Of a stretch of 64,000 nt of DNA, positions 1 through 64,000 are shown piece after piece. Location of the stretch: the NCBI GenBank assembly GCA_016871755.1, contig VHCJ01000007.1, positions 1-64,000 on the forward strand. Direction: 5' to 3'. The translations under genes were made by a program, and so were the position numbers. The stretch's first letter is position 1; the number at the start of each line of letters is the position of its first letter. Source of the DNA: Verrucomicrobiota bacterium (lineage in GTDB: Bacteria > Verrucomicrobiota > Verrucomicrobiia > Opitutales > Opitutaceae). The notes below the pieces were generated by a model. That model was given only the letters and a program-made list of their open reading frames with translations, was not told the DNA's origin and did not search any database.

Positions 1-2193
1 GATGTTGAGCGAGAAGTCCCCGCGACGGCGGTCACCGGCGAAGAACGCGGCGTGATCGTAGTTGCGGACCAGATACCCATCGGCGTCGCAGGACCGGACT
101 TGGCGGAGGATCCACTCCTCACCGGGCTTGAACACGCGCGGCGGAGCGACCCAGACGCTGCTGCCCGGCGTGCTGCCGGCGCCTTGGAGCGCGCGGAAGC
201 GGGTGACGGCCTCGCGGTAGTGCTTCGGGTTCTCGAACTCGCAGTACACTGTGCGCACGCCCGCCGCCCACGCCGGCTCGATCTGCGCGAGGTCGCGGAC
301 CGTTGCGATGAGTTCCGGCTCGGCCTGGGGTGACAGGGAGGCGGGAGCGCGGGTCGCGGCGGTGCGCGAGGTGCCGGTGGCCGGGTCAAGGGTGACGGTC
401 CGCTGAGCCGCTTCGTTGGCGGGAGAGACGACGGGGTCCCTTCCGGGCGCAGGGTTCTCGGGGAATGCCTGGGCCGCGCGGAACGAAGGAGACGGTGGGA
501 GGTTCGGGGTGGTTGCCGGATCGGCGATGGGCTCGGGCGCGAGGCGCGGGGGCTCGGGGTGCAGCGTCCAGCGGCGCGGAGCGGCGCGTTGGCGTTCGAG
601 CGCGGCGACCGCATCGCGGCGGAGGCGGTTCAACTCGCTCACCGGCAGGATCACCGCGCCCTCAAGTCGGTTGACCAGATCACCGAGATGGAACGGGGTG
701 CCGCCAAGGCGGCCGAGTTGCGCGCGGAGCCGCTCATGGTCGAGGGGCTGCTGCTCCGCGGTGGCGAGGGGCAGGGCGGAGTCCACGCGCGCGACGTGGC
801 CCTCGCCGTCGTCGAGCAGCAGCGTGAGCGGCGCGCCGGCGTGGCCGTGGACCTCCGCGCGGACGGGGCGGGTGTGGCGGATCTTGTCGCCCTCGAAGGT
901 GGAGCGGACCTCGCGCTCGAGCGCGGGGTCGCTCGTCTTCCACACTTTGTTGCCCGGCTGCACGCGCCGGAAGTCGACGTCGCCCTGGCCGAACCGGAGG
1001 ACGGTCTCGAGTCCTCGGGGGACGACATGGTACACGCGGCCTCCCTCCTCGCGTTGCTCGGGATTGCCGGCGTCGAAGACCACGCCGTCACCGGGCTTCA
1101 GCGGGGCCTGGAGTGTGAGCGTGACTTCCTCGCCCGCAACGCGGCGGACCTCGCCGAGGTAGACGCCGCGCTTGGTGCCGAAGCGGCCGTGGGCGAGGTG
1201 CTGGTTGTCGATGCCCCGGAACCAGCCCGTGTAGAGCCCGCGCGAGAACGACATCTCCAGCTCGTAGCGCTCGGCGGCCGGCGCGGCCGGGACGGGAGCC
1301 TGAGTGGCGAGCGTGGCCATGGCGCGATCCAGCGCCTGCCGGTAGACCCGCGTGATGCTCGCAACGTACTCGGGACTCTTCAGCCGGCCCTCGATCTTGA
1401 GTGACGCCACCCCGGCGCGGACGAGATCGGGCAGCACCTCGAGCCCGGCGAGGTCCTGCGGACTCAGCAGGTAGCGACGATCGCCGAGGTCCACCTTTTG
1501 TCCATCGGCGTAGAGATCGTAGGGCAACCGGCAGGCCTGGGCGCATTCGCCGCGGTTGGCGGAGCGGCCGCCGAGCGCCTCGCTGGTGAGGCACTGGCCG
1601 GAGTAGGCGACGCAGAGGGCGCCGTGGACGAAGACCTCCAGGGGCAGCGGCGTGCCTCCGGCCTCGGCTTGGGCCTGTTGGATGCGCTCGATCTCGGGGA
1701 TGGAGTTTTCGCGGGCGAGCACGACCAACTCGGCACCGAGCTCGCGCGCGAAGCGCACGCCCGCGGCGCTGGTCACGGTCATCTGCGTGGAGCCGTGGAT
1801 GGGGAAGTCGGGTGAAAGCTGGCGAATCAGCCGGCAAATCCCGGTGTCCTGGACGATCGCGGCGTCGACACCGGCGGTGATGATCCCGCGCAGGTAGTCG
1901 GCGGCGTCGGGCAGTTCCGGCGTGAAGACCAGCGTGTTGAACGTGACGTAGCCGCGGACGCCGCGCCGGTGGAGGAACTCCATCAAGGCCGGCAGGTCGG
2001 CCTGGGTGAAGTTCTTGGCGCGCATGCGTGCATTGAACCGCTCAAGGCCGAAGTAGATGGCGTCGGCGCCGTTCTCGACGGCCGCCCGGGCGCATTCCCA
2101 GTCTCCCGCCGGCGCGAGCAGTTCCGGGCGCTTCACCCCGCGGCAGGGTGCGGCGGCGGAGGCGGGCAGCGGTGCGGAGGTGTCAGCAGACAT
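1..2193 (-). CDS. U32 family peptidase with DUF3656-type middle region (3' end cut off by window edge)
   Basis: The reading frame starts at ATG 2193 and is still open at position 1, giving at least 731 residues. The N-terminus has the U32 opening (PELLAPAGDWE near residue 22, then ADAIYFGLERFNAR). The family signature follows at about residues 186-225: EVFVHGALC, YSGQC, then a Cys-rich stretch ending in CAQACR. Near the window edge the frame reads GDFSLNI, matching the conserved GDFSLN motif of the second U32 half. Family members act as collagenase-like peptidases or in RNA hydroxylation (RlhA/TrhP types), so the true substrate is unknown. The domain order (U32, a middle segment, then a second U32-like block) matches the long YhbU/DUF3656 form. 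No signal peptide is visible, so it is probably cytoplasmic. Confidence 0.9.
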   Translation of the reverse strand, partial: MSADTSAPLPASAAAPCRGVKRPELLAPAGDWECARAAVENGADAIYFGLERFNARMRAKNFTQADLPALMEFLHRRGVRGYVTFNTLVFTPELPDAADYLRGIITAGVDAAIVQDTGICRLIRQLSPDFPIHGSTQMTVTSAAGVRFARELGAELVVLARENSIPEIERIQQAQAEAGGTPLPLEVFVHGALCVAYSGQCLTSEALGGRSANRGECAQACRLPYDLYADGQKVDLGDRRYLLSPQDLAGLEVLPDLVRAGVASLKIEGRLKSPEYVASITRVYRQALDRAMATLATQAPVPAAPAAERYELEMSFSRGLYTGWFRGIDNQHLAHGRFGTKRGVYLGEVRRVAGEEVTLTLQAPLKPGDGVVFDAGNPEQREEGGRVYHVVPRGLETVLRFGQGDVDFRRVQPGNKVWKTSDPALEREVRSTFEGDKIRHTRPVRAEVHGHAGAPLTLLLDDGEGHVARVDSALPLATAEQQPLDHERLRAQLGRLGGTPFHLGDLVNRLEGAVILPVSELNRLRRDAVAALERQRAAPRRWTLHPEPPRLAPEPIADPATTPNLPPSPSFRAAQAFPENPAPGRDPVVSPANEAAQRTVTLDPATGTSRTAATRAPASLSPQAEPELIATVRDLAQIEPAWAAGVRTVYCEFENPKHYREAVTRFRALQGAGSTPGSSVWVAPPRVFKPGEEWILRQVRSCDADGYLVRNYDHAAFFAGDRRRGDFSLNI

Positions 2194-2259
2194 CGATCGA
2201 GGGAGAAGAGAGGACAGGTACGCGCCTAGGCGGATCGAGCAACCGCAAAGCGCCGGGCA

Positions 2260-2313
2260 GGTCAGGCGGGTCAGTCGGGTCGGGCGGGATGGGCGGTATG
2301 GGCAGGAAGGGCG
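2260..2313. repeat. degenerate 9-bp tandem repeat, six units
   Basis: Six consecutive 9-mers of the form GGTCAGGCG/GGTCGGGCG/GGATGGGCG follow each other without gaps in the space between the U32 start and the UbiB stop. Individual units differ at one to four positions. No reading frame with coding character covers it. Confidence 0.65.
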
Positions 2314-2341
2314 GACCGCCACGGGATGCGCCGTGCTGCGC

Positions 2342-2410
2342 GAGGCGCGAGGCGTCAGGCGTGAGATGCGAAGCGTTAGGCGCGAGGCCTGAGGCGGAGG
2401 CTTGAGGCGC
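2342..2410. repeat. degenerate 7-bp tandem repeat, about ten units
   Basis: Units close to GAGGCGC/GAGGCGT follow each other from 2342 to 2410; one unit has six bases and the rest seven. The array ends 15 bp before the UbiB stop codon, so it lies in the 3' region of that minus-strand gene. Its function is unknown. Confidence 0.65.
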
Positions 2411-2424
2411 ACCCGAGGACTGCG

Positions 2425-4077
2425 TCAGCGATGCCGCCCGTGCCGGAAGATGTCCCAGACCACGTAGAGCCCGAGCACGGCGGAAAGGAGGTAGCCGATG
2501 ATGCCGAGGGCGGAATACCCGAAGAGGTAAGGCGGGTTGCGCGTGGTGATGATGAGGGAGGAGCCGACGATGAGGGCGGCGATGATGACCCCGAGGGCGA
2601 TGCGGTTGGCAGCGGCCTTCAGGGCGTCGTCGAGACCCTCAAGCCCCTGGTGCTGGAAACGGATCGTGAGGTCGTCGCGCTCAAGGCGGCGGGCGATGCG
2701 GCGCAACTCTCCCGGCAATTCCTTCAGCCCGGTGAAGCTGGAGCGCACCACGTCGCGCACATCGCGCCAGAGCACGCCCGGCTGGACGCGGCTGCGCTGG
2801 ACCTCGCGGAGGACGGGCCGCGCGTGGGCGCGCAGGTCGAAGGTGGGATCGAGCCGCCGGCCGACCTCCTCGATGCACAGGATGGCCTTGGCCATGAGCG
2901 AGTAGTCCTGGGAGATGTTGATCCCGTTGCGGCCGAAGATGTGGAGCAGCTTCAGCAGGGCGCGGCCACTGTGCTCGCGCCCGAGGCGCACGTTGAAGTC
3001 CTCGCGCAGCGCGAGCGTGACATCGCGTTCCATCGCGCGCAGGTCGACGCCGCCGCCCGGGGCGCCGAGCTCGGCGGCGATTTCGACGATGCGCTCGGCG
3101 TCCTGCTCGACGGCGGCGAGGAACAACTCGGCGAGGGCGAGGCGAAGGCGCCGCGTGAGGTTGCCGGCGAGGCCCCAGTCGAGGAGGCAGAGCCTCCCAT
3201 CGGGCATGATCAGTACGTTGCCCCCGTGCGGGTCGGCATGGAAGAAACCGGCGATGAGGACCTGATGGAGGAGGGAGGCGGCGCCGTTGGCGGCGATCTG
3301 GCGGTTGAAGGCCGGGTCGGGGGCGAGATCGTCGAGGGATCGTCCCACGATCCGATCGGAGACAAGGACGCGCGCGGAGCTCAGCTCATCGATGACGGCG
3401 GGGGAGAAGACCCGGTCCGGGTGGGGGTTGATCGCGTTGAAGTACTGCTGGTTCCGCGCCTCGTTGCGGAAGTCCAGCTCGCGCAGGATGCCGGCGCGCA
3501 GTTCCGCGACGACGCTGGGCAGGTTGAACGGGGCGAGGCGTTCGACGCGCTGGTGGATCTGGCCGGCGAGCCAGGCGATGAGCTCGAAGTCGGCGAGGAC
3601 GGTCTTTTCGAGGCCGGGCTTCTGGACCTTGACGGCGACGTCGCGGCCGTCGTGCAGGCGGGCGAAGTAGACCTGGGCGAGGGAGGCGGTGGCGGCCGGG
3701 GTCTCGTTGAAGACTGCGAACACCTCGTGCGGCTCCCGCCCGAGTGCCTCGAGCAGCACCGGACGGATCTCGGCGAAGGGCAGCGGCTGGACGGAGTTCT
3801 GGAGCTTGCGCAGCTCGAGGATGAGCGGCGCCGGCAGCAGGTCCGGGCGCATGCTTAGGAGCTGGCCGGCCTTGACGAAGGTGGGCCCCAGTTCCTCGGC
3901 CGCGAGGCGCACGCGCTCGTGGACCGTGCGCGCCGGGGTGTGCTGCGGCACGAGGCGCGACCAGATGGCGGCCGGCAGCTCAATCTGGTTGAGCAGATCG
4001 TCGAACCCGTGGCGCGCGAGGACGGTGAAGATTTCCTTGGCGCGGACGGCGTTGCTCAGGAGATCGAACGGCTTCAC
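2425..4077 (-). CDS. UbiB/AarF (ABC1) family atypical kinase
   Basis: A 550-residue protein with the ABC1/UbiB kinase-like fold. It shows the KxGQ-type opening (FVKAGQLLSMRPDLLP), the ATP-binding lysine in VAVKVQKPGLE, and the catalytic loop and metal motif FHADPHGGNVLI followed by LLDWGLAG. Two hydrophobic segments close the C-terminus (about residues 495-545), as in membrane-tethered UbiB proteins that support ubiquinone synthesis or lipid homeostasis. The start is GTG 4077, whose GTGA overlaps the stop of the upstream small gene. The open frame runs on to 4473, but residues before this GTG look like frame-shadow sequence and are discarded. Translational coupling with the upstream helical protein is likely. 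The specific substrate is not known. Confidence 0.9.
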   Translation of the reverse strand: MKPFDLLSNAVRAKEIFTVLARHGFDDLLNQIELPAAIWSRLVPQHTPARTVHERVRLAAEELGPTFVKAGQLLSMRPDLLPAPLILELRKLQNSVQPLPFAEIRPVLLEALGREPHEVFAVFNETPAATASLAQVYFARLHDGRDVAVKVQKPGLEKTVLADFELIAWLAGQIHQRVERLAPFNLPSVVAELRAGILRELDFRNEARNQQYFNAINPHPDRVFSPAVIDELSSARVLVSDRIVGRSLDDLAPDPAFNRQIAANGAASLLHQVLIAGFFHADPHGGNVLIMPDGRLCLLDWGLAGNLTRRLRLALAELFLAAVEQDAERIVEIAAELGAPGGGVDLRAMERDVTLALREDFNVRLGREHSGRALLKLLHIFGRNGINISQDYSLMAKAILCIEEVGRRLDPTFDLRAHARPVLREVQRSRVQPGVLWRDVRDVVRSSFTGLKELPGELRRIARRLERDDLTIRFQHQGLEGLDDALKAAANRIALGVIIAALIVGSSLIITTRNPPYLFGYSALGIIGYLLSAVLGLYVVWDIFRHGRHR

Positions 4078-4394
4078 GGCTCGCTCGACCGCGACGGGGG
4101 CGGCGTGGCGTTCGCCTCCAGCACCCGGACGCGCTCCTCGAGGGCGGCGAGCCGGGCCCGCAGGTCGGCGTCGGAGCGGTCGAGCATCGACCGCACCTTG
4201 GCGCTCAGGTCCTGGCTCATCTCCTCGAACTCGCGCCGGCCCTGTTCGGCGATCTTCTCGGCGATGATCCGGGCGTCGGCGGCCGACAGCTTGCCTTGCC
4301 GGACCATCTCTTGGAGCGCAGCCTCGGCCCGTTCCGTGGTGGTCAGCGCGGCACCGACGCCGGCGAGGATGGTCTTCTTGATGACGTCGATCAT
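4074..4394 (-). CDS. small coiled-coil, phasin-like protein
   Basis: A 106-residue protein starting MIDVIKKTILAGVGAA. It has an N-terminal amphipathic or membrane-touching helix, then a heptad-like helical region (EEMSQDLSAKVRSMLDRSD, LRARLAALEERVRVLEA) and a short Pro/Ser-rich tail. The pattern resembles phasin or poly(hydroxyalkanoate) granule-associated proteins and UbiK/BMFP-type accessory helices. Its stop overlaps the GTG of the UbiB-type kinase by one base pair step, so the two are probably translated together; UbiK-like helices work with ubiquinone biosynthesis proteins elsewhere, but that link is inference here. ATG 4394 is chosen because residues upstream of it look non-coding. Confidence 0.75.
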   Translation of the reverse strand: MIDVIKKTILAGVGAALTTTERAEAALQEMVRQGKLSAADARIIAEKIAEQGRREFEEMSQDLSAKVRSMLDRSDADLRARLAALEERVRVLEANATPPPSRSSEP

Positions 4395-4481
4395 GGCGCA
4401 GACCATGCACACCGTCGGCGGTGCCGGCAACGGGAAAGCCCGGTGGAGCGGCTTTTCCCCCCGCCCACCGCAATCTCCTTG

Positions 4482-4587
4482 GAGGGTCAGGCTTTGTCCT
4501 TTGTCATCCGGGGCGGTGTGCGTCGGGGACTTTGAGTGGGCGCGGGCGTCTTGGCGGGCGGAAAGCAAAGTGCAAAGCCTGACCCTC
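4482..4587 (+). repeat. 106-bp palindromic element, copy A
   Basis: A 15-bp perfect terminal inverted repeat (GAGGGTCAGGCTTTG at 4482-4496; its reverse complement at 4573-4587) encloses 76 bp. The inverted match extends inward imperfectly to about 28 bp. The left end continues TCCTTTGTC (called end 1 here). The centre holds TTTGAGTGGGCGCGGGCG, also seen in copy B. The element lies 12 bp behind the stop of the aminotransferase gene and upstream of the phasin-like gene. Confidence 0.85.
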
Positions 4588-4599
4588 GGGGGAGGTGGG

Positions 4600-5940
4600 T
4601 CAGGTCAGGCGGGCGAAACCACTGTGGGCCACGGGGCCGCGGAGGTGCTGCGCGAGGGTGCCCTCGGCGAGGACGGACTGGATGAGGGCGAAGACCTCAT
4701 CGACGGTCCGGAGGTAGGCCTCCACGTGGGCCGGCGTGTGCGCGCAGGTCGGGTAGAAGACGCCGTTTGCGAGGTAGCCGCGATCGAGCATCGCCTGCGT
4801 GAACAGTGTCATCACCCGGCGGCTGTCATCGCCGCAGGAGAAGCTGAAGTTGCAGAGGGCGGGGATGCCACCGACGGTAATGGGGACGCCGCGGCGGGCG
4901 GCGGCCTCGCGCCAGCCCTGACGCGTCAGGTCGCCGATGCGCTGGATGTGCGCCACCGCGTCCACCTCCTTGAGCCGCGTGAGCGTGGCGAGGGCGGCCG
5001 CCGGGCCGATCGCCTCCGTCCAGTACGTGCTGCTCACGAAGGTGCGTTGCGCGGCCTCCATCACGCGGCCGCGGCCAATGACGGCGGACATGGGGAACCC
5101 GTTGGAGAGGGACTTGGCGAAGACGGCGAGATCCGGGGCGACGCCGAGCTTCAGGTGGATGCCGCCGTGGTGGCTGCGCCAGCCGGAGGTCACTTCGTCG
5201 AAGATGAGCACCGCCCCGGCCTCGTCCGCGAGCGCCCGCACGCGGTCGAGGAATCCGTCGCGCGGCGCCTCGTAGCGCATGGGCTCCATCACGATGGCGG
5301 CGAGGCGGCCGCGCTGCGCGGCGACGATGGCCTCGAGTTCCGTGATCCGGTTGTAGCGGAACGGCAGGGACGTGCCGCGCAGGCCGGTCGGCACACCGGA
5401 GGGATCGAGTCCGGGGAGGAGATGTCCGTTGAGTGCCTCCGTCGCGCCGAGGTTGGCGGCGAGGTACCAGTCGCTCCAGCCGTGGTAGCCGCAGAACGCG
5501 ACCACCTCTCGGCCGGTCGCCGCGCGGGCGATGCGCACCGCGATGGTGAGGATTTCGCCGCCGGCGCGGGCATAGCGCACCTGGTCGGCCCACGGGTGGA
5601 TCTCACAGAGCAGGTCGGCGACGGCCACCTCGTCGGGCGAATTAAGGGTGCACATGCTGCCGCGGGTGATGCGGTCGATCACGGCGGCGTTCACGACCGG
5701 ATCGGCGTAGCCGAGCAGGCAGCTGCCAATGCCGCAGGACGTGAAGTCGGTGAGCGGCCGTCCGTCGAGGTCGGTGACGGTGCAGCCGTTGGCCCGGTCG
5801 TAGTAGGCCGGCCAGTTGTCCGGCAGGAACATTTCGGGGCGCTTGCTCAGCAGCTGCGTGCCGCCGGGAATGCGCTGCTTGGCGCGGAGGTAGAGATCAG
5901 GGCCGGTGCGGCCCGGATGCGTGGGGATGCTCTGGCTCAT
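4600..5940 (-). CDS. class III aminotransferase, glutamate-1-semialdehyde aminomutase-like
   Basis: A 446-residue PLP-dependent fold type I enzyme. Visible landmarks are the glycine-rich GIGSCLLGYADP, the PLP-stacking segment CGYHGWSDWYLA, LIFDEVTSGWR (the Asp that contacts the pyridine nitrogen) and FAKSLSNGFPMSAVIG with the Schiff-base Lys. Length and motif order match the HemL-like subgroup of class III aminotransferases. It stands outside any haem-biosynthesis cluster, so a dedicated amino-sugar or amino-acid substrate is as likely as tetrapyrrole synthesis. ATG 5940 is the first start and is followed by typical N-terminal sequence (LRAKQRIPGG). The gene sits between an MFS exporter and the phasin/UbiB pair on the same strand. 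Confidence 0.85.
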   Translation of the reverse strand: MSQSIPTHPGRTGPDLYLRAKQRIPGGTQLLSKRPEMFLPDNWPAYYDRANGCTVTDLDGRPLTDFTSCGIGSCLLGYADPVVNAAVIDRITRGSMCTLNSPDEVAVADLLCEIHPWADQVRYARAGGEILTIAVRIARAATGREVVAFCGYHGWSDWYLAANLGATEALNGHLLPGLDPSGVPTGLRGTSLPFRYNRITELEAIVAAQRGRLAAIVMEPMRYEAPRDGFLDRVRALADEAGAVLIFDEVTSGWRSHHGGIHLKLGVAPDLAVFAKSLSNGFPMSAVIGRGRVMEAAQRTFVSSTYWTEAIGPAAALATLTRLKEVDAVAHIQRIGDLTRQGWREAAARRGVPITVGGIPALCNFSFSCGDDSRRVMTLFTQAMLDRGYLANGVFYPTCAHTPAHVEAYLRTVDEVFALIQSVLAEGTLAQHLRGPVAHSGFARLT

Positions 5941-6044
5941 GGGGTGATCGGTTGAATTGCGGGGTTGTCGACAGGGAGCAGGATGGGAAAAGATGGGGAA
6001 TGGCGGTCGACCGACGGATCACGAGGGGAGGTGACCGGTGGCGG

Positions 6045-6104
6045 TGTGCTGTGGGGTATGCCGTGCGGTGTGCGGTACCGTCTGCCGTAGGTTCTGCCGT
6101 GCGG
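6045..6104. repeat. degenerate 12-bp tandem repeat, five units
   Basis: Five 12-mers related to TCTGCCGTGCGG follow without gaps and end 5 bp before the MFS stop codon. Units differ from each other at three to five positions. This is the third distinct short-period array in this part of the window. Confidence 0.5.
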
Positions 6105-6109
6105 GGTGC

Positions 6110-7339
6110 TCAGGATGCGGCGGCGCGGGCCGCGTGTGGCGCCACCGCTCGGACCCGGGCGGCGAGGAGGACGGTCAAGCCGAGGCAGGCGATGGAGAGA
6201 AGGCCGACGCGCGAGTAGCCCTCGAGCTGGCCGCCCGGTCCGCGCGTCACCAGCAGGCCGGCGACGATGTTGGCGAGGCCGCCCGCCGCCTGCTGCACCG
6301 CCGCGTTCACGCTCATGAAACCGCCCCGGTAGCGGGCGTCGATGGCGTTGGTCAGCATCGCCATTGCTGGCGAGAACCGACCGGACATCGCCACCATGAA
6401 GAGCGCGGTCATCCCCATCGCCGCGGCGACGGAGGTGGTCGTCATGCGGGTGAGGAAGAACACCACGGCCGCGGCCCCGAGCGACACGGCGGCGAGCACG
6501 TGCAACTTGTCGAAGTGGTCGGTGAGCCGGCCGAGCAGGGGAGTGCTGACGAGGCTGGCCATGCCGCCCGCGAGGTAGATCAGTGGTAGCTGCGTTTCCG
6601 TGAGCCCGACGTTGGCCACCATCGCGGGTGCCATGAAGGGGATCACGCAGCTTCCGGCGAAAACCAGCATCGCGCTCATGAGGAAGCCGCGCTGGTGCAG
6701 GTTGTAGGAAAGGATCAAGCGCATCTGCTGGAACGGATGCTGCACGGGATGCTCCGAGCGAAGGGAGGGGACGGTGCGGTGAGCGACGACGAGCACCACG
6801 GCCGCAAGCGCCGCAATGAGGAAGAACGCAGCCTGCCACTCGAAGCGGGCCGCGAGACCCAGGCCGGCGGGCACGCCGAGGATCGAGGCGAGCGGAAACG
6901 CCGACATCACGACGGCGGTCGCGCGTCCGCGTCGCCCGGGCTCGATCACGTCGCCCACCATCGAGGCCACCACTGAGCCCGCCACGCCGCCGAACGCACC
7001 CGCCGCGAAACGGGCGGCAAGCAACGCTTGGTAGGTCGGCGCGAGGGCGCACGCCAGCGTGGCCAGGCCGAATCCGGTGTACAGCGTGAGCAGGGCCGTG
7101 CGGCGGTCAAAGCGGTCCATCACGAACCCTCCGAGAAAGCCCGACAGCGCGGCCGCCAGGCCGTAGGCGGCGACCAGCCAGCTGAACTGCGTCGGCGTGG
7201 TCCCAAGCGCCTCCATGAGGTGCGCCCCCAGGGGCATCACGATCATGAAGTCGAGGATGTGCGTGAACTGCACAGCCGCCAACACCCAGAGCAACAGCTT
7301 GGGTCGCAGCACGGGGGTCGCCGCCGGGCGTGGGTCCAT
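6110..7339 (-). CDS. MFS transporter, DHA1-like drug or sugar efflux type
   Basis: A 409-residue protein with about twelve hydrophobic segments. The first helix pair carries the DHA1-type signature (FTHILDFMIVMPLGAHLM) and the loop 2-3 motif GFVMDRFDRRTAL, matching motif A of the major facilitator superfamily. A central loop (HRTVPSLRSEHPVQHPFQ) separates the two six-helix halves, and GRLTDHFDKLHVL repeats motif A in the second half. Such proteins export drugs, sugars or amino acids by proton antiport across the inner membrane. The LysR gene begins upstream on the same strand with an 11-bp gap, so both are likely co-transcribed and the regulator may control the exporter. The substrate cannot be told from sequence. 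Confidence 0.9.
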   Translation of the reverse strand: MDPRPAATPVLRPKLLLWVLAAVQFTHILDFMIVMPLGAHLMEALGTTPTQFSWLVAAYGLAAALSGFLGGFVMDRFDRRTALLTLYTGFGLATLACALAPTYQALLAARFAAGAFGGVAGSVVASMVGDVIEPGRRGRATAVVMSAFPLASILGVPAGLGLAARFEWQAAFFLIAALAAVVLVVAHRTVPSLRSEHPVQHPFQQMRLILSYNLHQRGFLMSAMLVFAGSCVIPFMAPAMVANVGLTETQLPLIYLAGGMASLVSTPLLGRLTDHFDKLHVLAAVSLGAAAVVFFLTRMTTTSVAAAMGMTALFMVAMSGRFSPAMAMLTNAIDARYRGGFMSVNAAVQQAAGGLANIVAGLLVTRGPGGQLEGYSRVGLLSIACLGLTVLLAARVRAVAPHAARAAAS

Positions 7340-7350
7340 TCTGCAGGGTC

Positions 7351-8292
7351 TCAGGTTTTCGACGGCGCGGCAACCCGGGTGTTCCCGCCCGCCACCGGAT
7401 CTTCCCGGTCGCGCTCCGCCAGCCAGCCGCGCAGGGCGCGCAGGAACTGCTCCGCGCCGCGGCTCTGGTACCGCTGGACGTGGCGCAACACCGCCACCTC
7501 CCGCTCCGGCTGCCGTCCGCTGAGGCGGCGGTAGACCAGCGCAGGGTCGTCGTCCCGGGAGCGACAGCCCTGGGGCAGGATGGAGATTCCCAGTCCCAAG
7601 CCGACGAATGCCTTCACCGTGGCGATCTGCGCACAGCGGTACCCGATCCGCGGCGCAAAATCATGATCGCCGCAGAAGCGCTGCACCTGATGCGTCAGGC
7701 TGCTCGAGTTGCCCAGCAACACGAAGGCATGCTCCGCGAGTTGCTTCGCCGTCACCTGCGGGGTGTCCGCCAGGGGATGACTCCGACCGACCACGAGGAG
7801 CAGGGGCTCCGTCAGGAGTGGCTCCACCGAGAGTTGGGGCTCCTTGACCGGCAGCGAGGTCAGCGCGAGGTCCAATTCACCATCCAGCACGCCCCGAATC
7901 AGGTCCGAGCGGAAGTCCTCCCGCACTTCAATGGTCAGTTGCGGGAACTCCTCCCGACATCGCTGGATCAGCGGCGGGAGTAGGTAGGGGGCGACCGTTG
8001 GAATCGCCCCGACCTGAATCCGCCGCTCCAAGGCCTGGCCATCACCCAACTCCCGGGTCGCATCGTCCACCCCCGCCAGAATCTGCCTCGCCCGTTGCAG
8101 AAACGTCTCCCCCGCCTCCGTCAGCACCGCCTTGCGTCCGAGGCGGTGGAAGAACTTGTGCCCAAGCTCCTTCTCAAGATTGATAATCTGTTGGCTAAGC
8201 GACGGTTGAGTCACATTGCACCGTTCGGCCGCCCGGGTGAAATTCTGGGTCTCGGCCACCGCCACAAAGTACCGGATTTGCTGCAGTTCCAT
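7351..8292 (-). CDS. LysR-type transcriptional regulator, OxyR-like subgroup
   Basis: A 313-residue protein starting MELQQIRYFVAVAE (ATG 8292). Residues 1-60 form the winged helix-turn-helix (FTRAAERCNVTQPSLSQQI) and a linker helix follows. The effector domain runs from about residue 90 (IQVGAIPTVAPYLLPPL) and includes LGLGISILPQ. Overall similarity is to the OxyR/CysB-like part of the family. One cysteine (VQRFCGDHDF) lies where OxyR has its resolving Cys208, but the position of the peroxidatic Cys199 appears to be serine, so classical disulfide sensing is unlikely. It is transcribed divergently from the small membrane protein gene at 8404 and just ahead of the MFS gene. The alternative ATG 8304 adds only MFCP. 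Confidence 0.9.
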   Translation of the reverse strand: MELQQIRYFVAVAETQNFTRAAERCNVTQPSLSQQIINLEKELGHKFFHRLGRKAVLTEAGETFLQRARQILAGVDDATRELGDGQALERRIQVGAIPTVAPYLLPPLIQRCREEFPQLTIEVREDFRSDLIRGVLDGELDLALTSLPVKEPQLSVEPLLTEPLLLVVGRSHPLADTPQVTAKQLAEHAFVLLGNSSSLTHQVQRFCGDHDFAPRIGYRCAQIATVKAFVGLGLGISILPQGCRSRDDDPALVYRRLSGRQPEREVAVLRHVQRYQSRGAEQFLRALRGWLAERDREDPVAGGNTRVAAPSKT

Positions 8293-8312
8293 AGGACAAA
8301 ACAATCAAAAGG

Positions 8313-8349
8313 ATAGATAACGATTATTTCTCCTATTGCGAGAAGAGAC
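8313..8349. promoter_or_regulatory. candidate LysR-type operator in the divergent promoter region
   Basis: The AT-rich 111-bp space between the LysR gene and the 8404 gene contains ATAG-N7-TTAT-N7-ATTG at 8313-8338. The spacing is that of the OxyR tetranucleotide ladder (ATAG-N7-CTAT-N7-ATAG-N7-CTAT), with 4/4, 3/4 and 3/4 matches; the fourth position (8346-8349) does not match. A dyad ATAA-N3-TTAT lies inside it. A -10-like TATTCT at 8351-8356 could serve the rightward gene. Confidence 0.4.
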
Positions 8350-8403
8350 GTATTCTAGGCGCAGGTCGCCCATCCCGGGTGGCCTGAACGAAAGAAAGAC
8401 ACT

Positions 8404-8604
8404 ATGATTACGAAATCCTCCCTCGGCTCTTGGGCGCTGATCGCGATCCTCTCCGGTTCGCTCGTCTGGGCAGCCACCGCAGTCGAACTGCAGGCTGGCA
8501 GCATTGCCGCCGTGTTCGGCTACGGAACGGTGGTCACGCTCCTGATGATCGCGAGCAGCGAGTATCGGCTCACGGCCCGTCGGCCGGCCAAGTCGACCAA
8601 GTAA
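8404..8604 (+). CDS. small predicted membrane protein, unknown function
   Basis: A 66-residue protein with two hydrophobic stretches (about residues 8-25, LGSWALIAILSGSLVWAAT, and 32-50) and a basic tail (RLTARRPAKSTK). The leader just before the ATG is purine-rich (GAACGAAAGAAAGACACT), unlike most starts in this window. A perfect intrinsic terminator follows 80 bp downstream, so it forms a monocistronic unit divergent from the LysR gene and is a candidate target of that regulator. I recognise no family. Confidence 0.6.
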   Translation: MITKSSLGSWALIAILSGSLVWAATAVELQAGSIAAVFGYGTVVTLLMIASSEYRLTARRPAKSTK

Positions 8605-8683
8605 CGAGACCCCGTGAAGCGTCCTCCCTTGGGGAGGAAGCGCGAGGGGCAGGCCGCGCCAAGGCGGCCACTCACCCACTCCG

Positions 8684-8712
8684 AAGGCCCGGAAAGCGTT
8701 CCGGGCCTTTTT
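8684..8712 (+). terminator. intrinsic terminator after the small membrane gene
   Basis: An 11-bp perfect stem (8684-8694 with 8699-8709), AGCG loop, and a run of five T residues at 8708-8712. Confidence 0.9.
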
Positions 8713-8764
8713 CATGTCCGGAAGCGGACGCGGTGGCAGCGGCGGCGCGACCGGTTGGGTCCAG

Positions 8765-9136
8765 CTACTCGAGTCCGCGGGCCGCGACCTCGTCTTCGTC
8801 CCAGCCCAGGTAGTGACCGAGTTCGTGGAGGTAGGTGAGGCGGACTTCGTCGCGGAAGATCGCGCGGTCTTCCTCCGCGTAGTCCCAGAGGTTTTCGAGG
8901 AAGAGCAGGATGTGGGGTGCGGCCACGGGGTTCTCGCCGGTCGGAGCCCCGTAGGGCGAGCCGACGAACATGCCGAGGATGTCGGGTTCGAACTCGTCGC
9001 CGAGGATCGCCTCGCTCGGCCAGTCGTGGTGCACGACGGGCACGCGGGCGGCGATCTCGCGGATCGCGGGCGGGAGTCGGCGCAGCGTCGCGGCCACGGT
9101 GTCTTCCGCGAGGCGGGAGCGTTGCGCGTGGGTCAT
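8765..9136 (-). CDS. minimal zinc metallopeptidase (HExxH, DUF1025-like zincin)
   Basis: A 123-residue protein starting MTHAQRSRLAEDTV. The C-terminus carries the zinc-protease motif HELGHYLG followed by WDEDEVAARGL, giving HExxH plus a downstream acidic residue. Before it lies the typical small-zincin segment of the family: GMFVGSPYG, then a proline-rich turn and ILLFLENLWDYA. These compact proteins (about 120-140 residues) occur widely in bacteria and are annotated as possible zinc peptidases with unknown substrates. No signal peptide is seen. The open frame continues upstream to 9259, but those residues are Arg/Ser-rich and look non-coding. Confidence 0.85.
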   Translation of the reverse strand: MTHAQRSRLAEDTVAATLRRLPPAIREIAARVPVVHHDWPSEAILGDEFEPDILGMFVGSPYGAPTGENPVAAPHILLFLENLWDYAEEDRAIFRDEVRLTYLHELGHYLGWDEDEVAARGLE

Positions 9137-9275
9137 GGCGGTGGGGAAGCGGGAGGAAGACGGCCGGGACGCGGACGTAACCGAGCGAGCGGTGGCGCGT
9201 CTAAGGTAGGGTCGACGGTTCCCGTCGTACAACCTCACAAACAACGTTCGAGTCGTCATTCAGACAGTTCATTCC

Positions 9276-9674
9276 ATGAAAGCATCCAAGTTCATCCTCG
9301 TCGCCCTCACGCTCTTCGTTCCGCTGTCCCTGCCCGCGCTGCGCGCGGAGGAGGCGGGCAAGCCGCCGGCGCGCGAAGGCCGGCCGGGCAAGGCCGGCAA
9401 GGGCGAGCGGGGCGATCGCCTCGCCATGTTGAAGGAGCATCTGGCGCTCACGCCGGACCAGCTCGCCAAGATTCGTCCGATCCTCAGCAGCGAGCGTGAT
9501 GCGCTGCGCGCGGTGATGCAGGACACGTCCACCGACCGCGACGCGAAGCGTCCGAAGGTCCGCGAGATCCGCGAGTCGCACAACGCGCAGATCCGCGCGC
9601 TCCTCACGCCTGAGCAGCAGGCCAAGATGGACGCCCTGCGCGAGTCCGCCGGCAAGAAGCAGCGCGGCAACTGA
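9276..9674 (+). CDS. periplasmic LTXXQ-motif (Spy/CpxP-like) protein
   Basis: A 132-residue exported protein. Residues 1-24 form a signal peptide (MKASKFILVALTLFVPLSLP, cleavage near ALRA-EE). A Gly/Lys/Arg-rich spacer follows, then two LTxxQ motifs: LALTPDQLAKI at about residue 58 and LLTPEQQAKM at about residue 110, separated by a charged helix. This architecture matches Spy/CpxP chaperones and metal-resistance sensors, which bind unfolded or metal-bound partners in the periplasm. It is encoded alone, divergent from the zincin gene with about 140 bp between the two starts. Confidence 0.8.
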   Translation: MKASKFILVALTLFVPLSLPALRAEEAGKPPAREGRPGKAGKGERGDRLAMLKEHLALTPDQLAKIRPILSSERDALRAVMQDTSTDRDAKRPKVREIRESHNAQIRALLTPEQQAKMDALRESAGKKQRGN

Positions 9675-9761
9675 TCCTCGCTTCACCGCCACGCGCCGTG
9701 CTCCCGCGACACGGCGCGCCGCGCGGGAGCGGGCCACCGGCGCTGGCGTGGGCGGGGCGCT

Positions 9762-9797
9762 GGGTTGCCCACGGCTCGGCTGACGAATCGCGGTCCG
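9762..9797 (+). repeat. 36-bp repeat, upstream copy (left of toxin-antitoxin pair)
   Basis: It reads GGGTTGCCCACGGCTCGG and continues to CGGTCCG; the second copy at 10546-10581 has one mismatch. Within it GGCTCGG (9773-9779) can pair with CCGAGCC (9795-9801), making a seven-bp stem with a 15-nt loop. Confidence 0.8.
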
Positions 9798-9873
9798 AGC
9801 CTTGGCGGTGCCCTCTTGGGGCGTCGCGGCGCCGGGCCGGGTCTCGTCGAGCCCGATTCCGGTTCCTTGACGT

Positions 9874-9879
9874 TATAAT
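9874..9879 (+). promoter_or_regulatory. possible -10 box for the AbrB-Doc operon
   Basis: A perfect TATAAT stands in a short AT-rich patch 22 bp before the AbrB-type start codon, in otherwise GC-rich DNA. TTGACG lies immediately upstream (9867-9872), too close to act as its -35 box, and no good -35 is seen at the correct distance. Antitoxin autorepression at this site is plausible. Confidence 0.4.
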
Positions 9880-9900
9880 TTATGTGCCTACGGTCGCGCG

Positions 9901-10131
9901 ATGGTCCTTGAACTCAAGCTGCGAAAGATCGGCAACTCGGTCGGGATCGTCTTGCCGAAGGAGGCACTGGCCCACCTGAACGCGACGGAGGGCGATTCGG
10001 TCACGGTCACGGAGGGGCCGGAGGGCACTCTGCATCTGAGCCCGCACAGTGCGGAGGTCGCGCGCCAGATGGAGGTCGTGCAGGAGGTCATGAAGCGCTA
10101 CCGGCACACGCTGCGGGAACTGGCCAAATGA
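9901..10131 (+). CDS. AbrB/MazE-type antitoxin
   Basis: A 76-residue protein with the swapped-hairpin AbrB DNA-binding fold: LKLRKIGNSVGIVLPKEAL at residues 5-23, then GDSVTVTEGPEGTLHLSP. The C-terminal helix (MEVVQEVMKRYRHTLRELA) would be the toxin-neutralising tail. Its TGA overlaps the ATG of the Doc-like toxin (ATGA at 10128-10131), the standard arrangement of coupled toxin-antitoxin genes. The antitoxin probably represses its own promoter. Doc is classically paired with a Phd-fold antitoxin; the AbrB fold here is a less common pairing. Confidence 0.88.
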   Translation: MVLELKLRKIGNSVGIVLPKEALAHLNATEGDSVTVTEGPEGTLHLSPHSAEVARQMEVVQEVMKRYRHTLRELAK

Positions 10132-10514
10132 AGGAGCCCGTCTGGGTGCTCCCCGAGGTGGTTTCCCTCGCGCATGAACAGGCGTTGACGCACTTCGGCG
10201 GGCCAGTCGGCCTCCGCGATGCGGGGCTGCTGGCTTCGGCCTTGAGCAAACCCCGGAACCGTTTCGCGTACGGCAAGTCGTGTCTGTTCGACCTGGCGGC
10301 CAGCTACTGCGTCGGGATCATCCGGAATCACCCGTTCGTGGACGGAAACAAACGGGCTGGCTTCATTGTGGCGGTGACGTTTCTCCAGCTCAACGGCTGG
10401 CGCCTCGAGGCAGCCGAGGCGGATGCGACCGTGCGCACGCTCGCTCTCGCCGCAGGAGAGATGTCCGAGAAGGCCTATGCCACCTGGTTGAAGGCGAACT
10501 CCGTCCGGGGGTAG
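10128..10514 (+). CDS. doc: Doc-type Fic-fold toxin (death-on-curing family)
   Basis: A 128-residue Fic-domain protein of typical Doc length. The catalytic signature HPFVDGNKRAGF (around residue 66) carries the His, acidic residue and NKR needed for nucleotide transfer, and helices matching Doc flank it (GLRDAGLLASALSKP upstream, VAVTFLQLNGW downstream). Doc kinases phosphorylate elongation factor Tu and stop translation; other Fic proteins AMPylate targets, so the exact reaction is inferred from family resemblance. It overlaps the AbrB-like antitoxin gene by four bases. All key residues are present, so the toxin looks intact. The pair sits between two copies of a 36-bp repeat. Confidence 0.9.
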   Translation: MKEPVWVLPEVVSLAHEQALTHFGGPVGLRDAGLLASALSKPRNRFAYGKSCLFDLAASYCVGIIRNHPFVDGNKRAGFIVAVTFLQLNGWRLEAAEADATVRTLALAAGEMSEKAYATWLKANSVRG

Positions 10515-10545
10515 TCGACCGCGGGGGTGCAGCCTGAGGGCGTCG

Positions 10546-10581
10546 GGGTTGCCCACGGCTCGGCCGACGAATCGCGGTCCG
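10546..10581 (+). repeat. 36-bp repeat, downstream copy (right of toxin-antitoxin pair)
   Basis: It matches the copy at 9762-9797 at 35 of 36 positions in the same orientation and begins 31 bp after the toxin stop. The distal stem half is changed (GGTCCGGCC), so the hairpin is weaker than in the first copy. Confidence 0.8.
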
Positions 10582-10633
10582 GCCTTTGCGGCGTGGGTCG
10601 ACACGGGGACCGAGGGGCTTCAGGCTGCTCCCG

Positions 10634-12031
10634 ATGCAGACGTACCGTGTGCTCGTGGTCGGTGGGGGGGCGGCGGGGTACTTCGCCGCCATCGCCGCGG
10701 CCGAGCGCCTTGGCCCGGCGGGGACGGTCGTGCTCTGCGAGGCGACCGCGCATCCGCTCGCCAAGGTTCGGATCTCCGGGGGCGGACGTTGCAATGTGAC
10801 CCATGACTGCCTCGATCCGCGCGAGCTCGTGAAGCGGTACCCGCGGGGCGGGCGCGAACTGCTGGGCTCGTTCCACCGCTTCGGGCCGCGCGACACGATC
10901 GCCTGGTTCGCCGAGCGCGGCGTCACGCTCAAGACCGAGGCGGATGGGCGCATGTTCCCGGTCACCGACGACTCCGCCACCATCGTGGAGTGCCTCCAGC
11001 GCGAGGCGGCGCGCGTCGGCGTCGAGGTGCGCACGCGCTGGCCGGTCCGCTCGCTCCGGCGTTCATCGTCGGGTGGCTTTCTCGCCGAGAGCACCCCTGG
11101 CGCGCCCGTCGCTCCGGCGGCGCAGGCGAGTGAAGGGGGCGCGGCAGGGCGGATGGACGGAGGTCAGGGTGGCGTGGAGGTGAGTCTGGACGCGCGCGAG
11201 GTGCTCGAGGCCGCCTGCGTCATCCTCGCGACGGGTGGGGCCAAGTCGGTGGGCGGCGGCACGCTGGCGGAGTCGCTCGGTCACACCATCGAGCCACCGG
11301 TGCCGTCGCTCTTCACGTTTCACTGCCGCGATGCGCGGATTGAGGGTCTGGCCGGGCTGGCGGTGGCGGATGCCGAGGTATCGGTGCCGGACACTGACCT
11401 GCGCCGCCGCGGGCCGGTCCTCATCACGCACGGCGGCCTGAGCGGGCCGGCCATCCTCACGTTGTCCGCGTGGGGCGCCCGCGTGCTGGCCGGGCTTGGC
11501 TATCGCTTCACGCTCGCGCTGAACCTCGTTCCGGGGCGCACGCGCGAGCAGGTCCGGTCCGAACTCCGGGGGCAGCGCACGGAGCATCCCCGCCGCCGCG
11601 TGTCGTCCGGCGGGCCGTTCGCCGTACCGTTGCGGCTCTGGGAGCGGCTCACCGCGGCGGCCGGCATCGGTCCGGAGGTCACGTGGTCGCACGTGTCGTC
11701 GGAGGCCCTTGAGGCGTTGGTCGCGGCGTGCGGGGAGACCCGGCTCGCGATCGAGGGCAAGAGCTTGAACAAGGAGGAATTCGTGACCTGCGGCGGGGTG
11801 CGCCGGGAGGAGATCGATTTCCGGACGCTCGCGAGCCAGCGGTGCCCGGGGCTCTACGTCGTGGGTGAGGCGTTGGACGTGGATGGCGTTACGGGTGGGT
11901 TCAATTTCCAAGCGGCCTGGACGACTGGCTGGCTCGCGGGCAATGCGGCGGCGGATGCGGTCGCGGCCGCTGCGGCGGTGGGACCGCACGACACGGTGCG
12001 TGAGCGGCGTCATCCGGACCGGGCGAGCTGA
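10634..12031 (+). CDS. BaiN/HI0933-family NAD(P)/FAD-dependent oxidoreductase
   Basis: A 465-residue flavoprotein. The dinucleotide-binding motif VLVVGGGAAGYFAA opens the protein; SGGGRCNVTH and the C-terminal block CGGVRREEIDF, GLYVVGEALDVDGVTGGFNFQAAW are diagnostic of the HI0933/YhiN/BaiN family. Members reduce unsaturated steroids or have unknown substrates. Compared with relatives there is an extra Ala/Gly-rich stretch at about residues 153-180 (PGAPVAPAAQASEGG and following), probably a surface loop. The start is ATG 10634; upstream residues in the same frame come from the 36-bp repeat. It converges with the TIM-barrel gene, leaving only 33 bp between stops. Confidence 0.88.
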   Translation: MQTYRVLVVGGGAAGYFAAIAAAERLGPAGTVVLCEATAHPLAKVRISGGGRCNVTHDCLDPRELVKRYPRGGRELLGSFHRFGPRDTIAWFAERGVTLKTEADGRMFPVTDDSATIVECLQREAARVGVEVRTRWPVRSLRRSSSGGFLAESTPGAPVAPAAQASEGGAAGRMDGGQGGVEVSLDAREVLEAACVILATGGAKSVGGGTLAESLGHTIEPPVPSLFTFHCRDARIEGLAGLAVADAEVSVPDTDLRRRGPVLITHGGLSGPAILTLSAWGARVLAGLGYRFTLALNLVPGRTREQVRSELRGQRTEHPRRRVSSGGPFAVPLRLWERLTAAAGIGPEVTWSHVSSEALEALVAACGETRLAIEGKSLNKEEFVTCGGVRREEIDFRTLASQRCPGLYVVGEALDVDGVTGGFNFQAAWTTGWLAGNAAADAVAAAAAVGPHDTVRERRHPDRAS

Positions 12032-12064
12032 GCGAGAAGCTCCGCGAGCCACCGGGTCGACGCG

Positions 12065-12859
12065 TCAGCCGTGGGCGGCGTCGGCGACCTGGCGGCGCAC
12101 CTCGGCGACGGCGCCGCTGACCCCGGCGGGCATGCCGGCGGTCCAGTTGCACTCGATCGTGAGGTGCTTGCACCGCGTGGCGCGGCGGAGCTGGCGCAGG
12201 AACGGCCGGAAGTCGTCGCCGTGGAACCCCGGCTCGGTGCGACCCTCGTCTTCGGCGAGATGAGCGTGCGTCACGAGCGCGGCGTGCCGACCGATCGGAT
12301 CCGGCGACTCGCCGTTGCGCAGCATGTGGAACACATCGACGAGCAATTGGACCGACGGGTGCCCGCAGCGCCGCACGGCCTCGGCCCCCTCGTCCAAGGT
12401 GTTGACCAGATTGCATTCGCCGCGATTGAGCGCCTCGACGACGACCATGACGCCGTGCCGCTGGGCGATCGGGGCCACGACCGTGAGGGCTTCGACGTAC
12501 TGCTCGAAGCCCCGGGCGCCGGACCAGCCCTCGGGCATCATGCGGGCCATGGCGGAGCCGAAGACGATTGTCCGCAGCCCGATCGACGCGGCGCGGCGGA
12601 ACGCGGTTTCCGTGTAGCGGGCGAGCCGGGCGTGGTCGACGTTCGGGCCGGTGACCTTCAGGTCAGCGGGCAGGAAACAATTCGCGGCCGGCGTGGGCCG
12701 GTGGCAGTCGAGCGTGGCGGCGGCGTTCGGGGCGAAGGCGGAGTCGGGCTGCTCCGGCAGCAGAAGGTGCTGGACGTGTGCCTCGATGAAATCGAAGGGC
12801 GGATCGGGCAGGCCCGCGATCTCGGCCGGGGTGGCGCAGATGCCGATGAGCAGGGGCAT
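12065..12859 (-). CDS. sugar phosphate isomerase/epimerase-like TIM barrel (AP endonuclease 2 family)
   Basis: A 264-residue protein of the xylose-isomerase-like TIM-barrel superfamily. Metal-ligand positions are visible at MVVVEALNRGECNLVNT (Glu), LLVDVFHML (Asp and His), VTHAHLAEDEGR (His) and LTIECNW (Glu). The length equals that of hydroxypyruvate isomerase or tagatose epimerase relatives. It lies 10 bp behind uxaC on the same strand, so it probably works in the same uronate pathway as an isomerase or epimerase; this is inference from position. No signal peptide is seen, indicating cytoplasmic action. Confidence 0.8.
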   Translation of the reverse strand: MPLLIGICATPAEIAGLPDPPFDFIEAHVQHLLLPEQPDSAFAPNAAATLDCHRPTPAANCFLPADLKVTGPNVDHARLARYTETAFRRAASIGLRTIVFGSAMARMMPEGWSGARGFEQYVEALTVVAPIAQRHGVMVVVEALNRGECNLVNTLDEGAEAVRRCGHPSVQLLVDVFHMLRNGESPDPIGRHAALVTHAHLAEDEGRTEPGFHGDDFRPFLRQLRRATRCKHLTIECNWTAGMPAGVSGAVAEVRRQVADAAHG

Positions 12860-12869
12860 GGCGGGCGGC

Positions 12870-14297
12870 TCAGAGTTTGCCGGCCTGGAGGCCGAAGTAG
12901 CCGGCGGCGTTGTCGTAGCAGATGTCGCGGACCAGCTTCGCGACGGCGGCCTCGTCGGCGGGAATGAGCCCCGCCTGAATGTCGGTGCCGATCATCCCGC
13001 AGAGGAGGCGCCGGAAGTACTCGTGGCGCACGTAGCTGAGGAAGCTGCGCGAATCGGTGAGCATGCCGACGAACCGGGAGAGCAGGCCGAGCTGGGACAG
13101 CGCGTTGATCTGCCATTCCATGGCTTCCTTCTGGTCGAGGAACCACCAGCCCGAGCCGAACTGCAGCTTGCCCGGGATGGAGCCGTCCTGGAAATTGCCG
13201 GCCATAGTCGCGAACGCGTAGTTGTCCGCTGGATTCAGGTTGTAGAGGATGATCCGCGGCAGGCGGTCGTCGCGGTCGAGCGTGTCGAGGTAGCGCGCGA
13301 GGGCGCGCGTCTGCGGGAAGTCGCCGATCGAATCCACTCCGGCGTCGGAGCCGAGGCGGCGGAGAAGGCGGGAGTTGGTGTTGCGCAGCGCGCCGAGGTG
13401 CAACTGCTTGGTCCAGCCGCGGGCGGCGTCGAGCCGGCCGAGGTGGACGAGCAGGAACCAGACGAACTTCGCGGTCTGCTCGGGCGTGGCGGCGGTGCCG
13501 GCGCGGGCTTGGTCGAAGATGACGGAGGCCTCGCGGGCGGTGCATTCGACGTCGGGCAGCGTCTCGAGACCGTGGTCGGAGAGCCGGCCGCCGAGCGAGT
13601 GGAAGAACGCGTGCCGCCGGTCGAGCGCCTCGAGGAGCGTCGGCAGGTTGCGCACCTCGACTCCGCTGCGTTCGGAGAGCAGATCGCACCACGGGTTGAA
13701 GACGGCGGGGGCGTTCACCGCGAGGGCCTTGTCGGGTCGGAACGTCGGATAGACCCGCGTCGCGAGGCCGCTGCGTGCGATCGCCTGGTGGTGTTCCAGC
13801 GTGTCGGCGGGGTCGTCGGTGGTGCAGACGACGGTGACGCGGTTGGACGTGAGGATCCCGTGGGTGGTGAGGGCGGGCGTGGCGAGGCGGGCGTTGGCTT
13901 CCTCCCAGATGCGCGGGGCGTTGGCCTCGTTGATCAGCAGGTCGATTCCGAAGTACCGGCGCAGTTCGAGGTGCGACCAGTGGTGGAGCGGATTGCGGAC
14001 GAGCGCCGGGACGGTGCGGGCGAAGGCGAGGAACTTGTCGTAGTCGCTCGACGCGGTCCCGGTGATCAGGTCCTCCGGCACGCCGGCGGCGCGCAGGGCG
14101 CGCCACTTGTAGTGATCGCCGCCGAGCCAGATCTGGGTGAGATTGGCGAACTGCCAGTTCCCCGCGATTTGGTCGGGCGGGAGATGGCAGTGATAATCGA
14201 AGATGGGCTGTTTGGCTGCGTGTTCGAAGTACAGGCGCCGGGCCCACGGGTTGGGCAGGAGGAAGTCGTCGGGCAGGAACGGCTGGGACAGCGACAT
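12870..14297 (-). CDS. uxaC: glucuronate (uronate) isomerase
   Basis: A 475-residue enzyme, the usual UxaC length. It converts D-glucuronate to D-fructuronate and D-galacturonate to D-tagaturonate, the first step of uronate catabolism. The N-terminal metal motif IFDYHCHLPPDQIA, the central LVRNPLHHWSHLELRRYFGI, and the C-terminal FVGMLTDSRSFLSYVRHEYFRR are characteristic of this amidohydrolase-superfamily family. ATG 14297 gives the typical start MSLSQPFLPDDFLL; in-frame residues further upstream are not conserved in character. It is followed after 10 bp by a TIM-barrel isomerase gene, indicating an operon for plant or algal uronates. Confidence 0.95.
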   Translation of the reverse strand: MSLSQPFLPDDFLLPNPWARRLYFEHAAKQPIFDYHCHLPPDQIAGNWQFANLTQIWLGGDHYKWRALRAAGVPEDLITGTASSDYDKFLAFARTVPALVRNPLHHWSHLELRRYFGIDLLINEANAPRIWEEANARLATPALTTHGILTSNRVTVVCTTDDPADTLEHHQAIARSGLATRVYPTFRPDKALAVNAPAVFNPWCDLLSERSGVEVRNLPTLLEALDRRHAFFHSLGGRLSDHGLETLPDVECTAREASVIFDQARAGTAATPEQTAKFVWFLLVHLGRLDAARGWTKQLHLGALRNTNSRLLRRLGSDAGVDSIGDFPQTRALARYLDTLDRDDRLPRIILYNLNPADNYAFATMAGNFQDGSIPGKLQFGSGWWFLDQKEAMEWQINALSQLGLLSRFVGMLTDSRSFLSYVRHEYFRRLLCGMIGTDIQAGLIPADEAAVAKLVRDICYDNAAGYFGLQAGKL

Positions 14298-14655
14298 GGC
14301 GGGTGGGGAAGGGCGGGAGCGAGGGAACGGCGGCGCGCGTGCCGGTGCAAGACAGGGCATCGGGCCTGGCGCGAAGCTCCCGGGACCGTTCCAGCAGTCC
14401 ACCGCCCCCCACGGTCCGTGCAAGCGGCGGCCCGATGAATGTTAACCCATGCGGAAGCGGAAGGCAGCCGGCGGGCGGGGCGGCAGTGCCTCGGGCCCGG
14501 CGTGCCGTGCTTGGAGGGTTGTCGGCGGGCAGGTCAGAGCCGAGCCGGTGGCCGGAGGGCCCGGATGCGGCCGGGCGGGAAGTCGGCGTCGGGGCGAATG
14601 GCCTCCTCCGCGGAGCGCTGGGATCGGCCCGCGCCTGGGCCTGCGCTCAGGCCGC
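14298..14655. other. 358-bp gap without a supported gene
   Basis: This space lies upstream of uxaC and downstream of the helicase (both minus strand). A small hairpin, GGCCTG-CGCT-CAGGCC at 14638-14653, sits 2 bp behind the helicase stop; no T run follows, so it is at most a weak 3'-end structure. Short frames across the gap have biased composition and no recognisable motif. The uxaC promoter should lie here but no clear box is seen. Confidence 0.6.
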
Positions 14656-16329
14656 TCAGCGCCGGGCGCCGCGGGTCAGTCGGCTGACGGGCTTGGGGGC
14701 GGCGTTGAGCGCCGGATTGTTCTCGTCGAACAGCGCCGAGTAGATGTACGGGAAGTCCGGGAACTTCTTCCGCTCGACCGTCTGATTGATGAAGCGCTCA
14801 ATCGAGCGGGCGTCGCGGACGTCGTCCTCCGTCACCAGCGTGAAGGCCTCACCGGTGTTTTGGGCGCGGCCGGTGCGGCCGATGCGGTGGACGTAGTCCT
14901 CGGCGTTCTCGGGCACGTCGTAGTTGATGACGTGGGAGACGCCGCGGATGTCGAGGCCGCGGGCGGCGATGTCGGTTGCGACGAGCACCTCGAAGCGGCC
15001 GCTCTTGAAGCCCTCCAAGGCCTCCACGCGTTCGCGCTGGCTGCGGTCGGAGTGGATGACGCCGACCGTGTGCTTGGCGGCGATGAGGCGGTGGGCGATG
15101 CGGTCCGCGCCCATGCGGGTGCGGCAGAAGATGATCACGCTCTTGAACTGCGTGGTCTCGAGCAACTGCGAGAGGAGATCGAATTTCTGCGAGGCGACGA
15201 CCGGGTAGAACGCGTGCGCCACGGTTTCGGCCGCGGTCTGCTTGCGGTCGATCTTGATCTCGACCGGCTCGTTGAGCGCCCAGGTGGCGAGGGAGGCGAT
15301 TTCCGGGGGGAGGGTCGCGGTGAAGAAGAGCGTCTGCCGCGACTTCGGCGTGCGGGAGACGATGCGCTTCACGTCGGGGAGGAAGCCCATGTCGAGCATG
15401 CGGTCGACCTCGTCGAGGACGAGAATCTCGACCCCGGCGAGGCTGATCGCGCCCTGCTCCATGTGATCGAGGAGCCGGCCCGGCGTGGCGACGATGATGT
15501 CGACGCCGTTCTCGAGGTCCTCGCGCTGCTTGCCGTAGCCGACGCCTCCGTAGATGACGGTGGTGTCGAGATTGGTGTGTTTGCTGTAGAGGCGGAAGGC
15601 CTCCTCGACCTGGAGAGCGAGTTCGCGCGTGGGCTCGAGCACGAGGCAACGCGGATGCGGACCCTTGGTGCCGAGACGATGCAGGATGGGCAGGGCGAAG
15701 GCGGCGGTCTTGCCGGTGCCGGTCTGGGCCGATCCGACCACGTCCTTGCCTGACAGCACGATCGGGATGGCTTGAGCCTGGATGGGGGTGGGCTCGGCGT
15801 AACCCTTCTCCAGCACGGCAAGGGCGATGCGGTCGGCGAGGCCGAGTTGGGTGAACGCGGAATTGACGGGCGCCACCTCGGGCACCGGACGCGGCGTGCG
15901 GGAGCGACGCGGCGTAGACGAAGCCGGGACCTCCTCATCGCGCTCCCGCTCCGGGCGCGAGGACCGGGGGCGATCGGAGTGACCGCCCCGTCCGCGCCCG
16001 CCTCCGGATCGGCCCCCATGGCCTTCGCCGCGCCCGCTGGCGCGACCTCCGGCAGCATCGCTGCCGCGGCCGGCGCCTCCGCCATGGCCCTGGGAGCCGT
16101 GGCCCTCGCGATCAGGGCGGCCGCTGCGGCCTTCGGCATGAGCCGTACCGCCATGACCACCGCCGCTGCGACTGCGACCGCCTTCGGCGCGGCGCTGGCT
16201 ATCGGCGTGGACCTTGCGGGTGGGGTGTTGGGAGGGAGGAGGGGCGGACGCCGCCGCCTCTTTGGCGGGCTGGTCCTTGGGCGAAGGGGCAAGGGTCTTG
16301 CGGAACTTCGCAATCAGCTTCTTCAACAT
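14656..16329 (-). CDS. DEAD-box-type ATP-dependent RNA helicase (RhlE-like) with RG-rich N-terminus
   Basis: A 557-residue helicase. Residues 1-150 are a low-complexity Arg/Gly/Ser/His-rich extension (repeated GRSGG and GRGEGHGG patterns), likely a disordered RNA-binding tail. The core follows: Q motif (FTQLGLADRIALAVLEKGY, then PTPIQAQAIPI), motif I AQTGTGKT, PTRELALQ, TPGRLLDH, motif II DEVD in LVLDEVDRMLD, motif III TAT in FFTATLP, then IIFCRTR, ATDIAARGLDI and HRIGRTGRA. Motif II is DEVD instead of DEAD. RNA helicases of this type remodel rRNA or mRNA, often in the cold. RG tails usually sit C-terminally, so the N-terminal placement is notable. Confidence 0.93.
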   Translation of the reverse strand: MLKKLIAKFRKTLAPSPKDQPAKEAAASAPPPSQHPTRKVHADSQRRAEGGRSRSGGGHGGTAHAEGRSGRPDREGHGSQGHGGGAGRGSDAAGGRASGRGEGHGGRSGGGRGRGGHSDRPRSSRPERERDEEVPASSTPRRSRTPRPVPEVAPVNSAFTQLGLADRIALAVLEKGYAEPTPIQAQAIPIVLSGKDVVGSAQTGTGKTAAFALPILHRLGTKGPHPRCLVLEPTRELALQVEEAFRLYSKHTNLDTTVIYGGVGYGKQREDLENGVDIIVATPGRLLDHMEQGAISLAGVEILVLDEVDRMLDMGFLPDVKRIVSRTPKSRQTLFFTATLPPEIASLATWALNEPVEIKIDRKQTAAETVAHAFYPVVASQKFDLLSQLLETTQFKSVIIFCRTRMGADRIAHRLIAAKHTVGVIHSDRSQRERVEALEGFKSGRFEVLVATDIAARGLDIRGVSHVINYDVPENAEDYVHRIGRTGRAQNTGEAFTLVTEDDVRDARSIERFINQTVERKKFPDFPYIYSALFDENNPALNAAPKPVSRLTRGARR

Positions 16330-16390
16330 AGTCTTTGTGGCGAAAGACTCACTCTCCCGGTTTCGCCAGCCTTTGCAATCTCCGATCCCA

Positions 16391-16496
16391 GAGGGTCAGG
16401 CTTTGTCCTTTGTCGTCGGCAGCGGCGCGCGGCAGAATTTGAGTGAGCGCGGGCGCCGCGTTCGGGGAGGAGGACAACGGGCAAAGCCTGATCCTC
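16391..16496 (+). repeat. 106-bp palindromic element, copy B
   Basis: The left terminal repeat is GAGGGTCAGGCTTTG and the right one has a single mismatch (GATCCTC end). Total length is 106 bp, as in copies A and C. End 1 (TCCTTTGTC) is on the left, end 2 (GGACAACGGG) on the right, and the centre carries TTTGAGTGAGCGCGGGCG. It lies 26 bp behind the rhaB stop and 61 bp upstream of the helicase start. Confidence 0.85.
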
Positions 16497-16522
16497 CATC
16501 GTGGCGTGTCCCTCTATCGTGC

Positions 16523-17974
16523 TCAGGAGTGGGGCGTGTAGGTCCGCTGCTCCAGTTGCGCCCCGAGGTGGCGGCGGAAGGTGGCGAGGTCGCGCACGGC
16601 ACGCAGGGCGATCAGTTGGCAGGCGAGGTTGCCGACGGCGGAACCTTCAAGGTCGAAGGCCACCACGGGGATCCCGGCGGCATCGGCGGTGGCTTGGCAG
16701 AGGAGGCGGTTCTTCGCGCCGCCGCCGACCATCAGGATGCGTTTGAACTGCCGTCCCGCCAGTCGCTCAAAGGCCGCCTTGGCCGCGGCATGGCCCTGCC
16801 CAAGCGAGTCGCAGATCAGCCGGACGTAGCCGACCAGCTCGCGTGGGGGGCGGGCGCGGCGGCGCTTCAGTTGGCCGTCGATGGCGGCGCGCATCGAGGT
16901 GGGGTTGCTCAGCGCGGGATCCGTGACGTCCAGGAGTTGCTTCGGCGCCGGGAGTTTCTCGGCCGCCGCGATCAGGGTCGACCATTCCCGGGCGTTCTTC
17001 GGGCGCGCCGCGAAGTCCCGCAGCGTCCCTTCGAGGAGCCAGAGGCCGATGACGTTCGTCAGCGGCCGGTACCGGCCGTCACCCGTGCGCTCGTTCGAGA
17101 TCCGCGCCGCCATCGCTTCCGCCCCGAGCACCGGGCGGTCGCTCTCGAAGCCGACCAACGACCACGTGCCGGAGCTGAGGTAGAGGTCCGAGCCATCCGG
17201 CGCCGCCGGCATCGCATCGTACGCGCACGAGGTGTCGTGCCCCGGCACGGCGATGACGCGCGTGCCGCGGAGCGCCGGGGAGTCGCCGACGACCCCTTTC
17301 TGCAGGGGGCCAAGCGAGGTTCCGGCCATGATCGGGGTGGAGAACCAGCCCCGGGGAATCCGGAAGTGGTTGAGCGCCGCGATCGACCAGTCGCGGCCGT
17401 GCACGTCGATGAGCTGTGAGGTGCTCGCGGCGGAGAATTCCACCTCCGCCCGCCCCGACAGCAGGTAATTGAAGTAATCCGGCAGGAACAGGCAGCGCGT
17501 CGCCAGATCCGTGATCGCCGGGCAGCTGGTCACCGTTTCCTCCAACTGCAGCGACGTGTTGTAAAAGACGTTGGGCACCCCCGTCGCAGCATAGATGCGG
17601 TCCAGCGCCGCCCGCGTCCCGGCCAGCCGACGCAGGCCCGCCTGAGTGCGGTTGTCGCGGTACGCGTGCACCGGGAACACCAGCCGCCCCGCGTCGTTCA
17701 GCAGCACATGGTCGACGCCCCAAACATCCACCCCCACCGACGCGATCCGGGCCCCGCGGGGCACCTGGGCCGCCGCCTCGCGCAGCCCCGCCCGCACTTC
17801 ATGCCAGAGCGTCGGCACGTCCCAGTAGTCGTGCTCCCCCAAGGGCAGGAACCGATTGCTGAAGCGATGGATCTCCTTGATGGAAAGACGATTCTGGTGC
17901 CACGTGCCGAGAATGACGCGGCCGCTGGTGGCACCGAGGTCGACGGCGGCGGCGTAGAGGGGCGAGGAGGCCAT
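16523..17974 (-). CDS. rhaB: rhamnulokinase (FGGY family)
   Basis: A 483-residue FGGY carbohydrate kinase. The ATPase-fold opening AAVDLGATSGRVILG, the substrate loop SVGVDVWGVDHVLL with HAYRDNRT, the second-domain motif LYLSSGTWSLVGFES, and ILMVGGGAKNRLLCQATAD follow the rhamnulokinase pattern closely. It phosphorylates L-rhamnulose to rhamnulose-1-phosphate. The aldolase product L-lactaldehyde is oxidised to L-lactate in many bacteria; the divergently encoded lutABC genes would burn that lactate, which supports the assignment. No rhaA or rhaD is in view. ATG 17974 is chosen since residues before it do not resemble the family. Confidence 0.9.
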   Translation of the reverse strand: MASSPLYAAAVDLGATSGRVILGTWHQNRLSIKEIHRFSNRFLPLGEHDYWDVPTLWHEVRAGLREAAAQVPRGARIASVGVDVWGVDHVLLNDAGRLVFPVHAYRDNRTQAGLRRLAGTRAALDRIYAATGVPNVFYNTSLQLEETVTSCPAITDLATRCLFLPDYFNYLLSGRAEVEFSAASTSQLIDVHGRDWSIAALNHFRIPRGWFSTPIMAGTSLGPLQKGVVGDSPALRGTRVIAVPGHDTSCAYDAMPAAPDGSDLYLSSGTWSLVGFESDRPVLGAEAMAARISNERTGDGRYRPLTNVIGLWLLEGTLRDFAARPKNAREWSTLIAAAEKLPAPKQLLDVTDPALSNPTSMRAAIDGQLKRRRARPPRELVGYVRLICDSLGQGHAAAKAAFERLAGRQFKRILMVGGGAKNRLLCQATADAAGIPVVAFDLEGSAVGNLACQLIALRAVRDLATFRRHLGAQLEQRTYTPHS

Positions 17975-18017
17975 GGGTGATGCGGGTGGGTTTCCGGAGC
18001 GTGGGCGGGTGCGGCCC

Positions 18018-18039
18018 ACTCGGCCAACAAAAACCGAGT
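18018..18039. promoter_or_regulatory. candidate operator between rhaB and lutABC
   Basis: An inverted repeat ACTCGG-N10-CCGAGT is centred in the 122-bp space between the divergent rhaB and lutA starts. Its position could let one regulator control both directions. No regulator gene is adjacent. Confidence 0.35.
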
Positions 18040-18096
18040 CGGCGGGCTATTGGGTTGCGCGTCTGTCCCGCGGGTTTACGGTTCGCGACTGCTCCC

Positions 18097-18867
18097 ATGC
18101 TCAACCACGACCGCCCGCCCCTCACCGAGCGCCGGGTCCAGCTGATGGCCACCTGCCTCTGCGATGCGTTCTACGACGACGTCGCCCGGGCCACCGTCGA
18201 GGTGCTGGAGCATCTGGGCGTGGCGGTGGAGTTTCCCGAGGGACAAACGTGCTGCGGCCAGCCCGCCTTCAACGGCGGCGACTGGGCCGCCTCCCGCAAG
18301 GTGGTCCGCCACACCGTGAAGACCTTCGCCGGCTCCGTGCCCGTGATCGTCCCGAGCGGTTCCTGCGCGGCCATGATGTTCCATGGCGCACCGCTCGAGT
18401 TCGAGCGCGAGGCCGACCTCCCGGAGGTCGAGGCGCTGGGCCGTCGGACGTGGGAACTGGCGGATTACTTGGTCAATGGACTCGGCCTGACCTCCTGGCC
18501 GGGCCGTTACGATGCTCGCATCGCGTTTCACCGGTCGTGTCACTCGCGCGGCACCGCCACGGGCGAGGCCGCCCAGCGGCTGCTCGAATCGATCCCCGGC
18601 GTCACCGTCCTGCCGTTCGGCGAGGGCGAACAGTGCTGCGGCTTCGGCGGCACGTTCTCGGTCAGCTTCCCCACGATTTCCTCGGCGATGGGCTCGCTCA
18701 AGCTCGAGCACATCCGCGCGGTCCAGCCGGATGCGCTGGTCTCGGTCGACATGAGCTGCCTGATGCACCTCGGCGGGCTCGCCGACAAGGAAGGCCGGCC
18801 GATCCGCATCCTGCACCTCGCCCAAGTCCTGCGCGACGCGCTGCGGCAGGGCGGTTTGCTCGGCTGA
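18097..18867 (+). CDS. lutA: L-lactate utilisation protein LutA (CCG-domain Fe-S subunit)
   Basis: A 256-residue protein with two cysteine-rich CCG domains. The first contains ATCLCD and TCCGQPAFNGG (about residue 52), the second FHRSCHSRG and EQCCGFGGTFSV (about residue 180). Together with VDMSCLMHLGG this matches LutA/LldE/YkgE, the iron-sulfur subunit of the flavin-independent L-lactate oxidase complex. It acts with LutB and LutC in the cytoplasm to convert L-lactate to pyruvate. ATG 18097 gives MLNHDRPPLTERR, a normal N-terminus. It is the first gene of a three-gene set; the next start lies 169 bp downstream. Confidence 0.93.
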   Translation: MLNHDRPPLTERRVQLMATCLCDAFYDDVARATVEVLEHLGVAVEFPEGQTCCGQPAFNGGDWAASRKVVRHTVKTFAGSVPVIVPSGSCAAMMFHGAPLEFEREADLPEVEALGRRTWELADYLVNGLGLTSWPGRYDARIAFHRSCHSRGTATGEAAQRLLESIPGVTVLPFGEGEQCCGFGGTFSVSFPTISSAMGSLKLEHIRAVQPDALVSVDMSCLMHLGGLADKEGRPIRILHLAQVLRDALRQGGLLG

Positions 18868-19036
18868 GACGCAGCGCCCGCCCTTTCGTCCCCTCGCGCT
18901 CCCGCTCGCACCTCCTCCCCGACCCGACTCGCGCGCCTGATCCTCCCGCCCCCCCGCTTCCACCGCCTGTTTCTCGCGACCGCCTGTCCGCTCGTCCCCA
19001 CCGGTCCCCAGCCCCCCCGCCGCCCCTTCAACCCCG
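18868..19036 (+). promoter_or_regulatory. C-rich, G-poor lutA-lutB spacer (rut-like)
   Basis: The 169-bp spacer is almost purely pyrimidine-rich on the coding strand with long C runs (for example CCCGCCCCCCCG) and no stable hairpin. Such C-over-G transcript segments bind Rho. The bias ends at the lutB start codon. It could terminate part of the transcripts after lutA; this is inference. Confidence 0.4.
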
Positions 19037-20464
19037 ATGAAATTCCAGCAGATCGACGAGTATGCCGCCCGGCTCCGGCCGGAGACCAAGGCCTCCGTCC
19101 ACAGCGGATCGAAGGCCGGACACGAAAAGCGGACGAAGGTGCTCTTCGACCACTTCATCGACCCCGACCGTCTCCGGCGGATCGCGGGCGACATCAAGCA
19201 GCACGTCGTCGAGAATCTCGACACCTACCTCCCGGCCGTCGAAGCGAAGCTGCGGGCGAACGGGGTCCACGTGCACTGGGCCGCCACCGCCGAGGCCGCC
19301 AACGAGGCCGTGTACTCGATCCTCCAGGCCCGCGGGGCCAGGCGGATGGTCAAGGCCAAGACGATGGTCAGCGAGGAGACCGAGCTCGGGCGTTTTCTCG
19401 AGAAGCGCGGCGTCGAATGCGTCGAGACCGACCTCGGCGAATTCATCGTCCAGATCGACGGCGACCACCCCTCGCACATCGTCAAGCCGATCATCCACAA
19501 AAACCGTCGCGAGATCGCGACCTCGTTCGAGCGGCACGGTCTCGGGGCGTACAATGACGACCCGGAGACGATCACCCGCCGCGCCCGCGTGCACCTGCGG
19601 CACAAGTACCTCGAGGCGGACGTCGGCCTGACCGGCGCGAATTTCGTCGTCGCGGAGAGCGGGCGCATCGTGCTCGTGACCAACGAAGGCAATTCGCGCT
19701 TCTGCCTCGCGGCGACGAAGTGCCACATCGCGATGGTGGGCATCGAGAAGATCCTCCCGCGGGACCGCGATCTCGGGCTCCTGCTGAACCTGCTTGCGCG
19801 CAGCGGCACGGGGCAGCAGCTGACGGTCTACACGGAATTCATCTCGGGTCCGCGGGGTCCGGCGCAGCCGGACGGCCCCGAGGAAATGCACGTCGTCTTC
19901 GTCGACAACGGCCGCACGGACGTGCTGGCGAGCGAGTGCCGGGACATCCTGCGCTGCATCCGGTGCGGGGCGTGCCTGAACGTGTGTCCCGTGTACCGGC
20001 AGGCGAGCGGCCATGCGTACCGCAGCGTCTATCCCGGCCCGGTTGGCGCGGTGCTTTCGCCGCTGCTTGCGGGCGAGCGCTTCCCGGCGATGGCGGACCT
20101 CCCGAAAGCCTCGTCGCTGTGCGGCGCGTGCAACGAGGTATGTCCGGTCAACATCCCCATTCCCGACCTGCTCCTCCGGTTGCGTGAGAAAGGAAAGCGC
20201 GAAGGCAGTGATGCGGCCGCGGCCGGCACGCCCGCGATGGGCGGTTGGGCGGTCATGGCTTCGCAGCCGTTTGCGTGGAAGGCGGCGCTGGCCGGCGGGC
20301 GCATCATGAACGTGCTGCCCACGAAGTACGTGCCGGTCGCCGCGCTGCAGGCGTGGCAGTCGCGGCGCACCCTGCCGACGTGGCGCGGGGGAACCTTCCG
20401 CACTTGGCTGCACGACCGCCGCAAGCAGCAGTCCCAAGCCGGAAGTGCGGCTCCGCGAAACTGA
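19037..20464 (+). CDS. lutB: L-lactate utilisation protein LutB (4Fe-4S ferredoxin-type subunit)
   Basis: A 475-residue protein. The N-terminal two thirds form the LUD domain (KAKTMVSEETELGRFLEKRG, VGLTGANFVVAESGRI). Two 4Fe-4S cluster motifs follow: CIRCGACLNVCPVY at about residue 307 and LCGACNEVCPVNIP at about residue 361. The C-terminus ends in the family's WRGGTFRTWLHDR. This matches LutB/LldF/YkgF, the electron-transferring subunit of the LutABC lactate oxidase. Its start follows a C-rich leader without Shine-Dalgarno. lutC begins 77 bp after the stop. Confidence 0.95.
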   Translation: MKFQQIDEYAARLRPETKASVHSGSKAGHEKRTKVLFDHFIDPDRLRRIAGDIKQHVVENLDTYLPAVEAKLRANGVHVHWAATAEAANEAVYSILQARGARRMVKAKTMVSEETELGRFLEKRGVECVETDLGEFIVQIDGDHPSHIVKPIIHKNRREIATSFERHGLGAYNDDPETITRRARVHLRHKYLEADVGLTGANFVVAESGRIVLVTNEGNSRFCLAATKCHIAMVGIEKILPRDRDLGLLLNLLARSGTGQQLTVYTEFISGPRGPAQPDGPEEMHVVFVDNGRTDVLASECRDILRCIRCGACLNVCPVYRQASGHAYRSVYPGPVGAVLSPLLAGERFPAMADLPKASSLCGACNEVCPVNIPIPDLLLRLREKGKREGSDAAAAGTPAMGGWAVMASQPFAWKAALAGGRIMNVLPTKYVPVAALQAWQSRRTLPTWRGGTFRTWLHDRRKQQSQAGSAAPRN

Positions 20465-20541
20465 CCCGGCGAACCGCGCCCTCGGCCACCCTGCCTCTGA
20501 AGATCATGCTGGCGAACTTGCGCCCGTAAACCACGACGCTC

Positions 20542-21156
20542 ATGAGCAACGATCGCGAAGCCATCTTGGGACGGGTCCGTCAGGCCCTGGCGCCGCTGCC
20601 GACCCGCGCGGCGGCGCCGGACTGGGAGCGCGAGCTCGTGCTCATGCGCCATGCCCGCGGCGCGGTGGACGCGCCGGCGCTGTTCGCCGAACGCCTGCGC
20701 CTCGTCAACGGCACCCCCATCGCCTCCGTCGAGGAACTGGTGGCGCTCTTCGTGTCGTCCGGCTGGCGGCGCGGCTACTGCGACCCAGCGCTGGCGGCGC
20801 GGCTGCGCCCAGCCTTTCCGGCGGAGATCGTGTTTGAGACCGAGTTCGATCGCACGCGGGTGGATGATTATCAGTTCGGCATCACGGCGGCAGTCGGGGC
20901 GATCGCGGAGACGGGAACCGTGATCCTCAACGACGCCGCGACCTCGCGTCGGCTGGCGGCGCTGGCGCCGTGGGTGCATGTCGCGGTCGTCCCGCGCCGC
21001 AGCATCCACGTCGATCTTCCCGAGGCGGTGGCGGCGCTTGGGGGTGATCCGAACATCATCTGGTGCACGGGTCCTTCGAAGACGGCGGACGTCGAAGGCA
21101 TCCTGATTGAAGGCGTGCACGGCCCGGGCGTGCAGATTGCGCTGCTCGTCGACTGA
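20542..21156 (+). CDS. lutC: L-lactate utilisation protein LutC (LUD domain)
   Basis: A 204-residue LUD-domain protein, the third component of LutABC (LldG/YkgG). The conserved C-terminal region is visible: GITAAVGAIAETGTVIL, then HVAVVPRRSIHVDLPEAV and WCTGPSKTADVEGILIEGVHGPG. The GPSKTADIE-type motif is diagnostic. It works with the Fe-S subunits LutA and LutB. A hairpin lies just behind the stop, between this gene and the convergent thioredoxin-like gene. Confidence 0.92.
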   Translation: MSNDREAILGRVRQALAPLPTRAAAPDWERELVLMRHARGAVDAPALFAERLRLVNGTPIASVEELVALFVSSGWRRGYCDPALAARLRPAFPAEIVFETEFDRTRVDDYQFGITAAVGAIAETGTVILNDAATSRRLAALAPWVHVAVVPRRSIHVDLPEAVAALGGDPNIIWCTGPSKTADVEGILIEGVHGPGVQIALLVD

Positions 21157-21163
21157 CGATCCC

Positions 21164-21182
21164 GCGCCGCCGCTGGCGGCGC
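21164..21182. terminator. hairpin behind lutC, possible bidirectional 3'-end structure
   Basis: A perfect eight-bp stem GCGCCGCC/GGCGGCGC with a three-base loop stands 7 bp after the lutC stop. It lacks a T run. A second hairpin, CGTCGGT-GAA-ACCGACG at 21272-21288, lies 7 bp behind the convergent gene's stop. Both are 3'-end structures without the classic U tract. Confidence 0.4.
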
Positions 21183-21295
21183 AGGGTGCGTCTCCGAATT
21201 CCTGAAGGCCTGCGATCGAGCGCGTTGCGCTGCCCAGCGACGAACGATCAAGACGGAATCCGTCGCCGAGCCGTCGGTGAAACCGACGCCGGCGA

Positions 21296-22105
21296 TCAGG
21301 GCGCGTTCTCGAGTTCCTGGAGGGCGGTGACGAACGGCACCGGACCGCCGGGGGCGTAGCCCAGGCTCGCGAGGAATTTGCCGGTCGGCGACAGCATCAC
21401 GACCGTGGGGTAGCCGGTGACGCGATACTTCTTCGAGAGCGCCTGGTTCTGGGAAATCATCCACTCCGGCTGCGGGATGCCGCGCGGGAAGTCCAGCTTG
21501 ACCAGCACCAGCTTCTGGGCCGCGTAGTTGCGGAAGAGGGTGGTCTCGAGGATTTCCGCCTCGAGCTTCTTGCACCACGTGCACCAGTTGGAGCCGGTGA
21601 AGAAGAGGAAGACCGGGCGCTTGGTGCTCGCGGCGCGTTCGGCCGCGGCGCGGTACTCGGTGCCCCATTCCAAGGCCGGTCCGGTGGGACGTTTGGCGGC
21701 GGCGGCACCGGGTCCGGAGGACGCCTTGGAGGCTGCGGACGCCGAGGACGAAGCTGAAGAGGTTGAACCCGTTGACGACGAAGACATCGACTTCGACGTG
21801 CCCGAACTGGTTCGGCTCGAAGCGCCGCACGCCTTGCCGTTGCTCGCGGCGGGAGCAGGGTCGCCGCATCCGCCGAGACGTCGGATTGAAACCACGGTAT
21901 CGTTCTCGATTCGGAAGATCCGGTTCGGGTAGTTGAGGATGGTCACGGACCCCGCGGACATCCGGCTGGTCGGCTCGCCCAGAGCCTCAAGCACCTCGGC
22001 CTCGGTGCTGCCAACATCTGCGCCGAAGCCACTTACGGAAAAGGCCAACGCGGCAAGGACGAGGGCGAGAACGCGGCGCAAGGCGTACGGGAACAACGAC
22101 TTCAT
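21296..22105 (-). CDS. exported thioredoxin-like protein with SmpA/BamE-like N-terminal segment
   Basis: A 269-residue protein. Residues 1-28 form a signal peptide (LALVLAALAFSVSGFGA). A short domain follows (GSTEAEVLEALGEPTSRMSAG, then ILNYPNRIFRIENDTVVSI), which resembles the SmpA/OmlA-type fold that senses sequence context in envelope proteins. A Ser/Ala/Thr-only linker spans about residues 95-140. The C-terminal thioredoxin domain has the active site SNWCTWCKKLE with the cis-Pro segment VTGYPTVVML. The WCxxC motif indicates a periplasmic dithiol-disulfide or cytochrome-maturation role; the Ser-rich linker makes it a two-domain design. It converges with lutC. Confidence 0.8.
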   Translation of the reverse strand: MKSLFPYALRRVLALVLAALAFSVSGFGADVGSTEAEVLEALGEPTSRMSAGSVTILNYPNRIFRIENDTVVSIRRLGGCGDPAPAASNGKACGASSRTSSGTSKSMSSSSTGSTSSASSSASAASKASSGPGAAAAKRPTGPALEWGTEYRAAAERAASTKRPVFLFFTGSNWCTWCKKLEAEILETTLFRNYAAQKLVLVKLDFPRGIPQPEWMISQNQALSKKYRVTGYPTVVMLSPTGKFLASLGYAPGGPVPFVTALQELENAP

Positions 22106-22235
22106 GGGCGCGGGACGGTGGCGGAGAGACCGTGCTTTCGGCGGCTTGCCGAATGTTTTTGCAGGGGGATCGGAGATTTCGCTGCCCCCGAAGGCGTTGC
22201 GCGGAGCGGGCGCGCGGACTCGGACCGCCCGCCGT

Positions 22236-22341
22236 GAGGGTCAGGCTTTGCACGTTGTCCTCCGGTCGCGGAGACGCCCACTCGGACCCGAGGTCCGCCG
22301 CAGACGTCGGCTCCGAGGACAAAGGACAAAGCCTGACCCTC
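22236..22341 (-). repeat. 106-bp palindromic element, copy C (opposite orientation)
   Basis: Perfect 15-bp terminal repeats GAGGGTCAGGCTTTG lie at both ends (22236-22250 and 22327-22341), again exactly 106 bp apart. End 1 (TCCTTTGTCCTCGG) is on the right here, so the element is inverted relative to copies A and B; reverse-complemented it also shows GAGTGGGCG in the centre. It lies 12 bp behind the stop of the 5'-nucleotidase gene. Confidence 0.87.
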
Positions 22342-22353
22342 GGGCGCGTGGCG

Positions 22354-24006
22354 CTACGGCAGGATGCGCCAGTTGTTGCTTGGGGTGGCGGTGATCTCCG
22401 GGTTCCGGCGGACCCAGTCGATCATCAGCTCCCGGATTTCCTGATTGGCCTGATCGATGACCCGGGCGTTGCGGAACATGCGGTAGCCGCCGCCGCCGTT
22501 CAGGCGATAGTTGTTGATGGCGACCCGGAAACGGCGGGCGGGATCGATCGGGGCGCCGGCGAAGCGGAGATCGACGACCCGGTCGCCGAGTGGTCGGCGC
22601 AGGTCGAGCGCGTACTCCACGCCCTCGGCGGTGTCGAAGTTGTAGCCGGGGACGGCGGGATCGATGAGCTCGGACGGCGTCAGGCCTGCCTGATACGGGC
22701 GGAAGTAGCCGGCGGCGTGCTCGAGGGCGGCCTTGACCTCGGCGCCGGTGAGTTCGACGACGACGAGGGTGTTCTCGTAGATGTAGAGGGCGGCGAGGTC
22801 GCGGACGGTCACGTCCCCGGCGGGCAGGGTAGCGTCGAGGGTGAAGGCGGCGGCGAAGGAGATGTCGGCCTGGCCGGCGCCGAGCTGGACCCGGTGGATG
22901 AGATCGATGATGGCAGTGTCGCGAAGGCGGGATTCGCGCGAATTCAAGGCTTGGCTGGAGCGGCCGACGGGCTGGGAGAGCCACGTTTGCGTCGCCTCGT
23001 GGTAGGGCCGGACGAGGTCGAGCATCTCCGGATCGGGGGTGGTGGCGAGGGAGACGGGCAGGGTGGTGGACGCCTTGGCGAGGATGCGCCAGCGGGCGGA
23101 GCGATCGGGCCGTTCGAGGAAGACATCGGCCCGGGCGAGGCGATCGCCCCAGCGTCCGGCCTGGGAGATGAGGACCCCGTTGACGGAGAGCCCGGCGACG
23201 TTCACGTGGGTGTGGGCGAGGAACATCAGGTCGATGCCGGGGACCGTTTGGGCGAGAGGGAGGGCGGGGTTCTCGTTGGGCATTTCGCCTGGGGGTGTGC
23301 GACCATCGGCGAGATTCTGGTTGATCCCGAAGTGGACGGCGGCGACGACCACGTCGACTCGTTCCTGGGAGCGCAGCACCTCGACCCAGCGCTTGGCGGA
23401 GGCGACGGGATCGATGAAGGAGAGATCGGAGAAGTGGGCGGGGTTTTCCCACGACGGGATGGCGGGCGTCGTGAGCCCGAGGATGCCGACGCGCACCCCG
23501 GCGACCTCGCGGACCACGTAGGGCGTGAAGGCGGGGTCGTCAGTGCCGCTGCGCAGCGTGTTGGCGGAGAGCCACGGGAAGCGGGCTTCGCCCCGGGCCT
23601 TGTGGAGCACGTTGAGACCGAAGTTATACTCGTGGTTTCCGAGGGTCATGCTCGTGTAACCCAGCGCGTTCATCGCGAGCATCATTGGGTCGATGGGCTC
23701 GTTGTTGATGCGGTTGTGGTAGTAGGCGAGCGGCGTGCCCTGGATGGTGTCGCCGCAGTCGACCAAGAGCAGATCCGGCGCCTCCTTGCGGGCGGCGCGG
23801 ACGAGGGTGGCGATGCGGGCGAGGCCGTCGGCGGACGGCTGGTTGTTGCCATAGTTGATGGGGAAGACTCGCCCGTGGAGATCGGTGGTGGCGAGGACGG
23901 TGACGCGGGCGCGTTCGGTGGTGTCGGGGGCGGTGCCGTGGAGCGGCAGGAGGGCGAGGCCGGCGACCCACACGGCGACGGCGAGGCGGGAAAGAGGGAA
24001 CCTCAT
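22354..24006 (-). CDS. periplasmic 5'-nucleotidase / 2',3'-cyclic phosphodiesterase-type metallophosphatase
   Basis: A 550-residue exported protein. A signal peptide starts MRFPLSRLAVAVWVAGLALL. The metallophosphatase domain has TTDLHGRVFPINY, DCGDTIQGTPLAYY, TLGNHEYNFGLNVL and FLAHTHVNVAG, which supply the two-metal ligands. The C-terminal 5'-nucleotidase domain follows (RESRLRDTAIIDLIHRVQL, then VRDLAALYIYENTLVVVELTG and NGGGGYRMFRNARV). Such proteins release phosphate and nucleosides from extracellular nucleotides. ATG 24006 is chosen; the frame continues upstream only through the complement of the tRNA-Leu gene. Confidence 0.93.
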   Translation of the reverse strand: MRFPLSRLAVAVWVAGLALLPLHGTAPDTTERARVTVLATTDLHGRVFPINYGNNQPSADGLARIATLVRAARKEAPDLLLVDCGDTIQGTPLAYYHNRINNEPIDPMMLAMNALGYTSMTLGNHEYNFGLNVLHKARGEARFPWLSANTLRSGTDDPAFTPYVVREVAGVRVGILGLTTPAIPSWENPAHFSDLSFIDPVASAKRWVEVLRSQERVDVVVAAVHFGINQNLADGRTPPGEMPNENPALPLAQTVPGIDLMFLAHTHVNVAGLSVNGVLISQAGRWGDRLARADVFLERPDRSARWRILAKASTTLPVSLATTPDPEMLDLVRPYHEATQTWLSQPVGRSSQALNSRESRLRDTAIIDLIHRVQLGAGQADISFAAAFTLDATLPAGDVTVRDLAALYIYENTLVVVELTGAEVKAALEHAAGYFRPYQAGLTPSELIDPAVPGYNFDTAEGVEYALDLRRPLGDRVVDLRFAGAPIDPARRFRVAINNYRLNGGGGYRMFRNARVIDQANQEIRELMIDWVRRNPEITATPSNNWRILP

Positions 24007-24105
24007 GGCACCTGATCTGTAGCCAAGATCCCGCGGGAGGCGAGGGCGGAGACGTTTCCGGGCTTGCCCGTCCCGTCGCCCCCCGGGCAGGCTCCGCAGA
24101 GAGCC

Positions 24106-24189
24106 GCCCGGGTGGTGGAATGGCAGACACGAAGGTCTTAGAAGCCTTTGCCGAAAGGCGTGCAGGTTCGAGTCCTGTCCCGGGCACCA
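24106..24189 (+). tRNA. tRNA-Leu (anticodon UAG)
   Basis: A class II tRNA. The acceptor stem GCCCGGG (24106-24112) pairs with CCCGGGC (24179-24185), followed by an encoded ACCA. The anticodon stem AAGGT/GCCTT encloses the loop CTTAGAA, giving anticodon UAG that reads CUA leucine codons. A variable arm with stem GCC/GGC and GAAA loop precedes the T arm (GCAGG, TTCGAGT, CCTGT). It lies between divergent protein genes, with no other RNA gene nearby. Confidence 0.97.
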
Positions 24190-24260
24190 CTGACAGAGGG
24201 GTGGTCCTTTCAGGGGGAAGCACACTTGCACTGAGGGCGATTCCTCCCTAAGCGTGCGAT

Positions 24261-25310
24261 GTGTTTATTCTCATCGGCAGTGACGGCAAGGAGTACGGTC
24301 CCGCGACGGCGGACCAGGTGAAGCAGTGGATCGCCGACGGCCGGGCGACGCTCGATACTTTGGGGAAGCGGGTGGGCGAGGGCGCGTGGCGGCGCTTGAT
24401 GGAGTTTTCGGAATTCCAGCGGCCGGCGCCGATCTCGGACATGCCTCCACCCAAGCTTCCGGAGGGGGGCGCGGGTCCGGGCACAGCCGGGGCAATAGCA
24501 ACGGCATCCGCCGCAGGTACTCCAGGGGCGAACGGGGGTGATCTGGGCAGCGGTGCAGGTGCGGCCCCCGGTGGTGCATCCCGGGTCGGTCATGGGTTTG
24601 CCCCAGCCGCGGCTCCGGTGGTGGTCCCGGTCCCGGTCGACCCGCGCACCTATGCCGCCGAGCTGATTGGGCGGGCGGAAAAACTGCGGATTGGAGCGTG
24701 CGTGGGGCGGGCGTGGCGCCTCACGACCGGGAACTTCTGGGCGATTGTGGGCGGGACCTTCCTTGGCTTGGTGGTCCTGATGGTGGTCCAGTTTATCCCC
24801 CTCCTGGGCGCGATTGCGGGGATCTTCTTGAGCGGGGTGATCTACGGAGGGCTTTACTTTTACTACCTTAGGTTTGCGCGGGGCGAGTCGCCGGATTTGG
24901 GGGTCATTTTCTCCGGATTTTCCGGGGCCTTTGTGCCCCTGATGCTGGGGTCGCTGGTGTCGTCGCTTCTGACGACCGTGGGGCTGATCTTCCTGATCTT
25001 GCCCGGTATCTATCTCGCAATTAGTTATACGTTTACGTTCCTGCTGATCCAGGATCGGAAACTGGATTTCTGGTGCGCCATGGAGGTCAGCCGTCGGGTC
25101 ATCACCGCCCAGTGGTGGCGGGTGTTTGGGCTGATGATCGTCGCGGCTTTTCTGGCCTGTTTGGGCATCATTGGCCTCTTCATTGGAATCTTTGTCACCC
25201 TGCCGATCCTCTTTGGGGCGATCGTCTATGCCTACGAGGACCTGGTGAACTCCCCCGCGGCGCCGAGCGCTCCGGCGCTGCCATCGGCCGCCCCCGGGGT
25301 TGAGACGTAA
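24261..25310 (+). CDS. GYF_2-domain membrane protein
   Basis: A 349-residue protein. Residues 1-55 resemble the bacterial GYF_2 domain (MFILIGSDGKEYGPATADQVKQWIADGRA). An Ala/Gly/Pro-rich linker spans about residues 70-125. The rest is a multi-pass membrane region of about six helices (TGNFWAIVGGTFLGLVVLMV, then FLILPGIYLAISYTF and VTLPILFGAIVYAYEDLV), like DUF975-type membrane proteins. GYF_2 domains bind proline-rich or peptide partners, so a scaffold role at the inner membrane is possible. The start is GTG 24261; the ATG two bases upstream is out of frame. Function unknown. Confidence 0.75.
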   Translation: MFILIGSDGKEYGPATADQVKQWIADGRATLDTLGKRVGEGAWRRLMEFSEFQRPAPISDMPPPKLPEGGAGPGTAGAIATASAAGTPGANGGDLGSGAGAAPGGASRVGHGFAPAAAPVVVPVPVDPRTYAAELIGRAEKLRIGACVGRAWRLTTGNFWAIVGGTFLGLVVLMVVQFIPLLGAIAGIFLSGVIYGGLYFYYLRFARGESPDLGVIFSGFSGAFVPLMLGSLVSSLLTTVGLIFLILPGIYLAISYTFTFLLIQDRKLDFWCAMEVSRRVITAQWWRVFGLMIVAAFLACLGIIGLFIGIFVTLPILFGAIVYAYEDLVNSPAAPSAPALPSAAPGVET

Positions 25311-25320
25311 CTCATTGCCC

Positions 25321-25572
25321 ATGAAAACCCCGCTGCTCCCGAACGAACATCTGATCAAGGACGGGGCGGCCAACCTCCAGCGGGGTGTCACGGTGGTGGA
25401 CTTGGCGCAGGTGCAGTCGACGCGGGCGTGTTGGACGAAGTTTCTTGGTTTGATTCCGCTCTTCCCGAATTCCTTGGCCGTTTACACCAAGGAAGGCACG
25501 GAATTCAGGTTCGTGCTGTTCGGGCGGCACGCGTGGAACGCGGCGATTCAGGCTCGGCTTCAAGCGCGCTGA
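25321..25572 (+). CDS. small GRAM/PH-like domain protein
   Basis: An 83-residue protein starting MKTPLLPNEHLIKDGAANLQRG. The pattern of a short leader, LLPNEHLIKDGAA, then a beta-rich stretch (VTVVDLAQVQST, LAVYTKEGTEFRFVLFG) and a closing amphipathic helix resembles bacterial GRAM/PH-like domains, which bind lipids or act as adaptors. It begins 10 bp after the stop of the GYF_2 membrane protein, so they are probably one transcript. ATG 25321 is preferred to the upstream in-frame ATG at 25300, which lies inside the preceding gene. Confidence 0.65.
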   Translation: MKTPLLPNEHLIKDGAANLQRGVTVVDLAQVQSTRACWTKFLGLIPLFPNSLAVYTKEGTEFRFVLFGRHAWNAAIQARLQAR

Positions 25573-25774
25573 TCGCGGTTGTCCGAGGCCGGGGAAACGC
25601 GCGGCTGCCCGCAAAGCTCACGCCCCGGCTCGCCGTCGCCGGGGTGCCGTTTCCGAGACCGGCCCGCTGCACCGACTCGAATCACCGGCCTTCCTTCTTT
25701 TGAACGCCGACTTGATTCGTAAGTCTACCTCCGTGGTGTTCTTAACGCCGTTTACCCCCAAAACCCCCAACATA

Positions 25775-25780
25775 AAGGAG
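25775..25780 (+). promoter_or_regulatory. strong Shine-Dalgarno for the two-TM miniprotein
   Basis: AAGGAG (within ATAAAGGAGAG) stands eight bases before ATG 25789. Nearly every other start in the window lacks such a site and has a pyrimidine-rich leader, so this gene is probably translated very efficiently. Confidence 0.8.
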
Positions 25781-25788
25781 AGAGTCAG

Positions 25789-26013
25789 ATGATCGACAAT
25801 ATCACTGGGTTCCTGCGCAAGTTGACGGAGCTAGCGGTCGCACTGCTGGCCTTAGCCGTCGTCGTCCAAGTTGTGTTCGGTACCGCTGTACCGTTCCTCA
25901 ACGTGGATGTCGTGGGCAATCTCACGAAGGTGATCGCGGCCCTCGGATCGAGTGGCTTGGTTGGTTTGATCGCTGTTGCGGTGCTCTACGCCGTACTGAA
26001 CAAGAAGGCCTAA
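25789..26013 (+). CDS. 74-residue two-TM membrane protein, unknown function
   Basis: The sequence has an amphipathic start (MIDNITGFLRKLTELAVALL), a first hydrophobic helix (about residues 12-36), a short polar turn with NVDVVGNL, then a Gly-rich amphipathic stretch (IAALGSSGLVGLIAVAVLY) and a KKA tail. There is no typical cleavable signal peptide. An exact AAGGAG eight bases before the ATG and a UUCG-loop terminator 22 bp behind the stop frame it as a strongly expressed single gene. The two-helix layout recalls VirB2/TrbC pilin subunits and circular-bacteriocin or holin-like peptides, but no family signature is certain. Neighbouring genes give no hint of its job. Confidence 0.75.
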   Translation: MIDNITGFLRKLTELAVALLALAVVVQVVFGTAVPFLNVDVVGNLTKVIAALGSSGLVGLIAVAVLYAVLNKKA

Positions 26014-26034
26014 GCACCTCGCGGTCTTGTGTGC

Positions 26035-26065
26035 AGCCGCCGACCTTCGGGTCGGCGGCTTTTTT
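26035..26065 (+). terminator. intrinsic terminator with UUCG loop
   Basis: An 11-bp perfect stem (AGCCGCCGACC with GGTCGGCGGCT), TTCG tetraloop, and six T residues at 26060-26065, just behind the two-TM miniprotein gene. Confidence 0.95.
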
Positions 26066-26203
26066 GTCGGTGGTAAACGGGGAGTGAAGCCGCAACCGCG
26101 CCTCCGGGTCGAAGTGCCGGAGTCGATGAGATAGGGCGGTGAGCGGGCATTGCGCCTTGGCGCGAAGTCCCTTTAGTGGCAACTCGTAGAAGTACGTATC
26201 CCC

Positions 26204-29200
26204 ATGAATCACGTTTTCAGCCCTCTCTCGCGGGTCGTGGCGATGGCCGTCGGGCTGTTGCTGGGGTTGGCGAGTGATGCCGGGGCGCAGGAGTCGCGTC
26301 TCGCCAACCTTGCGATCCGCGCCGAGGCGGCGGCGGGTGAACCGCTGATCGTCGGCTTCAATGTGGGGGCCGGGGCCGAGAAGACGGTGCTGATTCGTGC
26401 GGTCGGCCCGCCGCTGGGAATTTTTGGGGTGCCGTCGCCGCTGGCGGATCCACGCCTGGAGCTGTTCGCGTCGGATGGCCGCAAGATCGGCGAGAACGAC
26501 AACCACGTCGCGGCCGATGCGCCCGTCTTCACGCAAGTCGGAGCGTTTGCCCTCGCGGCCGGTTCCAAGGACGCCGCAATCGTCGCGCGGCTGGGCGGCG
26601 GCGGCTACACCGTGCACGTCACGGGCGCCGCCGGCACCCGCGGCACGACGTTGGTGGAAGTGTATGAAGTGGGTGGGACAGGCACGCCCCTGACGAATCT
26701 CTCGGCGCGGGCGAAGGTCGGGACCGGTGATGCCATCCTGATTACCGGCCTGGTACTGTCGCCGGGCGCGACCTCGCGGCGGCTGCTCATGCGGGCGGTG
26801 GGGCCGGGTCTGGAGCCCTTTGGCGTGACGGGGCTGCTGACGAACCCCCGTCTCGAACTTTTTCAAGGCGGAACCCGCATCGCGGAGAACGATGATTGGG
26901 GCACGCCGACCGGCTTGTATGCGGCGTCGGCAGACGCCCTGAGTGACGCCTTCCGGCGCAGCGGGGCCTTCGCGCTCCCGGCGGGGAGCCGCGATGCGGC
27001 GATTTACACGACCCTGCCTCCGGGCGGCTACACCCTGCAAGTCAGCGGGGTGGGCGGACGCACTGGCGAGGCCTTGGTTGAAGTGTACGACCTGACCGGG
27101 CAGCCGGAGCCGCCGGTGCAGCTTGCCTCGAGTCTCTACTTCACGACCCTGCGGCCCGCGGCGTCGGCGACCTCCTCGACGGCGAGCGGCTTTGCCTCGA
27201 TCACCTTCAACGCGGAAGGCGTGGCGTTGGTCAATGCGCGCCTCTCCAACCTCAGCTCGGCTCAGACCTCGGCGTACCTGCGCGTAGCCGGCACGGGAGA
27301 TTACCTGCTCGCGCTCCCGGCGGGGCAGGTCTCGCAGCGCGAATGGCGCATCGATGCGGTCGGGGCGTACTCGCGCAACGACATCCTCCGCGCGCTGAAT
27401 GAAGGACGCATCTATCTCAGCGTCGGCTCGGCGCGCTTTCCGGACGGGGAGGTCACGGGCACGATGGTGTCGTCGCGTGGCTCGCAGACCTTCGTCACGC
27501 CGCGGGAGCCTCCGGCGCTGGCGGCGTCGGCGCTGGCCCAGCCGGATGCGGTGGCGGCGTCGCGTTTCCTGACCCAAGCCACGTTCGGTCCCACCCTGGC
27601 GTCGATCGACGAAGTCCGCCGCGGCGGCATCCGCGAATGGATCCGCGCGCAGCAGGCGCTGCCGGCGACCTCGCTGCTGGCGCTGGTGCGGGAGGATGCG
27701 ACCCGTTTCCCGCCGCCGGAGAAGAACCCGGACGGCATGGAGATTTCGCGGATCGACTTCTATTTCACGCACAACGTCGCGTGGTGGAAGCTGGCGCTCG
27801 CCTCGCCGGACCAGCTCCGCCAGCGCGTGGCGTTCGCGCTCAGCCAGATCTTCGTGATCGCCGGGGATGAAACGCACCGAGCGGAGCCTATGGCGCAGTA
27901 CTACGACGCCCTCGCGCAGGAAGCGTTCGGGAATTTCCGGACCCTGTTGGAGCGCGTCACCCTCCATCCCGAGATGGCGTGGTACCTCACCTTCCTCCGC
28001 AACCAGAAGGCGGATCCGGCGAAAGGCACCAGCCCGGACGAGAACTACGCGCGCGAAATCCAGCAACTCTTCACCATCGGCCTCGTGCAGCTGCAGCCGG
28101 ACGGGACCCTCCTGCTCGACTCGCAGGGCCTACCGATCCCGACCTACGACAACCGCACGATCACGGAGACGGCGAAAGTCTTCACCGGGTGGACGTATCG
28201 GAACCGCAACAACAACTTTTATAGCGACCCGGCGTGGTCGGATCCGGGCGGCTTCGCGAACAGTGCGCTCTACTCCAACTCGAACGGCCGGATGCAGCCG
28301 ATGGTGTGCTACGAAGACTTTCACGACCGCACGGAGAAGCGCGTGATCAGCCTTGAACAGCGCCCCCCGCGTGAGGCCACGCCCACGATCATTCCGGCGG
28401 GCCTGAACGGTGCAGATGAACTCCGCATCCTCCTCGACACGCTCTTCCGCCATCCGAACACGGGACCCTTCATCTGCCGGCAGCTCATCCAGCGACTCGT
28501 GACCAGTAATCCCAGCCCCGGTTACGTGCACCGCGTGGCCCAGGTCTTTGCGGACAACGGCAACGGCATCCGCGGCGACCTCGGTGCGGTGGTGACGGCG
28601 ATTCTGACCGACTACGAAGCGCGCTCTCCGGAAGTCGCGGCGAATGTGGGTTTCGGGAAAGTGAAGGAACCCCTTCTGCGCACGACGGCGATGCTGCGCG
28701 TGTTGAAGACCCAGGCGCCGAATGGCCGTTACGCCGACTCGTATCACGGGGATCCGCGTGGCTCCTTCTACCCGGTCGGCTTCTTCGCCGGGGCGGGGAA
28801 TTCGACTTACTCCTTTGGTCAGGCGCTCTTCCGCTCGCCCTCGGTCTTCAACTTCTACTCGCCGACCTATTCGGCCCCCGGCCCCCTGGCCGATGCGGGT
28901 TTGGTGGCGCCGGAGATGCAGATCACGGATTCGAATCTGTCGATCCGGACGCCGAACCGCCTGACCGAATTGATCAACCTGCAGCCACCGGATGAGTCTA
29001 AGGCGCCGACGCCCTCGCCCTTCATGCGGCATGACTTCAGCGAACTCCTCGCCGTCAGTGCGGATCCGGCGGCGCTGATCGACCGCTTGAACCTCCTTTT
29101 CTGCGGCGGCCAGATGACGACGCTGACGAAGAAGGCGCTGGCCGACGTGATCAATGCGACGAGCGTGGTGCAGACCCTCGCGAACTCCCCGACGCCCGCG

Positions 29201-29983
29201 AAGCATGCTGCGAACACGACCCGCTGGGGCACGCAGCTCGCGGTGCCGGCTGCGGCGGCCGCAGCGTTTGATCCGAAAGGATCGTTCACGATGGAGGGCT
29301 GGTTCCACCCCGTGGCGAGCGTGGGACAGTGGGGTGCGTGGCTGATGGGCAAGCGCGGCAATTTTGACGGCGACCCCTGGGCGATCTACCAAGTCTCGTT
29401 GAACGGCAGTGGCAGTGGCCCCGACCACGGCAAGATCACCTTTATGATCGCGACGGCAGGTCGTGGCACTGGCACCTGGCTCTCGTCGCCGAGCGCACTT
29501 CCGGTGGGCCGTTGGAGCCACGTGGCGGCGGTGCTCGATGGACTGACGATGCGCCTTTTCGTGAATGGCGTGGAAGTCGCGCAGCGGGCCGCCTCCGGGC
29601 CGCCGCTCGCGGATGCGACGGCGCGTTTCTCGATCGGCGGGGCCGTGCAGAGTGATGGCCCTGGGGGCGCACCGAACTTCGACGGCAGTGTCGCGCAGGT
29701 GCGCTTCTGGAACGTGGCCCGCTCGGCGGCGCAGCTTGCGCAAGGCATGAAGGAGCCTCAGATCGTCGAACGGACCGGGCTGGTGGCGGGCTGGCTCATC
29801 AACGAAGGTCAAGGTGCGACCGTTCCGGATTACTCGGGGAACGGTCATCACCTGGCGACCCCTCGGAATCAGCCCTGGCTCCCGGTGATGACGTGGGTGC
29901 CGGCCGACGGCACCGGCCTCGAGCGAGTGCAGTCGGCGTTGCATCTGATCGTGGTCGCGCCGGATGCGGCGCTCCAGCGCTAG
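26204..29983 (+). CDS. large exported DUF1800 protein with CHRD and LamG-type domains
   Basis: A 1259-residue secreted protein. A signal peptide (residues 1-28) is followed by two copies of a beta-rich repeat of about 130 residues, each with RAVGP, PRLELF, ENDD/ENDN and GxALVEVYxL-type motifs (residues 32-160 and 162-300); this repeat is common in verrucomicrobial exported proteins. A CHRD domain follows (about 306-425), then the DUF1800 domain (about 452-960: ASRFLTQATFGPT, LTFLRNQKADPAKG, FGQALFRSPSVFNFY), and a LamG-like concanavalin domain (about 1005-1215: GSFTMEGWFHP, GRWSHVAAVLDG). A DUF1501 gene begins 20 bp later, the usual partner of DUF1800. The role is probably in extracellular polymer handling; the reaction is unknown. 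Confidence 0.9.
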   Translation: MNHVFSPLSRVVAMAVGLLLGLASDAGAQESRLANLAIRAEAAAGEPLIVGFNVGAGAEKTVLIRAVGPPLGIFGVPSPLADPRLELFASDGRKIGENDNHVAADAPVFTQVGAFALAAGSKDAAIVARLGGGGYTVHVTGAAGTRGTTLVEVYEVGGTGTPLTNLSARAKVGTGDAILITGLVLSPGATSRRLLMRAVGPGLEPFGVTGLLTNPRLELFQGGTRIAENDDWGTPTGLYAASADALSDAFRRSGAFALPAGSRDAAIYTTLPPGGYTLQVSGVGGRTGEALVEVYDLTGQPEPPVQLASSLYFTTLRPAASATSSTASGFASITFNAEGVALVNARLSNLSSAQTSAYLRVAGTGDYLLALPAGQVSQREWRIDAVGAYSRNDILRALNEGRIYLSVGSARFPDGEVTGTMVSSRGSQTFVTPREPPALAASALAQPDAVAASRFLTQATFGPTLASIDEVRRGGIREWIRAQQALPATSLLALVREDATRFPPPEKNPDGMEISRIDFYFTHNVAWWKLALASPDQLRQRVAFALSQIFVIAGDETHRAEPMAQYYDALAQEAFGNFRTLLERVTLHPEMAWYLTFLRNQKADPAKGTSPDENYAREIQQLFTIGLVQLQPDGTLLLDSQGLPIPTYDNRTITETAKVFTGWTYRNRNNNFYSDPAWSDPGGFANSALYSNSNGRMQPMVCYEDFHDRTEKRVISLEQRPPREATPTIIPAGLNGADELRILLDTLFRHPNTGPFICRQLIQRLVTSNPSPGYVHRVAQVFADNGNGIRGDLGAVVTAILTDYEARSPEVAANVGFGKVKEPLLRTTAMLRVLKTQAPNGRYADSYHGDPRGSFYPVGFFAGAGNSTYSFGQALFRSPSVFNFYSPTYSAPGPLADAGLVAPEMQITDSNLSIRTPNRLTELINLQPPDESKAPTPSPFMRHDFSELLAVSADPAALIDRLNLLFCGGQMTTLTKKALADVINATSVVQTLANSPTPAKHAANTTRWGTQLAVPAAAAAAFDPKGSFTMEGWFHPVASVGQWGAWLMGKRGNFDGDPWAIYQVSLNGSGSGPDHGKITFMIATAGRGTGTWLSSPSALPVGRWSHVAAVLDGLTMRLFVNGVEVAQRAASGPPLADATARFSIGGAVQSDGPGGAPNFDGSVAQVRFWNVARSAAQLAQGMKEPQIVERTGLVAGWLINEGQGATVPDYSGNGHHLATPRNQPWLPVMTWVPADGTGLERVQSALHLIVVAPDAALQR

Positions 29984-30002
29984 CCTTTGCCCTGTTCCCC
30001 TC

Positions 30003-31415
30003 ATGAGTCGCCCCCTGCCCAATCTCCCCCGCCGCGAGTTTCTTCGGCAGGCCTGCTGCGCCGGTGTCGGCACCCTTGGAATGTTCTCCGCGATGTCGCA
30101 GCTGCGCCTCGTGGGTGCGCTGGCCGCCGACGGTAATGCAGTGCGCACGGCCGCCGCTTCGGCCGGCGGAGATTACAAGGCGTTGGTCTGCTTCTTCCTG
30201 AACGGAGGCAACGACGGCAACAGCATCCTCGTGCCGACGGCCGAGGCGGACTACGCAGCGTACGCGAAGGCGCGCGGCGATCTGGCGATCCTGCGCAAGG
30301 ACCTCCGCGCGATCACGCCGCGGCTGTACCGCGATGGCCGGGCGTACGGCCTCAACCCGAATCTCGCGGAAGTCGCTGACCTCTTCGACCAAGGCAAGGT
30401 GGCGTTCGTCGGCAACGTGGGCACGCTGGTGCGGCCGACCACGATGGCGGACTACACGGCGGGTCGCGCGCTGCCGCTGCAGCTGTACTCGCACCTTGAT
30501 CAATCGATCCAGTGGCAAAGCAGCATTGTCGACCAACCCATCTTCCGGACCGGTTGGGGCGGGCGCATGGCGGACCTGCTGCAGTCGATGAACGAGAACA
30601 GCCGGCTCTCGATGGCGATCACGCTCGGCGGGTCGAGTTACTTTCAAGTCGGCGAACAGGTGGCGCCGTACGCCGTCGATCAAGGCGGGGCGGACCTGCT
30701 CAACGGCTTTTGGAGTTCGGGTCGCGAGGCGGAGCGGTACCAGGCGACGAAGCGCCTGCTCGCGGCCGGGCATCCGAACGTGATCGGCTCGGCGTTTGCT
30801 GGCGCCACTGGTTCGGCGGTGGATTCCGCGGAATTTCTCTGGGACGCGCTCAACAAGGGCGCGCAATTGAAGACGGTTTTCGCATCGGACGGAACCGCGC
30901 AGCGCCTCCGCATGGTGGCGCGCTTGATCGGCATGGCGCCGAGCCTGGGGCTGCGGCGGCAGGTCTTCTTCGTGAACATCGGCGGCTACGACGTGCATGC
31001 GGCGCAGGTGACGGCGCACGCGACCCTGCTGCGGGAGCTGAGCCGGGCGATGGGAGCGTTTTACCAGGCAACGGTGGAGTTGGGAGTGGCGGACAAAGTG
31101 ACCTCGTTTACGGCGTCGGACTTCGGGCGTTCGTACAATCCGAATGCCGACGGCACGGATCACGCGTGGGGCAATATCCAGTGGGTGATGGGCGGCGCGG
31201 TGGCCGGCCGGGAAGTCTACGGCAAGATGCCGAGCCTCGAGGTCGGCGCGCCGGACGATACCGGCCGCGGCCGATGGATCCCGTCGACCAGCGTCGACGA
31301 ATACAACGCGGTGCTCGCGCGGTGGTTTGGCGTGAGCGAGGCGAACCTGCCGACGGTTCTGCCCAACATTGGCCGCTTTGCGCGCGGGAATCTCGGATTT
31401 CTCTCCCCGGCATGA
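30003..31415 (+). CDS. DUF1501 domain protein with Tat-type signal, partner of the DUF1800 protein
   Basis: A 470-residue protein. The N-terminus has a twin-arginine signal (LPRREFLRQACCAGVGTLG), indicating folded export. The DUF1501 body shows VCFFLNGGNDGNSILVPT, PNLAEVADLFDQGKVAFVGNVG, VFFVNIGGYDVHAAQ and FTASDFGRSYNPNADGTDH, the conserved alkaline-phosphatase-like fold segments. It starts 20 bp after the DUF1800 gene and its stop overlaps the next start (ATGA at 31412), so the three genes form an operon. DUF1800-DUF1501 pairs are widespread in Verrucomicrobiota and Planctomycetota with unknown biochemical role. Confidence 0.88.
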   Translation: MSRPLPNLPRREFLRQACCAGVGTLGMFSAMSQLRLVGALAADGNAVRTAAASAGGDYKALVCFFLNGGNDGNSILVPTAEADYAAYAKARGDLAILRKDLRAITPRLYRDGRAYGLNPNLAEVADLFDQGKVAFVGNVGTLVRPTTMADYTAGRALPLQLYSHLDQSIQWQSSIVDQPIFRTGWGGRMADLLQSMNENSRLSMAITLGGSSYFQVGEQVAPYAVDQGGADLLNGFWSSGREAERYQATKRLLAAGHPNVIGSAFAGATGSAVDSAEFLWDALNKGAQLKTVFASDGTAQRLRMVARLIGMAPSLGLRRQVFFVNIGGYDVHAAQVTAHATLLRELSRAMGAFYQATVELGVADKVTSFTASDFGRSYNPNADGTDHAWGNIQWVMGGAVAGREVYGKMPSLEVGAPDDTGRGRWIPSTSVDEYNAVLARWFGVSEANLPTVLPNIGRFARGNLGFLSPA

Positions 31416-32029
31416 CCCCCCGACGCCGCTTCTGGATCGCGATCCTGCTCGCCGCGGGCACGGTGCTGCTTTGGTGGCTGGGCCGCCCCTTGCCTCCGGC
31501 GCCTGCACCATCGAGCGCGATCCCGTCGGCGGATCGCGCCTCGGGAAACGGTGACGCCTCGCCGCGAACGGCGTCGACGCCCGTGGTCGAGGATCAGCGC
31601 GGCCCGGCTCCGGTGCCGGCCGGTGCGGCCATTGGCGCAGCAGACGGTGGAGTGGGTGCGGCGGCGGCCGCCCGCCTTGACACCCCGGAAGCGCGGTTGG
31701 CGGAGCGCTTGAATCATCCAGAGCACACCCTGCGAGAGGATGTGGCGGTGGTTGGATCGATGGTGGCGGCGTTTCGATCGATCTTCCGGGACATGGGCAA
31801 TCCGGTGGGTGACAACCACGACATCACGGCGGCGCTGAAAGGCCGCAACCCGCGCGGGCTGGTGTTTCTGCTGCCGGATCACCCGGCGATCGGACCGGAT
31901 GGACAGCTGCGCGACCGCTTCGGCAACCCCTTTCACTTCCACGCCGAGTCCGGCACCCGCATGGTGGTACGCTCCGCCGGCCCGGACGGCCGTCTGTACA
32001 CCCCCGACGACGTGACCATGATCCCCTGA
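31412..32029 (+). CDS. membrane-anchored protein with prepilin/GspG-like C-terminus
   Basis: A 205-residue protein. One N-terminal hydrophobic helix (FWIAILLAAGTVLLWWLG) is followed by a Pro/Ala/Gly-rich linker to about residue 85. The C-terminal 100 residues contain ALKGRNPRGLVFLL, LRDRFGNPFHFH, VVRSAGPDGRLYTPDDV. The GPDG...DD pattern is the calcium-binding C-terminus of type II secretion pseudopilins (GspG) and Verrucomicrobia prepilins, but the N-terminus lacks the GFTLIE prepilin cleavage motif. It overlaps the DUF1501 gene by four bases, so it is translated with it. The domain may be detached from its usual pilin helix. Confidence 0.7.
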   Translation: MTPRRRFWIAILLAAGTVLLWWLGRPLPPAPAPSSAIPSADRASGNGDASPRTASTPVVEDQRGPAPVPAGAAIGAADGGVGAAAAARLDTPEARLAERLNHPEHTLREDVAVVGSMVAAFRSIFRDMGNPVGDNHDITAALKGRNPRGLVFLLPDHPAIGPDGQLRDRFGNPFHFHAESGTRMVVRSAGPDGRLYTPDDVTMIP

Positions 32030-32461
32030 GAGGCCGAGTCCGGCGCCGTGCGCGGGTCGGTGAGGCATGCGATGGAGGTGCTGGGGCATCCGCCCCATGC
32101 CGCCTGCGCGGTGGGGTCGTTCATCCTGAACCGTTGTTGGCGGGGATCTTACATCGAAAGGGGTCAGGCTGGGGTTCACCCGATTTCTCGGACAGTAATT
32201 CCGGGGTGGGTTAGTTCAGGTTGGATTCAAACGAGATCGGGCTGACGTAGCCAAGGCTCGAGTGGAGCCTGGTGCGGTTGTAGAAGCTCTCGATGTGGTC
32301 GAAGAGCGCGGTGCGGGCGTCGGCGCGGGTGGCGGCGGGGGCGGGCCGTTTGTCGCTCGCAAAAATCGGGCGGATTGGTCAGGGTCTGGGCGTCGAAGGT
32401 CGCTGGGCCGACGCCCCTGAGGGGACAGCGCTTGGAGGTCCTCGACTTGCTCGATCCCCCC
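32030..32461. other. 432-bp gap holding an IS3 transposase relic and an element-like motif
   Basis: The gap contains the C-terminal transposase remnant at 32211-32330, the sequence GGGTTCACCCGATTTCTCGGACAG before it (an IS end candidate), and GGGGTCAGGCT at 32160-32170, which resembles the end of the 106-bp elements but lacks the TTTG part. Nothing else recognisable. Confidence 0.6.
32211..32330 (-). pseudogene. IS3-family transposase (OrfB) C-terminal relic
   Basis: On the minus strand the last 39 codons read TRADARTALFDHIESFYNR, then TRLHSSLGYVSPISFESNLN and stop TAA at 32213-32211. This is the hallmark end of IS3-family integrase-type transposases (ARxALFxYIExFYNxxRxHSxLGYxSP). No upstream rve catalytic domain is present, so only a fragment of an old insertion remains. 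The reading frame is uninterrupted within the fragment. Confidence 0.85.
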
Positions 32462-34039
32462 ATGAACTCCCTTCCGCTTCCGCGCCTGAACCGCGCGGCG
32501 TTTGAGCGGCGTATCCTGGTGGCCGGCGTGATGCTGGCTGGTTTTGGGCCCGCCTTGCGGGCTGCGGAGGGCACGGCGTCGCCACCGGTGCTGCGCGCTG
32601 CCGCCGTCACGTTTTCGGTTCAGCCGCGCGTCGGCATGCCGAGCGGCGGCAGCCGCAACGCCAATCTCATCGAGGAGGTAGTGGGTGACCTCAAGTCCAC
32701 GCTCGTTTACCTGGAGTACGGCTCGACGCGGCTGTGCTTCGTGACCTCGCCTTTCGGCATCTACTACCGCGCGCTGAACCAGCCGATCCGGCAAACCTTG
32801 GCGGAGCTCCTTGCCTTGTCGCCTGCCGAGGTGATCGCCGCGAGTTCCCACAACCACACCGTGCCGGCCATCGAGCTTGGCGCGGGGCCGCCGATGATCG
32901 GCGACCGGATCGGGACGGGCATGAACGAGCTCGGGCGCGAGTACCTGGAAGCCCTCCGGGCCGCGGCGAAGGGATTGGACGCCCGGCTGGTCCCGGTGAC
33001 GGTCGAGTGGGGCGTGGCCCAGGAATCCCGCTTCACCTACAATCGGCGCGGCCGTCGGCCGGATGGCCGCAGTTACTTCATTCGTGAGGAGGACCGCGTT
33101 TTGCTGGGCGAGGATTACGTGGGCACGATCGACCCGGATGCGACGGTGGTGGTCTTCCGCGGCGCCGACGGCAAGCCCGTCGCGGCGCTTGCCTCGTACA
33201 CGGGGCACCCGGTGACGGGCTACAATCCGGAGAAGATGGCGTCGCACGGCCAGTGGCCGCAGGTGGCGTGTGAGATTCTCTCCGCGCATTTGGGCGGCGT
33301 GCCGGTCGGCTTCCTGCAGGGCTCCTGCGGCGACGTGAATTCGAAGTACATGCTTACGGGCACGCTGGCGCAGGCCGACGAGGCCGGGCGCCAGCTGGGC
33401 GAGAGCTTCATCGCCGCGGCGGGTCGTCTGCGCAAGTCGCAGCGCCCGGGGCTGGAGTGGACGCGGGCGAGGGCTATCGTGCCGCAGGCCCCGCTGCCGC
33501 CGCTCGGCCAGCTTGAGCGCGAACTCGCGGAGATCGACGGCTTCATCCAGCGCGGGCGCCGGGGTGATCCCGACACGCTGGAATGCGTCGGCATGAACTT
33601 CCCTAAGGCGCTGACCCCGCAGTACCGCGCGCGCCTCGTGGAGATCGTCCGCCCGTGGTACATCTGGGCAGTGGATCAGCGCCGCACCGGCGAGGCCGAC
33701 GGCCTGCAACCCGGGCTGAAGCTGGAGATCGTGGTGGCGCGCTTCGGCGACGTTGGCTACGTCGGCATGCCGGCGGAGACGTTTGTGCGCATCGGCCTGC
33801 GCATCAAGCGGGAGGCTCCGCTGCCCTGCGTGATCGCGGGTGGGTATGCGGACGGTTCGTACGGGTACATCCCGGATGCCGCGGCCACCGGTGACCGGGA
33901 ATACATGAGCGGATTCTTCCGGTACGTTCCCGAGCGCCTGCCGTACACCGGCGTCGGCGGTGAGGCGATGGCGGAGGTTGCCGTCCCGATTCTCGCGCGC
34001 TTCGCGAAGGCTCCGCCAGTTCCTCCGTCGGTGCGATGA
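32462..34039 (+). CDS. neutral/alkaline ceramidase-like exported hydrolase
   Basis: A 525-residue protein with an N-terminal signal (RRILVAGVMLAGFGPALRA). The sequence follows the neutral ceramidase N-terminal domain: AAAVTFSVQPRVGMPSGG near residue 45, ASSHNHTVPAIELG with the zinc-binding HNH region, SYTGHPVTGYN, QGSCGDVNSKYM, and VGYVGMPAETFVRIG. Related proteins hydrolyse ceramides or unknown amides in carbohydrate-utilisation loci of planctomycetes and Verrucomicrobia. It may act on glycolipid or another secreted substrate. ATG 32462 gives the standard start; the open frame upstream runs into the IS relic and is not used. Confidence 0.85.
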   Translation: MNSLPLPRLNRAAFERRILVAGVMLAGFGPALRAAEGTASPPVLRAAAVTFSVQPRVGMPSGGSRNANLIEEVVGDLKSTLVYLEYGSTRLCFVTSPFGIYYRALNQPIRQTLAELLALSPAEVIAASSHNHTVPAIELGAGPPMIGDRIGTGMNELGREYLEALRAAAKGLDARLVPVTVEWGVAQESRFTYNRRGRRPDGRSYFIREEDRVLLGEDYVGTIDPDATVVVFRGADGKPVAALASYTGHPVTGYNPEKMASHGQWPQVACEILSAHLGGVPVGFLQGSCGDVNSKYMLTGTLAQADEAGRQLGESFIAAAGRLRKSQRPGLEWTRARAIVPQAPLPPLGQLERELAEIDGFIQRGRRGDPDTLECVGMNFPKALTPQYRARLVEIVRPWYIWAVDQRRTGEADGLQPGLKLEIVVARFGDVGYVGMPAETFVRIGLRIKREAPLPCVIAGGYADGSYGYIPDAAATGDREYMSGFFRYVPERLPYTGVGGEAMAEVAVPILARFAKAPPVPPSVR

Positions 34040-34157
34040 GTCGTTCGCCCCACCTCGGCCCCCCGAGGCCCGGCCGTCTGCAGCGCGGCGCCCGGAGCGC
34101 GGCGCCGGGAATGTTCCTCGAGCGAAGAGTCACTCACCCGCATTTCCTGCTTTCCTC

Positions 34158-34859
34158 ATGAACCCCTCCCCTGAGTCTCCGTTCTTCGAGCTGGGTCCGG
34201 ACTGCGAAATCGGTCCGAACGTGCTTCTTGGCTACCGTTACCCGGGTTGCCGGGCGCCCACGCGGATCGGGGCGCGGGCGCGGATCCATGCGGGGAGCGT
34301 GATCTACGCGGACACGGTGATCGGTGACCGCTTCACCTGCGGCCACAACGTCACGATCCGAGCCGAGTGCGAGATCGGAGATCGCGTGGTGATTCTCCAT
34401 GGCAGCACCTTGGAAGGCCGGTTGAAGATCGGGAAAGGCGTGAAGATCATGGCGCACGTCTACATCCCGAGCAGTACCACGATTGGGAGCATGGTGTTCA
34501 TTGGTCCTGGGGTGAACTTCCTCAACGCGCTGCTCCCGATGCGCGTGCCCGTGGTGGGCGGCGCGACGATCGGCAATCACGTGATGATCGGCGGCGGCGT
34601 CACGATCGGCCCCGGGGTGAAGATCGGCGACAACGTCTTCATCGGCGCCGGCGCGAACGTGGTCCGGGACATTCCGGCCAATTCCCTCGCGTATGGAAAT
34701 CCCGCGCGGGCGCAGCCGCTGCCGGAAAAGTTCGGCACGATGAACGACCCGAAGCAGGTCTTTGGCGGCCTCGATCTCTGGGACCGGCGCCCGGCCGATG
34801 AGACGTGGCGCGACGAAGACTTTCCCGGCCGGGACGCGTGGCTCGCCAGTCAGCGCTAG
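34158..34859 (+). CDS. hexapeptide-repeat (left-handed beta-helix) acyltransferase
   Basis: A 233-residue protein. Residues 10-175 contain many imperfect hexapeptide repeats of the [LIV]-G-x4 type (CEIGPNVLLG, ATIGNHVMIGGGVTIGPGVKIGDNVFIGAGANV) that fold as a left-handed beta-helix. The pattern matches LpxA/WecD-like sugar O- or N-acetyltransferases. The C-terminal tail (NDPKQVFGGLDLWDRRPADE) has no recognised domain. It probably acetylates a sugar in surface polysaccharide or lipid; no other capsule genes are adjacent. It lies in the same direction as the ceramidase-like gene but 118 bp downstream. Confidence 0.85.
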   Translation: MNPSPESPFFELGPDCEIGPNVLLGYRYPGCRAPTRIGARARIHAGSVIYADTVIGDRFTCGHNVTIRAECEIGDRVVILHGSTLEGRLKIGKGVKIMAHVYIPSSTTIGSMVFIGPGVNFLNALLPMRVPVVGGATIGNHVMIGGGVTIGPGVKIGDNVFIGAGANVVRDIPANSLAYGNPARAQPLPEKFGTMNDPKQVFGGLDLWDRRPADETWRDEDFPGRDAWLASQR

Positions 34860-34940
34860 TCGGGCGCCGTCGGATCGCACGGCACCGCGCGGCAGTTTGA
34901 GGAGCGACGGCGCTCAGTCGCGGGGCAGCGCGGGCCGGGT

Positions 34941-34957
34941 GTCGTCGGTTCGACGAC
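34941..34957. other. short hairpin between convergent genes
   Basis: GTCGTCG-GTT-CGACGAC is a perfect seven-bp stem between the hexapeptide transferase stop and the lactonase stop. It has no T run, so termination by it is uncertain. Confidence 0.35.
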
Positions 34958-34966
34958 GAGGGCAGG

Positions 34967-36193
34967 CTAGGGGGCGGATCCGCCGGTGGGGCCGGCGAAG
35001 AGGATGCAGATCGGGGCCGGGACGTTGATCACGCCCTTGGTCTGGTAGGTGAGTCGTCCGGACGCGGGGTCCACGCGGTGGACCGAGACGGTGTTGGAGT
35101 CGGCGCCCGCGGCGAGCAGCCATCCGCCGCCGGGGGCGAGGGCGATGTTCCGCGGAAACGCGCCGCGCACCGGTTGGAGTTGGATCCGCCGCAGCGCCGC
35201 GCCCGCTGACTCCGCCGCGAAGACCGCCACGGTGTCGTGACCGCGGTTCGAGGAGTAGTACCAGCGACCGCTCGGGTGCACGACGATTTCCGCGGCCGAG
35301 TTGAAGGCCTCGCCCGCCTGCTCCTCAGCGGTGAGCGCGGCCACGGTCGCCCCGCGCGTCGCTTCGCCCTTTGCGGCGTCCCACGCGAAGGTCGTGACCG
35401 ACAGCGTCAGCTCATTGAGCAGGTGAAACGCACGACCCTCCGGCGCAAAGCGCAGGTGCCGTGCGCCGCCGCCGGCGATGGAGGCGGCGAAGCCGTGGCG
35501 CACCAACTGGGCGGTCGCGGGATCGACGCGATAGATCACGACGCCATCCGCGCCGAGGTCGGGCACGAGCGCGAAGCGACCGTCGGGCGAGAACACGCAC
35601 TGGTGCGGATGGGGAGCGTCCTGCCGCTTCGGCACCACGCGCGAGGCGTTGGTGTGCTCGATGACCTGAGCCGTGCCGAGCCGGCCTTCGCCGTCGATTG
35701 GGTACACCGCGACGGATCCGCCGCCGTACTGCGCGGTGACGGCGAAGGTTCCCGACGGATGCACTGCGATGTGCGCGGCGGCACCATCACCGGAGGCGAC
35801 GGCGTTGATCAGCGTCAGATTGCCATTGGGCTCGATGCGGTAGCCCGCGGCGCCGACCTTTCCGTCGAGCGAGGCCGTCGTGTAAAGGCGATCGCCTCGG
35901 GGATGCACGGCGAGAAACCCGGCCGATGCCACCTCCGCCGCGAGGGTGGCGGCGGAGAGTTTGCCAGTGGTGGTGTCGAACGCAGCGCGGTAGATGCCCT
36001 TCGCTCCCGGCCCGCCGGTGCCGAAGTACACGGTCCGGCTTTCGGCGTGCACCCGCGCCACGAGAAGGAACGACGTGGCCGCGAGCACAAAGGCACTGAG
36101 CACGGACGCACGCGGAGCGCGGAGGAAGGCGCGCAACGGCGCGCGATCACGCCAGCGGTTCGTCAGGGAGCCGGTCGGTGGGTGGGTGGCCAT
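34967..36193 (-). CDS. lactonase-family beta-propeller, 6-phosphogluconolactonase-like, exported
   Basis: A 408-residue protein. A hydrophobic segment near residues 28-50 (SVLSAFVLAATSFLLVARV) acts as signal or anchor. The rest is the seven-bladed lactonase propeller of the YbhE/Pgl type: YFGTGGPGAKGIYRAAFD, AVHPRGDRLYTTASLDGKVG, HPSGTFAVTAQYGGGSVAVYP, PHPHQCVFSPDGRFALVPDLG with conserved DLG, then HPSGRWYYSSNRGHDTVAVF. Cytoplasmic relatives hydrolyse 6-phosphogluconolactone; exported ones act on sugar lactones in the periplasm. It is transcribed toward the transferase gene. The metal-ligand set cannot be fully confirmed from sequence alone. Confidence 0.85.
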   Translation of the reverse strand: MATHPPTGSLTNRWRDRAPLRAFLRAPRASVLSAFVLAATSFLLVARVHAESRTVYFGTGGPGAKGIYRAAFDTTTGKLSAATLAAEVASAGFLAVHPRGDRLYTTASLDGKVGAAGYRIEPNGNLTLINAVASGDGAAAHIAVHPSGTFAVTAQYGGGSVAVYPIDGEGRLGTAQVIEHTNASRVVPKRQDAPHPHQCVFSPDGRFALVPDLGADGVVIYRVDPATAQLVRHGFAASIAGGGARHLRFAPEGRAFHLLNELTLSVTTFAWDAAKGEATRGATVAALTAEEQAGEAFNSAAEIVVHPSGRWYYSSNRGHDTVAVFAAESAGAALRRIQLQPVRGAFPRNIALAPGGGWLLAAGADSNTVSVHRVDPASGRLTYQTKGVINVPAPICILFAGPTGGSAP

Positions 36194-36331
36194 GCTGCGA
36201 GCCTAGCGGTCCCCTGCGCGTGGGCAAGGGACGCGAATCCTCGGTCGAGGGAATCGGCCGCGTCCTTGCCCTGGCTCGGGAGTGCGGAGGCAGCCGCCGG
36301 ATCAGCGGCGGCGTGCCAGCGTGAGGAAACA

Positions 36332-36354
36332 ACAAAGGACAAAGCCTGACCCTC
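36332..36354 (-). repeat. half of the 106-bp palindromic element, copy D
   Basis: Reading the minus strand from 36354, GAGGGTCAGGCTTTG is followed by TCCTTTGT, the end 1 signature. The matching second end is absent at the expected distance. It lies 25 bp behind the DUF1501 stop at 36380. A separate hairpin (GCCGCCG-N6-CGGCGGC, 36293-36312) occupies the neighbouring sequence. Confidence 0.75.
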
Positions 36355-36379
36355 TCTGGCGAGGGTGGCGGGCCGGCGC

Positions 36380-37924
36380 TCAGGCCCGGGCGAAGAGGGA
36401 GCGCACGGGCACGCCTTTGCCGTCGGACGTGACGTAGAACGGCCGCTTCTCGACGTCGTAGCCGTGGTCGGGCGGGATTCCGAGCGCGGCGTAGACCGTG
36501 GCGTGCAGCTCGGTGATGGTGACGGGATCCTTGAGCGTGCGGCAGGGCCGCTCGTCGGCGGTGATGCCGTGGACGTGGCCGCGGCGCATGCCGCCGCCGA
36601 AGAGCAGCACGCTGCCGGCAGCGGTGAAGTGGCGGTGCATGCCGTAGTGCTTCGGATCCGTGATGACCTCGGGAACGGGAACCTGGTCCTTCACCGCCTT
36701 CTCCGGCTTGCCCTCCATCATCATGTCGCGGCTGAACTCGCTCGCGAGGACGATGAGGGTGCGATCGAGCAGGCCGCGCTCCTCGAGATCGCGCACCAGT
36801 TGGGCGATCGGCGCGTCGATCATGCGCTTCATGCCGACGAGGCGGGAGTGCCCGTTCTCGTGCGTGTCCCAATTGAGGAACGGGATGTACTCGGTCGTGA
36901 CCTCGATGAAGCGGGCGCCGACTTCGCAGAGTCGTCGGGCGAGCAGGCAGCCGAGACCGAAGCGGCCGACCATCCCTACTTCGTAGCGCCCGCCGAAGCG
37001 ATCGAGCGGAGCGTCGAAACGCTGCCCCGGCTGGTAGCCCGGGAAGTAGCGCCGCGTGCTTTCGAGGGGCTCGAGCGACAAGTCGAAGGCCCGGCTGGCG
37101 GGGGAGCTGAGCAGGCGGTGCGCGTTGTCCATCGCGCGCAGGAGTGACTCCTTTTGGAAGTCGCTGCCCTCCTGTCCGATCGGGCTGGTCTCCAGCAACC
37201 GGCGGTAGAACTTGTTCCGATCGGCGAAGCGATCTGGTCCCATGCCGGCGGGCGGGCGCACCGCGTCGGCGGCCTGTTCCGGGAAGGGCACGTTGAACGG
37301 GCCGTACTCGCTCCCGAGGAAGCCGGCGGTGGTGAACGCCTTGAGCTCCTCGCCCTCGCCAAGGTCGAAGCGCTGGCCGATGTTGATGAACGCCGGCACC
37401 GCTGGATCCATCGGACCGAGCGTGCGCGCGATCCACGCGCCGAGGTGCGGGGCCGCCACCGTCTGCGGAGGCACGTAGCCGGTGTGCCAGTTGTATTGGT
37501 GGCGTGAATGCAGAATGAAGCCCAAGTCGGCGGCCTGCATGCCGCGCAGCAGCGTGCCGCGGTCCATCACGGAGGCGATTTGCTCCAACCCCTCGGAGAA
37601 GCGCACCCCTTCAACGGCAGTTGGGATCGACGGGAACGTGCTCAGCACGGTGTTTGGATCGAGGCCGGTCGAGTAAGGCGTGAACCGCTTGGGATCGAAG
37701 GTCTCCGTGTGGGCCATGCCGCCGCCCATCCAGAGCACGATGACGCGGTCGGCCGTGGCGGGCAGGCGCGGGGTTTGGCTGGCGGCGCGGAGCGAGCGGG
37801 GTGCGGCGCCGGCGAGGGCGGCGAGCGTGGCCACCGAGGCCGTCTGGAGGAAGCGCCGCCGCGTCCAGGCGTCGGGCTGGGTGCGGCGCCAGGCTGCCTG
37901 CAGGGAGAAGAGGTCGAGATTCAT
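36380..37924 (-). CDS. DUF1501 protein with Tat-type signal (second copy)
   Basis: A 514-residue protein. A twin-arginine signal (RRRFLQTASVATLAALAGAA) starts at residue 22. The body has VIVLWMGGGMAHTETFDPK, TAGFLGSEYGPFNVPFP, RRLCEVGARFIEVTTEY and LDRTLIVLASEFSRDMM, matching the DUF1501 fold. It is 13 bp behind the DUF1549/DUF1553 cytochrome gene on the same strand, so both are probably one operon exported by Sec and Tat respectively. Mirror-image copies of this two-gene design lie at 40653-45312. Confidence 0.88.
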   Translation of the reverse strand: MNLDLFSLQAAWRRTQPDAWTRRRFLQTASVATLAALAGAAPRSLRAASQTPRLPATADRVIVLWMGGGMAHTETFDPKRFTPYSTGLDPNTVLSTFPSIPTAVEGVRFSEGLEQIASVMDRGTLLRGMQAADLGFILHSRHQYNWHTGYVPPQTVAAPHLGAWIARTLGPMDPAVPAFINIGQRFDLGEGEELKAFTTAGFLGSEYGPFNVPFPEQAADAVRPPAGMGPDRFADRNKFYRRLLETSPIGQEGSDFQKESLLRAMDNAHRLLSSPASRAFDLSLEPLESTRRYFPGYQPGQRFDAPLDRFGGRYEVGMVGRFGLGCLLARRLCEVGARFIEVTTEYIPFLNWDTHENGHSRLVGMKRMIDAPIAQLVRDLEERGLLDRTLIVLASEFSRDMMMEGKPEKAVKDQVPVPEVITDPKHYGMHRHFTAAGSVLLFGGGMRRGHVHGITADERPCRTLKDPVTITELHATVYAALGIPPDHGYDVEKRPFYVTSDGKGVPVRSLFARA

Positions 37925-37937
37925 GAGCGGAGTCGGT

Positions 37938-40490
37938 TCAGCGCAGCAGTTGAAATTCCGGGAGCATCGTGAGGGCCCAGATCAGGTCCTCGATTCCCGC
38001 CGTGGGATTCGGCGCGGCGCGGACCAGGTCGAGCGCCAAGGCCCGTTCGGCGTCGGTGGGTGGGCGGGCGAGGCTGCGGCGGTAGAGCCCATCGATCACC
38101 GCCGGCAGGTCGCCTCCCGTCGGCGCGAGCACGCGCTGGGCGCCGGCACGCAGCAGCGCGGCGAGGGTGCCACCGTTGGTCATTTCCAGCGCCTGCAGGG
38201 TGGTCGCGGTTTCCTGACGGACCGTCACGACCTGCTCGCGGTTCGGGCGGCCGAGGGCGACCATCAGCGGATCGGCGGCGACGAGGGAGGCGCGCGCGAT
38301 GGGGCGCGTGTCCGGAGCGGCCGCGGCGACGTCGAGGAAGTCGGGTCCGAGACGCCAGGGCGAGAGTTCGACGCCGCCGAGTTCGACGACGGCGAGGGGC
38401 GCGGCGGCGGCAGCGGGGTTCGCGGGCCGCAGCGGCACCGCGGTCCATTGCCGGTCGGTAGCGACGTCGTGCACCTCGTCGCCGATGCGGATGCGCAGGT
38501 ACGCGAGCAGCCCGGCCGGATTGTCGATCTTGTCGGCCGGGATCGGATCGCCCCGGTGATCGTCGGGCGGCAGATTCTCGGCGATGAGCTCGACCACGTT
38601 CTCGCCCGCGCAGAGGTGGGGCGTCAGGTCGTAGTGATCGGCGCTGGTGCTGGCCCGTCGGGCGGAGTTGCCGAGCTGGGAACCGTTGACGCGGAGCGTG
38701 TAGTTGTCGTCGGCGGCGACGGCCAGCGTGGCGACGGTGGGGCCGGCGGGCAGGGTGAAGGTGCGCTTGAAGACGTAGCCGCCTGGGGCGGCGGCGCGCT
38801 CGGCACCGGCGGTGGGCCAGATCCACGATGGCCGGAGCGGCAGCGCGTCGCCGAGGTCGCTGAGACCGACGTTGCGGTTGTAGCGCGTGGCGGCCTTGCC
38901 GTAGTCGCCGAGCGTCACGAAGCGAAGGGAGTCGGAGAACTGCTCGGCGCTGAGCCGCCGCACCACGGGGCCGCGGAAGACGAACGACTCGGACGTCTCG
39001 CTCAGGCCGACGGAGGCGAGCTGGTAGGTGCGCGAGGTGAGGATCCGCGTCAGGAGATGCTTCAGGTCATAGCCATGGGCGACGAAGTCCTCGGCCAGCC
39101 AGTCGAGGATTTCGGGGGACCAGGCGGGCCGGTCCATCTCGTCGACGGGCTCGACCAAGCCGTGGCCGAGGAGCCGCTGCCAGAACCGATTGACGATCGT
39201 GCGCGGGAGTCGGCCGTTGCCCTTGCCGGTGATCAGCTCGACGAGACGCTGCTTGCGCGCTTCCGGGCCGGCCTTGGGATCGATGCCCCCCAGCTCGGCA
39301 TAAAGGAATTTCACCTGGGCGAACTCGCCGGTCGGCTTGTCGCACTCCGCCACCTCGAGCGGGGCGTCGGAGAACACGCTCGCGAGCCCGTAGGCGTCGG
39401 CCAGCGTGTACTCGTTGATGAAGCTATCGTGGCAGGAGGCGCACTTCAGGTTCACGCCGAGGAAGACCTGGGCGACGTTCTGGGACGCCTGCATGGCGGG
39501 GACCATGCTGGCATTGACGGCGCCGCGCCAGAGGATGCCGCGGGTGAAGCCCTCGGCCTCGGCGTTGGGATGGATCAGCTGGGCGACGAACTGGTCGTAC
39601 GGCAGGTTGCGGGCGAGGGCGGTGTAGAGCCAGCCGGTGATCTGCTTGCGGCCCCCGTCGATGTAGCCGGTGCCGCGATAGTCGTTGCGGAGAAGATCGT
39701 TCCAGAAACTCAGCCAGTGCTCGGCGTAGGCTTGGTCGTCGGCGAGCAGACGCTGCACCAGCCGCTCGCGCCGGTTCGGGGCGGGATCGTTGAGGAAGTC
39801 CGCGAGCGCCTCGGGCGGAGGCGGCAGGCCTACGGTGTCGAACCACGCCCGCCGGGCGAAGGTGCGATCGTCGACGATGGCCGGCCACGTCGCGCCCTGC
39901 GCGCGGAGGTAGCGATCGACCCAGCGATCGAGCGGATGCTCGAGCCCCGGCGCGGCCTCGGGCGTGCCGACGTCGCGCGGCCGGAGATTCGCCGGCTCCA
40001 GCCGATGAAAATTCACTGAGTCCGGCCAAGGCAGGCCTTGATCGATCCACGCGCGGAAGAGAGCGACCTGATCGGCGGTGAGACGCTTGCCCTTCTCGGG
40101 CATGACGTCGTCGGGGGACAGCCCGGAAATCATTTCGACTACGAGACTGTGGGCGCTGTCGCCCGGGACGATGGGCTCGCCGCGGTCGCCGCCGAGGAGG
40201 AAGTCAGCGCGCGTCTCGATGCTGAAGCTGCCCTTGGCCTTGCCCCGCCCGTGGCATTGCAGGCAGCTCGCCTCGAAGATCGGCTGAATGTCGCGGACGA
40301 AGTCGACGGGGTGGGTCGCGGCGGCCGGCAGCGTGGCGCGTTGCTCGGGCGTGAGCAGCGAGGTCTGCGCCGCGGCGGTGGAGAGAGCGAGGGTGAAGCC
40401 AATGCCGAGTGCGCGGGCGATGCCGCGGGCGGGACGAAGGACCGGGGCGGCGCGGGCCGGGCGATGGGGGAGGGGAACGACGACGGACAC
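37938..40490 (-). CDS. planctomycete-type cytochrome C (PSCyt1-DUF1549-DUF1553) exported protein
   Basis: An 850-residue exported haem protein. GTG 40490 opens MSVVVPLPHRPARAAP and a signal peptide follows. The PSCyt1 haem site CLQCHGRGKAKG lies near residue 75 and MPEKGKRL supplies a Met ligand candidate. The DUF1549 region (residues about 130-350) ends with CASCHDSFINEYT, and DUF1553 is C-terminal (RTIVNRFWQRLLGHGLVEPVDEM, TRILTSRTYQLAS). An inserted carbohydrate-binding-like stretch lies in between (TFTLPAGPTVATLAVAADDN). Such proteins are linked to degradation of plant or algal polysaccharides in Planctomycetota and Verrucomicrobiota. The open frame runs to 44072 upstream, but that part is antisense to the next gene and not real. 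Confidence 0.9.
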   Translation of the reverse strand: MSVVVPLPHRPARAAPVLRPARGIARALGIGFTLALSTAAAQTSLLTPEQRATLPAAATHPVDFVRDIQPIFEASCLQCHGRGKAKGSFSIETRADFLLGGDRGEPIVPGDSAHSLVVEMISGLSPDDVMPEKGKRLTADQVALFRAWIDQGLPWPDSVNFHRLEPANLRPRDVGTPEAAPGLEHPLDRWVDRYLRAQGATWPAIVDDRTFARRAWFDTVGLPPPPEALADFLNDPAPNRRERLVQRLLADDQAYAEHWLSFWNDLLRNDYRGTGYIDGGRKQITGWLYTALARNLPYDQFVAQLIHPNAEAEGFTRGILWRGAVNASMVPAMQASQNVAQVFLGVNLKCASCHDSFINEYTLADAYGLASVFSDAPLEVAECDKPTGEFAQVKFLYAELGGIDPKAGPEARKQRLVELITGKGNGRLPRTIVNRFWQRLLGHGLVEPVDEMDRPAWSPEILDWLAEDFVAHGYDLKHLLTRILTSRTYQLASVGLSETSESFVFRGPVVRRLSAEQFSDSLRFVTLGDYGKAATRYNRNVGLSDLGDALPLRPSWIWPTAGAERAAAPGGYVFKRTFTLPAGPTVATLAVAADDNYTLRVNGSQLGNSARRASTSADHYDLTPHLCAGENVVELIAENLPPDDHRGDPIPADKIDNPAGLLAYLRIRIGDEVHDVATDRQWTAVPLRPANPAAAAAPLAVVELGGVELSPWRLGPDFLDVAAAAPDTRPIARASLVAADPLMVALGRPNREQVVTVRQETATTLQALEMTNGGTLAALLRAGAQRVLAPTGGDLPAVIDGLYRRSLARPPTDAERALALDLVRAAPNPTAGIEDLIWALTMLPEFQLLR

Positions 40491-40652
40491 GTCGATAGCG
40501 AAGGCGATTTTTCGAGACTGGCAAGCCGGGGAAGCGACCGAGGCGCGACGATGGAAACGTTGGAGGTCATTCCATTTCCACTGAAAATTTCGCGGTGATG
40601 AAACTCCGGTTTGAAATGCGCCGTGAGACGCGCTTAAATCTTCCACCGCTTC
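40491..40652. promoter_or_regulatory. divergent promoter region between the two cytochrome gene pairs
   Basis: This 162-bp space is the only control region for two divergent operons. It is less GC-rich than its surroundings. TGGAAACGTTGGAG at 40552-40565 resembles one half plus the centre of a LacI-family operator, and GAAAATTTCGC follows; no regulator gene is nearby. No clear sigma-70 boxes are visible. Confidence 0.4.
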
Positions 40653-43805
<3,153 letters not shown>

Positions 43806-43875
43806 TCCGGCTGATCCGCAGACTGCCTCATCCCGGCCAAGCCGCTCGTGCGCGGCCGGAAAACTCCTCCCTCCG

Positions 43876-45312
43876 ATGAATTTCCTGACTCCTGAACAAA
43901 TCAACCGCCGCACCTTCGTCACCCGGAGCGCGTACGGACTTGGCGGACTCGCCTTCGCGCTGCTCGCCCAGCGCTCGCTCCTCGGCGCGGTGCCGGCTGA
44001 ACTCCCGGCAGAGCCCGGCTGGCGCGGGGCGCTGGCGCGGCCGCACTTTCCGGTGAAGGCGCGGCGCATCATTTACCTCTGCATGGCGGGCGGTCCCTCG
44101 CACCTTGAGACCTTTGACTACAAGCCGGAGTTGGCCCGGCTGGATGGCCAGGCCTTCCCGGAGTCGTTCACGCGCGGCCAGCAACTCGCGCAGCTGCAGA
44201 ACACGGTGTTGAAGGCCCGTGGCCCAATCGCGCCCTTCAGCCGGCACGGCCAGAGCGGCATCGAGGTCTGCGACCTCTTCCCCCGGATCGGCAGCATCGC
44301 GGACGAACTCTGCGTCGTGCGGTCGATGAAGACCGAGCAGATCAATCATGACACGGCGCACGCCTTCATGAACACCGGCAGCATCATCAAGGGCCGCCCG
44401 AGCATGGGCTCGTGGCTCTTGTACGGACTCGGAGCGGAGACGGAGAACCTCCCGGGCTTCGTGGTGCTGACCTCCAAGGGTCGCAACGGAGTCCAACCCG
44501 TGTCGGCGCGTCAGTGGAGCAGCGGCGTTCTTCCCAGCCGTTTCCAAGGAATCCAGTTCCAGTCGCAGGGCGACGCCGTGCACTACATCGGCAATCCCGA
44601 AGGCGTCTGCCAGAGCACCCAGCGCCAGGTCATCGAGGAGATCATGCGCCTCAATGGCAGTCTGGCGGACGAAACCCGGGACCCGGAGATCGCGACCCGG
44701 ATCGCGCAGTACGAACTCGCGTTCAAGATGCAGGCCAGCGTGCCGGAGCTGACGGATTTCCAGAGCGAGTCGCCGGCGATGCTGGAGCGCTACGGCGTGA
44801 AGGAGCCCGGGGATGGCTCGTTCGCCTCGAACTGCCTGCTCGCGCGACGCCTCGCGGAGCGCGGCGTGCGCATGATCCAGCTCTATCACCGCGGCTGGGA
44901 TCACCACGACGACATCGTGGGCGGCATGAAGGAAGGTGCGCAGGCGGTGGACCGCGCGACGGCGGCGCTGATCACCGACCTCAAGGAGCGCGGCATGCTC
45001 GACGACACGCTGGTGCTGTGGGGTGGTGAGTTCGGGCGCACACCGATGGGGCAGGGCACCGGGCGCGATCACCACATCCTTGGCTTCAGCCTCTTCATGG
45101 CCGGTGGCGGCGTGCGCAAGGGAACGGTTTACGGCAGCACCGACGAACTCGGCTACCGTGCGATGGAGAACGTCGTCGACGTGCACGACCTCCATGCGAC
45201 CCTCTTGGCGCTCATGGGCGTGGACCACCTCCGGCTGAACACCAAGTTCCAGGGACTCGACATCCGCCTCACCGGCGTCGCGGGCAAGGTGGTGCGCGGG
45301 CTCATGGCCTGA
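43876..45312 (+). CDS. DUF1501 protein, partner of the second DUF1549-DUF1553 protein
   Basis: A 478-residue protein. An RR-type signal (NRRTFVTRSAYGLGGLAFALLA) starts at residue 10. The body shows [81 protein letters not shown] and VVDVHDLHATLLALMGVDH. These are the hallmarks of the DUF1501 subgroup found with PSD1 proteins. It lies 70 bp downstream of the cytochrome gene. The same motifs appear in the partial gene at the end of the window. Confidence 0.9.
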   Translation: MNFLTPEQINRRTFVTRSAYGLGGLAFALLAQRSLLGAVPAELPAEPGWRGALARPHFPVKARRIIYLCMAGGPSHLETFDYKPELARLDGQAFPESFTRGQQLAQLQNTVLKARGPIAPFSRHGQSGIEVCDLFPRIGSIADELCVVRSMKTEQINHDTAHAFMNTGSIIKGRPSMGSWLLYGLGAETENLPGFVVLTSKGRNGVQPVSARQWSSGVLPSRFQGIQFQSQGDAVHYIGNPEGVCQSTQRQVIEEIMRLNGSLADETRDPEIATRIAQYELAFKMQASVPELTDFQSESPAMLERYGVKEPGDGSFASNCLLARRLAERGVRMIQLYHRGWDHHDDIVGGMKEGAQAVDRATAALITDLKERGMLDDTLVLWGGEFGRTPMGQGTGRDHHILGFSLFMAGGGVRKGTVYGSTDELGYRAMENVVDVHDLHATLLALMGVDHLRLNTKFQGLDIRLTGVAGKVVRGLMA

Positions 45313-45424
45313 TTTCCGCCGCCTCCGTGCCACCGCTTTTTCGTCGCCGGGCGCGGCGCGAACCGCCTAGGCTCCGGCCCTCTTCCCTCAGCCTCAGACA
45401 CCCTTCCCAACCCCTCCTCCCACC

Positions 45425-46270
45425 ATGCGCATCGGACTGAACACGTTCCTTTACACCTCCCCCTTCACGACCAAGAGCGTGTCGCTCTTCCCGAAGTTCA
45501 AGCGCTGGGGTTTTGAGACGGTGGAGATCCCGGTCGAGGATCCGAGCCACATCGATCCCGTGAAGGTGCGTGAAGCGGCGAAGAAGGCCGGCATCGCGAT
45601 CGGCAGCATCTGCGCGGCGATGGGACCGGGCCGTGACTTCCGCGGTACGCCGGCCGAGCAGAAGAACGCGATGGCGTACTGCACCGCGCTGATCGACCAA
45701 GCGGCGATCATGGGCTGCCCGTCGCTGATTGGCCCGATCTACTCGGTGGTCGGCAAGGCCGACGCCGTGCCCGCCGCCCAGCAGAAGGTCGAATGGGCGC
45801 TGGTGGTGAAGAACCTCAAGCGCCTCGCCGCCCATGCCGAGGCCAAGGGCGTCACGCTCTGCATCGAGCCCCTCAACCGCTTCGAAACCGATTTCCTCAA
45901 CACCTGCGATCAGGGCCTGCGCCTGATCAAGGCCGTGAACTCCCCCGCGGTGAAGCTCCACCTCGACACGTTCCATATGAACATCGAGGAGAAGAACCAG
46001 GCCGCGGCGATCCGGAAGGCCGGCAAGCTGCTCGGACACTTCCACGCCTGCGGCAGCGACCGCGGCACCCCGGGCGGAGACCACATCGCCTGGCCGGAAA
46101 TCGTCAAGGCGCTCAAGGCGATCGGCTACCAGGGTGACGTCGTGATCGAATCCTTCACGACGGACGTGAAGGTGATCGCCCGCGCCGCCGCGATCTGGCG
46201 GAAGATCGAGCCGAAGCGCGACAACATCGCGGTCGACGGCATCAAGTTCCTCCGCCGCGCGCTCAAGTAG
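45425..46270 (+). CDS. D-tagatose/D-psicose 3-epimerase-like TIM barrel
   Basis: A 281-residue protein of the ketose 3-epimerase family. Catalytic and metal positions match: Glu in LCIEPLNRFETDFLNT, Asp and His in KLHLDTFHMNIEEKN, FHACGSDRGTPGGDH, and Glu in DVVIESFTTDVK. The EPLNRFE and LDTFHMNIEE motifs are diagnostic. It interconverts ketohexoses at C3. The gene stands between the exported DUF1501 pair and a convergent polysaccharide-active-looking operon, so it may handle their breakdown sugars. The start follows a C-rich leader (CCTCCCACC). Confidence 0.88.
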   Translation: MRIGLNTFLYTSPFTTKSVSLFPKFKRWGFETVEIPVEDPSHIDPVKVREAAKKAGIAIGSICAAMGPGRDFRGTPAEQKNAMAYCTALIDQAAIMGCPSLIGPIYSVVGKADAVPAAQQKVEWALVVKNLKRLAAHAEAKGVTLCIEPLNRFETDFLNTCDQGLRLIKAVNSPAVKLHLDTFHMNIEEKNQAAAIRKAGKLLGHFHACGSDRGTPGGDHIAWPEIVKALKAIGYQGDVVIESFTTDVKVIARAAAIWRKIEPKRDNIAVDGIKFLRRALK

Positions 46271-46285
46271 GCGCGGCCGCCCCGC

Positions 46286-48202
46286 TCAGCGCGCGCTTTG
46301 GACGCGGTCGGTGATGGTCACGGCCCGCGCGTCGAGCACGCGCTCCAGCGAGCCGTGGGTGATCACGAGCCGCTGGGAGTTGAGCTCGGCGTTGAGGTAG
46401 GGACCCTCGAAGAGCTTCCACGTCATGGGGTCAACGGGACGACCGTTGATCACCGGGGCCGCGCCGTAGGTCATGTAGATCGTGTTTCCCCGCAGCGTGC
46501 GGAGCGTGACGGTCGGGCGCGGCTCGAGGCTGAAACGCAGCGGAAGCGCGCGGATCGCGGCTTGGAAGGCGGCGAAGTCCGGGAACTCCGACGCGCTGGC
46601 TGCCTGCACGATCGTGCCGTTGCGCAGGTGCTCGCTCACCAGCAAGCGGCCCCCAAGGTCCTTCGGCACCTTGGCCCAGCCGGTGTTGTAGTGGCGAAAG
46701 GGAATCCACCGATACGGAGCGAGCGGGCGGTAGGCGAGGAAGGCATTGCCGCCGCGGGCGAAGATCCAGCCAGAGGCGTCCTCGGTGACGTCGCGCAGGT
46801 CCTTTGAGAAGAAACCGTTCACCTGCGGGTAGTCCTCCCCGGCGGGGATGTTGTACAGCGCCACCACGGTGTCGAGGTCCTGCACCACCTGCTCGTAAGG
46901 CGAGCAGCCCATCACCTTGTCGGCGGAATCGTAGGACGGCTTGCCCTCGAATTTCACGCCTCCGACCATCGGCTCGGGATAAGTGGCGAAGTAAGTCTGC
47001 ATGACCCGCGACGACGCGTGCGGGTGGAGGGAGAAGATCGTGTTGTGCTTTCCGCGCGGCTCGGTTTCGGCCCAGGTCACGTCCCAGACGTGCGACTGGA
47101 TGGGGTCGACGCGACCACCTTCGTAGGAGCCGACCGCGTAGTCGCGGCGCATGTAGCTCGTCTTGTAGGTGAGCCCCCACTCGCGGTCATCGAACCGAAG
47201 CCGGCGGGCGGTGCGCTTGTGGTCGCGCTGCACGAAGTCCGGTGACTGTTCGAGGGCGAGGCGGTAGATGATCTCCGGCACCTCGTAGTGCTCCGCGGCG
47301 AAGGCGAAGTAGACGCCCCAGATCGCGTAGGCGGCGGGCGGGGGAACGTTGCCGAAGAGCTGCCAGTTGAAGTGGGACGACATCGCGTTCCAGCGCTCGA
47401 TGACGGAGCCTTCGTCCGTGCGGGCGTGCGGGCCGCGCAGCGTGCCATGCAGCGAGGCCGTGGCGAGTTCGGCGAAGATCCAGTCGAGCATGATCTGCCC
47501 GCGCCGGCTCATCTCCGGGTCCTTGGCCCAAGCCTTGAGGAAGACGAGCGGGATCGCGTACTCGGCGATGTAGTGGGTCGCGTTGAACTCGCCCTGTCCG
47601 ATGGTCGTGGCGAGGTTCATCCAGTTGATTAGGAAGTCGCGCGCCTCGCGCCGGTTTTCGGCGGAGCTCAGGCCGTTGTACCACGACTCCGGAGGGTCGT
47701 CGGGATAGAGCTCGGTCATGAGGTACAGCGACGTGTAGTACATCACGAAGTGGTTCTCGGTGTTGCCCCGGATCTGCCGGGTGGTGCGCCACGCCTGCCG
47801 GATCGCGTCGCGCGCCTCGGGGCTGAGGCGATCCCTTCCGAGGAACGCGGCGCAGGTGCTGGGAAACATCCAGAAGGGCCCGTGGCCGGGCTCGCGCATC
47901 AGCTCGATGATGCGGCGGGAGCAGCCCTCGAGGTCCTGCTTGAGGAGCATCTTGGCAATGACCTCGGCGAGATCGAAGTTCGCCGGATCATCGGTGCGGT
48001 ACTTGGTGTCGCCAGCCACCCAGACGATCGCCTCGTGGGCGCGGGCCAGGTAAGCCGCGCGGCGCGCAGCGGGGTCGCTCACCGGAGCCGTCGAGGGCAT
48101 GGGTCCGGAGAAGGACGGCTGGGCGAACAGCGGCGAGGTGGAGCTGACCGCGAGCAGCAAGGCGGCGGTGCGGAGCAAGGGACGAAAGAGCGGGCGCGTC
48201 AT
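46286..48202 (-). CDS. exported (alpha/alpha)-toroid protein, polysaccharide-lyase-like, unknown substrate
   Basis: A 638-residue protein. A signal peptide (LRTAALLLAVSSTSPLFAQ) is present. The N-terminal 330 residues are helical with motifs such as IRGNTENHFVMYYTSLYLM and GEFNATHYIAEYAIPLV, resembling the toroid fold of heparinase-type and related lyases. A beta-rich C-terminal region follows (WAETEPRGKHNTIFSLHPHASS, then RGNTIYMTYGAAPVINGRPV). Conserved-looking His and Tyr lie in these segments, but no family could be named with certainty. It is the last gene of a minus-strand set with BNR and PVC dehydrogenase genes, 29 bp behind the BNR gene. Confidence 0.6.
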   Translation of the reverse strand: MTRPLFRPLLRTAALLLAVSSTSPLFAQPSFSGPMPSTAPVSDPAARRAAYLARAHEAIVWVAGDTKYRTDDPANFDLAEVIAKMLLKQDLEGCSRRIIELMREPGHGPFWMFPSTCAAFLGRDRLSPEARDAIRQAWRTTRQIRGNTENHFVMYYTSLYLMTELYPDDPPESWYNGLSSAENRREARDFLINWMNLATTIGQGEFNATHYIAEYAIPLVFLKAWAKDPEMSRRGQIMLDWIFAELATASLHGTLRGPHARTDEGSVIERWNAMSSHFNWQLFGNVPPPAAYAIWGVYFAFAAEHYEVPEIIYRLALEQSPDFVQRDHKRTARRLRFDDREWGLTYKTSYMRRDYAVGSYEGGRVDPIQSHVWDVTWAETEPRGKHNTIFSLHPHASSRVMQTYFATYPEPMVGGVKFEGKPSYDSADKVMGCSPYEQVVQDLDTVVALYNIPAGEDYPQVNGFFSKDLRDVTEDASGWIFARGGNAFLAYRPLAPYRWIPFRHYNTGWAKVPKDLGGRLLVSEHLRNGTIVQAASASEFPDFAAFQAAIRALPLRFSLEPRPTVTLRTLRGNTIYMTYGAAPVINGRPVDPMTWKLFEGPYLNAELNSQRLVITHGSLERVLDARAVTITDRVQSAR

Positions 48203-48231
48203 GGCGGGGGAGACAGCGGATGCGAAGAGGC

Positions 48232-49284
48232 TCAGCGGGCGGCTGGAGCGGAGCGGGGCAGGGTGATGAAGGCGTTGACCCGGGCGCCCTCCAGACGGTC
48301 GGCGCTCCACGTGCGGCCGAAGTCATCGGAGCGGTAGAGTGTCTTGCCGGATACGCTGGCGTACAGACGGCCGGTCCGGGGATGCACCCCGACGCGCCAC
48401 ACCAGGGCGGGCTGCGGGAGTCCGGCATTGCGGGCGGTCCAACTGGCACCGCCGTCCTCGGAGACCAGCGCTCCGTGGGCCCAGCCCCCGATGACGCGGC
48501 GCTGCGGGTTCGTGGGGTCGAAGGAGAGATTGTACAGGGGGCCGGGGTGCGGCACGCCCGTGAGGCGGACCCACGTCCGGCCGCCGTCACGGGAGGACCA
48601 CGCGCCGTCGGCGTCGGTGACCGCGAGCCACTCCTGCGGGTCGTGCGGGGACTGCTGGAGATCGTTGACCGTTGCCGAGGTGGCGAGGACTGGCTCCCAG
48701 AGTCGGCCGGCGTTCGTGGTCAGGTAGATTCCCCGCTCGCCTCCGATCAGCACGCGGCTGGCGGTGGTGCGGTCGACTTCGACGGTGGCGATGTAATTGG
48801 CTTGGGAGGGAATTCCGGTTTCGCGCTTGGCCCAGGTGCGGCCGTGATCGGAGGAGAACGCCAGACCGTCGACGTACGCGAAGTAGACGTGGCCTGGGGC
48901 GTGCGGATCGGCGGCGACGTCGCGGCCGTCGGTGATCGCCCAGCCGGTGTTGATCTGCCACGACTTGCCGCCGTCGAGCGAGCGCCAGCAGCCGTTCAGG
49001 CCGGCGGCGTAGAGGATGTTCGGGTCCCCGGCGGCGATGGCGAAGCCTGTGAGCGTGGTGTCGGCCTGACCAAAGTGCTGCCAGCTGCCATCCGGCTGTT
49101 CGCGGAAGAGCCCGTTGGCGCTCACGACCTTTGAACCGATGATGTAGTGACGCGCGACGGTGGAGCAGAGGTAGAAGTCATACGCCGGAGCGGTGGCGGC
49201 GGGGGCGGCCAAGACCGTCCGACCGAGGCTGAGTACGCTGATCGTGGCGAGCGCGAGGACGCGGGGAAGGGAGCGGAGCAGCAT
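48232..49284 (-). CDS. exported BNR-repeat (sortilin/Ycf48-like) beta-propeller
   Basis: A 350-residue protein with a signal peptide (RVLALATISVLSLGRTVLA). Asp-box repeats appear several times: SLDGGKSWQINTG, SSDHGRTWAKRET, SRDGGRTWVRL, SEDGGASWTARN and SDDFGRTWSADR, each S-x-D-x-G-x-T/S-W. These mark a six- or seven-bladed propeller seen in sialidases, Ycf48 and secreted glycan-binding proteins. Catalytic sialidase residues (RIP motif, Tyr/Glu pair) are not visible, so a binding or structural role is more likely than hydrolysis. It lies 21 bp behind the PVC dehydrogenase gene. Confidence 0.83.
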   Translation of the reverse strand: MLLRSLPRVLALATISVLSLGRTVLAAPAATAPAYDFYLCSTVARHYIIGSKVVSANGLFREQPDGSWQHFGQADTTLTGFAIAAGDPNILYAAGLNGCWRSLDGGKSWQINTGWAITDGRDVAADPHAPGHVYFAYVDGLAFSSDHGRTWAKRETGIPSQANYIATVEVDRTTASRVLIGGERGIYLTTNAGRLWEPVLATSATVNDLQQSPHDPQEWLAVTDADGAWSSRDGGRTWVRLTGVPHPGPLYNLSFDPTNPQRRVIGGWAHGALVSEDGGASWTARNAGLPQPALVWRVGVHPRTGRLYASVSGKTLYRSDDFGRTWSADRLEGARVNAFITLPRSAPAAR

Positions 49285-49305
49285 GCGGAGCAGGGGGAAG
49301 ACGGT

Positions 49306-51951
49306 TCAGCGCCGGGCGACGGGGGCGGGCTTGATGAGGTTCAGCTCATCCTGGGTCCACGCATCATTGCGACCCGCGGTCGCGGCGCGCACCGCGGCCA
49401 CGTCCTCGGGATCGACGGCGCTGGCGGTGTGCCCCCACTCGCGGCGCAGGTAAGTGAGGACGGCGGAAACCTGATGATCATCGAGCCCGCCGAGTCCGGG
49501 CATGTCGCCGGTGTACCACTGGTTGAGCACCACGATCGGCCCACGGACGCCGTGGAGCACGATGCGGATGGTGCGCTCGGGTGGGCCGAGGACCCATTGG
49601 GAATCCAGCAGCGGCGGGGCGACGCCATCCAGCCCGCGGCCGTCCGCCTGGTGGCACGCGGCGCAGATGCCGGCGAACAGGGCGCGACCGTTGGCGAAGC
49701 GCACTTCCTGGGCGGGAGTGAGGGGGGCGACCGAGGCAGCGGCCTCAAGGCCGGGCTTGTTGGGCCAGCGCAGGAGCGTGGTGAGATCGGAGACCGGCTT
49801 GGTTGCGGCGGGAAGCACGGCAAGCTGGGTCCAGCCTTGCGGCTCCTCCGGAAGCGTGACGGCTCGCGGAGAGGCGTTGGCCACGGTGGCGAAGCCCGCG
49901 AGCACGCTGGCCCCGAGCTCCGGGGCGGCCCGGGCCGCGGCGCCCACGGCCTGGGCGATCGCGGCCGGTTCGCGCGCGACGAAGACGCCCCCGGCGAGAT
50001 CGCTCGCGAGCGCCAGGGCGACCGCCTCGGTGTTGCCGCTTTCGAGGAGGCGCGTGAGCAGCGGGAGCTCGCGGTCGCGGATGCCGCTGAGAAACGCGCT
50101 GCGCAGGTGCACGTGCGTCGGGTCGGCGAGCACGGCGGCGAGACGGGCGGCATCGACCGCTGGATCGGCGATGCCCCCGGTGCTGAGCGCGGCTTGCAGC
50201 CGGACGAACGAGTCCGGGTCCTGCAGCTGCGCCAGCACCGCATCGAGATCGGCGCGGGCGGCGGGCTGGCTCAGGGAGGGCTCCAGGAGGCGGATGCCGG
50301 CCGACCGCACCCGTGGCGAAGGATCGCGCAGCGCCCGACGCGCCAACGCGGGATCCAGCGCGTTCAGTCCGGAAAGCGTCCAGAGCGCGTGCACCTTGCC
50401 CACGGCCGGACCGTCGCCGATGGCGACGGCCGTGATCGCGGGCACAAGGCGGCGGTCACCCGACTCGACGAGCAGGCGCTGCGCGGTTTCCCGCCACCAC
50501 GCGTTCGGGTGGGACAGCGCATCGACCCACGCCGCCAGCGGTCGCGCCGGAATGTCTCCCACGCGCGGACTCGGACGACCGTCGGGCACCAGACGGTAGA
50601 TGCGGCCCCGGTGGAGCGGCGTGGCCAGCCCGCGTTCCTCGCTCTGGCGCCGGAGGTACGACGTCAGGGAGATGCGGTGCTGCAGCACGCCGCGGTAGAG
50701 ATCGACGATGTAGAGGGCACCGTCGGGACCGGTGGTGAAGTTGACCGGACGGAAACGCTCGTCGGTCGACGTGATGAACTCCCCGCGGTCGTGCGCGTTC
50801 TGGGCGCGGACCGTGCCCTCGGTGGCGGTCAGGACGGAGCGGCGGATGAGGTTGCCGGCGGGCTCGGCGACGAAGGCGTTGCCGGAGAATTCCGGCAGCA
50901 GGTCGCCGCGGTAGATCCACGGAGCGCAGGCGGCGGTGAACTCCTTCAGCCGCCCGTTCTCGCGGAGGAAATCCTGCTTGTAGCCGCGGTTGATGCCGGG
51001 GTTGACGCGGCCCGGCCAGACGAACTGGTCGGCGGCGGCGTTGACGTTGGCGCCTGGCAGGCGGGGGAAGTGCGGGTTGCGCTTCAGGTAGTTGGACGGG
51101 ATCACGTCCACGCGCAGGTGATCGCTGTTGGAGTTGTGGTAGAGCCGCCCGGCGTCGTCCTGCGACAGCCCCCATTGTCCGCGGAACAGCGTGGGGGCGG
51201 TTTCCCAGACGCCGCCGACGCGCCGGAACTTGCGCGTGTACGCGCCGGTGTAGATCCAGTTGTCGGTGTGCCGCAGCAGGCTGTTGGGAGCGCGTTCGGG
51301 ATTGGCGAGGAACGGGCGCTTGGGGTCGGTCATGACGCCGAAGTCGGTCGCCACGACCTCCTTCGTGTCGCCCCGTCCATCGCCATCGGTGTCGCGCCAG
51401 AACGCCAGCTCGGGCGGCGTGCCGACCAGCACGCCGTCGTCGACGAGGGCGAGGGCGCGGGGGAGAACCAGTTCATCGAGGAAGACCTGCGACTCATCGT
51501 AGCGCCCGTCGCGATCGCGATCGCGGAGCACGACGATCCGGCCGGTGGGAAGGTCCTCGCCCTGACCGTCGAGGTCCGGCATGTAGCCGCGCATCTCCAC
51601 GACCCAGAGACGGCCGTCGGGGCCGAAGTGGGCGAAGACGGGCTCCTGCACCAGGGGCTCGGCGGCGGCGATTTCGAGACGGTACCCGGGGGCGACCCGG
51701 AAGCTGGTCAGGGCTTCCTCCGGGCTGAGCGCGGGAGAGGGTGGGATCAGGTGTGCGGGCACCAGCGGTGTCTGCACCACGCCGGGACGGTCTGCGTTGT
51801 CGCCGATCTGCGCGTGGGCCGGGATCGATCCAGCAAGGGCGACAAGCGCCGCGGAGGTCGCGAGACGGAGCGTGAGGAAGGGCAGCGGGGCGAACGACGG
51901 CACGGGTTCAAAGAAACGAGCAGAGGGAGCTGACGGAAGCCTAGCTTTCAT
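49306..51951 (-). CDS. PVC-type haem-binding membrane dehydrogenase with HEAT repeats and C-terminal cytochrome c
   Basis: An 881-residue exported protein. An N-terminal hydrophobic segment (LRLATSAALVALAGSIPAHA) serves as signal. The beta-propeller dehydrogenase part (EIAAAEPLVQEPVFAHFGPDGRLWVVEMRGY and GPDGALYIVDLYRGVLQHR) is followed by a HEAT-like helical region and a cytochrome c domain with CAACHQADGRGLDGVAPPL near residue 762 and a WYTGDMPGLGGL axial Met candidate. ATG 51951 directly abuts the T run of the upstream terminator; GTG 51903 is an equally good start and would give a more compact signal peptide. It leads an operon with the BNR and toroid genes. Confidence 0.85.
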   Translation of the reverse strand: MKARLPSAPSARFFEPVPSFAPLPFLTLRLATSAALVALAGSIPAHAQIGDNADRPGVVQTPLVPAHLIPPSPALSPEEALTSFRVAPGYRLEIAAAEPLVQEPVFAHFGPDGRLWVVEMRGYMPDLDGQGEDLPTGRIVVLRDRDRDGRYDESQVFLDELVLPRALALVDDGVLVGTPPELAFWRDTDGDGRGDTKEVVATDFGVMTDPKRPFLANPERAPNSLLRHTDNWIYTGAYTRKFRRVGGVWETAPTLFRGQWGLSQDDAGRLYHNSNSDHLRVDVIPSNYLKRNPHFPRLPGANVNAAADQFVWPGRVNPGINRGYKQDFLRENGRLKEFTAACAPWIYRGDLLPEFSGNAFVAEPAGNLIRRSVLTATEGTVRAQNAHDRGEFITSTDERFRPVNFTTGPDGALYIVDLYRGVLQHRISLTSYLRRQSEERGLATPLHRGRIYRLVPDGRPSPRVGDIPARPLAAWVDALSHPNAWWRETAQRLLVESGDRRLVPAITAVAIGDGPAVGKVHALWTLSGLNALDPALARRALRDPSPRVRSAGIRLLEPSLSQPAARADLDAVLAQLQDPDSFVRLQAALSTGGIADPAVDAARLAAVLADPTHVHLRSAFLSGIRDRELPLLTRLLESGNTEAVALALASDLAGGVFVAREPAAIAQAVGAAARAAPELGASVLAGFATVANASPRAVTLPEEPQGWTQLAVLPAATKPVSDLTTLLRWPNKPGLEAAASVAPLTPAQEVRFANGRALFAGICAACHQADGRGLDGVAPPLLDSQWVLGPPERTIRIVLHGVRGPIVVLNQWYTGDMPGLGGLDDHQVSAVLTYLRREWGHTASAVDPEDVAAVRAATAGRNDAWTQDELNLIKPAPVARR

Positions 51952-51985
51952 AAAAAACCGGACGGGCCGACGGCCGCGTCCGGTT
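51952..51985 (-). terminator. intrinsic terminator of the DUF5069 gene (minus strand)
   Basis: On the minus strand AACCGGACG pairs with CGTCCGGTT around an inner GGCC/GGCC stem, followed by six T residues. It ends the minus-strand cluster that starts near 61953 and sits directly before the next minus-strand start codon. Confidence 0.92.
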
Positions 51986-52015
51986 CGAAAACCTAGCGGG
52001 TGACTGAGGAACGAC

Positions 52016-52462
52016 TCAGGCCTTGCCGCCGTAGCTCAGGTAGTCGTCGTGATCGAGCAGGTCGGCGAAGGAGCGGATGTCGTCGCGGTCGGAGTTGCGC
52101 TCGCCGAGGACGCTGGCGATCCATTCGTGGCCGTCCTTGCCGCCGGGGCCGACCTGTTCAACCCAGGCGGACCATGCGATGACCTCGTGCGGGAGCCGCT
52201 TGGCGCGTTCGCCGACCCAGGCGAGCATTTCAAGGTCAGTCTTGCCGGTCTTGATCTCGGCGAGCATCGCCTCGGAATCGATGCCGGTGAAGGCGAAGAA
52301 GAGCTTATCGAGCGGGCAGTTATAGTGGTAATCGGAGCCCTTGCCGGCGAGGACGGCGCGGGCCTTGTCGAGCAGGCGGGGCAGGTGGGCGTAGCCGCCG
52401 AGGCGGACCCGCAGGCTGCGCGGAGGATGTTGGGTCAGATCGGGAGCCGAGAAGTTGATCAT
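52016..52462 (-). CDS. DUF5069 family protein
   Basis: A 148-residue protein beginning MINFSAPDLTQHPPRSLRVR. DUF5069 hallmarks are LGGYAHLPRLLDKARAVL, YNCPLDKLFFAFTGID and VIAWSAWVEQVGPGG. The family has an all-helical fold and no known reaction; it occurs mostly in Verrucomicrobiota and Planctomycetota. It is the last gene of the minus-strand cluster and is followed 30 bp later by an intrinsic terminator. Confidence 0.85.
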   Translation of the reverse strand: MINFSAPDLTQHPPRSLRVRLGGYAHLPRLLDKARAVLAGKGSDYHYNCPLDKLFFAFTGIDSEAMLAEIKTGKTDLEMLAWVGERAKRLPHEVIAWSAWVEQVGPGGKDGHEWIASVLGERNSDRDDIRSFADLLDHDDYLSYGGKA

Positions 52463-52528
52463 GGCATCAGGGAGGGAATGCCGAAACCCTCACATCGCCA
52501 GCGGAATCGTTTCCCGCCAAACGCAGCC

Positions 52529-53713
52529 TCAGGGCGTTCCGGACCCGGCTTGGGAAGCGGGCGTGAAGATGCGGGACACGGAGGCCGACAGATTTTGGGG
52601 CGCCTGACGGAGAGCCTCGGCGAGCGGCGTGCCCGGCGGCGTGATCGCGTGCAGATGCAGGCCCGGGCGCTCGACGCTGGCGATCTGCCCGGCGAAGAGG
52701 TGGACGGGGCGACCGAGTTCGAGCGCGCGGCGGGCCACGGCGCCCGGACCCTTGCCCTCGAGCGAACTGGCGTCGAACCGGCCCTCGCCCGTGATCACGA
52801 GGTCGGCCGCATGCAGGCGGCGCTCGAGGTCGAGCCAATCCGCGACCAAGTCGAAGCCCGGGACAATCCGCGCCCCGAGGCCGGCGAGCAGACCGAACGC
52901 CATCGCACCCGCCGCGCCGCCGCCCGGAGTGGCGAGCGTGTCGGGCGAGCACCCGCACGCGGCGGCGAGGGCGTGGGCGAGCCGGGAAGTCTCGGACTCC
53001 AGCCGCCCATGGTCCTCCGCGCGGAGACCCTTCTGCGGACCGTACACGGCGGCCGCGCCGCGGGGTCCCAGAACCGGGTTGGTGACGTCGCCCGCGATTG
53101 CGACCGGCGGGAGCGGGTTCCCGGCCGGTGGAACGACGCGGGCGATCCGCGGCCACGCCGCCGGAACCGGCGGATCCACCGGTCTGCCGTCTGTGTCCAA
53201 AAAACGGAAACCGAGCCGGGCGAGCGCGCCCAGGCCCAGATCGTGCGTCGCGCTGCCGCCGACGCCGAGGAGGACGCCGACGGTGCCGGCGGCGGCGGCG
53301 CGGAGCAGTTCGCCGGTGCCGACCGAGGTTGCCTGCCACGGATCGCGCGCCTCCGGGCGGAGCAAGGCGAGCCCGCTGGCGACGGCCATTTCCACGACGG
53401 CGATTTCGTCGCCCTCGCGGGCGTTTGCCGTCGGCAGACGCTGGCGGGCGGCGGGCGGGATGTTGCCGTAGCGGACGCGGCCGAAGAGGGCGGACACCGG
53501 AGTGCCGCGGGGGCCGGTGACGGTGATGCGGTGGTGCGATCCCCCGGCGGCGTCGGTCAGGATCGTGGCGAAACCCTCGCCGCCGTCCGCCAGCGGGCAG
53601 GCATCGACGGTCCAGTCGGGCCGCACCTCGCGCAGCGCCGCGGCTGCAGCGCTGCAGGCGGCGGGTGCGGTGAGGGAGTCCTTGAACTTGTCGAAGGCGA
53701 GCAGGACGCGCAT
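52529..53713 (-). CDS. glycerate 2-kinase (GarK/GlxK type)
   Basis: A 394-residue kinase starting MRVLLAFDKFKDSLTAPAA. The DKFKgS motif, CPLADGGEGF, GVGGSATHDLGLGALARLGF, then GGAAGAMAFGLLAGLGARIVPG and DLVITGEGRFDASSLEGKG are diagnostic for type I glycerate kinase, which phosphorylates D-glycerate at C2 or C3. It feeds glycolysis with glycerate from sugar-acid catabolism. The gene lies in the same strand cluster as the Tm-1-like gene (179 bp upstream gap), which fits a shared acidic-sugar pathway. ATG 53713 is used; the open frame beyond it has no family resemblance. Confidence 0.92.
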   Translation of the reverse strand: MRVLLAFDKFKDSLTAPAACSAAAAALREVRPDWTVDACPLADGGEGFATILTDAAGGSHHRITVTGPRGTPVSALFGRVRYGNIPPAARQRLPTANAREGDEIAVVEMAVASGLALLRPEARDPWQATSVGTGELLRAAAAGTVGVLLGVGGSATHDLGLGALARLGFRFLDTDGRPVDPPVPAAWPRIARVVPPAGNPLPPVAIAGDVTNPVLGPRGAAAVYGPQKGLRAEDHGRLESETSRLAHALAAACGCSPDTLATPGGGAAGAMAFGLLAGLGARIVPGFDLVADWLDLERRLHAADLVITGEGRFDASSLEGKGPGAVARRALELGRPVHLFAGQIASVERPGLHLHAITPPGTPLAEALRQAPQNLSASVSRIFTPASQAGSGTP

Positions 53714-53891
53714 GGCGGGAAGGATCGCGTGAGCTTCGCGGCTTTGCGTCGCGCCGTCGAGCGTGCAGGCCGCCCAAAGCCGGTGTGGCCACGGCGGACC
53801 GGCGACGCGGCGCTGCGTCCCGGCTGGCGGGGCTTCGACGACCCATCTTCGCAAGCCCCGGCCTCGATCGGCGGGCCGGGGGTCCGCCGAC

Positions 53892-55133
53892 TCATCCCAC
53901 GCGGCGCGGTCCGGGAGCGGTCCGAAGCGAAACCAGCAGCGCCTCCGCGCAGGCGCGGGCGAACGCCGGATCGTTGATCGCGGCGGGGGATTCGATCACC
54001 GGGATGTCCGGACGCAGGAGGCGGCGCAGCGCGGCGAAGAGCGCGTCATCCGCAGCCGGGGCGTGGAACGGCTGGCCCGGGGCGCTGATGATGCTGATGC
54101 CCCCGCGGGGAAGGAGCAGCGTCACCGGACCCGTGTAGGCGTTGAGCTTCCCGGCGATGATCTCGCCGAGCCGCGCCGCCTCCTCGGGACTGGTCCGCAT
54201 CAGCGTGACCTGCGGATTGTGCTGGTAGAACGTGCGCCCGGCGAAGCGGGCCGGCACGGTGGCCGGCTCGCCGAAGTTCACCATGTCGAGGCAACCCGGC
54301 GTCACGATCGCGGGAACGCCCCGGCGTCCGGCGGCCTCGAGCCGGGTCGGACCGGCCCCGAGGATGCCGCCGACGAGTTCGTCGGCCCATTCCGTGGTGG
54401 TGATGTCGAGGACCCCGGCGACGAGCCCGCTGTCGATCAGCGCCTCCATCGCGCGCCCTCCGGTGCCGGTGGCGTGGAAGACGAGCACCTCGTAGCCGGC
54501 GGCCTCGACGATCCGGCGGGCCTCGGTGACGCAGGCGGTGGTGTTGCCGAACATGCTGGCGACGACGATCGGCCGGTCGACGGCGGGCCGTCCGCGGCGC
54601 GCCTCGGCGGCGGCGACCATGCCCTGCAGGGCGCCGGCGGCATTCTCGAAGATGGTCCGGGAGATCCGGTTCAGGCCCGCGACGTCGACGATCGCGGGAA
54701 TCATCACGAGGTCGGATGTCCCGACGTACGGAGCGGTCTGGCCGCTCGCTAGCGTCGACACCATCACCTTGGGCAGACCGATGGGCAGGGCGCGCATCGC
54801 CGCGGTGCCGATGGCGGTGCCCCCGCCGCCGCCGACCGAGATGATGCCCTGCAGGCGGCCCTCGGAAGCCAGACGGCCGACGTACGCGGCGGCGGCGCGC
54901 GCCATCAGGGCGACGCATTCCCCGCGGTCGCGCCGCGCCAGCGTCGCCCGCGCGTCTTCGGGCAGAGCGGCGAGCACCGTCTCCCGCGGGACATCGACCG
55001 GAACCGTCGGGGCCTCCAGCGAACCCACGTCGATCCGCAGCGTATCCAAGTCCAGACTACGCAGGCGGTCCGCGACGAAGGCGAGTTCGGGGCCCTTGGA
55101 GTCGTAGGTGCCCAGGATGGCGACGGTCGGCAT
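53892..55133 (-). CDS. Tm-1-like ATP-binding protein (UPF0261)
   Basis: A 413-residue protein starting MPTVAILGTYDSKGPELAFVA. The UPF0261 signature is visible: GIISVGGGGGTAIGTAAMRALPIGLPKVMVSTLASG, VASMFGNTTACVTEARRI, EVLVFHATGTGGRAMEAL and VTPGCLDMVNFGEP. This is the N-terminal half of the plant Tm-1 protein and of fungal fusions; the other half is the PEP-hydrolase-like TIM barrel, which is encoded at 61075-61953 on the same strand. Bacterial members usually sit next to that partner. Here a 5-kb ThuA gene and a cupin gene separate them. The reaction is unknown. Confidence 0.9.
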   Translation of the reverse strand: MPTVAILGTYDSKGPELAFVADRLRSLDLDTLRIDVGSLEAPTVPVDVPRETVLAALPEDARATLARRDRGECVALMARAAAAYVGRLASEGRLQGIISVGGGGGTAIGTAAMRALPIGLPKVMVSTLASGQTAPYVGTSDLVMIPAIVDVAGLNRISRTIFENAAGALQGMVAAAEARRGRPAVDRPIVVASMFGNTTACVTEARRIVEAAGYEVLVFHATGTGGRAMEALIDSGLVAGVLDITTTEWADELVGGILGAGPTRLEAAGRRGVPAIVTPGCLDMVNFGEPATVPARFAGRTFYQHNPQVTLMRTSPEEAARLGEIIAGKLNAYTGPVTLLLPRGGISIISAPGQPFHAPAADDALFAALRRLLRPDIPVIESPAAINDPAFARACAEALLVSLRTAPGPRRVG

Positions 55134-55190
55134 GGCGGGTCGGGGTGCGGTTGACGTGCGGAGCGGAGGCAGTGCGGCGGTCCCGGGTGG

Positions 55191-55230
55191 GTGGCGGTGG
55201 GACCGGGCGGTTGGCGGTGGAATCGGGCGG
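55191..55230. repeat. 20-bp imperfect direct repeat, two units
   Basis: GTGGCGGTGGGACCGGGCGG is followed immediately by TTGGCGGTGGAATCGGGCGG (16 of 20 matches) in the 191-bp space between the Tm-1-like gene start and the ThuA gene stop. Confidence 0.45.
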
Positions 55231-55324
55231 GATCGTGCGGCCGGCGCGTGCCGCGGCGGGTCGCGCCGGCGGCGGGGGAGAGGGCGAATGAGCTCGGGAC
55301 GGCGTGGCGCGGAGGGGAGCCGGG

Positions 55325-58300
55325 CTACTCGCGGCGCGCGGTCCAGCGCACGGCGTTGGTGAGCAACGTGCGGAAGGCGGGATGGTCGTGCATGCGCTGG
55401 TCGTGGCCGAGGGCGATGCCGACGACGCGGGCCTGAGGATGGCGCGTGACCCAGACGGACGGATGAGGCGTGCCGTACTTCTGGCTCGGGGACGTCTCCG
55501 CGAGAATCTCGATCGCGGACGTGCCCGGCGGCAGACGGGTGGGCTCGGCGTTCACGTAGTAGAGCTCGTCGGTGACCTCGAAGCGTTCCGGCACGCCGCG
55601 CATGACCGGATGCTGCGGCTGCACATTGCGGACGGTGAAGGGTCCGAGACGATCGTGGCCGCGGGAGCCGCCGCCCACCAGGACGGCGTTGAGTTCCGGC
55701 CACTGCGGGTAGGCGAACCACGTGCCGGCGTGGAGCAGCACGATGCCCTTGCCCGCCTGAGCGAACGCCATCAGCGCGGCGCGGTACTGCGGCGTGTCGA
55801 AGTGCTTGCGGTTGACACTGACCACCGCGACGTCGGCGCTCGCGAGCTCGGCGGCCGCCTGATCGCGGTCCTCGGTGTAATGCACCGTGAACCCGGCCGC
55901 CTGCAGCATCGCGCGGTCGACCGCGTCGAAGTAGGCCGCGAAATCATGCGAGCTCCCGCCGCCGATCAGCATGACCCGCGTCTTGCCGGCCTCCCAGCGG
56001 ACGGGTCGTGTCTCGGGCAGGGGCTGGTCGCCCTTGCTGCCCTCGCGCGGACCAATGGCGTCCGGGGCGGCGGCGGAACTCGCAACCGGGGTCGCGGCGG
56101 CGGCAGCGCTGGCGGCCGCCGGTGCAGCGGCGGCGTTTGGCCCGGCCGACTCCGGCGTGGCGGCCGCATCGGAGCGCGCGAGCTCGACCGTGACGGCGAG
56201 CGTGCAGGGAACGACGTCGTTGTCGTAGCTTTCGAGCTCGAGTTGGCGGACGAGACCGGCGGAGCGCAGCGGCAGGGAGATGAGGCGGGCGCGGCCCTCG
56301 CGCGTGAGTCCCTCGGCCACCTTGATGCCCGGCAGGTCATCGGCGCTGTCGTAGCGGGCGAAGTGAACGCCGTTGCGCAGCACGTGCTCCTCACGCGTGC
56401 CGTCGGCGAAGACGGCGGTGACGCTGAGCACCGGCTGGCCCTTGGTCGCCTCGCCGCCCTGCGGCCAGGCGCCACCGCCGAGGCCGCCGAGCAGGTGGAG
56501 CGACGAAACGGCCGCATTGACCGGCAGCACGACGCGGCGCGGGAAGTCCTCCGAGAAATGGTCGGAGCCCGCGCCGCCTTTAAGGGCGATGACGTTGCGG
56601 CCGGTGGCGGACTTGGCGGGATCCATGACGAAGAACGGGACCCCGTGGACCTTCACGTCGCCGAAGCGTTGCACGGAAATCGTCTCCTGCGTCGCGTCCT
56701 CGCGGCGGAACATGCCGCGCCGGCTGTTCGCCGTGTAGGCATCGCGAAGGTCGAGCACCCGGAAACCCTGATCGGCGGAACAGAGATAGGTCAGCAAGTC
56801 GCGAAGCCCCTCGGAGCCCATGCCCTCGAAACCCTCGGGCATGAGGGAGCGGCGCGTGTTCTCGCGGCTGGCGATGTCCTCGGTCCGCAACTCGTGATCA
56901 CCGCCGAGGGAGCGCAGCGTGAGGCCGGAGGCGTTTTCGCTGACGATGATGCCGGAGAGTGTCTCGCCCTTCTTGGTCGTGACATTCCACTGCCAGAAGC
57001 TCGGATCGACCTCGCGGTTCGGATCGAGGATGTGGACGAGCAGGGTGGCGGGGCCGTGGGCGCCCATGCCGCTGAGCGGGGGTCCGATGTCGACGAGGCC
57101 GACGTCGTTGTGGCGATGGCAGACCGCGCAGGCGGCGGCGTAGACAGCGCGGCCGCGGGCGAAGTCGCCTGGTTTCTCCACCTCGGGGGTGAGGCGGGCG
57201 ATGAGCTCGTCCTTTTGGACCGCGACCGGGTTGAGCTTGGCCATCAACGTGGCGGCGTCGCGGGCGAGATCGCGATTCGGATGAGTGCGCAGGCGGGCGA
57301 CGTCGCCGAGGTTGAGGCTGGCGGGATTGATGCGACCCTCGGCGAGATCGCCGAGGAGGAGCCGGGTGAATTCGACGCGGCGGAGGATCTGGTCGAAGGC
57401 GTTTGCGGTGCGCGTGCTGGCCCAGATCGAGATCAGCGCGCGGCCGGCATCGTCGCCGCCGATGGCACCGAGCGCGGCGAGCAGCGGGGGCTGCAGCTTT
57501 GCGGGCGTGGCGGGAGCGGTGAGCAGCGTCGTGACGCGCTCGATCACGGCGGCGCGGCGGGCGGGCAAGGCGAGCAGGCTCAGCGCCGCATCGAGACGAT
57601 CCGCGTCCGCGGTGTCGGGAGCGACGAGGCAGGCGAGCAAGTGGGCGGTGAGCGGCTCGGTCAGATCGGCAAGCTGGCTGCGACGATCGTCCCGGACGGC
57701 GAGCGGCAAGGCGGCGACTGCGGTGCCCGGGCGTTGGAGGAGGCGGCGGAGGGACGCGAGCTCATCGGCGGCGGCGGGACCGGCGGTGCCCGGAGTGGCC
57801 ATGAGGCTGCGGAGCGCGGTGGTCGCGAGGGCGTCGGAGCCCGCGGCGGCCACGGCGTTCACGACGACCGCCCGGCCCGAGGCGGGGAGCGAAGGCAGGA
57901 CGGCGGAGATGAACGGCGTGAAGACGGGACCGCGCGCATCGGCGAGGGCGGCCGCAAGGAAGTCGGCCGGATGCTCGGTCGCGGCGGCGACGAGGGCGGA
58001 CCGGGTCCAGTCATCAGACGCCTCGGCGAAACGATTGAGCACGGCGCGCCGGGCCGCGTCGCTGGTGGCCGACCGGGCCTCCTCGTAGGCGCGCTCGGCC
58101 GGGCTGCCCATGCGGCGGGCGGGGGCGGTGATGGCGGAGTGGCCCGGGAAGTTTTCGCGGAGCAGGCGCCACGCCGTGGCCCGGACGTGCTGGTTGGGAT
58201 GGGATTCGATGGCGCGGACGAGGCTGGCGGCGTCGCTCGGGTTGAGTTGCGGATCCGGCAGGGTGCGGGCCTCGCGATGCTGGATGCGCCAGATGCGGCC

Positions 58301-60379
58301 GAAGTGGTGGTCGCGGTCCGGACGGAGCGCCGCGTTGGCCGGCCCGTGCACGGGGCCGCGCGTGTCATTGTGGATCACCGCCTGATTGTAGAAATCGACG
58401 ACGTAGAGCGCGCCATCCGGGCCGATGCGGGTCTCGATTGGGCGGAACCACAGATCGCGGCTGCGAATGAATTCGGTTTCGTCGAATCCGGCCTCCTTTT
58501 CGGTGCGGTAGCTCGGGCCCTCGGGACGGAGGAACTGGTGATGAACGATGTTCAGGGTGGGCTCGCCGGTGAAGTAGCTACCCTTCCAGCGATCGGGCCA
58601 GGCCCCGCCGTCGTAGATCGCGCACCCGGCGGCGGCGGTGAAGCGACCGACCTGGTCGATCTGCACGTAGGCCTGTTCGGTCCAGTTCATCAGCGGATAC
58701 GTCCGCTGGCCGGTGATCATCCCCTTCCACGACGTGGTGCCCGGGATGCGGCCCTTGGCGAGGATCGACTCCGGCAGCAGCGTGTGGAAGAGCACGGTGC
58801 CGCTGGTCGGCTGCGTCCAGATGACCTGCCCATCCCACGTGATCTCGAGGCCCCACGTGTTGCCGCCGCGACTGCTGTACTGCTCGAACGCGGAGCCATC
58901 GGGCTTGAAGCGGACGACGCCGTTGTTGGCCACGCCGAAGGCGGTGCGGCCGTCGGGGGAAGTGACCTCGCCGCGGCTGTAGCCGTGGGTCGCGTAGATC
59001 CAGCCATCGAGGCCCCAGCGCAGGTTGTTGATGACGGCGTGGGTGTCGGCGATGCCGAGTCCGGTGTAGAGCTTGGTGCGGCGGTCGGCGCGGCCGTCGC
59101 CATCGGCGTCCTCGAGGAACCAGATGTCGGGGGCGGTGGCGGCGATGACCCCGCGGCGGTAGAGGACAAAACCTGTGACCAACTCGAGACCATCGGCGAA
59201 GACGACCTTGCGGTCCATCACGCCGTCACCGTTGGAATCCTCCAGCCAGGAGATCCGGTCCTCGGCGGGCCGGTCGGTGCGGGTCGGGTGGAGCGAGCCC
59301 GTTTCCTTCCACGGCGTGACGTTCGGGACGCGGCGGCCGTTGGGGTATTCGGGGGTTTCGCCGACCCAGAGGCGGCCGCGCTCGTCCCAGTCGATGTTCA
59401 TCACCTTGGTGACGAGCGGCTCGGCGGCGACGAGCTTGGCCGTGAACTCCGGATGCACCTCGAGCGTGGCGGCGGCTTGGGCGGGGGCGACGGGACCGCC
59501 CTCGACGTAGCGCAGGCCATCGCCGAGTTCCTCCGGGCGGCAGAGGACGTCGACATTGTCCTGCCCGGCGGCCCAGGCGATGCCGCGCAGCAGCAAGGCG
59601 CGGTAGTTGGGCCGGTTGAAAGTGGCGTAGTAGTGGCCGGGCAACGACACGAACGCGCGGTAGGGGCGCTTCGCTCCCTCCAGCGTGCGCTCGTAGGTCC
59701 ACATCTGCGGCTGGTAGTCGTAGACGCTGACCTTCTTGCCGCCGCCAGTGAGTTCCTCGGCGCGTTTCTGGGCGGCGGCGTTGCGGGCGCCGGAGGCCTT
59801 GGGCGTGTAGGATGCGGCGAGGACGCGGGCCTCGGGCTGGAGATCGAGATCGTAGTAGATTTCGTCGTCCATGGCCCAGTTGGAGGCGCCGGTAGGGATC
59901 GGGTGGACGCGGTCGGTGAAGTAGAGGTGGAGCGGACCCTCCAACCAGCGCGTGGTGCCGAAGCGCCAGGACCCGCCGATGATCGTGCGGTACCAGTCGG
60001 GATCGCGCGAGACGGCGGCGGCGTGGATCACGACGATGCCACCGCCGCGGCGGAGGAAGCCGTCGAGCGCCTCGCGCTCGTCGCCCTTGGCGATGTTGCC
60101 GGCCTCGGGGGCGTGGAGGATGAGGACGTCGGTCTCGGCGAGTTCCTCGGCGGTGGGGAAGCGGGATGCGCCGCGGGTGACGACCCCGCGCTCGGTGAGA
60201 AGGGTGGTCCACTCGGCGAGGAAGCGCGGGTGATCGTGGGCGCCCGGCCCGTGGGTCTTGGGGCCGGAGCGGATGAAGACCCGTAGCGGAGCGGCGCTGA
60301 CGGCCGACGCGAGGAGCGCGGCGGTCGCGGCGGCGAAGACAAATCCGGAAACGAGGCGGAGGAAGCGGGGCAGGGTCAC
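55325..60379 (-). CDS. giant exported protein: ThuA, PVC-type dehydrogenase, HEAT, cytochrome c, second ThuA
   Basis: A 1684-residue protein from GTG 60379 (a signal peptide follows: FLRLVSGFVFAAATAALLASAVSA). Residues 30-255 are a ThuA domain (VFIRSGPKTHGPGAHDHPR, SRDPDWYRTIIGGSW). Residues about 290-690 are the PVC haem-binding dehydrogenase propeller (FTAKLVAAEPLVTKVMNIDW, NNLRWGLDGWIYATHG, IGPDGALYVVDFYNQAVI). HEAT-type helices span about 700-1060 and a cytochrome c motif ACAVCHRHNDVG lies near 1082. After a beta-rich part (1160-1420) and an Ala-rich linker, a second ThuA domain runs from 1466 to the end (VMLIGGGSSHDF, GKGIVLLHAGTW). Two ThuA domains flanking a dehydrogenase are unusual. 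Oxidation of a surface-bound polysaccharide sugar is inferred. Confidence 0.87.
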   Translation of the reverse strand: MTLPRFLRLVSGFVFAAATAALLASAVSAAPLRVFIRSGPKTHGPGAHDHPRFLAEWTTLLTERGVVTRGASRFPTAEELAETDVLILHAPEAGNIAKGDEREALDGFLRRGGGIVVIHAAAVSRDPDWYRTIIGGSWRFGTTRWLEGPLHLYFTDRVHPIPTGASNWAMDDEIYYDLDLQPEARVLAASYTPKASGARNAAAQKRAEELTGGGKKVSVYDYQPQMWTYERTLEGAKRPYRAFVSLPGHYYATFNRPNYRALLLRGIAWAAGQDNVDVLCRPEELGDGLRYVEGGPVAPAQAAATLEVHPEFTAKLVAAEPLVTKVMNIDWDERGRLWVGETPEYPNGRRVPNVTPWKETGSLHPTRTDRPAEDRISWLEDSNGDGVMDRKVVFADGLELVTGFVLYRRGVIAATAPDIWFLEDADGDGRADRRTKLYTGLGIADTHAVINNLRWGLDGWIYATHGYSRGEVTSPDGRTAFGVANNGVVRFKPDGSAFEQYSSRGGNTWGLEITWDGQVIWTQPTSGTVLFHTLLPESILAKGRIPGTTSWKGMITGQRTYPLMNWTEQAYVQIDQVGRFTAAAGCAIYDGGAWPDRWKGSYFTGEPTLNIVHHQFLRPEGPSYRTEKEAGFDETEFIRSRDLWFRPIETRIGPDGALYVVDFYNQAVIHNDTRGPVHGPANAALRPDRDHHFGRIWRIQHREARTLPDPQLNPSDAASLVRAIESHPNQHVRATAWRLLRENFPGHSAITAPARRMGSPAERAYEEARSATSDAARRAVLNRFAEASDDWTRSALVAAATEHPADFLAAALADARGPVFTPFISAVLPSLPASGRAVVVNAVAAAGSDALATTALRSLMATPGTAGPAAADELASLRRLLQRPGTAVAALPLAVRDDRRSQLADLTEPLTAHLLACLVAPDTADADRLDAALSLLALPARRAAVIERVTTLLTAPATPAKLQPPLLAALGAIGGDDAGRALISIWASTRTANAFDQILRRVEFTRLLLGDLAEGRINPASLNLGDVARLRTHPNRDLARDAATLMAKLNPVAVQKDELIARLTPEVEKPGDFARGRAVYAAACAVCHRHNDVGLVDIGPPLSGMGAHGPATLLVHILDPNREVDPSFWQWNVTTKKGETLSGIIVSENASGLTLRSLGGDHELRTEDIASRENTRRSLMPEGFEGMGSEGLRDLLTYLCSADQGFRVLDLRDAYTANSRRGMFRREDATQETISVQRFGDVKVHGVPFFVMDPAKSATGRNVIALKGGAGSDHFSEDFPRRVVLPVNAAVSSLHLLGGLGGGAWPQGGEATKGQPVLSVTAVFADGTREEHVLRNGVHFARYDSADDLPGIKVAEGLTREGRARLISLPLRSAGLVRQLELESYDNDVVPCTLAVTVELARSDAAATPESAGPNAAAAPAAASAAAAATPVASSAAAPDAIGPREGSKGDQPLPETRPVRWEAGKTRVMLIGGGSSHDFAAYFDAVDRAMLQAAGFTVHYTEDRDQAAAELASADVAVVSVNRKHFDTPQYRAALMAFAQAGKGIVLLHAGTWFAYPQWPELNAVLVGGGSRGHDRLGPFTVRNVQPQHPVMRGVPERFEVTDELYYVNAEPTRLPPGTSAIEILAETSPSQKYGTPHPSVWVTRHPQARVVGIALGHDQRMHDHPAFRTLLTNAVRWTARRE

Positions 60380-60443
60380 GGGGGAAGAGCGAAAAGGGGC
60401 TTGGAACAGAGGGCGGACGAGGCGGGGCGGCGCCGTCCGCGCC

Positions 60444-60893
60444 TCACTGCAGCGTCGCGCAGGGCGGGAGGCCCTCGCGGATCGTCGTCCACGGCGCTTG
60501 GGTGGAGACGTCCTCGGGGTCGGCGACGGCGGCGAGGTCGGCCGGCAGGGTGGCGGGGGAGAGGATCGCGAGGAAGACGAGGGCCTCGTCGTGGGGATTG
60601 TAGGTCGCGTGGATGAAACCGGCGGGGATGTGGGCGATCTCGCCGGCGCGGAGGAGGCGATGGGTCTCGCCGACCCATTGCTCGGCGCGGCCGGACACCA
60701 CGTAAAGGATTTCCTCGCGGTGCGGGTGCCGGTGGAACGGGTGGCAGTGGTGGGCTGGCATGTGAGCGCGCACCAAGAGCAGCTTGTCGGCAGCGACGAG
60801 GTCGGGACGGCAGAGCCAGTCGTTGTGGGTCCACGCGTTGGACTCGCGGGCGGCCTCGGCAAGCGTGACAAAGCGGCGGTCGGCGGGATTCAT
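60444..60893 (-). CDS. cupin-domain protein
   Basis: A 149-residue single-domain cupin. The metal motif HHCHPFHRHPHREEILYVVSG (two His and a Glu) and the second cupin block GEIAHIPAGFIHATYNP with a His ligand are clear. The fold could isomerise a sugar acid or bind a small ligand. It starts 181 bp behind the PEP-hydrolase-like gene and lies 64 bp upstream of the ThuA gene on the same strand, suggesting a shared operon. No signal peptide is seen. Confidence 0.85.
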   Translation of the reverse strand: MNPADRRFVTLAEAARESNAWTHNDWLCRPDLVAADKLLLVRAHMPAHHCHPFHRHPHREEILYVVSGRAEQWVGETHRLLRAGEIAHIPAGFIHATYNPHDEALVFLAILSPATLPADLAAVADPEDVSTQAPWTTIREGLPPCATLQ

Positions 60894-60988
60894 GGATCGC
60901 GGGGCAGGGGCGTTGGGGTGAGGTGGAACCGCACGCGGAGGCTCCCGGGCGGCGGTGCCGCCCGGGGCGGAGCAGGCGGGAAAACTAC

Positions 60989-61069
60989 GAAGCGAACGAA
61001 ACCAACAGAACGGGCAAAACGGCCGAAACGGTCAAAACGAACGAAACGAACCACGCGGACGAAGCGGAG
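60989..61069. repeat. degenerate 9-bp tandem repeat, nine units
   Basis: Nine consecutive 9-mers of form RAAACGRNC (for example GAAACGGTC, AAAACGAAC, GAAACGAAC) lie between the cupin start and the PEP-hydrolase stop, ending 5 bp before that stop. The array is strongly A/C/G with almost no T on the plus strand, i.e. pyrimidine-poor. It is intergenic in the minus-strand transcript. Confidence 0.7.
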
Positions 61070-61074
61070 GTGGC

Positions 61075-61953
61075 CTAGTTGGAACGGCGGGCCGCGGGGG
61101 CCTTGAGCGACTTGAAGGTACGGGTGAGGGACGTGAGGGACTCCTCGACGCCCATGCGTTCCAGGCTGCTGGCGCCGACGAAGCCGACGGCGTCGGTGCC
61201 CTCGAGCACGCGTTTCGCGTCGGACGGCGTGTTGATCGGACCGCCGTGGCAGAGGAAGAAGATGTCGTTTCGGACCTGCCGCGCGGCGCGGATGATGTCC
61301 TGCGTGACCTGAAGCGTGTGGTCCCAGCTGACGACGGCCTGGCGCACGCCGACGCTGCCGCCGACGGTGGTGCCGACGTGGGCGATGATGGCGTCGGCAC
61401 CGGCCTTGGCCATTTCGACCGCCTCCTCGGGCGTGGCGACGTAGACGATGGAGAACAGGTCCATCTTCCGGGCGAGGGCGACCATCTCGTATTCCTTGCG
61501 GACGCTCATGCCGGTCTCCTCAAGGACCTGGCGGAAGTGGCCGTCGACGATGGTGTGCGTCGGGAAGTTGTTCACGCCGGAGAAGCCCATCTCCTTCACC
61601 TTGCCCAGCCAGTGCCACATCCGGCGGCGCGGGTCGGAGGCGTGGACGCCGCAGATGACGGGGACGTCCTCGACGACCGGGAGCACCTCGTACTCGCCGA
61701 TCTCCATCGCGATGGCGTTGGCATCGCCGTAGGCCATGAGACCGCAGGTGGAGCCGTGGCCCATCATGCGGAAACGGCCGCTGTTGTAGATGATGATGAG
61801 ATCGGCGCCGCCGCGTTCGATGAACTTGGCGCTGATGCCGGTGCCGGCGCCGGCGGCGATGAGGGCATCGCCCTTGTCGAGTGTCGCCTGCAGGCGCGCG
61901 CGTACTTCCTCGCGGGTGTACGGATTACCTCGTCCAGTCCAAGGGTTGGGCAT
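61075..61953 (-). CDS. phosphoenolpyruvate-hydrolase-like TIM barrel (Tm-1 partner family)
   Basis: A 292-residue TIM-barrel protein starting MPNPWTGRGNPYTREEVRARL. Characteristic blocks are IAAGAGTGISAKFIERGGADLIIIYNSGRFRM, GVHASDPRRRMWHWLGKVKEMGFSGVNNFPT, GADAIIAHVGTTVGGSVG and FLCHGGPINTPSDAKRVLEGT. This is the family called PEP hydrolase/TIM-barrel signal transduction protein, usually next to or fused with a Tm-1-like ATP-binding domain. Its partner lies at 53892-55133. It is the first gene of a minus-strand cluster. The natural substrate is not known. Confidence 0.9.
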   Translation of the reverse strand: MPNPWTGRGNPYTREEVRARLQATLDKGDALIAAGAGTGISAKFIERGGADLIIIYNSGRFRMMGHGSTCGLMAYGDANAIAMEIGEYEVLPVVEDVPVICGVHASDPRRRMWHWLGKVKEMGFSGVNNFPTHTIVDGHFRQVLEETGMSVRKEYEMVALARKMDLFSIVYVATPEEAVEMAKAGADAIIAHVGTTVGGSVGVRQAVVSWDHTLQVTQDIIRAARQVRNDIFFLCHGGPINTPSDAKRVLEGTDAVGFVGASSLERMGVEESLTSLTRTFKSLKAPAARRSN

Positions 61954-62119
61954 GGGCCAATACGGTGACGCTCGGCGCGACGGGGTAAAGCGCGGGTTTT
62001 CGCGCGGGCGGCAGAAATCGGCTTGAACGCGGCTTGTCGGCGGGCGGATTGTCGGCGTCGCCGGGACGGCGTGGGCCGAACTCCCGGCGCCGTTTCCGCC
62101 CCAACCCCGCTTTTTTCCC

Positions 62120-63310
62120 ATGACCTCATTGTCCCTGCGGCGCATCGCTGCGCCCGTTTTGTCCCTCATGGCTCTCGCGCTTGCCGGTTCGCTGGCGGCG
62201 CAGCCCGCAACCGCCCCGGCGGCGGCGCCCGCGCCGAGCGGCGTGGCGCGGCTCGATCCCACGATGGGGGCGAGCCAAGGTGCGGCGGCGGCGCTCACCT
62301 GGCACGACGTCACCACGTGGGGCGTGGAAGGCCGCGAGTGGACGGAGCGTCCGCGCGCGCGCTGGTTCGACCGCTTCCCGGCTGAGGCGCAGAAGACCGT
62401 GACCGACAAAGTCTGGAACCTCAGCCGCGACTCGACCGGCATGGTGGTCCGCTTCCGCACCGATGCGTCCTCCATTCACGTGCATTACAAGCTGATGAAG
62501 GCGCAACTGGGCATGCCGCACATGCCGGCGACGGGCGTCAGCGGCGTGGACCTTTACGCCCGGAACACGAAGGGCGAGTGGCGCTGGGTGGGGGTGACCC
62601 GTCCGGACGCGCAGGAGGTGAAGGTCGAAATCATCAAGGACCTCGCCCCTGGTCTCCGCGAGTACGCGGCGTACCTCCCGCTGTACAACGGCGTGGAGTC
62701 GATGAGCATCGGCGTGCCTGCAGGAGCGGCCTTTGAGGGACTCGCGCCGCGCCCGCGGCCGATCGTCTTCTACGGCACCTCGATTACCCACGGTGCCTGC
62801 GCCTCGCGGCCCGGCATGGTGCACCCGGCGATTCTGGGCCGACGGTTCGACCTGCCGGTGGTCAATCTCGGTTTCTCGGGCAACGGACGGATGGATGCGG
62901 CGGTCGGTGCCTTCCTCGTCGACATCGACGCGGCCGTCTACGTCATCGACTGCCTGCCGAACATGGGTCCGGGCGGCGTGACCGAGCGCACCGCGCCGCT
63001 CGTCCGGCAGATCCGCAAGTCCCGCCCGCACACCCCGATCGTGCTCGTGGAGGATCGCCGCTACACGAACGACTGGATCACGCCCGGCAAAGCGAAGTTC
63101 CACGACGAGAACCACGCGGCGCTGCGGGCGGCCTACGAAGGCCTCCTGCAGGAAGGCGTCAAAGGACTCTACTACATCGAGGGCGATCACCTCTACGGTG
63201 ACGACACGGAAGGCGCGACCGATGCTTCGCACGCCAACGACCTCGGCTTCATGCGCCAGGCGGCGGTGATGGAGCCGGTGCTCCGCGCGGCGCTGGCGGC
63301 CTCGCGCTGA
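62120..63310 (+). CDS. exported SGNH/GDSL-type hydrolase (esterase family)
   Basis: A 396-residue protein with a signal peptide (LSLMALALAGSLAAQ). An N-terminal beta-rich domain (about 60-200) carries DKVWNLSRDSTGMVVRFRTD and LREYAAYLPLYNGVES, as in the two-domain carbohydrate esterases of Verrucomicrobia and Planctomycetota. The SGNH blocks follow: VFYGTSITHGACASRPGM (catalytic Ser in GTSITHG), NLGFSGNGRMDAAV, IDCLPNMGPG and the C-terminal DASHANDLGF with Asp and His. Likely removes acetyl or other acyl groups from sugars. It is flanked by a terminator on the far side. Confidence 0.88.
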   Translation: MTSLSLRRIAAPVLSLMALALAGSLAAQPATAPAAAPAPSGVARLDPTMGASQGAAAALTWHDVTTWGVEGREWTERPRARWFDRFPAEAQKTVTDKVWNLSRDSTGMVVRFRTDASSIHVHYKLMKAQLGMPHMPATGVSGVDLYARNTKGEWRWVGVTRPDAQEVKVEIIKDLAPGLREYAAYLPLYNGVESMSIGVPAGAAFEGLAPRPRPIVFYGTSITHGACASRPGMVHPAILGRRFDLPVVNLGFSGNGRMDAAVGAFLVDIDAAVYVIDCLPNMGPGGVTERTAPLVRQIRKSRPHTPIVLVEDRRYTNDWITPGKAKFHDENHAALRAAYEGLLQEGVKGLYYIEGDHLYGDDTEGATDASHANDLGFMRQAAVMEPVLRAALAASR

Positions 63311-63328
63311 TCGCGCCAAGGATTTTCG

Positions 63329-63362
63329 GGCCGCCGTTCGCCTCGCGCGCGGCGGCCTTTTT
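63329..63362 (+). terminator. intrinsic terminator after the SGNH hydrolase gene
   Basis: A perfect eight-bp stem GGCCGCCG/CGGCGGCC with a 13-nt loop, then five T residues (63358-63362). Confidence 0.85.
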
Positions 63363-63574
63363 CGTGCCCGCCGCGGGCTGGGCGCGGTGGTCGGGCTCGG
63401 GCGCTGGCACGCACATCGCGACCGGACGGCGTCCAAACCATCCGCCGTGGCGCGTATCCGACCCCGGGGGAAAACGCTCGCGACGCACCTTGGCGCGATT
63501 GCCGTGACGCGCGGCGCGGAACGATACCGTGCTCGCCAGCGACTGCGCCAGCGTGGGACCGCCGGGCCGCAGCG

Positions 63575-64000
63575 TCAGGTCAGGATCGGCTTCACCACGT
63601 TGCCGAACACGTCGGTGAGCCGGAACTGCCGTCCCTGATAGCGGTAGGAGAGGCGGGTGTGATCGACGCCGAACAAGTGCAGCATCGTCGCGTGCAGGTC
63701 GTGCACGCTGACGGGCTTGTCGACGGCCGCGTAGCCGAGTTCGTCGGTGGCGCCGTAGCTCATGCCCCCGCGGATGGCGCCGCCGGCGAGCATGATCGAG
63801 AACCCCTTGATGTGGTGGTCGCGCCCCTTGCCCTGGGCCATCGGCGTGCGTCCGAATTCCCCGCCCCAGACGATCAGCGTGTCGTCCCAGAGCCCTCGCT
63901 GCTTGAGGTCGCGGATGAGGGCGGCGGTGGGACGGTCGACCTCCTCAGCCTTGTACTTCACGTGGGCGACGTCGTCGTGATGGTCCCAGTCGCGGTGGTA
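63575..64000 (-). CDS. DUF1501 protein, C-terminal part (5' end outside window)
   Basis: At least 142 residues of an open frame that enters from the window edge. The visible part begins [20 protein letters not shown], then has [36 protein letters not shown] and [16 protein letters not shown]. These match the C-terminus of the complete DUF1501 protein at 43876-45312 almost motif for motif, so it is a further paralogue. It converges with the SGNH gene; 264 bp lie between. Confidence 0.9.

Follow-up and report, generated by a model that had tools for sequence, protein, structure and literature searches.

The Locus and Its Genes

The window, which is the whole stretch of 64,000 nucleotides that was analysed, carries on its minus strand a gene for a giant protein of 1684 amino acids (55325..60379, stop included). 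Its frame opens with a GTG at 60379, closes with the stop codon at 55325 and has no internal stop. An alternative in-frame start, the TTG at 60871, would give a longer protein overlapping the cupin gene (60444-60893). Just after the GTG start comes a signal-peptide-like stretch (approximately aa 1-29, 60293..60379, minus strand), which is devoid of a lipobox and reaches a hydropathy of 2.3 over 12 residues from aa 13. This hydrophobic N terminus agrees with the export proposed in a preliminary description of the DNA, and the protein is probably exported. On the opposite strand, an open frame of 1660 amino acids (55304-60286, plus strand) spans nearly the whole giant gene; we take it as a shadow frame of high-GC sequence.

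The giant gene stands in a cluster, all of it on the minus strand. Upstream lie a cupin gene (60444..60893) and a PEP_hydrolase-like TIM barrel, Pfam PF09370 (61105..61905, within the frame 61075-62475), a relative of the solved structure 2p10 (Mll9387). Downstream lies a UPF0261 or Tm-1-like gene (53934..55130, within the frame 53892-55721), whose relatives 3wry and 9mpy have been solved, followed by a glycerate kinase (52529..53854). The kinase is a possible member of the cluster and is also found in the clusters of three other loci (L015, L135 and L190).

Further frames of the window deserve mention. A second DUF7133-HEAT-cytochrome c protein, with 881 aa and without a ThuA match, is encoded a few genes downstream of the giant (49306-51951, minus strand). 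A frame of 2044 aa (37938-44072, minus strand) contains PSCyt1, PSCyt2 and PSD1 from approximately residue 1270 onward, and its N-terminal 1250 residues gave no Pfam match at E 0.001. There are also a DUF1501 gene at 36380-37924, a 7-bladed lactonase at 34967-36193, and a 1259-aa protein with CHRD, DUF1800 and LamG domains (26204-29983, plus strand).

Domain Architecture of the Giant Protein

On the giant, Pfam recognizes two ThuA domains, DUF7133 and a cytochrome c stretch, while NCBIfam places TIGR02604 at aa 312-700 (247.3 bits against a cut-off of 122.2) and TIGR02603 at aa 1071-1201 (106.8 bits against 68.15). AlphaFold2 models were built from family alignments for aa 31-1205 (mean pLDDT 75.3, pTM 0.57) and aa 1060-1684 (mean pLDDT 74.7, pTM 0.44). 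The pTM values are low, so the relative placement of the domains is not to be read from these models. The chain had been described as ThuA-dehydrogenase-HEAT-cytochrome c-ThuA; this order stands, and helical repeats do appear in the model, but the HEAT stretch has no Pfam match and a beta-sandwich had been overlooked.

After the first ThuA comes the DUF7133 / TIGR02604 propeller (aa 299-702, 58274..59485), identified by Pfam, NCBIfam and the model. It leads into an all-helical, HEAT-like repeat region in the model (approximately aa 717-1067, 57179..58231), and aa 706-1060 gave no Pfam match even with the limit at E 10. The TIGR02603 heme domain (aa 1071-1201, 56777..57169) contains the only CxxCH of the giant, CAVCH at aa 1084-1088, in which both Cys and the His are invariant in 29 rows. 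A match of this domain to the anammox diheme protein Kustd1711 was obtained as well, and its strand part probably accounts for weak Foldseek rows to Hfq (ranks 34-50, E approximately 0.004-0.006).

The modelled beta-sandwich of about 197 residues (approximately aa 1205-1401, 56177..56767) drew no Pfam match even at a limit of E 10, and it is optional, being present in 14 of 28 aligned giant members and absent in the other 14. Its model resembles AziU3/U2 (7wuw and 8gs1, Z 14.5-14.7), from which we draw no function. An Ala-rich linker (approximately aa 1404-1452, 56024..56170) precedes the second ThuA as had been noted, with 21 Ala in 46 residues (1405-1450) and a pLDDT below 50 at approximately 1404-1452. 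In its overall makeup, the giant is a variant of the PVC-type heme-binding proteins.

Two ThuA Domains of Different Type

ThuA 1 occupies aa 68-270 by Pfam PF06283 (59570..60178; modelled domain approximately aa 31-275) and ThuA 2 occupies aa 1485-1680 (55340..55927). The claim that this single 1684-residue frame bears ThuA at both ends was borne out by both approaches. Cut out and searched alone, the two ends score 89.7 and 109.1 bits, respectively, against the PF06283 cut-off of 33.4. Among the relatives, window included, all 29 N-terminal pieces and all 28 C-terminal pieces have Pfam ThuA (E up to 0.001), the latter set omitting one fragment of 47 residues. Structure prediction likewise gives a ThuA fold at each end: aligned with 4e5v by VIA-align, the model of ThuA 1 reaches Z 21.9 (rmsd 2.7, 222 aligned) and that of ThuA 2 reaches Z 22.1 (rmsd 2.7, 209 aligned). 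Repeated weak profile matches of ThuA 2 to designed 'Pizza' proteins were disregarded.

The two domains are 25% identical over 200 alignment columns, and their profiles match with a probability of 97.8%. Both types have an invariant His after a 'GGG/GKG' strand, a DE-x-Y motif and a GH close to the end, and the printed alignment with ThuA 2 has the same motif letters in 4e5v. The invariant residues correspond as H119/H1550, D172-E173/D1604-E1605, Y175/Y1607, G248-H249/G1658-H1659 and W269/W1679. Their conservation through 29 and 27 rows argues that both domains are functional.

A tree of 70 rows, with arbitrary rooting and several long branches, separates all 29 N-terminal domains (100/98) from all 28 C-terminal domains (98/94). 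These separate clades rule out a recent tandem duplication, and the pairing is therefore old. The C type groups with the ThuA of single-ThuA DUF7133 proteins at weak support (94/59), and the N type sits across a 97/83 branch from it. That ThuA domains normally occur singly held in the genomes sampled: a survey of 44 phylum genomes, which always includes the window's own, gave 79 matches (E up to 1e-5) in 78 frames, with only the window's frame double, and the 43 other genomes contributed 72 matches in 72 frames.

Distribution and Inheritance

The giant is present in all nine same-genus genomes searched, each time as a single uninterrupted frame of 1677-1833 aa with 59-91% identity. Outside the genus its occurrence is patchy: 2 of 27 same-family genomes carry it, one in a copy truncated at a contig end, and 1 of 20 same-order genomes has a diverged form. 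Scanning of named genome contigs gave 33 giant loci, among them two Verrucomicrobium records and MAGs of Opitutaceae, Prosthecobacter and Akkermansiaceae. Both ThuA types, DUF7133 and the heme domain share one frame in 28 of the 33 (two with ThuA 2 cut by a contig end), and the remaining five are cut by contig ends before ThuA 2. The giant is also a single frame in Verrucomicrobium BvORR106 and BvORR034, two records without a MAG label. The double-ThuA architecture, found in one frame across relatives and patchy outside the genus, is rare but inherited rather than accidental.

From its size and handles, we take the even sample of 387 phylum genomes to be the same for the N-type ThuA, PF09370 and PqqC searches, the listings naming part of the genomes that gave no match. 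In it, 19 genomes have the N-type ThuA, with 20 matches in total (E up to 1e-35). Fifteen lie in giant-family frames of 1318-1854 aa, one in a single-ThuA protein of 1308 aa, and four are lone proteins.

Three further observations concern related sequences. The four lone proteins (L195-L198; 251-306 aa, from four genomes) are 46-50% identical to the N-type ThuA, with PF09370 absent from the stretches read. A giant fragment of 61% identity (L027) occurs on a contig labelled Acidobacteria. In the window's own genome, close ThuA and DUF7133 matches share a frame at G000:C6:75275-77173 with a TAA inside DUF7133, possibly a broken ThuA-DUF7133 gene.

The Gene Cluster and Its Recurrence

The giant is strongly linked to the UPF0261/PEP_hydrolase module: its usual neighbour is PF09370, in many cases accompanied by UPF0261 and a cupin and in some by glycerate kinase. 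Of the named loci, 25 offer 1500 bases or more of upstream sequence, and 22 of these have a same-strand PF09370 gene there (L014, L016 and L022 do not). PF09370 also neighbours 8 of the 11 phylum-sample giants read, the three without it (L127-L129) being of one genus; one phylum-sample giant, L126, appears to be on the same contig as the named locus L017. Among 57 relatives, PF09370 is present in 13 of 13 giant-carrying genomes (adjoining in 12, and 7 kb off in G054) against 4 of 44 without the giant. In the 387 phylum genomes it is present in 19 of 19 with the N-type ThuA, four of which have the lone protein only, against 11 of 368 others. The Fisher values for this co-occurrence, 1e-9 and 7e-25, respectively, are not corrected for kinship.

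Viewed from PF09370, the association extends to DUF7133 proteins beyond the giants. The phylum sample has 33 PF09370 genes in 30 genomes, and 25 of these genes have a DUF7133 frame no more than 5 kb away, against about 6% expected. DUF7133 is itself abundant in these bacteria, and the expectation is based on its 561 matches in the 30 genomes (146.7 Mb, about 3.8 per Mb). The eight genes without such a frame are those of G180, G054, G422, G232, G235 and G244 and the divergent copies G285:C3 and G282:C10; in G054 a DUF7133 frame lies 7.0 kb away, for G422 the count covers 9 kb of a 14.7-kb contig, and G180 has no DUF7133 match at E 1e-10.

The 25 partners are diverse in their domains. They include 12 double-ThuA giants, a giant-like protein of 1702 aa (L191), a ThuA-[weak GDSL]-DUF7133-HEAT-cytochrome protein (L137) and a ThuA-DUF7133 protein on the opposite strand (L185). 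Six partners (L176, L178, L180-L183) combine DUF7133 with PF06439, the 3-keto-disaccharide hydrolase domain, which takes the place of ThuA in four and stands beside a ThuA in two; Pfam finds no PF06439 in the window's giant. LamG is also among the carbohydrate-linked partners of these DUF7133 proteins. Three partners (L177, L179 and L184) are plain DUF7133-HEAT-cytochrome proteins with neither ThuA nor PF06439, and a lone ThuA gene lies near that of L177. The last partner belongs to L190, a split form of the giant. There, glycerate kinase, cupin and PF09370 are followed by a lone ThuA that is 40% identical to ThuA 2 of the giant and then by ThuA-DUF7133-HEAT-cytochrome, with signal-like starts by eye on both of the last two.

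The module also exists without the giant. A cupin-PF09370-UPF0261 trio is present in Sinorhizobium and Rhizobium, where a carbohydrate ABC transporter is close by, and a haloarchaeon has the trio too, the cupins being only 26-30% alike. In Thermomicrobium, the PF09370-UPF0261 pair stands beside a branched-chain-amino-acid-type ABC transporter with no cupin adjoining, a setting that does not point to sugars.

The Propeller and the Question of PQQ

The best structural relative of the propeller by VIA-align is 3a9g, a PQQ-dependent sugar dehydrogenase (Z 25.3, 285 aligned, rmsd 3.0), and AA12 and sGDH rank just below it, the group spanning Z values of about 23-25. Lactonases and DFPase are also among the structural rows. 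Pfam with the limit at E 10 gave PF23500 as the sole match on the propeller and none to GSDH (PF07995). An initial comparison of profiles, DUF7133 against five GSDH rows, was uninformative, and hhalign of the propeller profile against GSDH gave a probability of 94.9%, significant overall. In this weak alignment, inspected by eye, the canonical PQQ site agrees only in part: an Asn and an Arg match and a His falls one column off. A Ketogulonicigenium plasmid 1 'dehydrogenase', 29% identical to DUF7133, was considered as a characterised L-sorbosone dehydrogenase and dropped, because the excerpts of PMC6293013 put the plasmid-borne gene on plasmid 2; those of PMC4793288 were of no help on the plasmid 1 protein.

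Synthesis of PQQ was approached through PqqC and PqqE. PqqC over the cut-off was found in none of the 57 relatives and in 6 of the 387 phylum genomes, all six of one family (f24) and none a giant carrier; the search is therefore able to detect PqqC. None of the 27 carrier genomes examined (13 relatives and 19 from the phylum sample, five shared, some incomplete) has PqqC over the cut-off. PqqE over the cut-off was likewise found in none of the 57 relatives, and its matches below the cut-off do not differ in kind from those in every control genome. A propeller dependent on PQQ would oblige the cell to import this cofactor, and such an enzyme would not be self-contained.

Proposed Function and Alternatives

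We know of no activity recorded for DUF7133, and to our knowledge the chemistry of ThuA is not settled. Our preferred reading, to which we give a probability of roughly 40%, is that the giant is an exported one-chain enzyme that oxidises and then processes its substrate, feeding a cytoplasmic module; we infer the chemical steps, the substrate, their order, the electron acceptor and the cofactor alike. Acting outside the cytoplasm, the DUF7133 propeller would oxidise some glycoside or derivative of a sugar, and the electrons would pass to the heme of the same chain and from there into respiration. The oxidised (keto) sugar might then be taken up by the two ThuA domains, which differ in type and would work sequentially or on two different products, with the beta-sandwich, where present, perhaps helping to hold the substrate. 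A small product would then enter the cell, to be broken down by the cupin, PEP_hydrolase and UPF0261 of the cluster, possibly with the glycerate kinase. The best lead for pairing oxidation by the propeller with keto processing by a partner domain is that ThuA swaps for, or joins, the 3-keto-disaccharide hydrolase in the same cluster.

The giant had earlier been proposed as a self-contained exported sugar-oxidising machine. Sugar oxidation gains from the likeness of the propeller to 3a9g and from the heme motif in the same chain, and the sugar itself we infer from the domain partners. The words 'self-contained' should be given up, given that the gene is usually clustered with cytoplasmic-type enzymes, that a split version exists, and that PqqC was found in 0 of 27 carriers.

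The two ThuA domains could instead be inactive binding or docking modules, leaving the chemistry to propeller and heme only, as in PVC-type proteins that have a single ThuA or lack it. The DUF7133-heme proteins without ThuA that adjoin the same PF09370-UPF0261 pair (L177, L179 and L184) fit such a role, as do the variable beta-sandwich and linker. We consider it unlikely nonetheless, as the core His, Asp-Glu, Tyr and Gly-His are kept in both domains without exception, and a ThuA resembling the C type is a separate protein in the L190 cluster. Equally doubtful is that the propeller oxidises a non-sugar, such as an alcohol, a lactone or an aromatic, and that its ThuA and 3-keto-hydrolase partners are products of a general reshuffling of domains in these genomes. 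Lactonases and DFPase among the structural rows, the Thermomicrobium transporter, and a density of DUF7133 genes that implies many settings for the domain all speak for a non-sugar substrate; against it, the best structural rows are sugar dehydrogenases and the partners PF06439 and LamG are carbohydrate-linked. That an error of sequencing or assembly joined two genes, or that the frame is open by chance, for which only the long shadow frame of the high-GC opposite strand could be adduced, is ruled out for practical purposes by the uninterrupted frame in nine of nine same-genus genomes and in BvORR106 and BvORR034.

The double-ThuA member, the recurrent cluster, the split form and the 3-keto-hydrolase fusions together allow a concrete, testable guess at the substrate chemistry and place the Tm-1-like/PEP_hydrolase pair in a metabolic context. 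A bolder reading we offer at long odds. DUF7133 may be an unrecognised class of glycoside 3-dehydrogenase that is exported, delivers electrons to its own cytochrome c and uses a cofactor other than PQQ or PQQ itself; ThuA may be a processor of keto sugars, interchangeable with the 3-keto-disaccharide hydrolase; and PEP_hydrolase and UPF0261, the bacterial counterparts of plant Tm-1, may form the cytoplasmic end of the pathway.

Comparison with Known Systems

Pfam lists DUF7133 as a domain of unknown function. Searches of the CC-licensed PMC texts gave no paper in which ThuA is mentioned together with cytochrome or PVC heme terms and, among the matches listed, no title on a ThuA-DUF7133-cytochrome fusion; among the matches listed for CC-licensed papers there was likewise no description of a link between the giant and the UPF0261/PEP_hydrolase module. 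For the PSCyt cytochrome group of Verrucomicrobia, which is comparable to DUF7133, the excerpts of PMC5615132 report nothing known of function. For the Tm-1-like proteins, those of PMC5028733 discuss a putative interaction of the two bacterial domains and name no reaction.

Among the closest known systems are the PVC-type heme-binding CxxCH proteins (TIGR02604 with TIGR02603; DUF7133), which like the giant unite a propeller, helical repeats and a heme domain in a single exported chain. The giant differs from them in adding a distinct ThuA at each end and, in half of its aligned members, a beta-sandwich. An N-terminal ThuA joined to DUF7133 also occurs in single-ThuA proteins of the same order and family (for example L055-L058, L069 and L070). 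Their ThuA, however, matches the C-terminal type of the giant in BLAST, and the portions of their frames that were read contain no second ThuA.

The rhizobial ThuA/ThuB pathway handles trehalose via 3-keto sugars, with separate cytoplasmic proteins and a dehydrogenase of the NAD type. It shares with the giant a ThuA beside a sugar oxidoreductase, whereas the giant is a probably exported single chain with a heme-linked propeller. PQQ-dependent soluble sugar dehydrogenases (sGDH, Asd and AA12) have the propeller fold in common with the giant (Z about 23-25), but the giant has no Pfam GSDH match and PqqC is absent in the carriers examined.

A further related system is the periplasmic 3-ketoglycoside route of LacABC and DUF1080. 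In the excerpts of PMC9007349, DUF1080 (PF06439) proteins have roles as a 3-ketotrehalose hydrolase and a proposed 3'-ketolactose hydrolase, and the route is proposed as an exported oxidation followed by cleavage, as we propose for the giant. The giant departs from that route in that it is without PF06439 and its putative oxidase is the DUF7133 propeller; PF06439 is found in DUF7133 proteins of the same cluster elsewhere.
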